Source of the DNA: Limnoperna fortunei
Lineage: Eukaryota > Mollusca > Bivalvia > Mytilida > Modiolidae
Assembly (NCBI GenBank): GCA_944474755.1
Contig: OX104123.1
Location: 63,233,898 to 63,297,897, forward strand
Reading direction: 5' to 3'
Length of the DNA stretch: 64,000 nucleotides
Shown in pieces: positions 1 to 64,000 of this stretch; position 1 is the first letter of the stretch; the number at the start of each line of letters is the position of its first letter. Under the pieces are notes generated by a model, which saw nothing but the letters and a program-made list of their open reading frames with translations, had not been told where the DNA came from and ran no database searches. Both the position numbers and the translations under genes were made by a program.

Positions 1-651
1 TAAGTTTTGTGTACTGTATATATTTATAGCTATTGTTGAGCATGCTGTATTGTTGTAATCAATGTAGATAATCTCTACAGGAAACATATTTACAAAAGCA
101 TGGCTTGTTTTTGATTCCTAATTGTTAATTGTTTTGCAATAGACTTTAGTTTAAACTACGAACGATAAAACAGTAACAAAAAAACTTACATTGCACACTA
201 ACGACAGAATTAAAAAAAAACAAATTGACATGCAATTAGAAAAAAAATGTGTTATTTTTAAGATTTGCAGGCATCAAATTGTGGTTTTTTATTGTCGCAA
301 ATTGAGTTTACTGGCAAAGTGTAGGCGTAGCTAATAATCGGATATTTGCGACCATTAAATCATACATTGATGCCTACAAATATTTGAATACATTACTGGT
401 ATCTTATCTTTAATACAAGAACAATCTGAGTTAACTGACTCAAATAATCAGTAACCAATCGTGGAATTGATGCCATGCAAAACCAGCATTGACGTTACAT
501 GCATGGTTGAATTAAAATATTAATTGTCTTAATTTATAAATAGAATACAAAAAAATCGTGCAAGTTTGTATTCCTACATCCTCAATTATAAAACAACAAC
601 ATTCTTACCTATGTGAACAAACCTAAATATCACGTGATCATACTTTTGTAG
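1..651. other. Non-coding, presumed intron of gene 1
   Basis: AT-rich sequence with no EGF-like exon, no long reading frame and no recognisable repeat. It ends in the splice acceptor of the exon at 652, so it is probably intronic. The upstream exons of gene 1 lie outside the window. Confidence 0.5.
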
Positions 652-768
652 CCTCTTTAAATCCATGTTATCCAAATCCCTGTAAATTTGGCGGTAACTG
701 TGTTCAGATCTCTACCACTGATTATAAATGTTACTGCGTAAGTGGCTACGGTGGCAGTACATGTAACG
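652..768 (+). CDS. Gene 1 exon: EGF-like module
   Basis: A phase 1-1 exon of 117 nt between an AG acceptor (650-651) and a GTAAGT donor. It encodes one EGF-like domain with six cysteines spaced C-x4-C-x5-C-x9-C-x-C-x8-C, including NPCYPNPC and the GYGGSTC end. EGF modules fold through 1-3, 2-4, 5-6 disulphides and act outside the cell in adhesion or matrix assembly. There is no D-x-D/N-E signature, so calcium binding is not predicted. It joins in frame to the exon at 1363 (split codon G|TG). The gene's start is left of the window. Confidence 0.88.
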
Positions 769-1362
769 GTAAGTGGTTCGAGTAGGATTAAAACTTAACG
801 TCAAGTGGCTAGGGTGGGACTAAATATAACGGAAAAGTTCGAGTAGGATAATTGTAACGTTAAGTGACTATAGTGGGGCTAGAGGTGATCTAGATGCTAA
901 AGCCAAGCGGTATAGATGGTTAGTGGGTATATATGTACTACGTGTTGCGACCAGTAAATACAAAGAACTTTCTTGTTCTTACTGGGAGATATTAAGCTAC
1001 AATGTGTGGATAAAGTGGAACCGAGTATATTCGCAACAAGCTATTTTATATTGGGTCTACATGCAAAGAAAATGAATTTGGACTACGGGTATACTACAAT
1101 GGAGCTCAATATATTGAAATGTGGCTGAACTTAGATTGTGTGGTTTGAATAAATCCCATTTTTAACATTTTTTGTTCTTGGTCATACACATAAAATAAAT
1201 AATCAAGATATTATCAGTTTGTTGTTCCTATTGAGTAATAATCCAGCTATAACACATTGTTTTTTAGAATCTAGTTCTACATAAATGTACATTTTTGGAC
1301 ATAATTTTAATCTCTAGTCTCCCAAAACATAACTACTGTTATATTTCGATGTACTTTGACAG

Positions 1363-1476
1363 TGCCACCAGATCCGTGTAGTCCTAACCCCTGTAAACAC
1401 AGTGGATCTTGCATACCTAACGGATATAACTACACCTGCTCCTGTGTGGCTCCTTGGGGAGGAAGATTATGTGATA
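1363..1476 (+). CDS. Gene 1 exon: EGF-like module
   Basis: A phase 1-1 exon of 114 nt with AG acceptor (1361-1362) and GTAAGT donor. One EGF-like domain, spacing 4-5-8-1-8, beginning [14 protein letters not shown]. It contains an N-Y-T N-glycosylation sequon and a C-x4-S-C site matching the O-fucose consensus. The usual G-Y/F-x-G turn is replaced by PWGG. The donor region is the first unit of an imperfect triplication that runs into the intron (see 1473-1686). Confidence 0.88.
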
Positions 1477-1686
1477 GTAAGTGAATAGTTTTATTTAAAT
1501 GAGTTTGTTCCGAATGGATAAGTTTAAAATACCTGATAGTACTAAAGTGAATAGTTTTATTTGAATAAGTATGTTCCGATAGTGTTTCGAATGAATAAGT
1601 TTGGAATACCTGATAGTAAGTAAATACATGTAGTTTTATTTCAATGAGTTCAGATAGTGTTCCGAATGGATAAGTTTGAAATACCT
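1473..1686 (+). repeat. Imperfect triplication covering the exon donor
   Basis: Three diverged tandem copies of about 70-78 bp. Each starts with a TGATAGTA core, continues with an AGTTTTATTT block and ends in TAAGTTT-AATACC. Copy 1 includes the last bases of the EGF exon and its real donor; copy 3 near 1609-1620 repeats the string GATAGTAAGT, so a second intact donor lies about 140 bp downstream. The remaining intron up to 2265 has no other recognised feature. Confidence 0.75.
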
Positions 1687-2265
1687 AAAGTTTTCGTGTT
1701 TCGTGTTTAAATTGTCTTCTTTTAAAGGAGAGTCTAGGCATTTTTCCTTCTTACAACTGCAGTAAAAGAAATTTACATTTCAATTGTCATTCTATGTCCA
1801 GTAAAAAATTTTAAAAATTCCGACAAATATATAAATGAGGAATTGAATGATTTAAAAGTATTAAATTAGTACTTTGTTTAATTTTTTGTATTGTTCCCTG
1901 GAAAATGGACTTGACCAACCGTTTTGTACCCATGGATAATTGGACTATACACTCAGCTTTCGACGAATTTTTAAGCAGCAGTACTCATTGTGGGGGTGGA
2001 AGTTTTATATTGAACCCGGGACTGTGTAGGGGTGGGAGTCTTATATTGAACCGCTGACTGTTTCATTTAGCAAAGTATAAATACATAGCAATGAAGATTT
2101 AGATTTTTTTTAAACTGGGAAAAAATAAATGTCTTCATTAAATTTGAAATAACAGTATTATTATGAGTTTATTATTCAGTTGGTCTTTATCGTAGGACAT
2201 AAAATATTTAAAGTATTTATCTTTACAAGGATTTAATACATCTAATATAAATATGTCATTTTTAG

Positions 2266-2374
2266 CATTCCAGTGTCCTTTGTATACTTGTGCACCAGGT
2301 GTCAATTTACCGCCTTGCACTCCTCCGCCATGTACCAACGCAACGTGTCTGGAAGTCCCCACTGCAACTTGTTG
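2266..2374 (+). CDS. Gene 1 exon: cysteine-rich module, first half
   Basis: A phase 1-2 exon of 109 nt, AG at 2264-2265 and donor GTAAGG. It encodes a cysteine-rich segment with CPLYTC, PPCTPPPC, TNATC and PTATC. The same module with the same split recurs in gene 3 at 58453 and 58875, where it reads CPLFRC, NPCEVATC, PTATC. The PC-x3-ATC-x-x-x-P-x-ATC pattern resembles a Cys-rich repeat I have seen in secreted proteins of marine invertebrates, often near WAP or antistasin modules; I cannot name the family securely. TNAT is an N-glycosylation sequon. Confidence 0.78.
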
Positions 2375-2685
2375 GTAAGGGTTATAAGCTTCATTTACAC
2401 ACTCACTGAAAAGCTGAGACCAGACAATGATATAACAAATAGAAGGACCGGCGAAAACAACAAATATAGAAACACTTACCCATAAAAAATTCACGAAGTT
2501 AAGGTTTTTTAAAAATTATTTACCGAAAAGTAAGACTTGGTACATTTCAAGCAAAATCGTGGTAATATATAATACAATTGATATAATTACCGTTAATGGA
2601 AGGTTTAAAATATTTTAAGCTTTAGCAAGACAGCAATATTATGCCGTTGTTTTTAAATTGTGTTTATCCGCGCTTTCAGCAATAT

Positions 2686-2767
2686 TTCAGCTATTTCATG
2701 GCGTCTAGTTCAGCTATTTCATGGCGTCTAGTTCAGCTATGTCATGGCGTCTAGTTCAGCTATTTCT
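2686..2767 (+). repeat. 23-bp tandem repeat
   Basis: About 3.5 copies of a 23-bp unit (TTCAGCTATTTCATGGCGTC plus TAG) inside the intron between the two halves of the cysteine-rich module. One copy has TGTC instead of TTTC. The array has no coding role. Confidence 0.85.
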
Positions 2768-2857
2768 AGTTTTGTAGAGCAAGCAGAGATCAGAGCACCC
2801 GATAAAAGCTTCTTTACCTAAACAGATTTATTGATTGAGTATCGTGTTGTATTGTAG

Positions 2858-2928
2858 TAATAATTTCTGTGATTGTACACCCGTTTTCTACGATTACTAT
2901 GGATGGAGGATTCCCCCAATGCAGTGCT
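2858..2928 (+). CDS. Gene 1 exon: cysteine-rich module, second half
   Basis: A phase 2-1 exon of 71 nt, acceptor TTGTAG and donor GTAAGT. The split codon TG|T makes a cysteine directly after ATC, giving ATCC-NNFCDC, then PVFYDYYG and a final cysteine. The paralogous exon of gene 3 (58875) has the same split cysteine and reads PNYCFGCNAVFYDVNGN. The conserved FYD-x-x-G core after a C-x-C pair is the most recognisable part of the module. The paralogue supports both boundaries. Confidence 0.78.
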
Positions 2929-3583
2929 GTAAGTATTTATTAAACTAAATGAAATTTTAATAAGTTGAATTATTTAATACTTAAAAAGTATAGTTTGTAC
3001 TTCAACATAAATCAGGGATTACAAAAGTAAAAGAACAATATGTATTTTTTCTTTTTTAATATTTTTTTTGCATACTTCTCAAATATGCATATTATTTTAT
3101 CATGTCTATTTACAATCACGTGTACATCTTATTGATTGTAAATATATTTATTTTCGCCAGTACCAATGTTTCTGGATCATTCGATTCAACAAATCGCCCA
3201 ATCATATTTCATCGGTTTACGTTAGGTCCCGTTTTGTAAAATATGATTTATGCACTTTTGCGGTGTACCATTTTTCACGGATTTTGCTCGACTTGCGAAA
3301 ATACCGAAAACTAGTACACCGTGAAAACAAGTAAGTTTACTGTAATTTTATGGTTGAGAAAACATCATTTCTGCTTAATGTAATGAAACATATTTGAGAG
3401 TAATTTTTTAAAAATACCTTTCTCTACACAACACATCATTCGCCTGTCAGCTGGGAAATTTTAGTCTCGTGGCTATTCACGATAGTTACCAAAGAAAGAC
3501 AACTCTAATGAGTAGGGAATTAACCAGATATCTATTACGTTAAAGGATACAAAATCTTCCTGATTATAACGATTTATTCACAG
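2929..3583. other. Intron of gene 1
   Basis: AT-rich intron. An 88-codon reading frame at 3068-3334 has no recognisable domain and no splice context, and I do not call it. The rest holds nothing I can identify. Confidence 0.55.
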
Positions 3584-3688
3584 CACCATGTAGCCCGAAT
3601 CCTTGTGTTAACAACGGTAACTGCACAGTTAATCACGGATCACCGCTCTGTACCTGTCCTACTGGATACCGTGGAACATACTGCCAGA
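3584..3688 (+). CDS. Gene 1 exon: EGF-like module
   Basis: A phase 1-1 exon of 105 nt, acceptor ATTCACAG and donor GTAAGA. EGF-like domain with spacing 4-5-8-1-8: PCSPNPCVNNGNC, LCTC, GYRGTYC. Joined to the preceding half-module exon the first codon is T|CA (Ser), so the EGF follows the cysteine-rich module after only two residues, as a compact array. The downstream intron (3689-4423) holds nothing recognisable. Confidence 0.87.
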
Positions 3689-4423
3689 GTAAGATCTTTT
3701 TTCTAAGGTTGATTTTACATTATATATAACCTTTGACATAGAGAGGTATTTTAATGTGATCGATGTAGTAGTTAATTTTTCGTCAGGTTGCAGAAAAGTC
3801 ATAATCCGGAAATGGTGGCTTAAACGCAGAAGACGTTTCCTGTTTATAATTAAAAACAAAGCCATTGAACAACTTGACACTAACACAGATTCCCTGTTCA
3901 TAATTCATAATACCCGAAGTCTGCTGATAGTAGTTTAACATAGTCGAAAGCATATTCTAGTAAGCTCAACAACAGTTATAATAATGAGTAAATTGGTATT
4001 TTTTATACTAACTATAAAGATATTTTTTGAACATCTGAGATAGCAGTCCAGTCGTAAAATTACTCCAAACCTTTAACTCGTCCCCAACTATTTGTTTGTT
4101 ATAAATCCGCATTTAATACGGTAGAAATTTTCAGGTGTATTATGGTGGTTTTTTTATTGGGGTTGGATTGATGGCAAATGGTTAAACTATCTAGACCACT
4201 CATCCACAAAGTCATGTATAGTCGAACTGATCATCATATTAATGATAAGTTGGTGAATTTATTTAGTTAGCCCTTTAATTTTTCAAAGCAGGAATTAAGG
4301 TAAAAGAAATTGCAAAAATTTGTGGTTTTGTAGTCGCTTATATTCCCAGATCGCTCACCGAATCTTAAGATAAAACCGTGCTTGCAACTGATGATTAATC
4401 AGTTATCACATGCATCGTTACAG

Positions 4424-4531
4424 TTGGACCATGCACACCAAGTCCCTGTCTGAACAACGGTACATGCATAGATGTAGGTGGCGTTGCTAAATGTATCTGT
4501 CCTTTCGGATATTCAGGACCTTACTGTAACG
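4424..4531 (+). CDS. Gene 1 exon: EGF-like module, last one seen
   Basis: A phase 1-1 exon of 108 nt, acceptor TTACAG and donor GTAAGT. EGF-like domain, spacing 4-5-8-1-8: GPCTPSPCLNNGTC, KCIC, GYSGPYC. N-G-T is an N-glycosylation sequon that coincides with the O-fucose consensus C-x4-T-C. The donor requires another phase-1 exon downstream. None is visible before gene 2, so gene 1 either ends in sequence lost at the 6819-7018 gap or repeats, or splices into the phase-1 exon at 11634. Confidence 0.87.
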
Positions 4532-4993
4532 GTAAGTCATTATATTTATCAATGGGGGATTGTGGAAATTGTTTATTAAGGCATGCTTTTGTTCTTAAAA
4601 ATGTCATCTTTATCGAGTTTATCAAGAAGTGTATTATTTCGCACATTGGTATCAATAATTAATGGCACATTTGCTATAAAAAAACAACAAAAAAAAGATT
4701 GCGGAACAGTATGCATACCTTAATTCGTGCCCTTAAAAATCTGCTATTTTTTGTTACACTTTTAATTGCGCCCCCCCGCCCCCCCCCCCGACACCGTAAG
4801 ATGATCCCAGGAAAACCTAGGGGCATAGGTTGGCCCCTGAATATACAATTGTCACTATTGTGTAGTAATCAGACTAAAAGCAATGACATGGAATATAAGT
4901 TGCAGTTGTTTATTCCTGTGTCATGAGATTTTATTAGATGACAGGTCAGGTGGTTACTTGCATCTTATTAAAAATGTCCATTAACACTATGAA

Positions 4994-5203
4994 GTACTTT
5001 TAAATCACATTCCACATGTTGTTGCCAAAACAAGGAACTTTATTACCAGGGAACTAAGGTAATAGATGTTGAATTGATTTCCAAAATTTGGTAAAACACG
5101 TACTTTTAAATCATATTCCACATGTTGTTGCCAAAACAAGGAACTTTATTACCAGGGAACTAAGGTAATAGATGTTGAATTGATTTCCAAAATTTGGTAA
5201 AAC
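4994..5203 (+). repeat. 106-bp tandem duplication next to a LINE
   Basis: Two head-to-tail copies (4994-5099 and 5100-5203) of a 106-bp segment starting GTACTTTTAAATCA. They differ at one base (CACATTCC versus CATATTCC). The second copy ends exactly where retroelement coding sequence begins (5204). Confidence 0.9.
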
Positions 5204-6612
5204 TGCTTTCATAGATTTGAAGAAAGCCTTTGATACTGTTTGGAGAACTGGGTTATTTTATAAACTTCTCAAAGGTAATATACCTGAAAATTTTTTTAAC
5301 ATCATTCAATTAATGTATACTAATACAACTACACGAATCAAATTCTCAAATGGGCTAAGCCCATCCTTTATGTCAGAGAGGGGAGTCAAACAAGGAGATG
5401 TTTTGAGCCCTCTGCTCTTTAACTATTTCATAAATGACATAGTAAATAAGTTAGACAATACTTTAACTGATCCAGTGGTTGTTGGTGATATATCCTTAAA
5501 TATTTTATTATATGCTGATGACATTGTTATACTGTCTAAAAGCCAAGAGGGTCTTCAGAAAAGTCTTGATATTTTATATGATTATTGCTTATCATGGAAG
5601 TTACATGTAAACACTGAAAAATCCAAAGTTATGGTGTTTAACTCAAATGGTAAAACATTTTTAAAGCATTTTACATTCAATAAGACCCTTCTTGAAACTG
5701 TTACAAATTATTGTTACTTGGGTTTAACTTTGAAATATAATGGTAACTTTTGTCTTGCTGTAGACAGCCTTATGGAAAAGGCCAGAAAGGCCTACTTTAA
5801 AATTAAGAAAACAATTGGTCTAAATAATCCATGCAAACTTTTAGAAAAACTTTTTGACAGTTTAGTAACCCCAATTCTTTTATATGGATGTGAAATATGG
5901 GGGGTTGACTATAAATGTAAAGATTCTGATCCGTTTGAAAAATTACATATAAAATTCATAAAAGAAATTCTGGGAGTTCATTGTAAAGCATCAAATGATG
6001 CATGCCGTGCTGAACTAAATAGAGTACCACTCAAAAATAAGATTATATTCTCAGCAGTAAATTTTATTCAACACATCATTTCTTCTGAACACTCACTAAT
6101 CAATAATGTTTTTCAAAAATTACAAAAAACAAGCCCTTGGTTAAAAAAAAATCAAAACTTTTTTAGATGATCTTGGAATGTCATTCGTAACAACTAATTT
6201 GAACCTTCTAAAGAGCAATTTGAACCAAAATAAAAGAAAGAATAAATGACCAATGTATTCAAAATCAATTTTCAGATATCTCAAAATCAGAAAAACTAGA
6301 CTTTTTCAGGAAGGTTTACAGCACAGGCAAAAGAGCACCTTATGTTGACATCTTGAAAAACAAAAATGATAGAGCTGCATTATGCGAAATACGAATTAGC
6401 TCTCATACATTAATGATTGAAAGAGGAAGACACCTTAAAATTCCGAGCGAGTTAAGAGTTTGTAATTTTTGTAATTCTGGTCAGATAGAAGATGAAAATC
6501 ACTTTATTTTATACTGTTCAAAATACAAGCAACTAAGGGAAACATTTCATACAAAGATATTGAATCGTACTCAAAACAAGAATCATTGTTTAAAAATTTC
6601 CCAGACTTAAAC
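5204..6612 (+). mobile_element. 5'-truncated non-LTR retrotransposon (LINE), defective
   Basis: Reverse-transcriptase remnant on the gene strand. Translation starts abruptly inside RT motif A (AFIDLKKAFDTVW), continues with GVKQGDVLSPLLFNYFINDI, then the catalytic YADDIV box, and a C-terminal LLYGCEIWG region, open to 6170. A run of nine A near 6146 breaks the frame: the next frame resumes with FLDDLGM. Further stops follow, and a separate frame (6353-6610) carries the C-terminal zinc-knuckle pattern CNFC-x-x-G-x-x-E-x-E-x-H-x4-C. Endonuclease and 5' regions are missing, the usual result of incomplete target-primed reverse transcription. Clade not assigned; the C-terminal CCHC-like motif suits the I/Jockey-type groups. 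Confidence 0.85.
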
Positions 6613-6818
6613 TTTCTTTTAAATAATACCTCATACCACATATTAAAGTTGACTTCCTCCTTCATATCAGATGGGTTAAATCTGAGGAAATGCCATGTTA
6701 ATTTACCTGTATAATAAATAAGTATTATCCATATTACATTTTATTATAATAGTAACCCTACTGTATGGGTTGTAATTTCAATTTTGTATCCAATTATTGT
6801 CATAGGCCTTAACCATTT

Positions 6819-7018
6819 NNNNNNNNNNNNNNNNNNNNNNNNNNNNNNNNNNNNNNNNNNNNNNNNNNNNNNNNNNNNNNNNNNNNNNNNNNNNNNNNNN
6901 NNNNNNNNNNNNNNNNNNNNNNNNNNNNNNNNNNNNNNNNNNNNNNNNNNNNNNNNNNNNNNNNNNNNNNNNNNNNNNNNNNNNNNNNNNNNNNNNNNNN
7001 NNNNNNNNNNNNNNNNNN
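6819..7018. other. Assembly gap of 200 N
   Basis: Exactly 200 undetermined bases directly before the 39-bp minisatellite. A round-number gap against a tandem array suggests an unresolved repeat rather than a measured distance. Confidence 0.98.
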
Positions 7019-7097
7019 ATATGTCAAAGACAATCTCCGGGGCAGAATTTATATCCGCCCTTTTACGTCTTTGTAACACTACGCTAAATATGAACTC

Positions 7098-9200
7098 GGC
7101 CACACCAATCTCCGCCATGGAGTTTATATGATCCTCTGACACACCAATCTCCGTAATGGAGTGTATATGATCCTCTGCCACACCAATCTCCGCCATGGAG
7201 TTTATATGATCCTCTGCCACACCAATCTCCGCCATGGAGTTAATATGATCCTCTGCCACACCAATACCCGCCATGGAGTTTATATGATCCTCTGCCACAC
7301 CAATATCCGCCATGGAGTTTATATGATCCGCTGCCACACCAATCTCCGCCATAGAGTTTATATGATCCTCTGCCACACTAATCTCCGCCATGGAGTTTAT
7401 TTGATCCTCTGCCACACCAATCTCCGCCATGGAGTTTATATGATCCTCTGCCACACCAATCTCCGCCATGGAGTTTATATGATCCTCTGCCACACCAATC
7501 TCCGCCATGGAGTTTATATGATCCTCTGCCACACCAATCTCCGCCATGGAGTTTATATGATCCTCTGCCACACCAATCTCTGCCATGGAGTTTATATGAT
7601 CCTCTGCCACACCAATCTCCGGCATGGAGTTTATATGATCCTCTGCCACACCAATCTCCGCCATGGAGTTTATATGATCCTCTGCCACACCAATCTCTGC
7701 CATGGAGTTTATATGATCCTCTGCCACACCAATCTCCGCCATGCAGTTTATATGATCCTCTGCCACACCAATCTCCGCCATGGAGTTTATATGATCCTCT
7801 GCCACATCAATCTCCGCCATGGAGTTTATATGATCCTCTGCCACACCAATCTCCGCCATGGAGTTTATATAATCCTCTGCCACACCAATCTCCGCCATGG
7901 AGTTTATATGATCCTCTGCCACACCAATCTCCGCCATGGAGTTTATATGATCCTCTGCCACACCAATCTCCGCCATGGAGTTTATATGATCCCCTGCCCC
8001 ACCAATCTCCGCCATGGAGTTTATATGATCCTCTGCCACACCAATCTCCGCCATGGAGTTTATATGATCCCCTGCCCCACCAATCTCCGCCATGGAGTTT
8101 ATATGATCCTCTGCCACACCAATCTCCGCCATGGAGTTTATATGATCCTCTGCCACACCAATCTCCGCCATGGAGTTTATATGATCCTCTGCCACACCAA
8201 TCTCCGCCATGGAGTTTATATGATCCTCTGCCACACCAATCTCCGCCATGGAGTGTATATGATCCTCTGCCACACCAATCTCCGCCATGGAGTTTATATG
8301 ATCCTCTGCCACACCAATCTCCGCCATGTAGTTTATATGATCCTCTGCCACACCAATCTCCGCCATGGAGTTTATATGATCCTCTGCCACACCAATCTCC
8401 GCCATGGAGTTTATATGATCCTCTGCCACACCAATCTCCGCCATAGAGTTTATATGATCCTCTGCCACACCAATATCCGCCATGGAGTTTATATGATCCT
8501 CTGCCACACCAATCTCAGCCATGGAGTTTATATGATCCTCTGCCACACCAATATCCGCCATGGAGTTTATATGATTCTCTGCCACACCAATCTCCGCCAT
8601 GGAGTTTATATGATCCTCTGCCACACCAATCTCCGCCATGGAGTTTATATGATCCTCTGCCACACCAATCTCCGCCATGGAGTTTATATGATCCTCTGCC
8701 ACACCAATCTCCGCCATGGAGTTTATATGATCCTCTGCCACATCAATCTCCGCCATGGAGTTTATATGATCCTCTGCCACACCAATATCCGCGCATGGAG
8801 TTTATATGATCCTCTGCCACACCAATCTCCGCCATGGAGTTTATATGATCCTCTGCGACACCAATATCCGCCATGGAGTTTATATAATCCTCTGCCACAC
8901 CAATCTCCGCCATGTAGTTTATATGATCCTCTGCCACACCAATCTCCGCCATGGAGTTTATATGATCCTCTGCCACACCAATCTCCGCCATGGAGTTTAT
9001 ATGATCCTCTGCCACACCAATATCCGCCATGGAGTTTATATGATCCTCTGCCACACCAATCTCCGCCATGGAGTTTATATGATCCTCTGCCACACCAATA
9101 TCCGCCATGGAGTTTATATGATCCTCTGCCACACCAATATCCGCCATGGAGTATATATGATCCTCTGCCACACCAATATCCGCCATGGAGTTTATATGAT
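7098..9200. repeat. 39-bp minisatellite, about 54 copies
   Basis: About 54 copies of a 39-bp unit with core CCAATCTCCGCCATGGAG followed by a TTTATATGATCCTC segment and TGCCACA. The unit is 13 codons and lacks stops in one frame on each strand. On the minus strand it reads VAEDHINSMAEIG and on the plus strand VYMILCHTNLRHG. Unit variants are mostly single substitutions (CTCC/ATCC, GGAG/GTAG). One extra base near 8790 (CCGCGCATGG) shifts the frame on both strands. Coding is possible but unproven: open frames on both strands follow from a unit length divisible by three. Confidence 0.95.
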
Positions 9201-9741
9201 CGTCCGCTGTTTATAAAAAAAATTTTGTACCATTATGAATGTTCTTCAGCTTGTAGCACTGATTAGACACGTTGAGGAGATAAACAATTATTAGACTTTA
9301 TTTATAGGTTAATTATGCTGCATGGTTAGAAATATGTTTAATATTGTTGCCAGTAGTGGCAGTCATCGGGGAAAGCTTAAGTCTTGTGCGGAACAGAGTT
9401 CCTATCCGTTCCGTTTGATACTACGGACCACTACACTGTAAAGGTTAGCTCATGTGGAGCAGAGTTCATATCGTGCTCAACCTCGTGTGTTGCAGAAGGC
9501 GATACTTAGTGTAGTGTTATCAAATTTGGACAAAGAATGTGTCAATGTACTATGTTATCTTAATCCGAGATTAGAAGTATTTCCATCCCGGAAGTAGTCC
9601 CGACCCAAAAAGTCATGATTAGCTAATTGTTACGATGTGCGGAATGTATATGTTCTCCAGAGATCGAGTAACAAAATGAACATTAATTGCGCATGTTAAA
9701 TACATTTAAGAGCTGCTGAAAGTGTACCAGGATAAATGTTT

Positions 9742-10279
9742 TCTATACTAAAAGTCACCGTGTCCGTGCGGTGGTTTTTTTGCTTAACAAATGACTACTG
9801 CTTACCGTGTTTGGTCCAGGTTATGCTCCATTTGTAGATCAAAAAATGTGCAAGTTGATTTGAACAATTTTTTACTTTGAGCGCTTTGAAATGAGGCAGT
9901 TTTGTTCATTTTGATTGAGTGATTCACTAGAGTAAATATTGACCTAATTACAACGGGTGTGTAACAAAATTAGGACAATTCGATTGTTGTTTGTTCGAAA
10001 TCCTTCGGGTAATGCCGCCTGCAGTTGAGGCGGGAAAAGTTTAGCGGTTTATCTGACTACCACCGAACGTTACGAAAGCAGACGATCTTTTGAAATCAAC
10101 GCAAGGTATCTTGAGAAAAACAAATGGCTGACTTACTATGTAAAATTCCCGTAGAAACCTCAAGGACGATTTGTGACAACAAAGGCATAATATAAAATAT
10201 TGGCGTGTTATCCTAGGAACATTTTTCTAAAATGCAAACAAAAAACTGAGCACACGGGTGGTGTGACTTTTAGTATAGA
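9742..10279. mobile_element. MITE-like element with terminal inverted repeats
   Basis: The segment starts TCTATACTAAAAGTCAC and ends GTGACTTTTAGTATAGA, a perfect 17-bp inverted pair about 540 bp apart, followed inward by further diverged symmetry (CGTGTCCG versus its partner near 10250-10260). There is no open frame, so it is non-autonomous. TA dinucleotides in the termini would fit a Tc1/mariner-type family, which is only a guess. The flanks 9201-9741 and 10280-10600 hold nothing else I recognise. Confidence 0.65.
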
Positions 10280-10641
10280 TTCTTTTCTCCTTAGTTTTGC
10301 CAAAGGGTCAAGAAAAGTATATTACTCTTGTATTGTGTAGTACATGTACCATGTACTTGTCTAGTGGATTAAATAGATTCCAGTGATCGGTTCAACCCCG
10401 CTATTTAACTGTTCCAAACCAGTAAATTATGTCCTAGTATTTGACCTTTGAAATTCGCTAGATTAGTTTTATATGGTATTGGTATTCAGAGATTAGTTGA
10501 ACTGTGACGTTGGTCAATTGAAAATGTCATGCAAATTATCAGATATAATTAACTTCCATACTATTATTACAATAGTTTGAAAAGTTTGCCATTCTCTTCT
10601 AGTATTTTTGTCATACTAAAATATGTTCGAGACAAATCCAT

Positions 10642-10816
10642 ATGAAATACCCTCAATTTTTTCGTTGGCTTCCAATTATAATAGTTATAATTGTATTGAT
10701 AGATGTGATTAACGCCTGCCTACCAAACCCTTGCCAAAACATGGGAAATTGCACATCTGTGGCTGGTATTGCTGTGTGTACGTGTCCACCTGTATTAACA
10801 GGACCAACATGCACTG
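10642..10816 (+). CDS. Gene 2 exon 1: signal peptide plus EGF-like module
   Basis: Start exon of a second EGF gene. The ATG at 10642 opens a hydrophobic signal peptide (MKYPQFF, then a core of I, V and L, ending DVINA), and the mature chain would start CLPNPC. One EGF domain follows with spacing 4-5-8-1-8 ending GPTCTG. The exon ends in phase 1 before GTAATA. An in-frame TAG at 10600-10602 means that extending the exon upstream would give a phase-0 acceptor, unlike every other EGF exon here, which supports a true first exon. It joins in frame to 11634. A secreted product is predicted. Confidence 0.78.
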
Positions 10817-10875
10817 GTAATATATACATTTTCTAATTAGGACGCCTTGTGATGATAAGATATTATTCCCTGACG

Positions 10876-10986
10876 ATTTCTGTATTGGCTTTGTTATTGA
10901 TCCAATGCTTGCTGTATTGACCTATTTATTGATCTAATGCTTGCTGTATTGGCCTTCGTTATTGATCCAAGGCTTGCTGTATTGGC
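10876..10986 (+). repeat. About 35-bp tandem repeat in gene 2 intron 1
   Basis: Three imperfect copies built on TTATTGATCCAATGCTTGCT followed by GTATTGGCC. Intronic. The rest of this intron (to 11633) shows no gene or recognised element. Confidence 0.75.
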
Positions 10987-11633
10987 CAGATGTAAATAGT
11001 AATGTAATGTTCCTAAACCATATCAAGCTAACATAAATTGAACTCGGATATGCTCAGAAATTAGCTTTATATTTTGCACACCGAAATGTCACGTGATCAA
11101 GAGACAAATCATGAAACCACGTAGTACAGTGTTCTGTTCTGTTATAGTTACAAGCATTTATTGTTGATTGCACTGAGGAAAATTATTTTTAAATATTGCA
11201 ACTGTTGTAAAGTGTTACGATTATTCAGCTAAACAGAACTCTTGTGTGGTTGTAGCCTATACTTTACGTTAAACTGTTCCAATTAAGACAATGAAAGGGC
11301 GTTTTTTACAGTTTGATAAAATATGTTAAAGGTCTGGGTAATTATAAAAAGAAGAGAACGAAACAACAACACGAACAACTTCGAACAAGGAAACTAGGAG
11401 GGTTTTTTTATACAGAAAACAAAAAAAACCCTTTTTAATTTATCATGTTTTTTCTTCGTGTTTAGTATCACATTTTCAGAAACACAATTTATTCACCCTG
11501 ATTACCCGGTTATATTTAACTCGTGTGTTTCTTTAGTTTTGTTAGTCCTTCCTTTTGCAATTCATTGTTTAATCGATAGGTCAGCATGTTATTTGTCTTA
11601 CTTTCATGCAGTTAGTTTTTACTTTTACAACAG

Positions 11634-11780
11634 TCTCTGTACCTCCTTGTGAACAACAACCGCCGATTTGTGGTAATGCTACACAAGGACAATGCATGAC
11701 AATATTTACACCACCGGGATTTGAGTGTCATTGCCTGCCTACATTTACTGGCTCATTTTGCATGACTCCTATTGGCTGAA
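11634..11780 (+). CDS. Gene 2 exon 2: EGF-like module ending in a stop codon
   Basis: Acceptor TTTTACAACAG, phase 1. It encodes a diverged EGF-like domain with longer loops: C-x6-C-x7-C-x10-C-x-C-x8-C, starting PPCEQQPPIC and ending GSFC. After five more residues (MTPIG) comes TGA at 11777-11779, then one base and a strong donor GTAAGT. GNATQ is an N-glycosylation sequon. With exon 1 the reading frame is 321 nt including the stop, a 106-residue precursor. The exon length (147 nt) still keeps the symmetrical phase 1-1 format, as if a former internal exon became terminal by a stop mutation. Confidence 0.75.
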
Positions 11781-12513
11781 GTAAGTATTTTATGCAAAGA
11801 TTGCTGTTCAAATGTCAAAAAGGACTTATACGATTTGTTGCATTAATTATATGCAAAAGACATTCTGTTCTTATAAATACGCGATGTCCGTCTCCCAAAT
11901 AAGTACATTTAGGTTTTCAGTGACTGAAGAAAACAACGAAAATAATTGTTATTGAACCCATTTCAGGAAGGGCGACATTTGTTTCTATAGCAGATTATTA
12001 TTTGTCATAACATTTGAATGGTCAGTTGCATCATGTCCACTATGCAATTTAAACAATATTCAGGACGAGAACAAGATAAAACAAATACAAAAACGATTAC
12101 GGGAAAAATGGACTTATTGGAAACAATGTTTGATTGCGACTACAAGTATGGAGAGTTGGGGAAGGACGAAACCTTTTGTAAGAATCATTAAAAAGACAAA
12201 ATTACCACTTTATTATAACAAATCCACCAAAATATAGGATCTATTAAAACCATTTGGGAAAAATATATTATGAAAATTTTGGAAGCGTGATTGAAGAGCA
12301 CGAAGTGAGAGCATTTGTGATAGGTCGTAGGAACAACTAAACAAGGCGATTATTGGTTCTAAAATCTTGAACCCTGCACGGTTCATTAAAAATTGAAACC
12401 AGAATTGATAGTGGTGTTTTTTTTCAAATTTTTGAAAAAAATTTGAATGAGTGGGATATGCTACTATAATTTCTGTATCTTCAGCTGTCTTGATTGTTTT
12501 ATTTTTTTTGTAG

Positions 12514-12600
12514 ATTGCATGTGACAGAATCTCGGAGAATTGGACTAATATTTAACACAAGACAGAAAACCTGATTCAATAAATATCTAGTTGCATTTTA
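12514..12600 (+). other. Gene 2 exon 3: 3' UTR and polyadenylation site
   Basis: A polypyrimidine tract (TTTTATTTTTTTTG) and TAG acceptor at 12511-12513 precede a short segment with AATAAA at 12578-12583; cleavage would be expected near 12595-12605. It would be joined to the donor at 11781, placing the stop codon only one base upstream of the last junction, so nonsense-mediated decay is not expected. No coding role. The terminal exon is inferred from signals alone. Confidence 0.55.
12578..12583 (+). terminator. Polyadenylation signal AATAAA of gene 2
   Basis: Canonical hexamer within the inferred 3' UTR exon, followed by TTGCATTTTATTTTCC, a T-rich downstream region of the expected kind. Confidence 0.5.
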
Positions 12601-13747
12601 TTTTCCTAATCTTTATTATTATGTGTCGATAACAAAAGTTTGGGGACATACAACTGTTTTGTCGTTCGTTTTTCACACTATAACTTAATGAAACTTGATA
12701 AACAATGACAACTTTATGGGATCGTTTTATTTGCAAAAATGGGTAGGGCTGTGCCAAATATTTGACGTGTTAGCAATCTTGGAAAACAGGGTGGGAGGTG
12801 GTGATTACCAATATGTGCCTTCATAGTCCCCGATAAACATTTCTTGTTATCTTTAAAAGTGATTGTCTTAAATATCTACAGAGGTAAACAAATGTCATTT
12901 ATGAAATGTTTCTATATAGGCGTTTAAAAAAATATTGACATATGTACGTTCTTGGTGTGATTGGCTATTTGATTTAAAGGTTTTTAACATGATTTAAAAA
13001 ACATTATCCAGCTATTTTAGAACAAGTAGAATGCTCCATGCTATGCCGACTCTAGAACTTTAAAAAATCTAGATGTCTGAAAATAAATCAAACAATATGC
13101 CATTGCAAAGCTAGTGATCATTGCTAAGAAAAAAATGTGACGAAAAATAGTCGACCGAGGACAAAACACACACACGCACGAAAATACACACACACACATC
13201 TAAACATATTTTCCTTATTAAGGAACTGAGCATTACTTCTCTTTAGGGGCTACAAAGTGCCCACTTTTCCCCCCAACATCTTTAATGCCAAAGAACGCGG
13301 AACTCTTAACCCTTTATCATGTTTATGATCCGAATCCAGACTGTCAGAATAATACGTACAAATCAAGTGAGAATCTGTCACAAGACAGCCGGGATAGTCT
13401 GGGTGCTTGTGTGGGGTGGTAAATTTTGGGCAGGTATTAATTGACAACTTTTGTACTATAAAAAATAAAAAAAAACAATATTTTTGATTTTAACAAATGA
13501 ATGCGCCAAAAGAGATTTACGTATAGAGATACACTAGATAAAAATAAATAAATTTTGCGAGAATACTGACTTTTGATTGGCTGGAAAATATTTTGTCTAA
13601 GAGGATGGAAAACAAATTTTATCGTCATGGAAACACGCGCCATTTGACGTCATATATTACTCCACCGGAAAATAACAGTTTTTATATTGATCTCTTTTTC
13701 AAAAATGTCCAGTTACGAAAATACAATTGTTGAGTTTATTCTATTGT
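12601..13747. other. Intergenic sequence with a CA microsatellite
   Basis: AT-rich sequence between gene 2 and the minus-strand LINE. A short impure CA repeat lies at about 13167-13198. No gene is visible. Confidence 0.5.
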
Positions 13748-13868
13748 TTCTTCTTCTTCTTCTGCCATATATGGAGATTATTCCCATGGAGCGTTATACT
13801 ACAGCGTGAGCAATCAGGATAAAAACCCAAAGGGGCGATATTTACAGTTAAAACAGGCTGGTATGGGA

Positions 13869-16800
13869 TTACATGTTCAGGAGCTGGGCAGGTGGTACTT
13901 TGCCCATGAGCTCCCTGAACTCTTCGATGGAACCTGCTGATGTGGTTGAAGATGGCAGCTTATTCCATTCCCTGATAGTTCTGGGGAAGAAAGAGTGATG
14001 GTAGACCTCTTTCTTCGTAGTTGGTTGCCTGATGTTGTTCTGATTTCTTGTTCTAGCATCAGATGGCAGGAGGTAGACATCAGCTGGGATCGCTACCAGG
14101 CCATGCTGGATCTTGTAGAGCAAAAGGAGGCGGATCTTTACTCTCCTTGCCTGAAGTGTTTCCCAGTTGAGTGCTGTCATCATCTTGGTAATGCTACCGG
14201 GTTGTCTGTCTGTGTAGTTCTTTGTCGTGAATCTGGCTGCTCGACGCTGGATCTTCTCTAGCTGGTTGATGTGCCCAGTGGTGTGGGGATCCCAGATAGA
14301 TGCGGCATATTCCAGGGTTGGTCGTACTATTCCCTCGAAAGCTCTAGCCCGTGCTGACGTTTTGCAACCTCTCAAATTTCGTCGGAGGAAACCAAGGGTT
14401 CTGTTTGCTCGTGCAGCTATGTTGTTGATATGGTCATTCCACTTCAGGTTGTTACTGATGGTCACCCCCAGGTACTTACTGCTATCCACTATCTCAAGTT
14501 GATGGTCATGTAGGGTATAGCTGGCGTTGATGGTGTTACGCTTGGAGGTGATCTGGATGACGACGCATTTCTCGGGATGGAATGCCATTTGCCATTTTCT
14601 TTCCCACTCTTCTAGTGCCTTTAGATCTTTCTACAGTTCTTCAGAGTCGCTGCTACTGTAAATTGGTCTAAAGAGTAGGCAGTCATCTGCAAAGAGGCGA
14701 GCTTCTGAGTTGGTAACTTCGGGTAAGTCATTGATAAAGGTAAGGAAGAGGAGGGGTCCTAGAACGGTTCCTTGAGGCACCCCTGACAAAACTTCTGCTG
14801 TTGATGAAGTGTGGCCATCAAGGAGGACTTGCTGGAGTCTGTTTGAAAGGAAGTCTCTCGTCCATTGGAGTGTGCGGCCTCTTACTCCATAGTAGTGAGT
14901 TTATGCAGGAGTCTCTGGTGTGCTACAGTATCGAAAGCTTTGGAGAAGTCAAGTAGGATAACATCGACTTGACCTCCTGCATCCAGTGTGCGGGCAATGC
15001 TATCGATGGTAACTGCAAGCTGGGTCTCACAAGAACGTTTGGACCGGAATCCATGCTGCTTCTCGCTCAGTATGTCGTGTCTGTCATAGTGATCCATAAC
15101 CTGACTGTGGACTATGTGCTCCAGTAGTTTACATGATATGGCTGTAAGTGAGACTGGTCGATAATTGGAGGCCTGGTGTCTATCACCTTTCTTAAAGATT
15201 GGTACAATGGAGGCATGTCGCCAGTCATCTGGAATGGAGCCAGTGTCCATGGATAGCTGGAATATCTTGGTAAGTACTGGTGCAATATTGCTGGCATAGT
15301 CGTGTAATAATCTGGCAGGGATACCATCTGGTCCTGTTGCTTTGTGACTGTTGATATTCTGTAGTAGTTTCAGGACACCTGGTTCAGCTATGTGTATATC
15401 GGGTATATTGAGTATTTCAGCTTTGGTTTCCGTGTCGCTATGTAGGTATCCGTCATTTTTCTTTAATGGAGCTACACCTTGGGAGTCTTGTTTCTTGCTT
15501 TTCAAGTAGGACCAGAACTGTTTGCTGTCTTTGTTGATATCTCCAAATACAGTGTTGTCTATATAATCGTCGTGGGCCTTCCTTGCTTTTCGCTGAACTG
15601 TGGCCTTGATGGTTCTATATCTGGCTTGGTCTTTCGGCTTTTTGGTCTGTCTAGCTCGTTTAAAAGCCCTTTGTCGTCTTCTAATAAGGCGCTTTATCTC
15701 GGTGTTCATCCAAGGGTTGGTCTGTCTCTTCCTTGCCATCTTAGACGGTATCATGTCATTGATGATGGTGGTGACTGTACTCTTAAAATCTTGCCAGATT
15801 TCAGTGACTGATGTATAATGTTGGCTCATGATTTTATCTGTCATCTGTTGAATGTTGCTGGCAATCGACTGCTTATCAGCTCTATTCCAGAGTAATATCT
15901 TTCTGGGTGTTGATTTCTGATGGTCTGCGGTAAGTGCAAGGTCAATCAACACAGTCTCATGATCACTTCTGCCTAAGGCTGGTAAGGCTTTACACTTGTC
16001 GATGATAGCTGGGTGGGACGTGAACAGTAAATCCAAGGTGTTTTGCCCTCTAGTTGGGAATAGTATCATCTGCTCTAGTGCCAGATCGTTCTGCATGTTG
16101 ATGTATTCCTCATTTATCTGTTTTGGTATCTGGTGGCCTGTTATAGTAGATGTTCCCCATACTATGTCTGGTAGATTAAAGTCACCGCCAATGATAAAAT
16201 ATGCTGAGTTGTACTTTGATCTAACTGCTGTTATATCTCTTATTAATTCTTCAGTATACTGTTTGTCTGTTCTGTTTGGTGGTCTATAAGCAGCGGAGAT
16301 AACAAGTGTTCGGCCATGGTGTAGATTAACTTTGACGCTGATAAATTCTGTGTTTGTACCAACATAGACTTTGGAGCCTACTAGTGTTCTACTTATGGCT
16401 ATTAGTACACCTCCATGTGGATCGTTTGGACGATCTCGTCGAAAAACCTCGAAATCGGCTAGTATAAATTCAGATGAGTTCATATCTGCGGTTAGCCAAG
16501 TCTCTGTGCCTATAAGGATATCTGGCCGGGAAGATTCTATGGCCATTTGGAGGTCTGCAGACTTGTTGCGGATACTTTGGAAATTTACTTCAAGGATTCT
16601 AAGTTTGTCTCTGGGTTTCTTATGGTATTCTGTTTGCTTTGCTTTTTTGGGGGATGATGTTGCAGTTGGCTCCCCTAGTTCGCTTATGGAAGAGTCATTC
16701 GTAAGTTCTTCAATCTCTGATGTTAGGCTTGAGAAAGAATTTGAAACAGTCATGGTGGATTCATGAAGTACAGTTGTATGATTAGGTGTATCACATTTGT

Positions 16801-17032
16801 TACATACCCAGGAAACTGATGTGTTTGATAAGGTCTCGTACATTGATGTTGAAATTCCCATACAAGCTATGTGAAACCACTGGTCGCATTGATCGCATGC
16901 AACGGATTTCTGATTCCAACGACAAGCTTTACTGCATGAGCCACAGGGGTACTTAGTGTGTGTTGGGCCTGGATTCGTCTCAACACCTGCTACAGCTAAG
17001 AGTAATAGGTTACATTTATGATGAGGGCCATT
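13869..17032 (-). pseudogene. LINE ORF2: 2A-like, PHD, APE endonuclease and reverse transcriptase
   Basis: Domains in order along the minus strand. First, a leucine run and GVETNPGP. Second, a C4HC3 PHD finger (CGSC, ACDQCDQWFHIAC, WVCNKC) at about 16800-16950. Third, the APE endonuclease (LEVNFQSIRNK, catalytic E in TETWL, GGDFNLPD, GRSDHE). Fourth, RT with YRPVSLT, GFRSKRSCETQL and LLDFSKAFDTVAH, the catalytic FADD near 14685-14697, and then the thumb region (KYLGVTISNNLKW, WDPHT) to a TAA after LLNM. The long frame 14882-17032 is interrupted by a one-base deletion at LHKL-HYYGVRG, then by TAG in SEEL-KDL. Restoration would need only these two changes, so the copy is young or recently active relative to the other elements here. 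Confidence 0.88.
16964..16990 (-). other. 2A-like ribosome-skipping motif in LINE
   Basis: In-frame AGVETNPGP preceded by CNLLLLAV, matching the 2A consensus D-x-E-x-NPGP with G in place of D. APE-type LINEs of several invertebrates are known to carry 2A-like peptides at the N terminus. The D-to-G change would be expected to weaken skipping. Position immediately before the PHD finger fits the published arrangement. Confidence 0.75.
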
Positions 17033-17420
17033 TTAATATAAATGTTTATTGGCTGATAATTCTCTTGACCAAATGAATATCACTGATGTTGGTTGTATTT
17101 GGTTTAACGGTGTGCATGATACATAACCTTCTGATTGTAGGATGAAATGGTCATTTACCTCTACCCTTTTAAATGCATTGCTGTTGGTCATCACAATATA
17201 CAGCTGAGTAACTACTATAAGTAGTTTATTAATTATTTATAAATTATTAACGTGAAAAGTTGTGTGTACATCCAAGGGATATAACTAGATCAGGTAATGT
17301 GTTAAAATATTTATAAACAATGGTAAATTAATAATCCCGCGGCTAATCGTTGCAGGGACATAAAATCCATAATTTACTCCAAAATACATTTTGCATAATA
17401 AAACAACTCCAATCATCCTT

Positions 17421-17668
17421 GGGTCCTCAGTGTGGCCGAGTGGTTAAGATGGTTAGTATATTATTGATCACATGATGTTGTGGGTTCAAGTCTAACTGCT
17501 GGTAGGGTGCACTTAACTGCAATTATTATCTTATATGACATTGATTGCTAGTTTTCCTACCAAATGTCTGGTTTTTCTTCAGGTACTACAGCTTCCTCCC
17601 CGATTTTAACTGGATGCCATGATATAGCTGAAAAATTGCTGAGTGGCTATAAACATTAAAAAAAACAA
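17421..17668 (+). mobile_element. tRNA-derived SINE, full-length copy
   Basis: Starts GGGTCCTCAGTG, with box A-like GTGGCCGAGTGGTTAAG and box B-like GGGTTCAAGTC spaced as in a tRNA. Then GGTAGGGTGCACT, a body with TTGATTGCTAGTTTTCC, and a tail CTGGATGCCATGATATAGC with TGAAAAATTGCTGAGTGGC, ending in an A-rich stretch. The same order of blocks is seen at 21625, 52628 (minus) and in the expanded locus 28701-41216. It is the best local reference for that family. Confidence 0.82.
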
Positions 17669-18319
17669 CCATTCTTGTAATTGTATACAATTGTACTAAA
17701 GATTATTTTATTTCATTAATGCCATAAAGTTAGAAGCAAGGAAAAAACTCCTGTCACTATTGGGGATGGTACTAACCCCGTTACACCTGTAAATTTTCTG
17801 GAACACTGAGTTTGAAGATTAGACTTTCAATGTAGGCAGTGCTCAACTGCTATTTTAGTTGACAAAGATTGAAAGTGTTCCTGCTAAAGGTCAGGTACTG
17901 CAGCATCGTCCTCCAAAAAATCTGTACGCCATGAGATAGTTCCTTCTTGAAAAACTTATTTTTCACCCATGGACTTACAATCCAATGAAAGACAAAAGTT
18001 TTGAAGTATAAAAATTACACTTTAGTTTGCATTTGTGAGCCATTTAGAACCGAAAAAATAAAAACAGTTTAAATTCAGCGGCTAAAATTAACACTGTACT
18101 GATGGACCACACTGATATATATCCCAGGGATCTGGCAATTTTGTGAAAGTTTTACGAAAAATTATCTTGAAAATTTCCTTGTAGATTAATGTTTTTAAGC
18201 ATAACATAGCAACAACAGCTGATTAATGATCAGTTATTGTCTGTGAGCATGGCTAAACTATCTCTGTGCATTGCACTTGGTTTGGAACAGTAAAAACTAG
18301 ACCAGTCTCAGAAATGGAA
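17669..18319. other. Intergenic, old SINE-tail remnants
   Basis: Near 17880-17970 a fragment resembles the SINE body and tail (CTGCTAAAGGTCAGG, GTACGCCATGAGATAG). Otherwise AT-rich and featureless. Confidence 0.4.
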
Positions 18320-18510
18320 TCAATCTCTGTGGGTCCAGCTGACCTTGAGGTCAAGGTGAAAGGTTATCAACCATGGTATGCGACACATCGCCTTGATATT
18401 ATCTACATGTACCCACATACCAAATATCAATATAGACAGACGGACGGACAGACTGATGACTATAGGGCATTGACCTTAATAAAAATAGAAACATCAAAAT
18501 AAAGCTTTGT
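18320..18510 (+). repeat. Dispersed repeat with TGACCT half-sites and GACAGACGGACGG block
   Basis: Contains TGACCTTGAGGTCAAGG, a near-palindromic array of AGGTCA-type half-sites, then a GCGACACATCGCC block and the simple run CAGACGGACGGACAGAC. I recognise this block order as a common dispersed repeat of molluscan genomes from memory; it has not been searched. The open frame through it is not a gene. Confidence 0.5.
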
Positions 18511-21458
18511 CACTAGCTTCTATTTCATTTCATGGATTTTTGTCTTTCAGTGCTCACTTTTATAGTTGCCTTGATTACAGTTGTGTAGTGTATTTTTTAG
18601 GTATTTTGGCAAAATTTTAGAATGGTATTGTTTAATTTGATAGCAATTTTATGAACTTGTTAAAAAATACTGCTTTATAATAATTTTGTTTTTAAATGTG
18701 CATCACACAATTTAGATTCTTTTTGAATAACTTTGGTGGCCCTTAAAAGGGCCAATTTGACACATTGTTCAATTGTCTTATCTTTGTTGCTGCCATCAAA
18801 CTGTGGCCAATTGATCAGTCCAAAAATCAGTTTCAGTATTTGTATTCCAAACTTTATATATGTGTAGGTTATTTAATATAATTGCAGGATTGATAATTCT
18901 GTGTCTTGCTTCTGAAAAAGATAAAGTTAAGATTTAACAAAAAAATCATAAAATTATTAATAAAATGTAAAAGCTGAACAAGAGCTATTTCTTAAAAGAA
19001 AACAATATTTCATTTTAATTATCAATCAATCAATCAGTTTATTGTATAAAAGCACATTAATCAGCAATGCAATGTAATCCATAAGAAATGTAAGACACGT
19101 GTAGAATTATATTAGAATACAATTAGAACAAAATAATGTGTGAAAATTATCAAGATACAGCTCAGTATTACCAGCCTCTTTACTTGTGTAAACAGGGACG
19201 GGTACTTAAGGTACAAATATTGGTTGTCTGCATGATATAAGCTAACGCTAAATGACAGGAACTACTTGCTAAATATAGTAGACTGGTTATTAGACTTATA
19301 ATTCAATTTTTCAATCTATAATTAAAACTAAATCTTACACTTGCTACCCCCTGTTTGGTCGTTAACTCAGCGACCAATAACAGAAAGGGGGAGCAGGTGA
19401 AAGATTACATTTGAAGTAGATTGTAACTTTTTTATTTTGGCTGTTTAAATTCAGTTAATAGTAAGATCGGGATAGAGACGTTTTCCCATTTCCCAGATAC
19501 GAGCAGCGAGAGCTTCAGAAAATTATTGTGCCTGCAGCAGAGGCTGAACAACGTCACATGTCTGCTTTCAGTTGGAAACATGTAGAACGAATAATCGTAC
19601 CCTCGCTTTTTTTTAATCCGACAAATCACAAATTTAAACTAACTTCGGATTATAACGACAGTAAAATTCGGCCTAGGAAACATGTACAAATTGTGCAATC
19701 ATAAAGTAAGAAATTAACACTTACCAGTCAATAAGATTGGGTTTTTTATCAAGGTTTCCATCCTCTAGAATACAGCATCTTGCGAGGGACAATATTTCCC
19801 AATATTCATGCAATAACCCTTTTAGTATATAGTAATAATTTTTTTGTTTTTATGAACCAGGATCAGCAGACGAATTTACACGACGACGATCACAAGTCAT
19901 GGCAGCAAATATCAGTTCACGTCAAGTATGGTCGGTCAGAAGCAGACGACAAATAATTCATGTTAACTATCGTTTGCACGTTTTTTGCATAACATCAAAA
20001 ATTAAAGTACTTTGAATAAAAAAAATGTTTTATAAATATAACATTTAAAAAAAACACATTTCGTCTGTATTTTCTTCTCGTGTCGAGTTTTATTTTACGA
20101 AGTTGCGATAACTTACGAGAACTCGAGTCAAAATAAAGGAAATAAAATATCCTCCAAACGGAAAAAAATACATTATTAAAGGAAAAAAATTTGAAGTTGT
20201 GTTAAATTATTTTCGTTAACGAAATTTAAATTCTTGATACCTAGAAGCAGTATTGTTGCACACTTTTCTCGTACAAGGGTGATTTTTGCGATGTTGCGTA
20301 GAAATTGGAGATTAACTTGAAAACTTCCGGTTGCAAGAATTTTATAGTCTCATAGTCATAGGATACTTCTACCATTAAGCGAGCTGTCGCTCGCTATCAT
20401 AACATGACTGACGTTCATCTTCAAAAACAATTTTCTTAGCTTTATTCTAACGCATCGGCAATCAAAAACTTCTTTGACCAGAAATAACATCTATAATTGC
20501 ATAAGTCCTGGAATTAATGCCACAAAGTAATTCAAATTTTATAATCAGAGTCGACGTTATATTTATTATTGCATTAACATTGAAAACAAATTTGTTCGTT
20601 TTTTATGTTGTTGATGTAACATATTTGGACCATTTGTCACAAACTTCATTTTATGTTTTCAAATCGCTTTAAAATTTTGAATTTAAACGCATTTTACGTA
20701 CTAGGGCGCATCTAACGGTCAGCAACACCCGGGACATGCAAAGACGTGTCACTGAATATTCAAATTCCAAGAAAAATTCTGATAAAATGTCATCAAAGAT
20801 ACCAAGGTAAATAGAATTTATTACGCCACACGCGCGTTTTGTCAAAACAAGACTCATCAGTGGCGCTCAAATCAAAATAATATTAAAATCCAAATGATAA
20901 TGATGTTGTACAGTTTCTATCACCTAGCTTGAAAATAGAAACGCTTAGAATTAATTAATTTTCGAAATTGTAGGGCAGTAAAATTAGACAATGACTATAT
21001 CCCAAAAAGATCATTTGTGAGCTTTCTGTTTGTCTTTTCACATTTCTAGAACCACCATCAGTACACATGTCTGAACATTAATGGCATACTGTACATATCA
21101 ATCAACAAATTCTTAAACGTGTTTTTCTTTCCCAATAAATCATGGTTCCAAATGTTATAAAATAGTTTTGTTTTCCATTCAGCATTGAACATGAATATAT
21201 TTTGTTCTCTGTCTTATGTAAAAAAAATTACAGGCATGATTGGTTTTTTTGCAAATTCGATATTTCTCGGTTTTTCTACTTTTTTTATCACACAGCAATG
21301 CAGTTTTCTTTTGTCAACATGTCTCGTTATATGTAAGGTAAAGCAATATTTTATTTATATTTATACAATCTGTAACGAACCACGATACGAACCACGGTGT
21401 ACTGGGAATGATTTTTAGAGCTCGAATCACAGAACGGCATAGCATTATAAATGTCATG
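18511..21458. other. Intergenic, no gene recognised
   Basis: About 3 kb of AT-rich DNA with short frames only. A short hairpin lies near 19340-19405 (TTGGTCG ... CGACCAA, flanked by CTACCCCCTG and its partner). A CGCCACACGCGCG-type block near 20822-20870 looks like another dispersed repeat. No exon with recognised domains is seen. Confidence 0.5.
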
Positions 21459-21545
21459 CGTGTCCACACATATCTACAATAGGTACATCTTCGGCCATTT
21501 CTGTCAACGGTCGGGAAAGCGACCATAGCTTGAAATAACCAAGGT
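21459..21545. mobile_element. Short hairpin element, deletion derivative of the 23.9-kb family
   Basis: The arms TCGGCCATTTCTGTCAACGG and its inverted partner (GAAATAACCAAGGTGATCCG) lie only a few bases apart. They match the two ends of the longer element at 23870-24345, suggesting a copy that lost nearly all of its interior. Confidence 0.6.
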
Positions 21546-21624
21546 GATCCGTTTGACATACATTCAAACTGTTTTGCGTGGTAAACGATACTAGCTCCTA
21601 TCTGCTTATCTCATTTCTTACTTC

Positions 21625-21835
21625 GGGGCCTCGGTGGATGGCGGAGAGGTTAATGTAAATCGTCTACAATTTATCACATGGTCTGTCAACACTGAGATTG
21701 CGGGTTCGAGTCTCAATATGTGGTCAGGATGCACTCAAATCCAATTAAGATGGTTTCCTCAACTTTTAAGTACCGGAAGCCATGACTAAGCTGAAAAAGT
21801 GCCGAAAGTGGCGTTAGGCGATTCAAATAAAACAT
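21625..21835 (+). mobile_element. tRNA-derived SINE copy
   Basis: Begins GGGGCCTCGGTGG, contains box B-like GCGGGTTCGAGTCTC, then GTCAGGATGCACTC and the tail CCGGAAGCCATGACTAAGC with GAAAAAGTGCCGAAAGTGGC. The first twelve bases after the leading G are identical to the start of the 46-bp satellite unit in gene 3 intron 1. Confidence 0.82.
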
Positions 21836-21934
21836 TTACAAATTGATTGATTGTAAGGTAACTCCACTCGTCTTGAAAATAGACAATAAATAAATAGAAA
21901 ATAATCAATAAAAAATAATGGTTAGGGATTAATC

Positions 21935-22110
21935 ACGTGTCTGTCAACACAGCATAGTGAGTTCAAGGCTAAGGGTGTGCTCATATCAAAACTTAATTGA
22001 CATTGATTGCCAGTTGGTCTGCCAAAGGTGCTCTGGCTTTCTCCTCAATAAAATCTGGACACCTTGATAAAGCTGAAAAATTGCTCATATAGTGTTAAAT
22101 TTAATTCAAT
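21935..22110 (+). mobile_element. SINE fragment lacking the head
   Basis: Starts within the box B region (GTCTGTCAACACAG, GAGTTCAAGGC), has the body block TTGATTGCCAGTTGGTC-TGCC and the tail AAAATCTGGACACC and AAGCTGAAAAATTGC. The tRNA-like 5' end is missing or unrecognisable. Confidence 0.7.
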
Positions 22111-23588
22111 AAAAGAAACAAACAATGTCATCTTATGGGGCCTGCATTCACAGACGATCGCGTTTTAATTGTTGATTCACTGGGTGATCTCAGTCGATGA
22201 TTGAACTCTTTGGAAAGTGTTATGATAAATAGATAGATTGATTTTATTGAATGGCGGTTTAACGCATGTCAGCCATATTCAATATGTTAAAGAATTTTAA
22301 TTTTTTTAAACATAAAGGTGATATTTTTGTATAATTAAGGTCTTTCCCAATTGCAGGAAATATTGAATATGTTTTTGCTTCGATTACTTATTTTTCTTTT
22401 TTCCCCCGCCAACTTCATAAAAGTAAGAAACTTTTAAGACAACTTTATGACATTATTTGGCAAAACATTCTGACTAGCGGAGGCGAGCGGTATACCTTGA
22501 CTGATTCAAAATCTCCGATTATCACAAAAACTCACAAACCGTAATTCGAAATCACCTAAAGTCTTCACCGTTTGTCGTCCTGTGATATGTCCTTAAAGTC
22601 AAAGTTCAGAAGTGACCTCGACCTTAGGCCTCCTATCGTGTTTATCATTAAAACTCAAAAACTATAAAAGATAGAAGAATACAATAAATGGAAAAAATAC
22701 TCCTCTCATCATCTCATTTAATACATTTAGTCCGAAACTGTGCGATGAACCGTTTGCGCGTTACAGCCCTTGACTCATTTCGGTTAATTAGTTTTTTGCA
22801 TACAACTTGAAAACGGTTAGAGATAATATAGTAAACATATATAAGTTTAATATGATCGCCAAGTCAATGCCTTAAATTTGAGCACAATTTCAAAGGTCAC
22901 GGGTCAAAGTCATATCATAGCAACAAGGTAGACATTAATAAAAAGTCCTTAGCAACCATATATTTTTTAAGTAAGGATGATATACTTTACTGAAATATGT
23001 CATTTTACAACCGGATGTGCATGTTTGCCTTAGCAACAGCCACAAACGTCCTTGTCAACCATTTATTGTTTTACCTTTCTAATTGTTACAATTAGCCCTA
23101 TCTTTTAACTTGATATTTTAGCCACGCCTCCACCGCGTCACTCATTGAAGACGTTGATGACATTGACTTTATACATGTACTTTTCCGCAAACAAGTGACA
23201 ATAAATTGCTAATGTTATTTGATAAATTGATAAACATTGTTTACGTTATGTCTTTTTAATAAAATTGAATTTAAAATATGAGGGATTGTTTTACATTGTT
23301 GGTTAGAATATTGATATCGACTTTATTGGATCACGCTTTTGCATAAATTGCTTCGCATTTTCATTACCAATTTGATAAACAGAAAAGAATAAATGAAAAT
23401 AAAAAAATCGAAGAATAGTATGCATTAAACATTGACTAACTTATCAAATTATATTAAAAGTGGAACTTCAAAAATGAACTTTAAAACGTCGTCAGTTAAT
23501 AATGAATAATTACTTTATTCATTAAAAAAAATGTGAATAAAAGTTATTCTAATATGACGTCCTTATAACGTCAAACGATATATTAATT
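22111..23588. other. Intergenic, no gene recognised
   Basis: AT-rich. Short dispersed-repeat-like blocks (for example GGCGGTTTAACGCATGTCAG near 22255) but no coding exon. Confidence 0.45.
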
Positions 23589-23690
23589 ATTAGTATTTTT
23601 TCGCGAGAGAAGGATTATCAGGTCTATATCAGATGAGCTCGTAGATAATCCTTGTCAAACAAAAAAAAATTACTAATAACTTTTTTATCG
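23589..23690. repeat. Foldback (hairpin) element
   Basis: The left arm (ATTATTAGTATTTTTT then GAAGGATTATC) and the right arm (GATAATCCTTG, A-rich run, TTACTAATAAC) are inverted copies separated by about 25 bases, forming a long potential hairpin. Confidence 0.65.
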
Positions 23691-23869
23691 GTAATTTCTC
23701 AATTTAAATACATCTTTTTTTTATTTGTTTTCGTTTTTTGACATATTTGATGTTATTTTGATTTGTAATAGTGCCGTTTTAACGGTAAAAATCGTGCACT
23801 ACTTTTTTTGGTAAAATTTCATGCGTAATGCGGTCTGACATGACGTCACTCCTACCTCATTTATTAAAA

Positions 23870-24345
23870 ACCTCGATCGGAACATCTCTCGGCCATTTCC
23901 GTCAAGGGTCGAGAAAGTGACCTCGGAGGTAAGTGATCTCCATTTTGAACTATTTTCAGTGATTTAAAAGAATTTGTGACGTCACAAGTTCGTTTGTGGC
24001 GTTTCAGTTCATTCAATTGATTGGCTTGTCATTGACGTTTAGTTGATTGTTAATGATGACGTCAGATTGTAAACAAATACTTATCCATTTAAACGTTGTC
24101 AAAGAAGGAATCTTTGGCAGTGTTAACGAATTTAAGTTTAAAAAATACAATCTTGTATTAGATTTTTAGTTCTGCTTCGATAAAGATCTGTATAGTTGAA
24201 TAATAAAAGGATAATCTATTTCATAGCACTAAAATAATGTTGTTGTGTAAACAGGCTAACCGCATAACATTTGGACCGATTTTTGGTCCACCTCCGAGAT
24301 TACTTTCCGACCATAGGCGGAAATAACCGAGGTGATCCGATTGTA
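23870..24345. mobile_element. MITE-like element with long inverted ends
   Basis: Left end ATCGGAACATCTCTCGGCC with ATTTCCGTC ... GACCTCGGAGGT. The right end is its imperfect inverse (ACCTCCGAG ... GGCGGAAATAACCGAGGTGA-TCCGAT). About 475 bp with no open frame. The interior has several TGACGTCA-like sites, including GTGACGTCACAAG near 23977. A short derivative is present at 21459. Confidence 0.65.
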
Positions 24346-25204
24346 AAAAAACTGTTAAAGCGATTGTATGGACGGAGCCGGAGAGAATTTCAAATTTCAG
24401 CGTTACGAAAAAGTTTAAAGAGGTAGGTTATCATGTTTGAAAACTATATTAATGTTTCTTTAAAGAAGAAAATCGATTCCGATTACGATTTCTTTCACTG
24501 ACCGGCTTGGTGTGCATGTCAGTTATTCCGTTTATGGGGCTACAGATATTGATAAATCAATCCATATTGATTCCGTACCCCCTAAATATGTAATGAAAAT
24601 TTTTGCCTGTGTAACACCAAGTAATTATTACAGTTGCCTACGTCTACCGTCACATACTCGATTTTTCGGCAATCTTCCTTCATTCAGCGATCAAAACGAA
24701 GTGTACTGTTAAAATATCCTGCATTTTATTCCCTTATTAAACATGTGTTTCAACCAAATATAACGCCTTTAAAGCGATGCACTTTCAAGGCCCGTTTATC
24801 GCCGAAATTCGAGCGTACTGCCATACAAAAAAAAAGGGGGGGTGTATGTACATTGTTCGTTATTCTTATTTCAGGAGACGAATAAGATACTCTCTAGATA
24901 CTGATTGTGTGTTGTGTATTATATTTTGTAACACTTCTTAGTGTCTGGACAGGTCTGATTTGGAGCATACTGTATTGGTTTTTTTTTCGTGATGTTTGTT
25001 TTCCTTAATATTTTTGAGCTTTGGTAAGTGATCCGCGATTGGTCAAAAAGTAAGGCAGATTCTTCCGCAATGTGTTCGCGCATGAAAAATGACCAACAGC
25101 TGATAATTTCTAGTATCACTAGTCGTTGTTCTACTGAGCGTTTATACTAATTTTATTGGTAGTAAAGATCAAAGGAAATTGTAACAAATTACCGATAAAT
25201 TTAT
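24346..25204. other. Intergenic, no gene recognised
   Basis: Two overlapping short frames (24512-24885) have no recognisable domain or splice context. Nothing else is identified. Confidence 0.4.
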
Positions 25205-25524
25205 TTAAGGAATACTTCAAATTTCTGTACAAATTATACGATATAACATGGTTTGGGTCTGTTTACGCCTTATAAGCGGTTTATGAATGGTGTAAACAGA
25301 CCCAAACCATATTATATCGTATAATCTGTTCAGAAATTTGAAATATTCCTTATAATTTAATTTTAACTATAAATCTTATCAATTTTTGCGGTAAAAGCGT
25401 CGATGACGTCGTGGAACTATTTGAATTTTAACGGCGTTAGAATAGCTCATAGGTTACGCAAGTTATGTCTTATAATATGGGTTGCGCGATTTGAATTTAC
25501 TTATCAAATTTCAGCTTACAAAGT
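25205..25524 (+). mobile_element. Hairpin MITE family, copy 1
   Basis: Begins TAAGGAATACTTCAAATTTC, then TTATACGATATAACATGG and TTTGGGTCTGTTTAC, and is followed after about 25 bases by the inverse (GTAAACAGACCCAAACCATA ... GAAATATTCCTTA). A non-palindromic tail (AACGTCGATGACGTC-type block, ACGCAAGTTAT, AATCAGATTTCAGC-type end) completes about 320 bp. Copies 2 and 3 at 25983 and 43204 share the layout. Confidence 0.8.
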
Positions 25525-25814
25525 AAATTAAATTATTACCTGATATATCCCAACTTCGCACACGCGCAATGCGGCGTAACGTCACAAAAGGCTTTTGGAA
25601 GTCAAAATAAAACTCAATAAATAAGAAACAACGATAGAATGTTATGGTTAAATATTCAATAAATGTTTTGTTAAAGTGTATTTTGTCCACCATATATTCC
25701 AAACTTGAAAGATTTCTCGAACAAAAATTTTTTATCATGAAAAGGGCGGCTACAAATCATGGCCTATAGGGCCCGCTTAAAACGGAAAACGCAGAAGTCT
25801 GTCATATTAGAATT

Positions 25815-25960
25815 GTAATAATTCATTCTGGGTATAATGTAGTACTTATTCATACACGGATGGGCTTTTATATTCATATTTTTATAACTCGCTATCGCTC
25901 GAAACAAATCGAATACAAAAGCCCAGCCCATGTGTAATAAGTATAACATCATACCTTTCA
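25815..25960. repeat. Inverted repeat between the MITE copies
   Basis: Arms built on TAGTACTTATTCATACACGG plus ATGGGCTTTTATATTC and the inverse (GAATACAAAAGCCC-AGCCCATGTGTAATAAGTAT), separated by about 40 bases. A different hairpin family from the elements on either side. Confidence 0.7.
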
Positions 25961-25982
25961 TGAATTATTTCTCAACTACAAT

Positions 25983-26304
25983 TAAGGAATACTTCAAATT
26001 TCTGAAAAGATTATACGATATAATATAATTTGGGTATGTTTACGCCTGAAGCGGTTGATGAAAAGTGTAAACAGACCCAAACCATATTAGATCGTATAAC
26101 CTGTTAAGAAAATTTAAAATATTCCTTATAATTTAATTTTAACTATAAATATTAACAATGTTTTATGGTAAAAACGTCGATGACGTCATGGAATTATTTG
26201 AATTTTAACGGCGTAATAATAGGTCATAGGTCACGCAAGTTATATCTTATAATATGGATTTCCCGATTTGAGTTTACCAATCAGATTTCAGTTTACAAAA
26301 CAAA
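25983..26304 (+). mobile_element. Hairpin MITE family, copy 2
   Basis: Same block order as the copy at 25205: TAAGGAATACTTCAAATTTC, an inverted pair around TTTGGGTATGTTTACGCC, GTAAACAGACCCAAACC, ATTCCTTATAA, ACGTCGATGACGTCATGG, ACGCAAGTTAT, and a final ACCAATCAGATTTCAG. Arm mismatches differ from copy 1, so the copies are diverged, not recent duplicates. Confidence 0.8.
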
Positions 26305-27308
26305 TTTAAATTATTAGGAAAAAAAAACTAATTTTGGCTTAATTGCTGACTCTATGTGCTCGAATTCCTATAGAACTAAATTCTGGATACAGACAAAGTG
26401 CACACACATAATTCAACTAATCAACAAAAGGCGGGAAAACACATCAACAAAGATAAAAAAAAATAAAATAACAAGCATTGAGGACAAATAAAAGAGCATA
26501 AAATACTGGCATGAAAAAGTCACATACAGCAGTCAAATATTGTCCCCGTTGTCTTGCTGATATACCGGACAGGCAGACTGAAGCGCAATTGTGCGGGCAG
26601 ACAATTTTTCAAAGTCTCTTATGAAAGTTTGGAGATTGTTTTTGTACAAGGTCTTTCCCATTTTAACAGATCTGTATACTTTTTTTTCAGCATCAGTGCT
26701 GTCGGTTATCAATTCTAAACACATTTGTAAACGTACACTTCAATAGTACAAAAGACTCTTTTGCATTAAAATTACATACATTTGGAAAATTTTTATCCAT
26801 TAGTAACATTTTATATACGAAGAACGATATTATAAAACATTGACTTTTATTTGATCATTTTTATGAATAATAATTTATGCCGTGACGTCAAAACATTTGT
26901 TTTCTCTTTCTTTTAAATTTAAATAAAAGGCGTGCCTTATTGGTCTTCAAAGAACAAATGTTACAATTTCTCGCCAATTAAAAATCACTTTATGAATTTT
27001 ATGTCCAAGTGATATCCGGAAATGCATTTTTGATGGTTTCTTTACTCTTTAAACTTTCAGGAGAACATCAAGAAATTGAAATATTTCCAAATTTACGTAA
27101 ATATGTGTAATAGGTGTAAATCCGTATATCTTTTAAATACATATAAATACACATTAAATGTTAAAATGAGATTGCTGCAGTTAAATTTGTTTTGATGTAG
27201 CCATGTACATGTACCGATTCCGTTCTAATTTACGATAACCAATAGTGCCCTTTTACAATAAAGTGGCCTTATTTGAACGAAAGAAAAAAAGTCCTGCTAT
27301 AACAGAAC
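26305..27308. other. Upstream region of gene 3
   Basis: About 1 kb before the start codon of gene 3. No TATA box or clear core promoter can be pinned down. A minus-strand 63-codon frame (26533-26724) has ordinary protein-like composition but no domain I recognise. Confidence 0.4.
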
Positions 27309-27369
27309 ATGGAAATGTACAAGACGATTGTTATAATCGTTAATTTTGTTGGAATTCTGGATGCTTCAA
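27309..27369 (+). CDS. Gene 3 exon 1: signal peptide
   Basis: ATG at 27309 opens MEMYKTIVIIVNFVGILDAS, a short positively charged start, a hydrophobic core (IVIIVNFVGIL) and a small-residue cleavage region, then a split codon A|AC before GTAAGT. The phase-1 donor matches the phase-1 acceptor of the EGF exon at 42090, the next visible exon, giving DAS-NFCQNGG. Similarity to the gene 2 leader (IIVIIVLIDVINA) suggests a duplicated first exon. The first intron is 14.7 kb and contains the expanded SINE. No competing first exon was found nearer 42 kb. Confidence 0.7.
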
Positions 27370-27492
27370 GTAAGTCACTTCTTTTAAATTTAAAATTCCT
27401 ATGGTGTGTTCTATTTCAGAATGTTAAAATAATCTATGGAGCATCTATATTTAAGTATTGTTATTTTCAAATCTTTAATGGCAATAAGCAAT

Positions 27493-27496
27493 CAAA

Positions 27497-27571
<75 letters not shown>

Positions 27572-27572
27572 A
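27493..27572 (+). repeat. (TAAA)n microsatellite
   Basis: About 19 tandem AAAT/TAAA tetranucleotides without interruption, in intron 1 of gene 3, about 120 bp after the signal-peptide exon. Confidence 0.95.
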
Positions 27573-28700
27573 GTCATTTTTAGAAAATAGTTCGTATTAC
27601 TAAAAATTGACTTAGAAAGGATGTGTTCGACTAGGGATCGGACAAGGGATCAGTTTAAACTTGGTGTTGTAGCGTTAAAAGTGAAAAAAGATCTTAACAG
27701 ACTCGCAAACATTTCGAATTATATATAAAAAATGAAAATGACGAAATTTTACATTTACATATATATACAATACATATGCACTTTACCTTGAAACATATAT
27801 CTGATAAAAGAAAAAAAAATTATATGTAAAGTTGCTTTAATTTTATTACTGTTACGCCGGAAGGGATACATAATGACAGACTGATGGATTGATTGATTCG
27901 ATATTTGCTTTACGTCAAGCGAGAAGTATTTCAGCTATATTCAGTACCAGAGTAAAATTAACAAACAATTAATCAACGGGAAAATGTGAAAACAAATAGA
28001 CAGATAATTTTGAATGCCACTTTATGGAGTATCGTGTAAGTGCAGACAATTCACATATTTTAATTCCGAACATCTCGTATACTTATGCCAGATTATACAT
28101 TTTAATTTAAAGGCTTCATTTTTGTGGTAGATGAAACCGGCTTCAAATCTATGCAGTTTAAATGGCGACATTACTTCGGTAGTCCCGTATATAACTTTAA
28201 CCTGTGGTTTTTCATACTTAAGAAAGACTTCCTGTAGTACTTAGCTTTGTCTTGATCATTTTCATTGGATAATTGATGTTGAACATCCATTTAAAGATGT
28301 ACTGGCTTGTCAATAATAATGTATTCGGCTTTGGGAGAGGGATCGGCTTGATGGGCAAATTATATGTTTGGGTGGGAAAGGGGTTGGACAATTCAATGAG
28401 CCGACACTTAAAAGTGTCACATACACAAATGGCGTTGTAGGGCCCATATATTATTTGAAACACTCGCAATTAGCAGATTGCAAATGTTCATTTTAGAGCT
28501 TTCAGTGACAGTTCAGTAGACTCATTAATTATTTTTTTTATGTTTGTTGGAGTGAGGTTTTATGCCGCATTTAGAAATATTGCTGCGTTCATTTTATTCT
28601 CTGGGAACTCGAAGTACCCGATATCAACACCGGCTTCCACAGAAAACTTGCAATTCTAAGTTTGTGACTGAGAGACTGCGAATCTCTGACATAAATGCTA
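27573..28700. other. Intron 1 of gene 3 before the satellite arrays
   Basis: AT-rich. A dispersed-repeat-like block (TTGATTGATTCGATATTTGC near 27890) and a GTTTTATGCCGCATTTAG block near 28556. It ends at ATAAATGCTA, the presumed target site of the expanded SINE. Confidence 0.5.
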
Positions 28701-31700
28701 GGGCCTCGGTGGTTAAAACACTTAGTTATCTTCTAACTCAATGCTAGGGCCTCGGTGGTTAAAACACTTGGTTATCTTCTAACTCAATGCTAGGGCCTCG
28801 GTGGTTAAAACACTTAGTTATCTTCTAACTCAATGCTAGGGCCTCGGTGGTTAAAACATTTAGTTATCTTCTAACTCAATGCTAGGGCCTCGGTGGTTAA
28901 AACACTTACTTATCTTCTAACTCAATGCTAGGGTCTCGGTGGTTAAAACACTTAGTTATCTTCTAACTCAATGCTAGGGCCTCGGTGGTTAAAACACTTA
29001 GTTATCTTCTAACTCAATGCTAGGGCCTCGGTGGTTAAAACACTTACTTATCTTCGAACTCAATGCTAGGGCCTCGGTGGATAAAACACTTAGTTATCTT
29101 CTAACTCAATGCTAGGGTCTCGGTGGTTAAAACACTTAGTTATCTTCTAACTCAATGCTAGGGCCTCGGTGGTTAAAACACGTAGTTATCTTCTAACTCA
29201 ATACTAGGGCCTCGGTGGTTAAAACACTTAGTTATCTTCTAACTCAATGCTAGGGCCTCGGTGGTTAAAAGTCTTAGTTATCTTCTAACTCAATGCTAGG
29301 GCCTCGGTGGTTAAAACACGTAGTTATCTTCTAACTCAATACTAGGGCCTCGGTGGTTAAAAGTCTTAGTTATCTTCTAACTCAATGCTAGGGCCTCGGT
29401 GGTTAAAACACGTAGTTATCTTCTAACTCAATGCTAGGGCCTCGGTGGTTAAAACACTTAGTTATCTTCTAACTCAATGCTAGGGCCTCGGTGGTTAAAA
29501 CATTTAGTTATCTTCTAACTCAATGCTAGGGCCTCGGTGGTTAAAACACTTAGTTATCTTCTAACTCAATGCTAGGGCCTCGGTGGTTAAAACACTTAGT
29601 TATCTTCTAACTCAATGCTAGGGCCTCGGTGGTTAAAACACTTAGTTATCTTCTAACTCAATGCTAGGGCCTCGGTGGTTAAAACACTTACTTATCTTCT
29701 AACTCAATGCTAGGGCCTCGGTGGTTAAAACACTTAGTTATCTTCTAACTCAATGCTAGGGCCTCGGTGGTTAAAAGTCTTAGTTATCTTCTAACTCAAT
29801 GCTAGGCCTCGGTGGTTAAAACACGTAGTTATCTTCTAACTCAATGCTAGGGCCTCGGTGGTTAAAACACTTAGTTATCTTCTAACTCAATGCTAGGGCC
29901 TCGGTGGTTAAAACATTTAGTTATCTTCTAACTCAATGCTAGGGCCTCGGTGGTTAAAAGTCTTAGTTATCTTCTAACTCAATGCTAGGCCTCGGTGGTT
30001 AAAACACTTAGTTATCTTCTAACTCAATGCTAGGGCCTCGGTGGTTAAAACACTTAGTTATCTTCTAACTCAATGCTAGGCCTCGGTGGTTAAAACATTT
30101 AGTTATCTTCTAACTCAATGCTAGGGCCTCGGTGGTTAAAAGTCTTAGTTATCTTCTAACTCAATGCTAGGCCTCGGTGGTTAAAACACTTAGTTATCTT
30201 CTAACTCAATGCTAGGGCCTCGGTGGTTAAAACACTTAGTTATCTTCTAACTCAATGCTAGGCCTCGGTGGTTAAAACACTTAGTTATCTTCTAACTCAA
30301 TGCTAGGTCCTCGGTGGTTAAAACATTTAGTTATCTTCTAACTCAATGCTAGGGCCTCGGTGGTTAAAACATTTAGTTATCTTCTAACTCAATGCTAGGG
30401 CCTCGGTGGTTAAAACACTTAGTTATCTTCTAACTCAATGCTAGGTCCTCGGTGGTTAAAACATTTAGTTATCTTCTAACTCAATGCTAGGCCTCGGTGG
30501 TTAAAACATTTAGTTATCTTCTAACTCAATGCTAGGGCCTCGGTGGTTAAAACACTTTGTTATCTTCTAACTCAATGCTAGGCCTCGGTGGTTAAAACAC
30601 TTAGTTATCTTCTAACTCAATGCTAGGGCCTCGGTGGTTAAAACACTTAGTTATCTTCTAACTCAATGCTAGGGCCTCGGTGGTTAAAACACTTAGTTAT
30701 CTTCTAACTCAATGCTAGGGCCTCGGTGGTTAAAACATTTAGTTATCTTCTAACTCAATGCTAGGGCCTCGGTGGTAAAACACTTAGTTATCTTCTAACT
30801 CAATGCTAGGCCTCGGTGGTTAAAACATTTAGTTATCTTCTAACTCAATGCTAGGCCTCGGTGGTTAAAACACTTAGTTATCTTCTAACTCAATGCTAGG
30901 GCCTCGGTGGTTAAAACACTTAGTTATCTTCTAACTCAATGCTAGGCCTCGGTGGTTAAAACACTTAGTTATCTTCTAACTCAATGCTAGGGCCTCGGTG
31001 GTTAAAACACTTAGTTATCTTCTAACTCAATGCTAGGCCTCGGTGGTTAAAACATTTAGTTATCTTCTAACTCAATGCTAGGCCTCGGTGGTTAAAACAC
31101 TTGGTTATCTTCTAACTCAATGCTAGGGCCTCGGTGGTTAAAAGTCTTAGTTATCTTCTAACTCAATGCTAGGGCCTCGGTGGTTAAAACACTTAGTTAT
31201 CTTCTAACTCAATGCTAGGCCTCGGTGGTTAAAACACTTAGTTATCTTCTAACTCAATGCTAGGTCCTCGGTGGTTAAAACATTTAGTTATCTTCTAACT
31301 CAATGCTAGGGCCTCGGTGGTTAAAACATTTAGTTATCTTCTAACTCAATGCTAGGGCCTCGGTGGTTAAAACACTTAGTTATCTTCTAACTCAATGCTA
31401 GGTCCTCGGTGGTTAAAACATTTAGTTATCTTCTAACTCAATGCTAGGCCTCGGTGGTTAAAACATTTAGTTATCTTCTAACTCAATGCTAGGGCCTCGG
31501 TGGTTAAAACACTTTGTTATCTTCTAACTCAATGCTAGGCCTCGGTGGTTAAAACACTTAGTTATCTTCTAACTCAATGCTAGGGCCTCGGTGGTTAAAA
31601 CACTTAGTTATCTTCTAACTCAATGCTAGGGCCTCGGTGGTTAAAACACTTAGTTATCTTCTAACTCAATGCTAGGGCCTCGGTGGTTAAAACATTTAGT

Positions 31701-34700
31701 TATCTTCTAACTCAATGCTAGGGCCTCGGTGGTTAAAACACTTAGTTATCTTCTAACTCAATGCTAGGCCTCGGTGGTTAAAACATTTAGTTATCTTCTA
31801 ACTCAATGCTAGACCTCGGTGGTTAAAACACTTAGTTATCTTCTAACTCAATGCTAGGGCCTCGGTGGTTAAAACACTTAGTTATCTTCTAACTCAATGC
31901 TAGGCCTCGGTGGTTAAAACACTTAGTTATCTTCTAACTCAATGCTAGGGCCTCGGTGGTTAAAACACTTAGTTATCTTCTAACTCAATGCTAGGCCTCG
32001 GTGGTTAAAACATTTAGTTATCTTCTAACTCAATGCTAGGCCTCGGTGGTTAAAACACTTGGTTATCTTCTAACTCAATGCTAGGGCCTCGGTGGTTAAA
32101 ACACTTAGTTATCTTCTAACTCAATGCTAGGCCTCGGTGGTTAAAAGTCTTAGTTATCTTCTAAGTCAATGCTAGGGCCTCGGTGGTTAAAACACTTAGT
32201 TATCTTCTAACTCAATGCTAGGGCCTCGGTGGTTAAAACACTTAGTTATCTTCTAACTAAATGCTAGGGCCTCGGTGGTTAAAACACTTACTTATCTTCT
32301 AACTCAATGCTAGGCCTCGGTGGTTAAAACATTTAGTTATCTTCTAACTCAATGCTAGGGCCTCGGTGGTTAAAACACTTAGTTATCTTCTAACTCAATG
32401 CTAGGGCCTCGGTGGTTAAAACACGTAGTTATCTTCTAACTCAATGCTAGGGCCTCGGTGGTTAAAACACTTAGTTATCTTCTAACTCAATGCTAGGGCC
32501 TCTGTGGTTAAAACACTTAGTTATCTTCTAACTCAATGCTAGGGCCTCGGTGGTTAAAACACTTAGTTATCTTCTAACTCAATGCTAGGGCCTCGGTGGT
32601 TAAAACACTTAGTTATCTTCTAACTCAATGCTAGGGCCTCGGTGGTTAAAACACTTAGTTATCTTCTAACTCAATGCTAGGGCCTCGGTGGTTAAAACAT
32701 TTAGTTATCTTCTAACTCAATGCTAGGGCCTCGGTGGTTAAAAGTCTTAGTTATCTTCTAACTCAATGCTAGGCCTCGGTGGTTAAAACACTTAGTTATC
32801 TTCTAACTCAATGCTAGGGCCTCGGTGGTTAAAACACTTAGTTATCTTCTAACTCAATGCTAGGCCTCGGTGGTTAAAGCATTTAGTTATCTTCTAACTC
32901 AATGCTAGGGCCTCGGTGGTTAAAAGTCTTAGTTATCTTCTAACTCAATGCTAGGCCTCGGTGGTTAAAACACTTAGTTATCTTCTAACTCAATGCTAGG
33001 GCCTCGGTGGTTAAGACACTTAGTTATCTTCTAACTCAATGCTAGGCCTCGGTGGTTAAAACACTTAGTTATGTTCTAACTCAATGCTAGGTCCTCGGTG
33101 GTTAAAACATTTAGTTATCTTCTAACTCAATGCTAGGGCCTCGGTGGTTAAAACATTTAGTTATCTTCTAACTCAATGCTAGGGCCTCGGTGGTTAAAAC
33201 ACTTAGTTATCTTCTAACTCAATGCTAGGTCCTCGGTGGTTAAAACATTTAGTTATCTTCTAACTCAATGCTAGGCCTCGGTGGTTAAAACATTTAGTTA
33301 TCTTCTAACTCAATGCTAGGGCCTCGGTGGTTAAAACACTTTGTTATCTTCTAACTCAATGCTAGGCCTCGGTGGTTAAAACACTTAGTTATCTTCTAAC
33401 TCAATGCTAGGGCCTCGGTGGTTAAAACACTTAGTTATCTTCTAACTCAATGCTAGGGCCTCGGTGGTTAAAACACTTAGTTATCTTCTAACTCAATGCT
33501 AGGGCCTCGGTGGTTAAAACATTTAGTTATCTTCTAACTCAATGCTAGGGCCTCGGTGGTAAAACACTTAGTTATCTTCTAACTCAATGCTAGGCCTCGG
33601 TGGTTAAAACATTTAGTTATCTTCTAACTCAATGCTAGGCCTCGGTGGTTAAAACATTTAGTTATCTTCTAACTCAATGCTAGGGCCTCGGTGGTAAAAC
33701 ACTTAGTTATCTTCTAACTCAATGCTAGGCCTCGGTGGTTAAAACATTTAGTTATCTTCTAACTCAATGCTAGGCCTCGGTGGTTAAAACACTTAGTTAT
33801 CTTCTAACTCAATGCTAGGCCTCGGTGGTTAAAACATTTAGTTATCTTCTAACTCAATGCTAGGCCTCGGTGGTTAAAACACTTAGTTATCTTCTAACTC
33901 AATGCTAGGGCCTCGGTGGTTAAAACACTTAGTTATCTTCTAACTCAATGCTAGGCCTCGGTGGTTAAAACACTTAGTTATCTTCTAACTCAATGCTAGG
34001 GCCTCGGTGGTTAAAACACTTAGTTATCTTCTAACTCAATGCTAGGCCTCGGTGGTTAAAACATTTAGTTATCTTCTAACTCAATGCTAGGCCTCGGTGG
34101 TTAAAACACTTGGTTATCTTCTAACTCAATGCTAGGGCCTCGGTGGTTAAAAGTCTTAGTTATCTTCTAACTCAATGCTAGGGCCTCGGTGGTTAAAACA
34201 CTTAGTTATCTTCTAACTCAATGCTAGGCCTCGGTGGTTAAAACACTTAGTTATCTTCTAACTCAATGCTAGGTCCTCGGTGGTTAAAACATTTAGTTAT
34301 CTTCTAACTCAATGCTAGGGCCTCGGTGGTTAAAACATTTAGTTATCTTCTAACTCAATGCTAGGGCCTCGGTGGTTAAAACACTTAGTTATCTTCTAAC
34401 TCAATGCTAGGTCCTCGGTGGTTAAAACATTTAGTTATCTTCTAACTCAATGCTAGGCCTCGGTGGTTAAAACATTTAGTTATCTTCTAACTCAATGCTA
34501 GGGCCTCGGTGGTTAAAACACTTTGTTATCTTCTAACTCAATGCTAGGCCTCGGTGGTTAAAACACTTAGTTATCTTCTAACTCAATGCTAGGGCCTCGG
34601 TGGTTAAAACACTTAGTTATCTTCTAACTCAATGCTAGGGCCTCGGTGGTTAAAACACTTAGTTATCTTCTAACTCAATGCTAGGGCCTCGGTGGTTAAA

Positions 34701-35907
34701 ACATTTAGTTATCTTCTAACTCAATGCTAGGGCCTCGGTGGTTAAAACACTTAGTTATCTTCTAACTCAATGCTAGGCCTCGGTGGTTAAAACATTTAGT
34801 TATCTTCTAACTCAATGCTAGGCCTCGGTGGTTAAAACACTTAGTTATCTTCTAACTCAATGCTAGGGCCTCGGTGGTTAAAACACTTAGTTATCTTCTA
34901 ACTCAATGCTAGGCCTCGGTGGTTAAAACACTTAGTTATCTTCTAACTCAATGCTAGGGCCTCGGTGGTTAAAACACTTAGTTATCTTCTAACTCAATGC
35001 TAGGCCTCGGTGGTTAAAACATTTAGTTATCTTCTAACTCAATGCTAGGCCTCGGTGGTTAAAACACTTGGTTATCTTCTAACTCAATGCTAGGGCCTCG
35101 GTGGTTAAAACACTTAGTTATCTTCTAACTCAATGCTAGGCCTCGGTGGTTAAAAGTCTTAGTTATCTTCTAAGTCAATGCTAGGGCCTCGGTGGTTAAA
35201 ACACTTAGTTATCTTCTAACTCAATGCTAGGGCCTCGGTGGTTAAAACACTTAGTTATCTTCTAACTAAATGCTAGGGCCTCGGTGGTTAAAACACTTAC
35301 TTATCTTCTAACTCAATGCTAGGCCTCGGTGGTTAAAACATTTAGTTATCTTCTAACTCAATGCTAGGGCCTCGGTGGTTAAAACACTTAGTTATCTTCT
35401 AACTCAATGCTAGGGCCTCGGTGGTTAAAACACGTAGTTATCTTCTAACTCAATGCTAGGGCCTCGGTGGTTAAAACACTTAGTTATCTTCTAACTCAAT
35501 GCTAGGGCCTCTGTGGTTAAAACACTTAGTTATCTTCTAACTCAATGCTAGGGCCTCGGTGGTTAAAACACTTAGTTATCTTCTAACTCAATGCTAGGGC
35601 CTCGGTGGTTAAAACACTTAGTTATCTTCTAACTCAATGCTAGGGCCTCGGTGGTTAAAACACTTAGTTATCTTCTAACTCAATGCTAGGGCCTCGGTGG
35701 TTAAAACACTTAGTTATCTTCTAACTCAATGCTAGGGCCTCGGTGGTTAAAACACGTAGTTATCTTCTAACTCAATGCTAGGGTCTCGGTGGTTAAAACA
35801 CTTAGTTATCTTCTAACTCAATGCTAGGGCCTCGGTGGTTAAAACACTTAGTTATCTTCTAACTCAATGCTAGGGCCTCGGTGGTTAAAACACTTAGTTA
35901 TCTTCTA
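28701..35907 (+). repeat. 46-bp satellite array, about 158 units
   Basis: Units of 46 bp (GGGCCTCGGTGGTTAAAACA, then CTTAGTTATCTTCTA and ACTCAATGCTA) alternate with 45-bp units carrying one G fewer and rarer 44-bp units (GGTGGTAAAAC). The first 35 bases are SINE head. The last 11 end in AATGCTA, like the 5' flank of the insertion, so each unit spans the original insertion junction. Variant positions (CACTTAG, CATTTAG, AGTCTTAG, CACGTAG) recur in a fixed order, showing higher-order duplication. No open reading frame of note. Confidence 0.95.
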
Positions 35908-35982
35908 TTTATTACGTGCATGTCAAAACTAATGATGCAGGTTTGAGTCGTACTGCGGACAGAATGTACTCGACTAAAACCG
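35908..35982 (+). other. Single-copy SINE segment with box B between the arrays
   Basis: About 75 bases found once: TTTATTACGTGCATGTC, GATGCAGGTTTGAGTCG (box B-like at 35940-35950, compare GGTTCGAxTCC), CGGACAGAATGTACTCGAC. It aligns block by block with the box B region of the SINE copies at 21625 and 52628. Confidence 0.8.
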
Positions 35983-38900
35983 CAAATTAACAAGAACTGC
36001 CAGTTGTCTTGCTTTAGGTCGTGGGATTTCACCAAATTAACAAGAACTGCCCGTTGTCTTGCTTTAGGTCGTGGGATTTCACCAAATTAACAAGAACTGC
36101 CAGTTGTCTTGCTTTAGGTCGTGGGATTCCACCAAATTAACAAGAACTGCCAGTTTTCTTGCTTTAGGTCGTGGGATTTTACCAAATTGACAAGAACTGC
36201 CAGTTGTCTTGCTTTAGGTCGTGGGATTTCACCAAATTAACAAGAACTGCCAGTTGTCTTGCTTCAGGTCGTGGGATTTCACCAAATTAACAAGAACTGC
36301 CAGTTGTCTTGCTTTAGGTCGTGGGATTTCACCAAATTAACAAGAACTGCCATTTGTCTTGCTTTAGGTCGTGGGATTTCACCAAATTAACAAGAACTGC
36401 CAGTTGTCTTGCTTTAGGTCGTGGGATTTCACCAAATTAACAAGAACTGCCAGTTGTCTTGCTTTAGGTCGTGGGATTTCACCAAATTAACAAGAACTGC
36501 CAGTTGTCTTGCTTTAGGTCGTGGGATTTCACCAAATTAACAAGAACTGCCAGTTGTCTTGCTTTAGGTCGTGGGATTTCACCAAATTAACAAGAACTGC
36601 CAGTTGTCTTGCTTTAGGTCGTGGGATTTCACCAAATTAACAAGAACTGCCAGTTGTGTTGCTTTAGGTCGTGGGATTTCACCAAATTAACAAGAACTGC
36701 CAGTTGTCTTGCTTTAGGTCGTGGGATTTCACCAAATTAACAAGAACTGCCAGTTGTCTTGCTTTAGGTCGTGGGATTTCACCAAATTAACAAGAACTGC
36801 CAGTTGTCTTGCTTTAGGTCGTGGGATTTCACCAAATTAACAAGAACTGCCAGTTGTCTTGCTTTAGGTCGTGGGATTTCACCAAATTAACAAGAACTGC
36901 CAGTTGTCTTGCTTTAGGTCGTGGGATTTCACCAAATTAACAAGAACTGCCAGTTGTCTTGCTTTAGGTCGTGGGATTTCACCAAATTAACAAGAACTGC
37001 CAGTTGTCTTGCTTTAGGTCGTGGGATTTCACCAAATTAACAAGAACTGCCAGTTGTCTTGCTTTAGGTCGTGGGATTTCACCAAATTAACAAGAACTGC
37101 CAGTTGTCTTGCTTTAGGTCGTGGGATTTCACCAAATTAACAAGAACTGCCAGTTGTCTTGCTTTAGGTCGTGGGATTTCACCAAATTAACAAGAACTGC
37201 CAGTTGTCTTGCTTTAGGTCGTGGGATTTCACCAAATTAACAAGAACTGCCAGTGGTCTTGCTTTAGGTCGTGGGATTTCACCAACCTAACAAGAACTGC
37301 CAGTTGTCTTGCTTAAGGTCGTGGGATTTCACCAAATTAACAAGAACTGCCAGTTGTCTTGCTTTAGGTCGTGGGATTTCAGCAAATTAACAAGAACTGC
37401 CAGTTGTCTTGCTTTAGGTCGTGGGATTTCACCAAATTAACAAGAACTGCCCGTTGTCTTGCTTTAGGTCGTGGGATTTCACCAAATTAACAAGAACTGC
37501 CAGTTGTCTTGCTTTAGGTCGTGGGATTCCACCAAATTAACAAGAACTGCCAGTTTTCTTGCTTTAGGTCGTGGGATTTTACCAAATTGACAAGAACTGC
37601 CAGTTGTCTTGCTTTAGGTCGTGGGATTTCACCAAATTAACAAGAACTGCCAGTTGTCTTGCTTTAGGTCGTGGGATTTCACCAAATTAACAAGAACTGC
37701 CAGTTGTCTTGCTTTAGGTCGTGGGATTTCACCAAATTAACAAGAACTGCCAGTTGTCTTGCTTTAGGTCGTGGGATTTCACCAAATTAACAAGAACTGC
37801 CAGTTGTCTTGCTTTAGGTCGTGGGATTTCACCAAATTAACAAGAACTGCCAGTTGTCTTGCTTTAGGTCGTGGGATTTCACCAAATTAACAAGAACTGC
37901 CAGTTGTCTTGCTTTAGGTCGTGGGATTTCACCAAATTAACAAGAACTGCCAGTTGTCTTGCTTTAGGTCGTGGGATTTCACCAAATTAACAAGAACTGC
38001 CAGTTGTCTTGCTTTAGGTCGTGGGATTTCACCAAATTAACAAGAACTGCCAGTTGTCTTGCTTTAGGTCGTGGGATTTCACCAAATTAACAAGAACTGC
38101 CAGTTGTCTTGCTTTAGGTCGTGGGATTTCACCAAATTAACAAGAACTGCCAGTTGTCTTGCTTTAGGTCGTGGGATTTCACCAAATTAACAAGAACTGC
38201 CAGTTGTCTTGCTTTAGGTCGTGGGATTTCACCAAATTAACAAGAACTGCCAGTTGTCTTGCTTTAGGTCGTGGGATTTCACCAAATTAACAAGAACTGC
38301 CAGTTGTCTTGCTTTAGGTCGTGGGATTTCACCAACCTAACAAGAACTGCCAGTTGTCTTGCTTAAGGTCGTGGGATTTCACCAAATTAACAAGAACTGC
38401 CAGTTGTCTTGCTTTAGGTCGTGGGATTTCACCAAATTAACAAGAACTGCCAGTTGTCTTGCTTTAGGTCGTGGGATTTCACCAAATTAACAAGAACTGC
38501 CAGTTGTCTTGCTTTAGGTCGTGGGATTTCACCAAATTAACAAGAACTGCCAGTTGTCTTGCTTTAGGTCGTGGGATTTCACCAAATTAACAAGAACTGC
38601 CAGTTGTCTTGCTTTAGGTCGTGGGATTTCACCAAATTAACAAGAACTGCCAGTTGTCTTGCTTTAGGTCGTGGGATTTCACCAAATTAACAAGAACTGC
38701 CAGTTGTCTTGCTTTAGGTCGTGGGATTTCACCAAATTAACAAGAACTGCCAGTTGTCTTGCTTTAGGTCGTGGGATTTCACCAAATTAACAAGAACTGC
38801 CAGTTGTCTTGCTTTAGGTCGTGGGATTTCACCAAATTAACAAGAACTGCCAGTTGTCTTGCTTTAGGTCGTGGGATTTCACCAAATTAACAAGAACTGC

Positions 38901-41132
38901 CAGTTGTCTTGCTTTAGGTCGTGGGATTTCACCAAATTAACAAGAACTGCCAGTTGTCTTGCTTTAGGTCGTGGGATTTCACCAACCTAACAAGAACTGC
39001 CAGTTGTCTTGCTTAAGGTCGTGGGATTTCACCAAATTAACAAGAACTGCCAGTTGTCTTGCTTTAGGTCGTGGGATTTCACCAAATTAACAAGAACTGC
39101 CAGTTGTCTTGCTTTAGGTCGTGGGATTTCACCAAATTAACAAGAACTGCCAGTTGTCTTGCTTTAGGTCGTGGGATTTCACCAAATTAACAAGAACTGC
39201 CAGTTGTCTTGCTTTAGGTCGTGGGATTTCACCAAATTAACAAGAACTGCCAGTTGTCTTGCTTTAGGTCGTGGGATTTCACCAAATTAACAAGAACTGC
39301 CAGTTGTCTTGCTTTAGGTCGTGGGATTTCACCAAATTAACAAGAACTGCCAGTTGTCTTGCTTTAGGTCGTGGGATTTCACCAAATTAACAAGAACTGC
39401 CAGTTGTCTTGCTTTAGGTCGTGGGATTTCACCAAATTAACAAGAACTGCCAGTTGTCTTGCTTTAGGTCGTGGGATTTCACCAAATTAACAAGAACTGC
39501 CAGTTGTCTTGCTTTAGGTCGTGGGATTTCACCAAATTAACAAGAACTGCCAGTTGTCTTGCTTTAGGTCGTGGGATTTCACCAAATTAACAAGAACTGC
39601 CAGTTGTCTTGCTTTAGGTCGTGGGATTTCACCAAATTAACAAGAACTGCCAGTTGTCTTGCTTTAGGTCGTGGGATTTCACCAAATTAACAAGAACTGC
39701 CAGTTGTCTTGCTTTAGGTCGTGGGATTTCACCAAATTAACAAGAACTGCCAGTTGTCTTGCTTTAGGTCGTGGGATTTCACCAAATTAACAAGAACTGC
39801 CAGTTGTCTTGCTTTAGGTCGTGGGATTTCACCAAATTAACAAGAACTGCCAGTTGTCTTGCTTTAGGTCGTGGGATTTCACCAACCTAACAAGAACTGC
39901 CAGTTGTCTTGCTTAAGGTCGTGGGATTTCACCAAATTAACAAGAACTGCCAGTTGTCTTGCTTTAGGTCGTGGGATTTCACCAAATTAACAAGAACTGC
40001 CAGTTGTCTTGCTTTAGGTCGTGGGATTTCACCAAATTAACAAGAACTGCCAGTTGTCTTGCTTTAGGTCGTGGGATTTCACCAAATTAACAAGAACTGC
40101 CAGTTGTCTTGCTTTAGGTCGTGGGATTTCACCAAATTAACAAGAACTGCCAGTTGTCTTGCTTTAGGTCGTGGGATTTCACCAAATTAACAAGAACTGC
40201 CAGTTGTCTTGCTTTAGGTCGTGGGATTTCACCAAATTAACAAGAACTGCCAGTTGTCTTGCTTTAGGTCGTGGGATTTCACCAAATTAACAAGAACTGC
40301 CAGTTGTCTTGCTTTAGGTCGTGGGATTTCACCAAATTAACAAGAACTGCCAGTTGTCTTGCTTTAGGTCGTGGGATTTCACCAAATTAACAAGAACTGC
40401 CAGTTGTCTTGCTTTAGGTCGTGGGATTTCACCAAATTAACAAGAACTGCCAGTTGTCTTGCTTTAGGTCGTGGGATTTCACCAAATTAACAAGAACTGC
40501 CAGTTGTCTTGCTTTAGGTCGTGGGATTTCACCAAATTAACAAGAACTGCCAGTTGTCTTGCTTTAGGTCGTGGGATTTCACCAAATTAACAAGAACTGC
40601 CAGTTGTCTTGCTTTAGGTCGTGGGATTTCACCAAATTAACAAGAACTGCCAGTTGTCTTGCTTTAGGTCGTGGGATTTCACCAAATTAACAAGAACTGC
40701 CAGTTGTCTTGCTTTAGGTCGTGGGATTTCACCAAATTAACAAGAACTGCCAGTTGTCTTGCTTTAGGTCGTGGGATTTCACCAACCTAACAAGAACTGC
40801 CAGTTGTCTTGCTTAAGGTCGTGGGATTTCACCAAATTAACAAGAACTGCCAGTTGTCTTGCTTTAGGTCGTGGGATTTCACCAAATTAACAAGAACTGC
40901 CAGTTGTCTTGCTTTAGGTCGTGGGATTTCACCAAATTAACAAGAACTGCCAGTTGTCTTGCTTTAGGTCGTGGGATTTCACCAAATTAACAAGAACTGC
41001 CAGTTGTCTTGCTTTAGGTCGTGGGATTTCACCAAATTAACAAGAACTGCCAGTTGTCTTGCTTTAGGTTGTGGGATTTCACCAAATTAACAAGAACTGC
41101 CAGTTGTCTTGCTTTAGGTTGTGGGATTTCAC
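35983..41132 (+). repeat. 50-bp satellite array, 103 units without indels
   Basis: 5,150 bp, exactly 103 units of 50 bp (CAAATTAACAAGAACTGCC, AGTTGTCTTGCTTTAGGTCG, TGGGATTTCAC). It corresponds to the SINE body block that reads AACTGTCAAGGATTGCCG and CTACCAAAGGTCTGG in the 52-kb copy. Nearly all units are identical. A marked pair of variants (CCAACCTAAC plus GCTTAAGG) recurs at 37281, 38331, 38981, 39881 and 40781, and a five-variant block at about 36051-36190 recurs exactly 1,400 bp later. This points to recent homogenisation. Confidence 0.96.
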
Positions 41133-41223
41133 CCGGTACTTCACTTCCTCCCTAAATAGAAACCAGAAGCCATGAGATTTGAAAATGGCATTAACCCGGC
41201 CCTTTTCAACACAAATAATGCTA

Positions 41224-42089
41224 AATATTTATCTGCTGTGGTTATTGTTATACTTTAATATGAAAATCAGTAATAAAAAATATATGTTAATAGCAATAAC
41301 TTTTTTCTCGAGCGCTCAAAAATTTAAAAGGGTTACTCAGTTATAATCAAAATATCCTCGTGTTCTTGTTACTCAGTTATAATCAAAATATCCCGTGTTC
41401 CTGTTTCTTTGTTATTCAGCATATGCAGTTATGGCCCCCTTTAAAAGATTTCAGGTAATATCCAAATTATTACATCACGATAGAGTTATTTTCCCTTGGT
41501 CTTGTGGACATCGGAAAAATAACCCTTTCTCGAGTCTCGAGTTCATAATTAAGGATATTACCTTCATTAGAGGCCATAATCCTATATTGCTGTGATTTGC
41601 TTGTCAACACGTTTAGCGTTGGTTTAATATCGCAACGTTTATACGTATTTTTTTTGTACGACTAATCTTAAAACGTTTGTGTGGGAGAAGTGTTCTTGCA
41701 TATACGGTGGTGATATCAGTAAATTACCCAACAATTACACGTTTGTTCAACTTACAGATTTAATTGAATGTGTTTTAGGACTTACAGGTGTATAACATCA
41801 ATCACTTCAGAAACGCTTGATTGATTGATTGATTAATTGATTTACAGGCGGCTTAACAGTTCAGTCAGCGGTATATCGCAACGACAACAAACAATAAGTC
41901 AATGTAAAAAAAGGTGTTTCCGATAGTCCTTATTTTGTTAAGAAGAACTAAAAAAATTAAAAAAGAAAAGAAAAAATTTAAAAGAAACAACAACAAAAGA
42001 ACCCAACCCCCCCCCCCCCCTTAAAAAGAAAAGAAAACAAAAACCATGTGGGTTGATATCGTTTTCAGTTCGCTTTTGTTTTATTTCAG
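41224..42089. other. Intron 1 of gene 3 after the satellite arrays
   Basis: Includes a 35-bp near-exact tandem phrase (ACTCAGTTATAATCAAAATA) at about 41335 and 41370, a (TTGA)n run near 41817, a repeat-like block (GGCGGCTTAACAGTTCAGTC) and a C12 homopolymer near 42008. No exon. Confidence 0.5.
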
Positions 42090-42176
42090 ACTTTTGTCAG
42101 AATGGAGGCGTCTGCGGGGATCTGTCTTGTGCCACGTGTATCTGTACTCCTGAATTCCACGGTTATTACTGTGAAA
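42090..42176 (+). CDS. Gene 3 exon: atypical short EGF-like module
   Basis: A phase 1-1 exon of 87 nt, acceptor TTATTTCAG and donor GTAAGT. It reads FCQNGGVCGDLSC, then ATCIC and GYYC. There are six cysteines, but the usual first one is absent and an extra one sits between the third and fourth positions (LSCATCIC). The fold may therefore use a shifted disulphide. It is the first module after the signal peptide, so the missing N-terminal cysteine may reflect a terminal cap. Confidence 0.78.
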
Positions 42177-42876
42177 GTAAGTCCTTTGTCACAATAATTT
42201 ATCAATATAAAAAATGTACTTTTTGTTTTTAATTTACTCTGTACAGGAAACTATATGTTCTCGCATTAAATTTAAATTAGTTAATCTGAATTCTCCATTT
42301 GTTCGCGATAATTTATATTGATGTTAAATAAAAATACATAGCGGTACATTTTGTTTTTTTATGGAGAGCGTAATAATATCATTGGGTGCCATTGGGTGGG
42401 AAAGACATATTTGGCATGTTATTGTTCTGGACTCTGGACTATTTGTTGTATGATTCAAATTGTTGATGAGTTAATGCTAGATATAATTATTATTAAGAAG
42501 AAAAACAAAAACAACAGCACAAAAAAACCCAATAAAAAAGTATAAAAAAACAAAGGACTAAATTCGTTATTTTACCTGACCGCCCGGATATTACACCTTG
42601 CCTACAAATGAGTTGTCTCTTTAGGTTACGTAACATTTAATCAGAGAATTAAGCGTACCAAAGTATATTCGTATATAACTTTAATTATGTGTACTTTTGA
42701 TGTACGTATGTTATTTGTTTGTCTGCATATAAATAAGGAAATTGGCGTAACAAAGTGCACGTAATTCTGTATGAGGGTGAGTATACCACGTGATTCCAAT
42801 CATTTACATAAAACCTTTACTCAGTTGACACGAACATCAGCATTGTATGACTCAACGAGTTGTTTATCACTTTCAG

Positions 42877-42990
42877 TTCAAAAAGACATTTGCAAGCCGA
42901 ATCCCTGCGGACATGGAGGACTTTGTTTACATGACGGAGGAACATATAAATGTCAGTGTCCTGTAGATTACACCGGAAGAGATTGTACAG
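42877..42990 (+). CDS. Gene 3 exon: EGF-like module
   Basis: Phase 1-1, 114 nt, acceptor CTTTCAG and donor GTAAAA. Spacing 4-5-8-1-8: ICKPNPCGHGGLC, YKCQC, DYTGRDC. A leading open stretch upstream of the acceptor is intron read-through, not coding. No calcium-binding signature. The preceding intron (42177-42876) holds nothing recognised. Confidence 0.87.
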
Positions 42991-43203
42991 GTAAAATGTA
43001 TTGCGAAATAATTAGTTTGTCTGTAAATGATTGTGGGTCATTTAGAACATCTGAGTTTTATCCGTATTTGTAGTAAAGTTCAAAGGCGTTGTGTCATCAC
43101 ACCGAGATGTCACGTGTTTTGGGTCAAATTCATTTAAATTATAGAATAGAAACTGTTTGTCATACATATATCGTTTATACAGTAATACATTAAGATAACT
43201 TAT

Positions 43204-43485
43204 TTAAGGAATACTTTAAATTTCAGAACAGGTTATACGGTATAATATGGTTTGGGTCTGTTTATGAACGGTGTAAACAGACCCAAACAATCTGTTCAGA
43301 AATTTGAAATATTCCTCATACTTTTATTTTAACTATAAATCTGAACATTTTTATGATAAAAACGTCGATTACGTTATAGAACTATTAAATTTTAATGTCG
43401 TAAGAATAGGTTACGCAAGTTATTTTTTATAATATGGGTTGCTATATTTGAATTGACCAATCAGATTTCAGCTTACACATCAAAT
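43204..43485 (+). mobile_element. Hairpin MITE family, copy 3 (shorter arms)
   Basis: TAAGGAATACTTTAAATTTC, TTTGGGTCTGTTTATG, then GTGTAAACAGACCCAAAC and GAAATTTGAAATATTCC-type inverse, then ACGTCGATTACG, ACGCAAGTTAT, ACCAATCAGATTTCAGC. It sits in the intron only about 60 bp before the acceptor of the exon at 43543. Confidence 0.78.
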
Positions 43486-43542
43486 TAAATTACATTTAAA
43501 TAAATAAAACACTCAGGCAAATAAAAATATAATTTATTTTAG

Positions 43543-43674
43543 TTTACCAACCGGAACCCAAAAGTCCGTGTTCTCCCAATCCTTGTAAAAATGGCGGCGT
43601 TTGTTACCTATTCAATAATGCTGCAGGCTATGAATGTTTTTGTGTAAACGCTGATAAGAGTCAAAACTGCGACG
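43543..43674 (+). CDS. Gene 3 exon: EGF-like module, diverged C-terminal loop
   Basis: Phase 1-1, 132 nt, acceptor TTATTTTAG, donor GTAAGT. Spacing 4-5-10-1-8: PCSPNPCKNGGVC, YECFC, VNADKSQNC. The final loop lacks the G-Y/F-x-G turn found in the other modules, and the N-terminal linker (YQPEPKS) is longer than usual. Both suggest a local hinge in the protein. Confidence 0.85.
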
Positions 43675-44581
43675 GTAAGTAACTGAGGTTATTGAATAAG
43701 TAAGCGCGTAATGGCGTTATTGTTTTAACGAAAGCTGAGAAATATTGGTTAGGTCAGGGACAATATATACTAACAGTAAATATAGACTGTCCCTGGTTAG
43801 GAGTTACATTTACAGACTTTGACGCATTTCTTGATTTTGAGCAATGTTTGCCGTTTAGTGCGTTACAAACATTGATGGCTTTCTTGAGTTTAAACTTCTG
43901 CACTTTCATTAATGATACAGCGAACAGATTTTTTTACATTATTGGTGGCTCACGACGGTCGGGGTTTTTCATCAAGTAATCCTGTTTCCTCTTTCAATCG
44001 AAATCTGGATCCGTGTCAACGAAAGAATCCTAAGATATGTCATAAGATACGTCTTAAAGTAATAGAACTGACTAAAGGCATTTAACAAAGCAATCCTATG
44101 ATATTCCTACCAAGGATTATCTAAGGACTATCCTAAGACAATACGTAGTAAACATTAAAAAGTTAATTATTTGCGAAAAAATACGTAAACTTATATGAAA
44201 TTTCATAATTTGTAATAGTTTTATTATTCGTTTCCAAATTATGACCTAAGTACTAGTATTTGTTTCTTTTTTTCCATTTCAAATGAAATAAAAATATCTT
44301 TCATAGAAGCAAGTTACACTCAACATACATACACGTTTCATATTTATTTTTTTTAAGTTAAACAATCAAAGTTCTTATTTTAGTAAGGTTTCATACAGAT
44401 TTTTACAATTGTGATATATTTTTTCCCAAATAAGTTAATTTATTTACCTGCTGATAAGACGTATTCATTATTAAATTTAAAAAATCGTTATAATGTATTA
44501 TAGGGACATGTATTTTATTGTTTATTACACATTACCAATAACCAATACATACTTATGACCAGCTTTGTGTACTTGCATTAG
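43675..44581. other. Intron of gene 3
   Basis: Contains a short inverted phrase around 43758-43795 (AGGGACAATATATAC and TATAGACTGTCCCT). Otherwise AT-rich without a recognised element. Confidence 0.45.
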
Positions 44582-44695
44582 GTTACAGTAATCCATGTGC
44601 AACAAATCCTTGTCGAAACGGGGGAGTTTGTCAGCAATCAGGAGACACCTATACATGTACATGTAGTACCGGTTACTATGGAAATACATGTGATT
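44582..44695 (+). CDS. Gene 3 exon: EGF-like module
   Basis: Phase 1-1, 114 nt, acceptor GCATTAG at 44579-44581, donor GTAAGT. Spacing 4-5-8-1-8: NPCATNPCRNGGVC, YTCTC, GYYGNTC. A nearer AG (44587-44588) would break the frame with the preceding exon, which decides the start. Confidence 0.86.
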
Positions 44696-45828
44696 GTAAG
44701 TTGGAAACCTTTAATCTATTTCATTGTATAGATGTAAGTAAGTAATTGACGTGACATATAAACAATATAAAGATGAGGCCTATAAACGAAAAATATACGA
44801 GGCTTTTCCTATGTTAATCCATATATGAGGGTGCAACTTTAACCAGATGGTGCATCATGTTTAAAAACAACATTATTTGATGAAAAATTTGGTATCAAAA
44901 CTTTCAATATTTGTGAATGATTTTTATTCCTATTGAGCAAAGAAATGGGTGTATGCTGCATTTACGGACATTCCCAGATAGCATGCAAATCCAATAGAAT
45001 CCAAACTACAGGCATTGATAGCGTTTGAAGAGTTCGCTATTTTTAAAATGTAATGATTTTCATAATGTTGAAAAAATATAGTTACATTTAAGCATTTTCA
45101 GTATTGTTGTAGTACCTATCAAGTACACGCGTTAACAGTCTGACATGATGACTAATAACCATCAATTAAAAACAAAACCAACAATAAATATACATGTAGG
45201 TAGGCGCGAGTGGTAATTCTTATCACGTGGTTTGTCAACTATTATTCAAGAAACATGCATCTGCAAAGCACATGAGTTAACATACGGTTTTCACTGATAA
45301 TGGTTTGGCAGCCATTCTTTTTATGTACTATCCCAAAATACGTTTAGTCTTCAAATGTTAAAATTAATACAACTTGATGCACATAATCTCTTTACACAGA
45401 AAACAGTGTATGTATTATTTAAGTTTCAACGCATGCCCTATGGTCCCAACACTCTCGTCTGAACAAGAAAACTGCTATATAGCAGCACTTCACGAAAATA
45501 AAAACAATATGGGGTAATATTTTGAAATTATTTTTTGTCCTTGAATATTTTTACATACAGAGAAACATTTTGGATTTAAGTCAACCCTAATTACAGCAAT
45601 AAGTACTGTTGCATTCACTAGTTGAGTAATCACAATTTGTTTAATCCGTTTATTGATGTACGTATAGTTGCCGTTTACTGATATGACATTGCTTAAAATT
45701 TTTTTTTAATTCTATGGTTGTTTTATTTCTAAATGTTAATTACCTTAGCGAACACTAACGTTTTGAAATTTTGGTTAGGAAAGCTTTTCAACATCCTTAT
45801 TATTGGGTCCTTAAAAAGTTTTGGCTTG
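44696..45828. other. Intron of gene 3 with a SINE-head fragment
   Basis: A short match to the SINE head (GGCGCGAGTGGTAATTC, ATCACGTGGTTTGTCAAC) lies at about 45198-45245. The rest holds nothing recognised. Confidence 0.4.
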
Positions 45829-46069
45829 ACAGCGACTGATCAGACACGTGTATGGCATTGTACGTATAGCGTTGGTTCTGACGATTCACCAATGCCTTAT
45901 TATCTACTGTACGTTTTATAGATCGTCATAAGTACTGTGATCCCAACCCTTGACGGCGACTGATCAGACACGTGTATGGCATTGTACGTATAGCGTTGGT
46001 ACTGACGATTCACCAATGGCTTATTATCTATTTATAGATCGTCATAAGTACTGTGATCCCAACCCTTGC
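45829..46069 (+). repeat. 124-bp tandem duplication creating a decoy acceptor
   Basis: Copy 1 (45829-45952) and copy 2 (45953-46069) share GCGACTGATCAGACACGTG through CTGTGATCCCAACCCTTG. Copy 2 has lost 8 bp before its TTTATAG acceptor. Each copy carries the end of the intron plus the first 31 coding bases of the EGF exon. In copy 1 the duplicated acceptor (45920-45921) leads into RHKYCDPNP and then an in-frame TGA at 45951-45953, so its use would truncate the protein. Confidence 0.9.
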
Positions 46070-46148
46070 AAGAATGGATACTGTGAGGAGATGGATAATA
46101 CTTACCTCTGTGTGTGCGATTCCGGATACTACGGAAAAGATTGCGAAT
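46038..46148 (+). CDS. Gene 3 exon: EGF-like module with short second loop
   Basis: Phase 1-1, 111 nt, acceptor TTTATAG, donor GTAAGC. Spacing 4-4-8-1-8: YCDPNPCKNGYC (one residue shorter than the usual KNGGxC), YLCVC, GYYGKDC. Its 5' part is duplicated upstream (see 45829-46069); only this copy continues into a complete domain. Confidence 0.85.
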
Positions 46149-46362
46149 GTAAGCCCTAAAATATTTACCGATGGCGATATTAACAACCAACAAATCAATC
46201 GATCGATCAGAATAAAATAAATATTCAATAAATCAATCGGATTAAAACAATATAATTCTGAAATAATCATGACAAGGTTAATTATTTGAACTTCATACTA
46301 AGTATTGTGTTATCAGTACAATAACTCATACAAGAAAAATATGTTGTTAAAAAAAACATTCT

Positions 46363-46447
46363 CTGGGTAGTCCGTCCTCCTCCCCAATAAAAACTGGATT
46401 GCATAATATAGCTAAAAAAGTGCTGAAAGTGGCGACAACAACAAAGA
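46363..46447 (+). mobile_element. SINE 3'-end fragment
   Basis: TCCTCCTCCCCAATAAAAAC, then TGGATTGCATAATATAGC and AAAAAAGTGCTGAAAGTGGC, matching the tail of the SINE copies at 17421 and 21625. Head and body are missing. Located in an intron of gene 3. Confidence 0.7.
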
Positions 46448-46859
46448 AACCATATAATAACAAGATGCGACACAAAATATCTCCATTTGTTTACCAGTTA
46501 TTTGACTGTGCTTTATTTTAGCTATTATATTGTAGTTACTTTAATCACAGAGACCCAATTCTTGTAATGGAGCATATACAAAGTTATACATATTTTCTGC
46601 TATTACTCTGCTTTGATTTCGTGGTTAAAAAATTATTTTTCTTTTCCGTCATTCAGTAAAAATTTTTAATAGCCTTAATAATTAATTTTAAAATTTTATT
46701 CCTTATCATGGTATGTTCACAAAATTAAATGGCGAAAGTATCTTAATTTTCTGTTGATTTCGGTAAAGAACGGTTTTCCAGATAAATATATAATATATTA
46801 AACAAATAATATAAAAAGTATACATAACCAGTAAATAAACACTTTGATACTCATTTAAG

Positions 46860-46967
46860 ACTGCCCCTGTAATCCTAATCCATGCAGCAACAACGGCAAA
46901 TGTATCACCAACGGTAAAGACTTCAGCTGTACATGTCCACGTGGATATTTTGGTCGCACATGCCAAG
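46860..46967 (+). CDS. Gene 3 exon: EGF-like module with an extra cysteine
   Basis: Phase 1-1, 108 nt, acceptor ATTTAAG, donor GTAACT. It reads CPCNPNPCSNNGKC, FSCTC, GYFGRTC, spacing 4-5-8-1-8. A seventh cysteine lies two residues before the first EGF cysteine, which may pair with a neighbouring module or another chain. The acceptor lacks a strong pyrimidine tract, so this exon may be weakly spliced. Confidence 0.8.
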
Positions 46968-47139
46968 GTAACTATCTAAATGGTGACGACACTGTAGATA
47001 CTCCAACTTCTACTATTCAATATAATCTTAAAATCAATAAAATTCAACTAATGTTTTCTCTTTCGTCACGTTTTGATATATCGTTTAATATAATGTAATT
47101 AGAAACTGGGTATGTGATCAATAAAATACCAGAAGTCGA

Positions 47140-47258
47140 TTTCACAAAAGTCGTAAGTGTAAAATCTATCGTAAGTGTTTGGAGATCAAAAGGGAAATGC
47201 ATTGTGACGTCAGCACTTACGATAGATTTACACTTACAACTATTTGTGAAAAGCACTG
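47140..47258. repeat. Perfect-core hairpin element
   Basis: TTCACAAAAGTCGTAAGTGT plus AAAATCTATCGTAAGTG and the inverse CACTTACGATAGATTTACAC plus TTACAACTATTTGTGAA, separated by about 34 bases. The loop holds GTGACGTCAGC, an exact CRE-type TGACGTCA. Looks like a small foldback transposon in an intron. Confidence 0.75.
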
Positions 47259-47673
47259 CTGGTAGCTAACGAATGATCGAAACTCAAGTTTTATTCAGTT
47301 TGACCATAATTAATTGTTTTCAAAGATGGGTGAAAAAATGTAGACAGCTAAATAAAGGCAGCACTGTGAACTCGATGAGTGCACTCATGGTGTACTCTTA
47401 GGTGTTCTTTTTTCTTGTTTTTGTCCTTGTTACCTTTTCGTTTTTCGCTTTTTCTTCTTCAGTGCCCTGGATTTTCGTTTAAAAAAAAGGAAACAGATAT
47501 GTGTTAATTGAAAAAGGGAACAAATTTAAGTCGTGGAACAATAATGCATTTTATCCCTCCAGTCGTAATTGTATCAAAGCAATATTTCAAATATCAATAC
47601 AGCAATGTCAATGGATACTATGTTCATGAAACATTTTGTACCGAAGTTTGTAAAATAATATGATTTCTTTTAG

Positions 47674-47811
47674 ACAGGGCGGAGTGTCCAGTAATTAACC
47701 CAAATGCTGTTGGTACATGTGTGGAGAAATGCCGCAACAACGACCAATGTCCGATTGGACAGTTGTGTTGTTCAAATGGCTGCGGACATGAGTGCATGAG
47801 CCCTATTCCAG
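47674..47811 (+). CDS. Gene 3 exon: WAP (four-disulphide core) module
   Basis: Phase 1-1, 138 nt, acceptor CTTTTAG, donor GTGGGT. Eight cysteines in WAP order: AECPV, GTC, EKC, NDQCPIGQLCC, SNGCGHEC. The WAP fold is often a protease inhibitor or an antimicrobial module in secreted proteins. The inhibitory loop identity cannot be judged here. It is the only WAP module in the window and is embedded in the EGF array by a symmetrical exon, the standard route of exon shuffling. Confidence 0.9.
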
Positions 47812-48405
47812 GTGGGTTTTATTATCTCCTACACAACAATAAACTGAATTGAACACCACGTGTTTCAGTTATTTAGTAGGATACTAATATTTGTTAAGGA
47901 CTATTGACAGTTGTGTCTTAATAAATCATCAAACCTAATGTTATACTTCTACATATTTTACATTTAAAATAGTATTAAATAAGTTATAGATTGAAAGATA
48001 CGTTTGTTTTTTCAGACTCTTTCTTTAAGTATAGTAGTATGTACATGTAAGCATGTAAGTAATAACATTTTTGCGAACATATGTATCGCCACCTTTTCTT
48101 CTCAGAAATTAAAATTTTAAATAATATTTTCTTGTATGGTTGAACAAATTTTCGATTGTTTCTGTTCTATATCCTTTTTCATGTAGAAAAAAATATAATA
48201 CAATTGTTACATTTCTTAAAAAAGATGCATTTAATTAATAAAGTTTTATACCTACCTATACCTACCTATTTTCTTATATGGATGTAATTCTTTTGTACAT
48301 CGGTTGTAATGATGGTCCATGACATATCTTATTGTGGTCAAGTTTGACACTCGAGTGATCTTAACTACAATACCAAGTACTTACCTATAAACACAATATT
48401 TGTAG
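47812..48405. other. Intron of gene 3
   Basis: AT-rich, nothing recognised apart from a short tandem phrase (TACCTACCTATACCTACC) near 48251. Confidence 0.45.
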
Positions 48406-48525
48406 TGACTCCAAAATCATGCACGTTCAACCATTGTGCAAATGGAGCCACCTGCGTTCCTATTGGTCAATTTAGATATTCTTGTCAGTGCGCACCAGGC
48501 TTTACGGGAGTACTTTGTGAAGATT
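48406..48525 (+). CDS. Gene 3 exon: EGF-like module
   Basis: Phase 1-1, 120 nt, acceptor TTTGTAG, donor GTGAGT. Spacing 4-5-9-1-8: SCTFNHCANGATC, YSCQCAPGFTGVLC. NHC replaces the common NPC. C-x4-T-C matches the O-fucose consensus. The intron to the next exon is short (294 bp). Confidence 0.86.
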
Positions 48526-48819
48526 GTGAGTACTATAGTTATTGGTATGAATAATATGAAGATAAGTATTACAATAACATGGAGTAAATAACATTAAATA
48601 CAATTTATAACGCTTTCTGTTAAGGTATTTAGATATTTCTTTTTTGGCGAGTATTTTAATATCGATATCAATCGTTCTGTGCCTGTGCATATAGAAAAAT
48701 AATAGCGACAGAAGTGTAAATACGATAACGTAATCTGATTGTTTCGTTTTAACATAAAATTTATAAAAAACTTATTGTTCAATTTATATAATTTATATAG
48801 TTATGTTGTAATCTTTCAG

Positions 48820-48936
48820 ATGTGACCAACCCATGTAATTCGTATCCATGTAAAAACGGTGGATCTTGTAACTATGGCGGGTCGTCAACTTATTTCTGTA
48901 CTTGCCCTAGTGGCTATTACGGCGATTACTGTGAAA
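48820..48936 (+). CDS. Gene 3 exon: EGF-like module
   Basis: Phase 1-1, 117 nt, acceptor ATCTTTCAG, donor GTAAGC. Spacing 4-5-9-1-8: NPCNSYPCKNGGSC, YFCTC, GYYGDYC. C-x4-S-C fits the O-fucose consensus. An overlapping frame at 48859-49056 is a shadow of this exon. Confidence 0.87.
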
Positions 48937-49242
48937 GTAAGCACAATTATGAGTTGGTTGGTTGCATTGTCATTCAAATATTGTAGCTTGCAAGCGTTCC
49001 AAACTAAGCACAATAATAAATTGTCATATTGTTCTAATCTATCAAACCATTTATGAAATAGTTTCATGCAATAATATGCCGCTATCATATTTTTGTTAAA
49101 TGTTATACAGTGTTTAATCTACAAAATATTTTGTGATTAGACAAAAGTCAACAAGTGAATTGTTATTATATATTGTGATAAGTTGAATAATGATAGATAT
49201 TTGACAAACGCTGACGATTGAAAGAAGATAACGAAAAACTTG

Positions 49243-49273
49243 AAATAATAATAATAATAATAATAATAATAAA
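49243..49273. repeat. (AAT)n microsatellite
   Basis: About ten uninterrupted AAT trinucleotides in an intron of gene 3. Confidence 0.95.
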
Positions 49274-49651
49274 GAGATTTGTAAATATTCAAATCGTATG
49301 ACATGGAAGCAAGCTAATAAATATACAGGACCAATCAGTATTGGATGACATAGTTTCTTGAACACGACAAGAACATTTATTTAAACCCATATCAAGGCCA
49401 TTTTATGTGTAGGTTAACATCTTAGTGTCTTATTTGCATTTAACTACTTTTTCTAGTTCATACTTAATATTCAAACCTCTTGACTGGTGTGGAAACAATA
49501 TAAGTTCTTGTCACTATTGAATTTGTGGTTCTTGTCTGTTGATTTGTTTAAAAAAATTAATTTCATCAGAACAACTTCCATTTATCTCGTATTCAAGTCA
49601 TGACCGTAAAATTAGGGTAAGGATAATTTGTACATGTATTATATTTACTTC

Positions 49652-51835
49652 AGGTGTAGGACCACCATAGTTTTTTTACTCTTCGGCTATATTAAAATTT
49701 GATAATTTTGACTTGTCCTAGAAAATTTACCTTTGTTTCAAATTAAGTGAGACTTCTGTCCCCTATAAAAATGCACTGGCTGATAATTCTGTCAAAATTT
49801 CACAATATGTTTCATGGCATATAAGAAAAAACACTCAACCTGAAGTCCACGTGGTCTAAAAATCTACTTTCACTTTCTATTTCAGTCCAAAAATAGTGCT
49901 TGTCCCTAATTGACTCTCAACATTTTTATGTTCGTTTAAAACCAATAAAACTTTATCCTCAAGTTTCCTAGAAGATTCAGCTTTCCAAAAATACCAAATT
50001 TATTCTGGTATCATGTGCGGTTCAAATTCTGTATGATGCAAGAGTGAACCTGTCTGTTGACTAGTACTACTTTTACGTACAACCTCTGCACTGGTTCCCG
50101 GTATTTGGTGGTCCTACACCTAAAGAAGATGTTTTTGTTCATCAAATTAAATAAAAATTTTCCTGGTCTTAGATTTATGTTAGTCGAAACAAATTCTAAA
50201 ATTTTGTTGAATTCCTTTCAGCGGTTTTCAAGAAATGCATGAAAACATACAAAGACCTCACATGCGCGTTATCATGAAAAATTAGCTTGGTGATCAAGAA
50301 ATGCATTGTTCCTTAATTTTTCAATTTCTTAGTTGCAGATGTAAATAGCAAGCTTGGCAATATACATCCAACACAAATGGACTTATTTCACACATAGAAA
50401 GGCACTAATTACATAATTTTATCATAAATTTTGCATCTTTTTTAGTTTATTTCACATCCCCCCCCCCTTTTTACAAAGTGAGATACTGAGTACCTTCAAA
50501 CTGTTGGGATAAGACTTTTATCTCTTAAAATACATTTCAATTAAGAAAAATAGTATGAAACTGTCCTAATTATGCACCTAGTACATCCTGAGAAAGTTTT
50601 TGAGTTCAAATTAAAATTTATTGATATTCAGTTGTACTATATTTTGGAGGTGTACATTAATAGTTTCTAAACTGAGACTAAAATTTTATGAATTTCATTA
50701 AATGCGCTCACTATTCCATTAAGCTTAATAGTCAAATGAACATTCCTTACTAAAAAAAACCCACTAAAGTTCAAACTGGCATACAAAGAAACAAAATTAT
50801 ATCTTGCTTTGTTATGAAATAGCAAATATTGGCCAATTTCCCATTACTGCTCATGTTTAAGGAATTTTTGAAAGAAGTACCATCATCTTAAGGCCCAATT
50901 ATCTTAACAAGTACAATTATTGCATATGGTTACTAGTTTACTAACAAATTTACCCTTAGCAAGCATCAGATTAGAAAATAAGTACTTTTAGTATTAACCC
51001 ATGCCAGCAATGTAACCGACTTAAGCCGCAGGTGTAAAATTGACAAATTCATCTCAAATACACTATTTTTCTGCATACTAGAATGTCTACCAGTTCTAGT
51101 TTTATACATTTTGACCCTTTCATTACATCCAAAACCTAAAACAGGAGTTTATTTAAATTAAAGCACATTCTACTAAGCGCGGACCACTGCAGACCCCATA
51201 ATTTCATACAATATTACATAATACCATATTTAGGCTGAAATTTGACCCCCCTATAGGTTTTAGCTATGATAAGCAATTAAAATGATAGTCTTGGTGATTT
51301 ACATTCTTTCAGTACCATTTTTATCAAAAGAAATAGAAGTTGATATACCTGTCTATGGCCTCTTCAGGTGTAGGACCACCATAGTTTTTTTACTCTTCGG
51401 CTATATTAAAATTTGATAATTTTGACTTATCCTAGAAAATTTACCTTTGTTTCAAATTAAGTGAGACTTCTGTCCCCTATAAAAATGCACTGGCTGATAA
51501 TTCTGTCAAAATTTCACAATATGTTTCATGGCATATAAGAAAAAACACTCAACCTGAAGTCCACGTGGTCTAAAAATCTACTTTCACTTTCTATTTCAGT
51601 CCAAAAATAGTGCTTGTCCCTAATTGACTCTCAACATTTTTATGTTCGTTTAAAACCAATAAAACTTTATCCTCAAGTTTCCTAGAAGATTCAGCTTTCC
51701 AAAAATACCAAATTTATTCTGGTATCATGTGCGGTTCAAATTCTGTATGATGCAAGAGTGAACCTGTCTGTTGACTAGTACTACTTTTACGTACAACCTC
51801 TGCACTGGTTCCCGGTATTTGGTGGTCCTACACCT
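49652..51835. mobile_element. 2.2-kb element with 470-bp direct terminal repeats
   Basis: Two copies of a 470-bp sequence (49652-50121 and 51366-51835) in direct orientation; I see one difference (TTGTCC versus TTATCC). Each copy begins AGGTGTAGGACCACCA and ends with the inverse TGGTGGTCCTACACCT, so TGTAGG...CCTACA termini like those of LTRs can be drawn. The 1.24-kb interior is AT-rich with no open frame or primer-binding site I recognise. Either a non-autonomous LTR-type element, or two copies of an inverted-end MITE. A 4-bp CTTC occurs at both outer edges, but its phase with the ends is ambiguous. Confidence 0.75.
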
Positions 51836-52472
51836 TCTAATTAAATTTAGAGAAATAAAATCTTACATTAGTGCTCTTGGATTATCGAATTTCTCCAGTC
51901 TCGATAGACAAATTAAGGAATCTCAAGTTCTCGCCAAGAAATTCGATAATCCACTTGTACCAATGTAAGATCAATTATATACAATATAGATACATACACA
52001 TATTGTTTTATCAATGCAGTATATGTAAAAAATATTACTTTTTCTGACATGTCACTGTGGTGCTTAAATAATAATAATTGCACTAAAACAAAAAACAAAA
52101 TTAACAGAATTGTAATGCTAAGATTTGGTTTGACTAACGACGACCCAAAATGATCACCAGGGATGTTATCAATGAAACAGTAAAAGCCTGAAAGAGTCCT
52201 TATGTTCAGAAATTTCCGTTGATTATTTACTTGTTGAATGTTTAAATGTGACGTGTTTTGCTTGCTCTGTTCATAGGTTTTCTGTCAGACATAGATTAGA
52301 TTACTTGTAATTCGTTCTTTTGATTACGCATGCGTATCTTCATTTACATTGTTCTTTACTGTTCACACTTCATATTCATATCAACCAAACATTGTCTACT
52401 AGCTGCAAAAGAGTGATTAAACACTGAACAGTACTTAGTATTTATACTGAAATATGTCCTTTTAATATTTAG

Positions 52473-52586
52473 ACTATGTCAATCCGTGCAATCCAAATCC
52501 ATGTGTAAATGGAGGGGTGTGTAGTCCAGATGGCATTCACTACACGTGTTCCTGTAAACTTGGATACACAGGGCCGACATGCAATG
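52473..52586 (+). CDS. Gene 3 exon: EGF-like module
   Basis: Phase 1-1, 114 nt, acceptor AATATTTAG, donor GTAATT. Spacing 4-5-8-1-8: NPCNPNPCVNGGVC, YTCSCKLGYTGPTC. First exon after the large element at 49652-51835; the intron is 3.5 kb, mostly due to that insertion. Confidence 0.87.
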
Positions 52587-52627
52587 GTAATTGTTTGTGT
52601 GTTTGATTTAATGATTTTTTAATTTCA

Positions 52628-52848
52628 CAGCAATTTTTCAGCAATTTTGTGGCGTTCAGTTTTTATTTGGGGAGGCAGCCAGAGTGCCCGGACAAGACCC
52701 CCCAGACCTTTGGTAGGAAAACGGCAATCCTTGACAGTTATGATAGGAGTCGAGTGCATCCTGCCCGTGAAACTCGAATCCGCAACCTCAGTGTTGACAC
52801 CCAAATAGTAGATCAATAGTATTTCCTTAACCATTCTGCCACCAAGGT
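52628..52848 (-). mobile_element. tRNA-derived SINE, minus-strand copy
   Basis: On the minus strand: CCTTGGTGGCAGAATGGTTA (box A region), GTTGCGGATTCGAGTTTC (box B), GGCAGGATGCACTCGAC, AACTGTCAAGGATTGCC, CTACCAAAGGTCTGG, GCCTCCCCAAATAAAAACTG and AACGCCAC. It is the most complete local copy of the body that became the 50-bp satellite. Located in an intron of gene 3. Confidence 0.85.
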
Positions 52849-53373
52849 TTTTTTGTACTGCTAATTGTAATTTGTTTAATTTGAACAATTTAACAATTAT
52901 GTTTGTTCGATTTAATTTCTTTCCTTGTGCACCTTTTATGGACTTTTAACAGGGTTTTCACCTTTCGCGAAGTCTATATTTTTGGAACTATGCCAAAGTG
53001 AATGATGAATTGTTTTTATGTTTAATAAGTTATTTTATCTATTGCTTAATATTTACAGTGATGATATCTAGATAAACAGATGCAAAATAGTAGTTCTTGG
53101 CTGATGACAATACTTGGTTGCAATCTGTTGTATTAGTTCCCTATGACAACCCTAGTCGAAAAGTCCAACCTGAACATCAATACATGCACTTATAAGATTA
53201 GCTTTCTTTTACTTAATGAAATATGCTTGCAATAAATACAGTTGTGCAATTTTGTTTTGATAAATTTCTTTTATTGTTAATGTTGACAAAAATTAACAAT
53301 TTTTTGGAGAGAGTTGTTATATGGAAATTTTACCCTTCTATACTATTTAAAATATGAGGTGTGTGAATTACAG

Positions 53374-53487
53374 GAGATGTAAACCCATGCAGATCAGAGC
53401 CATGTTACAATGGCGGTTCTTGTGGAGTCAGTGGTGGTGATTTTTATTGTCAATGCCCGAATGGATATAATGGAAGGCAATGCAATG
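53374..53487 (+). CDS. Gene 3 exon: EGF-like module
   Basis: Phase 1-1, 114 nt, acceptor AATTACAG, donor GTATTT. Spacing 4-5-8-1-8: NPCRSEPCYNGGSC, FYCQCPNGYNGRQC. C-x4-S-C fits the O-fucose consensus. The donor GTATTT is weaker than most here. Confidence 0.87.
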
Positions 53488-53830
53488 GTATTTTACGAAC
53501 ATAATTTGATTTATTTTTTAAATCTGTTTTATATAAAGACAAGGTGGCGTTGTAATAAAGCCTCCGTTAATATGAAATTTACTAAAAGATAAAAAACCGT
53601 TACATTAGACTGTGATTAATACAGGTAGTCACTCGGAAAAATTTAATTGGGTTTTCAATAAGATAATATATATTATACCTTCGTGCAATTTTGACGTCTT
53701 AGAAAATGTTCTACAATGATAAAAAACTATAAAATTTTAAACGAATATTTTCCTGATATATAATCGAAATATTCTTTCAATATTCTTTCATACACATATT
53801 TGTCGCAATCTCACACAATTTCTATTCTAG

Positions 53831-53947
53831 AAAGGGTTGACGCCTGTATACCGAATCCCTGCTGGAATGGTGGAACATGTAGTCAAACAAGTAATAACGA
53901 GTTTGCTTGCGCTTGTGTATCTGGCTACAAAGGATTACGTTGTGAAG
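53831..53947 (+). CDS. Gene 3 exon: EGF-like module
   Basis: Phase 1-1, 117 nt, acceptor TCTATTCTAG, donor GTAAAT. Spacing 4-5-9-1-8: ACIPNPCWNGGTC, FACACVSGYKGLRC. WNGGT is a typical O-fucose site. The following intron is 2.7 kb. Confidence 0.87.
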
Positions 53948-54599
53948 GTAAATTTGAAAATTGTTTGTTTCATTTCTACTGGGTCTTAAAAATGAACATG
54001 AAAAACAGTTCCAACTATAAATGAACGCGTTATCTGCATGAACATCAATGCATACAAATATTTAATTATAAAATATCCAACCATTATTGTTACAAATACA
54101 CTGGAACAAACCTACCATCCAACGAAGAAGCTTTATAACATTAAGATGTGAGAATCTGGTTTTGATAGTAAACAGGGTAACTAGTAATTAGTATTTGCAG
54201 ACAAGTTTGATTAGATAGACTAATTGACTTAATGACGGTTTATCATAATTCAGTGATGCGAGCCTCCCAGAAGTTGCATAAACGAAATGTAGACACTGCA
54301 AAACTCAAAAGAATGAGTTTTATCTTAAGGTCTGGATCTCTTATCCAATTTACCAGCATTAAATTTGATGATTTTCTGCTTGTCTTTTCTGCAAGCACAG
54401 CTTAAAACCAAGCCTAAAGATAATATTAGGACACTGCTGTTTTAATTTTTCAACAAAAGCGGATAGAAAATCGATAGAAATACATAGTTCGTCGCCATGA
54501 CAAAACTTACGTCGTCATCAATGATTCTTAAATCAGAAAAGATATTTACTTATGACCAAATCTGTCAGGTTTTAGATTTTTATGATTTACAACACATTT

Positions 54600-55200
54600 G
54601 TCATGTTTAGAGGACTTGATATTTAAGAGACTGCTAGTCTTCCAATGGATACTTATTGTGCTTTACTCATCGCCGACCTGTGTTTTTACTTGTCTGATGC
54701 TGATGTTCCTAGAAGACATGCTGAAGAAGAAAGACACAGATCCAGGCCTTAAATTTTACATTTTGCTGTATTGATGATGTTTTGTCCCTAAACAATGCTA
54801 AACTCGGTGACTATTTCAATTCAGTCTAACAATTGGCTTGAACATTAAGACACAACCAATACATTTAGGCCTGCCTCTTACTTAGACTTTCTTCCAAACA
54901 AAACAGACAAACTACAAACTAGACACTACGACAAACATAACGACTCGAACTTCCCAATTGTCTACTTTCTGTTCATTGATAGCAACATAAACAGCTCCGG
55001 CGTATGATGTAAAGATTTCATAACTTATAGGACTATTTGATTCTACCCTCGATATTCCGATTTTCTTGCCAGCTCACTTCTGTTGACTTCTAAGCTAATC
55101 AAACAAAGGTTGTGTTGTAGACAGGTCATTGTTATCCTTTCAGAAGGTTTATGGTTGACACCATGACTTATTTGATCGTTAATGGAAAGCCATCTCTCAA
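54600..55200 (+). pseudogene. Decayed reverse-transcriptase retroelement remnant
   Basis: In shifting frames the region reads an RT catalytic-like CIDDVLSLNNAKLGDYF (near 54765-54815), ASYLDFL, DKLQTRHYDKHNDSNFPIVY, IDSNINSS and, further on, LLLTSKLIKQ and YG-HHDLFDR. I recognise this block order (Y-x-DD, LSLNN, YDKR/HxDxNFPIV) from a family of invertebrate retroelement RT proteins, but cannot name the clade. Many stops and frame changes make it an old fossil. It lies in the long intron between the exons at 53831 and 56635. Confidence 0.6.
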
Positions 55201-55260
55201 ATACGATCGGACATTTCCGTCGAGTCAATGGTTTTTTTTTCATTTCCTTGATTTCAATTT

Positions 55261-56634
55261 TTCATAGACAATTAATAAATCGACGGTTGTTTAATTAGAG
55301 GCAAGTACTGCTTACTATTATGGTTTACTATGAACCAAATTAGGATATTGTCACTGTTGTACACTAGAAAGTAGTAGAATCTTTTATGGTTTAAGTTATT
55401 ACATACTAAAAATTGTATTTTGAAGAACTGTTGTACATTTTTATATGACAAGTTAACTGAGATGTCCGATTAATAAGACAAATTGAGTGCATTTTATTAA
55501 GAATGAACTTTTTAGAATAGGACTTTGAAGAATGTTATAAAGATCAACAAATTAGCAATTGGTTTTTAATTTTTGATTAAACAACGTCAATATCATCGTC
55601 AACAACAAGACTTGGATAGCCTGCTGAGTGCCTTAAGCATATATTCTAATTAACAATACAGGGTACATAATGTATGTCTAGATCTCACCTGTGCAAACCA
55701 ATACCAGATGTTTATAAAAATGTTTAACCAAGCTCAGACCAAGTATTTATACCCTAGCCATTGAGTGCGGACGGTTTTCTGAAATATCAAGAAACAACAG
55801 ATTATGTATATTTTGAAAAAATGACATGAAGGATGAGATGCATATTGTATTAAAATGTCCTGTGTAGCTGGGGTTCAGATCATATTTTATCAAGCCGTTT
55901 TACTGGCAGAAACCTTTAATGTTTAAATATGTTCAATTAATGAGTTCGTATAATAGGAAAGAGTTTTGTAATTTGCGGAAATATATATTTCGTGCTATGA
56001 AGTTACGATCCGATGTGTTTTAATTTGTTACAGAATGTCTTATGCTTATTATTATTATGTTTTTTCTTTGTGTTTGTACGATCATTACATTTTTGTAATC
56101 TATAGTTGTTATTGACTTCATAAGGAGATACACTCGTCAGAAGCACCCGAGTTTAGCTATGGGTTTTATTGGGTACGGGTGACTCACTTTCTCTTTTTGA
56201 TTTTGTTTTGAGCAGTAAAAATTTGTCTCTATCTGGATTTCTAATTGTTCCTTGAATTTCGGCTTCTTTAATTGTCGGTTTCCTAGCTAGCGTTCTTAAC
56301 GTTCAGCAACTAGCATTTTAACTTTATTTCATAACTAGAACAAAATTACTTATATGGTTGTTAAAATGTTATGTTCACTAGTCCATTTCGGTATCACCTC
56401 GACTTGTGGCTTATAATTCTCTCTGGACATGTAAACAACAAATCGACCAACATTAAGTACATAGGGCTAAGATCGCCAATTAGTGGATAAATTATAAGGC
56501 TCCTTTTCACTTGACGTACTATTTAATGACATTATGATTGTTTAATCATCAGTTATGCGGTGATTTATTAGTAAGAAGTTGCGCCACTAACTGTTTGAAA
56601 ATATTATGTATTGTTCCCTTTATTTATTTTGTAG
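55261..56634. other. Intron of gene 3
   Basis: AT-rich with no recognisable repeat or exon. A 77-codon frame at 56538 is intron read-through into the next exon. Confidence 0.45.
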
Positions 56635-56754
56635 AAACGATTGGTTCTAATCCTTGTTTGAACAATCAGTGCAAAAACGGAGCATCGTGTATTCCAAATG
56701 GTAACCAATACTGGTGTTACTGTAAAAACGGATACAGCGGAAGTCTTTGTGATG
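56635..56754 (+). CDS. Gene 3 exon: EGF-like module
   Basis: Phase 1-1, 120 nt, acceptor ATTTTGTAG, donor GTACGT. Spacing 4-5-8-1-8: NPCLNNQCKNGASC, YWCYCKNGYSGSLC. NQC replaces NPC at the second cysteine. C-x4-S-C fits the O-fucose consensus. The next intron (56755-57896) holds nothing recognised. Confidence 0.87.
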
Positions 56755-57896
56755 GTACGTCAACCAGTTAATACTTATTATTCCGTTATTATATATAAAC
56801 ATATGTAAAAACAGTTTTTTCGGATTATAATGTCGGTCAAATTGAAGTATATTACAAACGAGTTAAATCGTCTGAACTCACGTTTGAAATAATGTATTAA
56901 CATGAGGTAAACGTCGTTTGTTGTTTATAAAAGCGGAAATTTATTCCTTTAACACATTTGTAATCTAAATGAACATTTGATGTGCATGGTAATTCATAAG
57001 GACAAGTATTTCAGTGGGAGAAGTAAATGTTTTAAAAACACAAGTGGCGTTATAATCACAACTAGACGGTTATAAATAGATTATATACAAAATTACAATT
57101 CGCATTGCGTTTAAAATTAAATTTATTTTAATAGTTTTCCCCAATGTTTATTGGTGTGCATTTTAACATATGTCTTGCCTTATGTTTAATTTCGCTAGCA
57201 TATAATTCCACTGACAAGCACATTTAATATTAATAATTAGCAAAACTGAAGTGCTGAAATTCATTAAATTGATTTAATTATTTGGAATGTTAATGAGTAT
57301 TTTGCAGATAATAAAACACAAAGAATGATTGGAAGAATTTACGACAACTAAGTTACACAGCAAAACGATGTAACGGCTATTTTACAGCCCATTGCTTTGT
57401 GTATGGTCTACGTCGATTCCAAGACTTTTCGAAGCCGTAAAGCATGCATTTGTCTGCGTTAAAAATATCAATTAACTTGTCCATGGATTAAATGATTTAA
57501 GCAGTGCTCGTTAATTTGTATACTTGTTTTAAATTAAATTTGCAGTAACGTAGGAAAGGGAAGTGCGGACATGTAAAAGTGAAGCCTGAATAAAATGTCC
57601 ATTTAGCCAAAATCATAGTTTTTTAATAGCATAACGAATAACCGTCGTTATTATCGTCAAAAGCATTTAAAGAACAAATCGTGACAATTGCTTGTTATAG
57701 TTTAATGTTGTCCCCATTCGCGTAGATTCGTGTACTTTGCGTAGAAAATGTGTCAAAAAAAATAAATTAGCTATCTATGTGTGGTATCTGTAAATAACCT
57801 ATCTGTAAGTAAAATTTTGCATACAAGTTGAATAGTACAGATTAATAAACGTAGTTGTGCAAATTAACTGCTAATAACTGTTATTCTTGTACACAG

Positions 57897-58016
57897 TTTC
57901 CTCTAATGGTTGTGAGTCAAACCCATGTCAGCATAATGGAACGTGTTTTCCTCTTCTGCAGAGGTCAGGATACGAGTGTCTTTGTCCTAATAGTTTCGCC
58001 GGAACTAATTGTGAGC
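57897..58016 (+). CDS. Gene 3 exon: EGF-like module before the cysteine-rich module
   Basis: Phase 1-1, 120 nt, acceptor GTACACAG, donor GTAAGA. Spacing 4-5-10-1-8: GCESNPCQHNGTC, YECLC, FAGTNC. N-G-T is both an N-glycosylation sequon and part of the O-fucose site. The reading frame stays open far into the intron (to 58193), which is read-through. Confidence 0.86.
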
Positions 58017-58452
58017 GTAAGAAAATTTATTGGTAACATTCCAGGTCGGAATAAATTAAAAAGAACCATTGAACGAAAATATTATGGTTTTGTGCATTTT
58101 ACTGAACAAAAATACAATACAGCCAATACATTTTTGTTAATTAATTATACGGAATGTTGGAAATGGGATGAACAAATACCGCAATTAATATAGCATAATA
58201 TTTATATTCAAACATATTTAAAAATTTGCAGGTATATTAGTCAAAAACGAAATACAAACGTATGCTTTGTAAGATTAGAATACATACCTACTTGTTGTAG
58301 TGTCTCCAACGTTACACATTTTCTAATATGACTTAATCAAGCTTCCTTTACATGTTGGCTTCACTGAACAACTTGATTGGTATTGATCTATAGAAATATT
58401 CGTACGAAAGATATATACACTTATTAGTAATCATCATTTCTATGTTTTACAG

Positions 58453-58558
58453 AGTTTTACTGTCCTCTATTCAGGTGCCAAGCAAGTGACATTGTCAATT
58501 GTCTCGTGAATCCATGTGAAGTCGCAACATGTCCAAATGAACCTACAGCCACATGCTG
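58453..58558 (+). CDS. Gene 3 exon: cysteine-rich module, first half
   Basis: Phase 1-2, 106 nt, acceptor TTTTACAG, donor GTAAAT. It reads FYCPLFRCQ, VNCLVNPCEVATCP, EPTATC and the split cysteine TG|T. Same module and same phase-2 intron position as 2266 in gene 1. A direct extension past the donor would give a premature stop, so splicing is needed. Function unknown; secreted, disulphide-rich. Confidence 0.82.
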
Positions 58559-58874
58559 GTAAATTTGCTTATCGTGATAATTTTAAGAAGGACGATAAAA
58601 GGTTACCGTAAAATGTCGGAACTTGTAGGTTGCAAGTAAAGTCATAAACTCCTGCATAAAATCTTGAGAACTGTTTAGAAAGATGGTTAACACCAATTTG
58701 GTAGTGAAAATAACATATGTATTTTTCTTTAAATTTCTATGTATAACGATTGACAACTGTATGTTTGTAACCACCAATTTATATTAGCACATTTTATATA
58801 ATTACAGCGTAATTCATATATAATATTGTTTATGCTAAATCATCACATTGATTTTGATTCATTCATATTTTCAG

Positions 58875-58951
58875 TCCAAACTACTGCTTTGGTTGTAATG
58901 CTGTATTTTATGATGTCAATGGCAATGTTCTAAGCAGTAACCAGTGTGGGG
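58875..58951 (+). CDS. Gene 3 exon: cysteine-rich module, second half
   Basis: Phase 2-1, 77 nt, acceptor ATTTTCAG, donor GTAAGA. It reads PNYCFGCNAVFYDVNGN, then SSNQCGG. It pairs with 58453 and is homologous to 2858 in gene 1. The C-x-G-C-N-A-x-FYD-x-x-G-N core is the most conserved element. The phase returns to 1, which allows the EGF array to continue. Confidence 0.82.
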
Positions 58952-59198
58952 GTAAGATAAAGATCTGCTTTTATTTTGTTGATGTTTTGTTTTTTTTCTG
59001 CGGAAGAAACCGTTCCAAGAAATATTTTCTCTTGTTTTTTACTGATTTTGTTCCACTTTTTAACACTAGCTTTTAATCAATTTTAGCTTTTTATTGCCTA
59101 TTTTGTTTGTTACTTTAAGGCTTTTTAACCCTTTGATATCAGACATTATATTATAATTTTGCTTCTGATTTATTTTATTTCTTTTTATATATACCTAG

Positions 59199-59318
59199 CA
59201 ATCATAGGAAATCCTTGTGCATCTTCACCCTGCTTGAACGGAGGTCAATGTCAGAGGCTGACAGATCAGACATATAAATGTACCTGTGTCACAGGCTATA
59301 CTGGAACACGATGTGATG
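59199..59318 (+). CDS. Gene 3 exon: EGF-like module
   Basis: Phase 1-1, 120 nt, acceptor ATACCTAG at 59197-59198, donor GTACAT. Spacing 4-5-9-1-8: NPCASSPCLNGGQC, YKCTCVTGYTGTRC. A later AG at 59206-59207 would break the frame. Confidence 0.87.
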
Positions 59319-59729
59319 GTACATATACTGTATTATATACTTGTACTGAATAGGAAAATGCAAAAACAACTCCCGTTAAGTTTACGCATACGACGAGTTG
59401 GGGGGAAAACATTAAATTGTGTTTGCCTGCAAATTTTTTGTAACTTTAAAATGACCACTCAGAGATATATAATTACATCAACGTTACTAGATGTGCATAA
59501 ATATTAAATTGGTTATCTTCAGAGACATGCAGTCAGGTCATTTTATCTGAATCATAAAAAAGAGTATATGAGTTAATTTAATAGACTTTTAGGAAAAACT
59601 GAGTGTATTACGCCAATGTTTATGTCCAACTGAACCTATAGTCATATTTCGTTTTGTGTTTTAGCGTTATTTATATGTCCCTACATAATATGTTTAAAAT
59701 GTGTCAAAAACAATATATATACATTCCAG

Positions 59730-59849
59730 TAACTATTAACCCATGTGACTCCCGACCATGTCAGAATTCAGGCACATGTAATCCAAACGTTGCTACTCAA
59801 AGTTATACCTGTACCTGTCAAAGTGGCTTTACAGGCACAAATTGTCAAG
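59730..59849 (+). CDS. Gene 3 exon: EGF-like module
   Basis: Phase 1-1, 120 nt, acceptor ACATTCCAG, donor GTAATG. Spacing 4-5-10-1-8: [28 protein letters not shown]. Matches the O-fucose consensus at QNSGT. Confidence 0.87.
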
Positions 59850-60282
59850 GTAATGTTATGACTTACGAATGGTCAAATGTTTATTTGTGTACCAAAGGTT
59901 TGGGAATCCTGCTAGTCTAGATTACTGTTTATATTTATCGTCTCTTTAGATACGTTTATTGATCAGTGTGTGTGTGCTATATTCATCACGAGAACGATAA
60001 ATCGGCTAATGTGCTGCATTTGTTTTGTTTGTACGAAAGGTTTTTAAAGCAATTATTTTGCTATATGTTCAGCTAAATCATTTGGTATATTTTTGTTGAG
60101 GTTATTAATAACTTTTGTTAAATTTAGGATGTAATTTAGACTACGTTATATATGTTTCGTACATGCATCACTTATACGTGCATGGTCTAGTAGTATTTGT
60201 TTGAATATATATGTATATGCTTTTCAATGTAATATAAAGTCGCAAAAGTATCAAATATTAATTTTGACTAATATGTTTTTAG

Positions 60283-60408
60283 TACAGCCACCGGCATTAT
60301 CGGACCCTTGTTTATCTAATCCGTGTCAAAATGGAGGTACATGCCACCGCGGGGGAACAGGATTTTACTGTACATGTCTTACTGGGTATTCAGGATCATT
60401 TTGTCAAG
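60283..60408 (+). CDS. Gene 3 exon: EGF-like module with proline linker
   Basis: Phase 1-1, 126 nt, acceptor TTTTTAG, donor GTATTG. A longer linker (QPPALS) precedes [14 protein letters not shown], then [14 protein letters not shown], spacing 4-5-8-1-8. QNGGT fits the O-fucose consensus. Confidence 0.87.
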
Positions 60409-60677
60409 GTATTGTTTTGTTTAAAGAAATTTAGAAAATTTTTACACAGATACTCAAGGATGTTCAATCAGCCATAGAAATATGACTTATTGGTATATTT
60501 TAATGTCTAGTGATACTTTTTGAAGCTTTATGTATCTTTGAGCTGAGAAGATGACGCAAACTGGTATGTATTTTATTGTTACATCTAAGAAGTGTATTAT
60601 AGGACCAGTTAAATAAATTCAAGCTTTTTGTAGTTAACATTTAAAGTTGAATTTAATAAAACTTTTATTCTTTTCAG

Positions 60678-60791
60678 TCAAAGACTCTGTCTGTACTTCT
60701 ACCACATGTAAGAATGGTGGAACGTGCACTACAGCGGGTCAAAGCTTTACTTGTCAGTGCGCACCGGGGTATATTGGACTTGATTGTTCAG
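60678..60791 (+). CDS. Gene 3 exon: EGF-like module
   Basis: Phase 1-1, 114 nt, acceptor CTTTTCAG, donor GTACAA. Spacing 4-5-8-1-8: VCTSTTCKNGGTC, FTCQCAPGYIGLDC. TTC replaces NPC. The preceding intron is short (269 bp). Confidence 0.87.
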
Positions 60792-61361
60792 GTACAAATT
60801 TGGTTTATGAAACTGACATTGACTTTGATTATCTACAAATTGATTAGCTATTTATCTCTAATCCGAAGCTGCATATCAGTTAAGCCATTTCACGTCTACA
60901 TATATTTTTGACAACATTGACAAAATAATTATAAATATATTGAGTAAATAGTTGCTCCTTTTATTTAGGTTTGCTCCACTTTCAGTAGTTATCGATTTAT
61001 TATGGGCTTCCAGTTTTTGGCCACAGAGAAACCGACGTACATGAGAGTAAGACGTGTAAATGAATATGTAATTAAAAACCGCAAGCGACTTTTCCGCATA
61101 AAACTCCAGTAAATAAAAAATAAAGCAAATGACATCCGAGTAAAACCTATAGATAGTTAGTAGTGAATATCCATTTGTGTTAGCTGAGTTTACGAATGCA
61201 TCCAGAGGATCTTCGGTAAAGTTTAATAGAATGGTTAATTACATGACAGCTCAACGCCCAGCTCAATGCTTCAGCTATATTTAAAAGGTGAACAAATTAA
61301 CAAAGAATAAGAAATAAGAGTGTATGAAATATACAAAAGGACAGAAAATGTTGAAAAGTCG

Positions 61362-61617
61362 TTCTAGCAGGTAGTAAATTTAGCCTGTCAGACTTACCTG
61401 CGCTCTAGCAGGTAATTTAGGTTGACATATTTATCAGAGCTCTAGCAGGAAGTAGATTTAGGCTGCCAGACTTATCTGCGCTTTAGCAGGTAGTAAATTT
61501 AGCCTGTCAAACTCATCTGCGCTGTTGCAAGTAGTAAATTTGCCTGTCAGACTTGTCTGTGCTCTAGCAGGTAGTAAATGTAGCCTGTCAGACTTATCTG
61601 CGCTCTAGCAGGTAATA
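61362..61617 (+). repeat. About 42-bp tandem repeat, six to seven copies
   Basis: Diverged units with core GCTCTAGCAGGTAGTAAATT and TAGCCTGTCAGACTTATCTGC. Copy-to-copy differences and short deletions indicate an old array. Intron of gene 3; the flanks 60792-61361 and 61618-62049 hold nothing else recognised. Confidence 0.88.
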
Positions 61618-62049
61618 GGTTTTAATTCGCAAAAAAGTCCGCTCGATAAAGACACATATTGTAGTAAATTGGCTTTAGCCGCTCAAAGTCAAATTTTTCG
61701 GTCATTGCTCATTTGTCCAGACCTTTATAGTGACAGTCACATGTTTTTGGCTTTTAACTGATCACATTTATATTTATACAGTTAATTCTTTGTTCTCTTT
61801 CTGAATAAAATTAAAATCGCCATTCTTTAAAAAGTTTTCTTGGCGTTTGATTATTTTATATTTACCTTCATTCAGCAACTAATCAATCAATCATCATCTT
61901 GCAATAAATTTTTAATGTTTCGCATGGTATCATCATTTTAAATACTTATGTTTCAATAAAAAAGCCAGTGACCTGTATGTAGTTGAACAGCATGTTCTTG
62001 TTTGCTGTCGTATTATTATTTTAAATCCTATAGTTTGTTTTGTTTTCAG

Positions 62050-62163
62050 TAAGAAATTACTGTGTTCCGAATCCGTGTAACCAACTGCACGGTATTTGTG
62101 TCAATCTAGCAAATTCCTACAGTTGCCAGTGTGATTTAGGATGGACTGGACAAAATTGTGATT
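62050..62163 (+). CDS. Gene 3 exon: EGF-like module with longer second loop
   Basis: Phase 1-1, 114 nt, acceptor GTTTTCAG, donor GTAGGT. Spacing 4-6-8-1-8: YCVPNPCNQLHGIC, YSCQC, GWTGQNC. One residue longer between cysteines 2 and 3 than its neighbours. GTAGGT is a weaker donor. Confidence 0.85.
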
Positions 62164-62754
62164 GTAGGTAGTAAAAGATATTGTAATGTAAACAGCCTTC
62201 AGATAAATTGATATATCTTAACTGTCAAATTTTATTGCCTTTCTATTTAGCAGCAAAACAATGCCCGTGTGTGTTCGTTTCTTTTCATTGGTCATAAGAT
62301 AAAGTTAGATAACACTTGATCCCTATACGAAATAAGATTGCGTAAAAATGTATAGACATTAGAATTTCACAAGAAGAAGAACAACTTACCAACTGCAAAT
62401 CACTTGCGGAAATATGTGGAACAAGTTGATAGGACATTTTTTACTTTGCAGTTACCACAGGCTTCAATTTTGAATGAGCGTAAAACTTGCTAAACACTCT
62501 ATGATATACAACCATGTTGGTCTCATTATATGCGGACTTTAAACAAAATGGGCACCGCTTATCCTTTTATCCAAATTAACATCATATATCCTATCTATTT
62601 TTTCATTTGGCTCAAATGTAATAGAAGAATATAGATCTCAATAAAAGTAGATATCGAAATGTTAGGATGCTCCATGTAAGATCTCCATCAAGGCATAAAG
62701 CGTCAAAAAGTAACGATGCTCCAAGTAAAGGTCTTAGTACTTCTGTATTTTCAG

Positions 62755-62880
62755 CTGTAATTGGAACTGATCCTTGCTCACCAAATCCATGTCTCAACGG
62801 AGGAACCTGTGGACGATCATCGGTATCCCCTTTCTATATATGTACATGTCCACCTGATAGAAATGGAGATTTTTGTCAAA
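62755..62880 (+). CDS. Gene 3 exon: EGF-like module
   Basis: Phase 1-1, 126 nt, acceptor ATTTTCAG, donor GTATGT. Spacing 4-5-10-1-8: [28 protein letters not shown]. The G-Y/F turn is replaced by DRNG. LNGGT fits the O-fucose consensus. The open frame upstream of the acceptor is intronic. Confidence 0.86.
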
Positions 62881-63706
62881 GTATGTAGTGCTTTATTTAT
62901 TGTTGAATGAATTATTAATATGTATGATAGTTTTTTTCAGTATTTAGAGAAAATGTTTTTACTGCAGGGGACAAATTCTTAGATTGCATTTCGCAAAAAA
63001 CATTATCCGCTGTTATGAATGCTGCATATAATCAAAGGAGGAGGTGCATTAAGGGCCCAAAATTGGTCCAATTCAGATTTTTAAATCTGAAATCATCAGA
63101 CTTTGATGTAAATCTTTAAAACAGAAAAAATCTCATAAACAGTATCCGTAAACATATATAGGTACTTTTCACATATAAAATTGCTAAAAGTGGCGTTAAA
63201 ACACTATTCAAACAAAAAAACAAACATATATAAAAGACTGACATCATGAAATGGGGTTCAAAAAATGTTTTGACCAAAATCGTTAGTTTCAAAACAATAA
63301 CGCAAGTTGTTAAAACATTAATTACCCCTCACCGGCTTATATTGAACAATATTTTCTTTACTTAGAGAATATATGTGTTGAATATATTTTCGAATAATGA
63401 TGTAAGGATACCTATTTATGAAGTTTTTTTAGAGTTGTTTTGCCAATATTGATGGTTACAGCCAGTTGTGGAGTTATTATTAAAGTGACATTGAGATTGT
63501 TTTGACGTAATTATATAATATTCGAAAGACATTTGTGCTTATTAATCTGAACATTGAACATTACCCTCTTGTAAAGATACATTTTCCTAACATAACTCTC
63601 AAATGTTTAATCCTCCATTCAGTAGTATGTGACATATACATTAATAATAATATTTTTCTCATTCGGTCATACGATTATATTGTATTCTTCATTTTATTAC
63701 CGTCAG
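62881..63706. other. Intron of gene 3
   Basis: AT-rich; a short SINE-tail phrase (ATTGCTAAAAGTGGCGTTAA) lies at about 63180-63199. Nothing else is recognised. Confidence 0.45.
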
Positions 63707-63820
63707 ACGCAGGAAGTGCATGCTCTCCAGACCCCTGTAAAAATGGCGGAACATGTGTTCCTTTCGCAGGATCATACATCTGTCGTTGTAACGTCAACTG
63801 GGCCGGTCGTGATTGCTCAT
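63707..63820 (+). CDS. Gene 3 exon: EGF-like module
   Basis: Phase 1-1, 114 nt, acceptor TACCGTCAG, donor GTATGT. Spacing 4-5-8-1-8: ACSPDPCKNGGTC, YICRC, NWAGRDC. KNGGT fits the O-fucose consensus. Confidence 0.87.
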
Positions 63821-63968
63821 GTATGTATAATTTTCAAAATTATTCAATACAATTCTGTGAGTAGCCTTTAACGCCATTCTTATATGTGTTTTTTTAATGA
63901 TTATTAAAAGATTACGCACATTGTTTCAATAATGTTTATGAAAGTTGTTAAGACACCTTTATACTCAG

Positions 63969-64000
63969 GCTGCGAGTTTGAAGCTTGTAGTATGCCAGGT
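63969..64000 (+). CDS. Gene 3 exon, partial at the window edge
   Basis: Acceptor ATACTCAG at 63961-63968 followed by an open phase-1 frame reading CEFEACSMPG. The C-x4-C spacing fits the first two cysteines of another EGF-like module. Only 32 bases are visible, so the exon call rests on phase and spacing. Confidence 0.55.

Follow-up and report, generated by a model that had tools for sequence, protein, structure and literature searches.

Two tandem arrays, together with the single-copy sequences beside them, form a 12.5-kb locus on the plus strand (28694-41223) of the window, the 64-kb stretch of DNA that we analyzed. The locus reads head array, box-B linker, body array, tail and AATGCTA, and its source is a SINE copy of about 240 bases, two pieces of which have each been tandemly multiplied about 100-160 times. 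Its features are listed here with the evidence on which each is placed.

28694..28700, plus strand: 5' AATGCTA, putative copy of the target-site duplication and start of the first head unit (sequence match to the 3' copy)
28694..35907, plus strand: array 1, 158 units of 46/45 bp (last unit 42 bp), with block duplications (TRF, segmentation, lag test, head homology)
30802..32672, plus strand: 41-unit block (1.87 kb), copy 1 in array 1 (lag test)
33811..35681, plus strand: 41-unit block, copy 2 in array 1 (lag test)
35908..35982, plus strand: linker, single copy, 75 bp, with a box-B relic GGTTTGAGTCG at about 35940-35950 (shuffle test, box search)
35983..41133, plus strand: array 2, made of 103 copies of a 50-bp unit that corresponds to one uninterrupted stretch of the SINE body (TRF, unit identity, homology)
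41134..41216, plus strand: SINE tail, single copy, 83 bases (nhmmer match 41134-41214; shuffle test)
41217..41223, plus strand: 3' AATGCTA, putative copy of the target-site duplication (sequence match)

TRF reports array 1 at 28694-35907 (46 bp, 157.9 copies, 96%) and array 2 at 35983-41133 (50 bp, 103.0 copies, 98%). Splitting array 1 at the AATGCTAG motif yields 158 units, 107 of 46 bp, 50 of 45 bp and one of 42 bp. A head unit is composed of AATGCTA, 35 bp of SINE head and ACTC; only ACTC is missing from the last unit (42 bp, 35866-35907), which passes directly into the linker. Array 2 is built largely from identical copies, with 83 of its 103 units matching the consensus exactly. There is no N inside 28694-41223, the sole N run of the window being 6819-7018. 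The first-pass annotation of this DNA had described two arrays in the order head, box-B region, body and tail, with AATGCTA flanking both ends. The arrays and their order are borne out by TRF, segmentation and colinear alignment to the SINE, and the two flanking copies are indeed found at 28694-28700 and 41217-41223.

The surroundings of the locus suggest a gene context. When both strands were scanned with a regular expression for EGF repeats, 24 matches appeared in the window, every one of them on the plus strand; five matches lie up to 10812 and 19 from 42891 onward, with the expanded locus between the two groups. Among ten open reading frames searched against Pfam, eight score above the EGF cut-off, the one at 10603 has a sub-threshold EGF_2 match, and the one at 41942 has no Pfam EGF hit. 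If the repeats belong to a single plus-strand EGF-repeat gene, the locus probably lies in a putative intron of about 31-32 kb. A LINE open reading frame on the minus strand (14882-17029), with PHD, endonuclease and reverse transcriptase domains, lies in this interval too.

SINE copies in the window and beyond

An nhmmer search with the arrays masked finds eight SINE loci in the window, including the expanded one (ten rows were returned; three at 2665-2829, one of them below the inclusion threshold, were merged). Copies at 17802 and 46359 were found in this search, and the others are as follows.

2646..2829, minus strand: SINE 3' fragment, its tail holding 3.5 copies of a 23-bp unit at 2686-2766
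17417..17664, plus strand: solitary SINE (17421 copy) with the four blocks once each, box A TGGCCGAGTGG
21622..21827, plus strand: solitary SINE (21625 copy) without the body block
21917..22109, plus strand: solitary SINE (21921 copy) without the head
52615..52849, minus strand: solitary SINE (52628 copy) with the four blocks once each, box A TGGCAGAATGG

The copies at 17421, 21625 and 52628 had been said to carry all blocks once each; this holds for 17421 and 52628 but not for 21625, where the body block is absent in the alignment. Internal arrays are present in two of the eight loci and come from three different modules (head, body and tail). The 23-bp array in the SINE at 2646-2829 shows that internal tandem duplication has affected more than one copy of this SINE family.

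Outside the window, the tail pattern retrieved three records from genome contigs. One of them, L001, contains a real SINE. It is filed as a contig of a Bathymodiolus gill symbiont, and because it carries the SINE we take it to be host mussel DNA. The likeness of the window's SINEs to this mussel copy in turn suggests a mollusc as the source of the window. Its SINE starts with GGGCCTGGGTGG at 1851 and is enclosed by a 12-base target-site duplication, TGATTTTAAATA at 1838-1849 and 2131-2142. This start fixes the 5' end of the SINE, to within one base, at the point where AATGCTA stops in the expanded locus. A body domain is common to the window copies and the mussel-contig copy. The other two records, L002 and L003, match only over a motif of 19-20 bases (E 0.018) and were discarded as chance. 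Exact unit or domain patterns are absent from viral contigs, and one of these patterns is also absent from genome contigs.

The box A consensus, TRGYNNARNNG, and the box B consensus served as references for the promoter motifs. We class the family as a tRNA-derived SINE: box A is exact in three of the four solitary copies (17421, 21625 and 52628) and box B is within two mismatches in two of the four (17421 and 21625), the 21921 copy being without a head. In the expanded locus there is no exact box A on the plus strand of either array; a one-mismatch relic, TGGTTAAAACA, is found in 141 of the 158 head units, and the box B of the linker is degenerate, with two mismatches. Judging from these motifs, Pol III activity of the expanded locus is unlikely. 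Loss of box A by deletion was considered and rejected: the window copies, compared by eye, hint at a loss of 10-12 bp, but the mussel-contig copy aligns gap-free, and we therefore limit the claim to the lack of an exact box A.

The family is presumably most like the molluscan V-SINE/RUDI type. RUDI/V-SINE elements have a tRNA-related head with boxes A and B and share a common body domain. The relative on the mussel contig has the same head-body architecture as the SINE described here, and ordinary RUDI/V-SINE copies are unexpanded, unlike the present locus. The RUDI family or V-SINE superfamily of molluscs is mentioned in PMC5139131 and PMC11121367.

Homology of the array units to the SINE

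We compared the locus with its solitary relatives in a collapsed form, consisting of the last head unit, the linker, the last body unit and the tail. Against a profile of six solitary window copies, the collapsed locus aligns colinearly in a single piece from model position 25 to 208 (of 239), with a score of 60.1 bits (E 7.4e-20); the model that had detected two of these six copies (17802 and 46359) already contained the collapsed locus, which makes this score mildly circular. A second model, built from the four window copies without 17802 and 46359 plus the mussel-contig copy, gives 71.3 bits (E 8.2e-24). Both colinear alignments start at GTGGTTAA or TGGTTAA, so that the first head bases (GGGCCTCGG) fall outside them. 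Head, box-B region, body and tail of the locus thus align in colinear order to a SINE model from the window copies, and the match to the solitary-copy models upholds the proposal that both arrays derive from one SINE, whose order of parts they keep.

Smaller pieces carry less signal. With the six-copy model, the last head unit plus linker reaches 24.8 bits, the last body unit plus tail 23.9, the linker alone 19.8 and the tail alone 10.3. A single body unit matches weakly (2.3 bits, E 0.033). No nhmmer match to this model is obtained with a body piece of 1.5 units or with either of two head-only pieces. We also scored the pieces one by one against dinucleotide shuffles (n = 2000), using the summed score against the four solitary window copies. 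No shuffle of 2000 is as good as the tail or as the linker (tested as 35902-35982). For the head, 10/2000 shuffles equal the 35-bp SINE part, 35/2000 the full 46-bp unit and 234/2000 the doubled unit; for the body, 30/2000 equal the unit and 108/2000 the doubled unit. Scoring by the best single match rather than by the sum gives 82/2000 for the head part and 51/2000 for the body. Reverse-strand controls are unremarkable (head part 1040/2000, body unit 1859/2000). As negative controls, units of unrelated window arrays were tested on their two strands, and one of these four tests is borderline: the 39-bp unit gives 1672 and 89/2000, the latter being the borderline value, and the 41-bp unit 1406 and 688/2000. 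With the block-holding copies and the mussel copy as targets, the head is equaled by 0/3000 shuffles and the body by 1/3000, in a subset of copies picked after the first shuffle results had been seen. A 12-of-12-base identity also links the head unit to the start of the 21625 copy. Taken alone, head and body units are moderate matches to the SINE.

The units of the arrays are pieces of a SINE of the same genome, as judged by the colinear match and the shuffle tests, and single-copy SINE sequence runs from array 2 to the SINE terminus (tail, 41134-41216), with the linker bridging the arrays; both are features of a SINE-derived satellite. Elsewhere in the 64-kb window, head and body units find nothing beyond matches of 11-12 bases (E up to 1). 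The first-pass annotation had held that the arrays are not chance neighbors, and we agree: since the single-copy linker and tail are themselves the matching SINE parts, joining by chance is very unlikely.

Insertion site and growth of the arrays

The repeat AATGCTA at the two ends of the locus is seldom matched by chance. Searching 30 bases without slack, 0.41% of 116,374 random place pairs contain such a repeat, and a looser search (60 bases, slack of 2) gives 2.1% of 58,091 pairs; the pairs lay outside the arrays, a match of at least 7 was counted, and the window sizes were chosen with the match already known. Head units start with AATGCTA in 156 of 158 cases and with AATACTA in the remaining two. 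Because AATGCTA is found at both ends and opens nearly all head units, we think that the junction of the insertion was probably included in the first head duplication, a reading drawn from this heptamer. It had been proposed that the head unit includes 11 non-SINE bases from the flank. Their number is correct (ACTC plus AATGCTA), but the match to the flank is confined to AATGCTA, and ACTC has no counterpart there. The suggestion that the first duplication spanned the junction is less firm and draws on the AATGCTA common to flank and units. It gains little from the 11 bases before the internal AATGCTA, which resemble the 5' flank weakly (887/20,000 random flanks as good) and the 3' flank more poorly (3,381/20,000). 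A target-site duplication of 12-13 bp was rejected: further left than AATGCTA, the two flanks are unlike (15,024/20,000), and we therefore limit the putative target-site repeat to 7 bp. At the joints between units, the body joint shares one base (C) with its SINE context and the head joint none.

The arrays have no units in common; no array-1 unit is found in array 2, nor the reverse. Within array 1, identity exceeds expectation between units spaced 21 (z 5.6), 61 (5.2), 66 (11.8) and 87 (6.4) apart, more weakly at lags 26 and 40 (z 3.0 and 2.5), and falls below expectation at lags 1, 25, 75 and 91 (100 lags examined). Array 2, examined over 60 lags, shows an excess at lags 1, 2, 3, 5, 6, 18 and 28 (z 4.2, 3.3, 2.5, 2.6, 2.8, 3.0 and 4.1), and its variant units 1-4 (counted from 0) reappear in order at 29-32. 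The two copies of the 41-unit block in array 1 (30802-32672 and 33811-35681) differ in one unit, and the repeat could be a recent internal duplication or an assembly duplication. Array 2 is the more uniform, with a pairwise identity of 98.8% versus 97.2% for the 46-bp units of array 1. Unit length, homogeneity and block structure all differ, as expected from the earlier suggestion that the arrays grew along distinct paths. From the lack of common units and the differing block structure (lags 21 and 66 versus 28), we infer two separate expansions after one insertion. Later growth appears to have occurred by unequal exchange or template switching, as it moved in steps of tens of units. Hairpin-driven slippage was discarded as a candidate, the predicted folds being weak (head dimer z -1.72, body dimer z -0.38).

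Origin of the locus and comparison with known systems

We propose, with a probability of roughly 0.85, that a single SINE insertion was followed by separate local growth of a head and a body array, within a probable intron of an EGF-repeat gene. A tRNA-derived SINE would have inserted into this probable intron, generating a target-site duplication of at least AATGCTA. A first tandem duplication may then have linked the end of a 35-base head stretch, through four filler bases, back to the target site in the flank, and a second, unrelated duplication may have joined the ends of a 50-bp body stretch, with one shared base at the joint. The arrays would have been enlarged by unequal exchange or by slippage during replication, in part by tens of units (1-3 kb) at a time, and the same events would homogenize them. 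The box-B stretch would have remained single copy because it lay outside both first duplications. Most likely the arrays are satellite DNA of the intron, neutral and unstable, for which no function is needed, and the locus has perhaps been caught at a one-locus stage, before spread. A broader proposal, that the SINE family is intrinsically prone to tandem expansion in any module, with many insertions acting as multi-module satellite nurseries and two-array loci as a recurrent stage, is tentative, and we consider it doubtful.

The size of the locus (158 and 103 units) could be partly an assembly artefact on a real two-array structure, for example by false duplication in array 1. The 41-unit block that recurs with one differing unit would fit such an error, as would the N gap of the window (6819-7018) next to another tandem array (7088-9201), but the locus itself is N-free and its unit variants form ordered blocks at several lags, as real unequal exchange predicts, which leaves an artefact unlikely. 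It is quite unlikely that the units are older satellite families, derived from SINEs elsewhere, that reached this SINE copy by insertion or by conversion, for example via extrachromosomal circles. Such a source would account for an array 1 that starts exactly on a unit boundary, and in squamates a SINE-derived unit type can make up thousands of loci (PMC10702118). However, the bases that open the head units (AATGCTA in 156/158, AATACTA in 2/158) are the flank of this very insertion, the arrays enclose a native linker in native SINE order, and the 64-kb window holds no further units beyond the 11-12-base matches.

Selection in the host gene, where the arrays might supply small RNAs or a regulatory element of variable form within the intron, is very improbable. 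The locus does lie between plus-strand EGF repeats of one probable gene, and the predicted fold of the head dimer is slightly better than that of most shuffles (z -1.72; 10/200 as good). Yet the body dimer fold is ordinary (z -0.38; 63/200), neither array has an exact box A on the plus strand, and nothing in the sequence demands a role. Bivalve elements of the non-autonomous Helitron/Helentron or pearl type carry satellite-like internal arrays, according to PMC7492417 and PMC5139131. The locus could be read as one of these, but its termini align as SINE head and tail, linker and tail of the SINE make up the sequence outside the arrays, and short direct repeats stand at the ends; we regard this origin as barely credible.

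SVA elements of hominoids combine two different tandem arrays in one retroelement and inherit them within a mobile family. Here, in contrast, the arrays seem to postdate an insertion at one place. That satellites arise from parts of SINEs had been stated as known in principle, and this is confirmed by work on squamates (PMC10702118) and on a SINE-related limpet satellite (PMC11121367); PMC12692304 cites the process in general terms, and the word SINE is absent from PMC12628747. The units of the squamate satellites sSat1-3 correspond to a 5', a middle or a 3' piece of a tRNA-SINE. A locus can contain as many as hundreds of them, with a longer terminal monomer that reaches the SINE end. They show alternating subvariants, and longer loci are more homogeneous. 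Some units have extra bases of unknown origin, and minor variants keep both SINE termini around the tandem repeats (PMC10702118). Our locus resembles them in its SINE-piece units, many per locus, in the end monomer leading into the SINE and in its unexplained extra bases. It differs in unit size (46 and 50 bp here, about 67-290 nt in squamates) and in setting, being probably intragenic, whereas longer squamate loci favor subtelomeres (PMC10702118). The available portion of that account describes no locus with two separately expanded, non-overlapping modules. Most, but not all, sSat2Gja loci have a single monomer type, and the two types span the same region. As mixed-monomer loci and variants with both termini occur there, the step from the squamate satellites to this locus does not appear large (PMC10702118).

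Among molluscs, PcH-sat of the limpet Patella caerulea is related to Nin-SINE, lies mainly in pericentromeric regions and makes up about 10% of the genome. It is likewise a mollusc satellite that contains part of a tRNA-SINE, but each unit holds a 118-bp SINE segment, and it is not one two-module locus as here (PMC11121367). Minisatellites also arise inside Alu, B1 and LTR elements, and their origin is explained by slippage, or by unequal exchange, at short direct repeats (PMC6947457, PMC9659126). They share short units and arrays within copies of dispersed repeats with our locus, but its joints share 0-1 base, in contrast to the 5-10 bp direct repeats of the minisatellite model. No element with two separate arrays appears in the sections of the two reviews that were covered. 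More generally, none of the matches listed from the open-access literature reports separate expansion of two modules within a single SINE insertion, which is a weak negative. The route from SINE to satellite is already known, and two separately expanded modules in one insertion are a clear and unusual example of it.

The locus comes close to a self-documenting satellite birth, in which the source element, the likely insertion-site repeat and the joints of the units can still be read. As two modules of one insertion lie side by side, the local context is constant, and rate and style of expansion can be compared directly. The comparison also suggests that a process of the squamate type operates in a probable mollusc, where the units are shorter and the setting is probably intragenic.

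The probable EGF-repeat gene and retroelements around the SINE locus

All 24 EGF-repeat matches in the window (at 666-4527, 10717-10812 and 42891-63816) lie on the plus strand. Judged from the sequence, they probably represent one very large EGF-repeat gene, with the SINE locus at 28694-41223 located in its intron. The window also contains retroelement sequences:

14882-17029 (-), ORF that combines a PHD finger with endonuclease and reverse-transcriptase domains
13869-14900 (-), region beside this ORF
5217-6170 (+), second reverse-transcriptase ORF (RVT_1, E 1.4e-26)

The two minus-strand segments probably form a LINE that is split by a shift of reading frame. The ORF at 13869-14627, next to the one with the three domains, has no Pfam match. 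At 18713-18758 (-), we found an Rfam match to the Histone3 3' UTR stem-loop (37.6 bits).

Other tandem repeats of the window

4994-5203, near-perfect 106-bp direct duplication, directly before the reverse-transcriptase ORF at 5217-6170
7088-9201, 39-bp array, 54 copies, with an N gap (6819-7018) directly upstream in coordinates
61363-61614, 41-bp array, six diverged copies, among EGF repeats

The SINE has no clear relation to either the 39-bp or the 41-bp array. Long open frames run over the 39-bp array on both strands (ORFs of 678 and 701 amino acids), the minus-strand one traversing the N gap, and are probably a by-product of the repeat.

Additional SINE copies

A second SINE with an internal array is the fragment at 2646-2829 (-), in which 3.5 copies of a 23-bp unit (CTAGACGCCATGAAATAGCTGAA, minus strand) occupy 2686-2766. 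This array originates from the tail of the fragment. Outside the window, a SINE with a target-site duplication of 12 bases is found at 1838-2142 of NZ_CDSC02000231.1, which is labeled in the database as Bathymodiolus gill symbiont. This contig is likely host contamination within the bacterial assembly.
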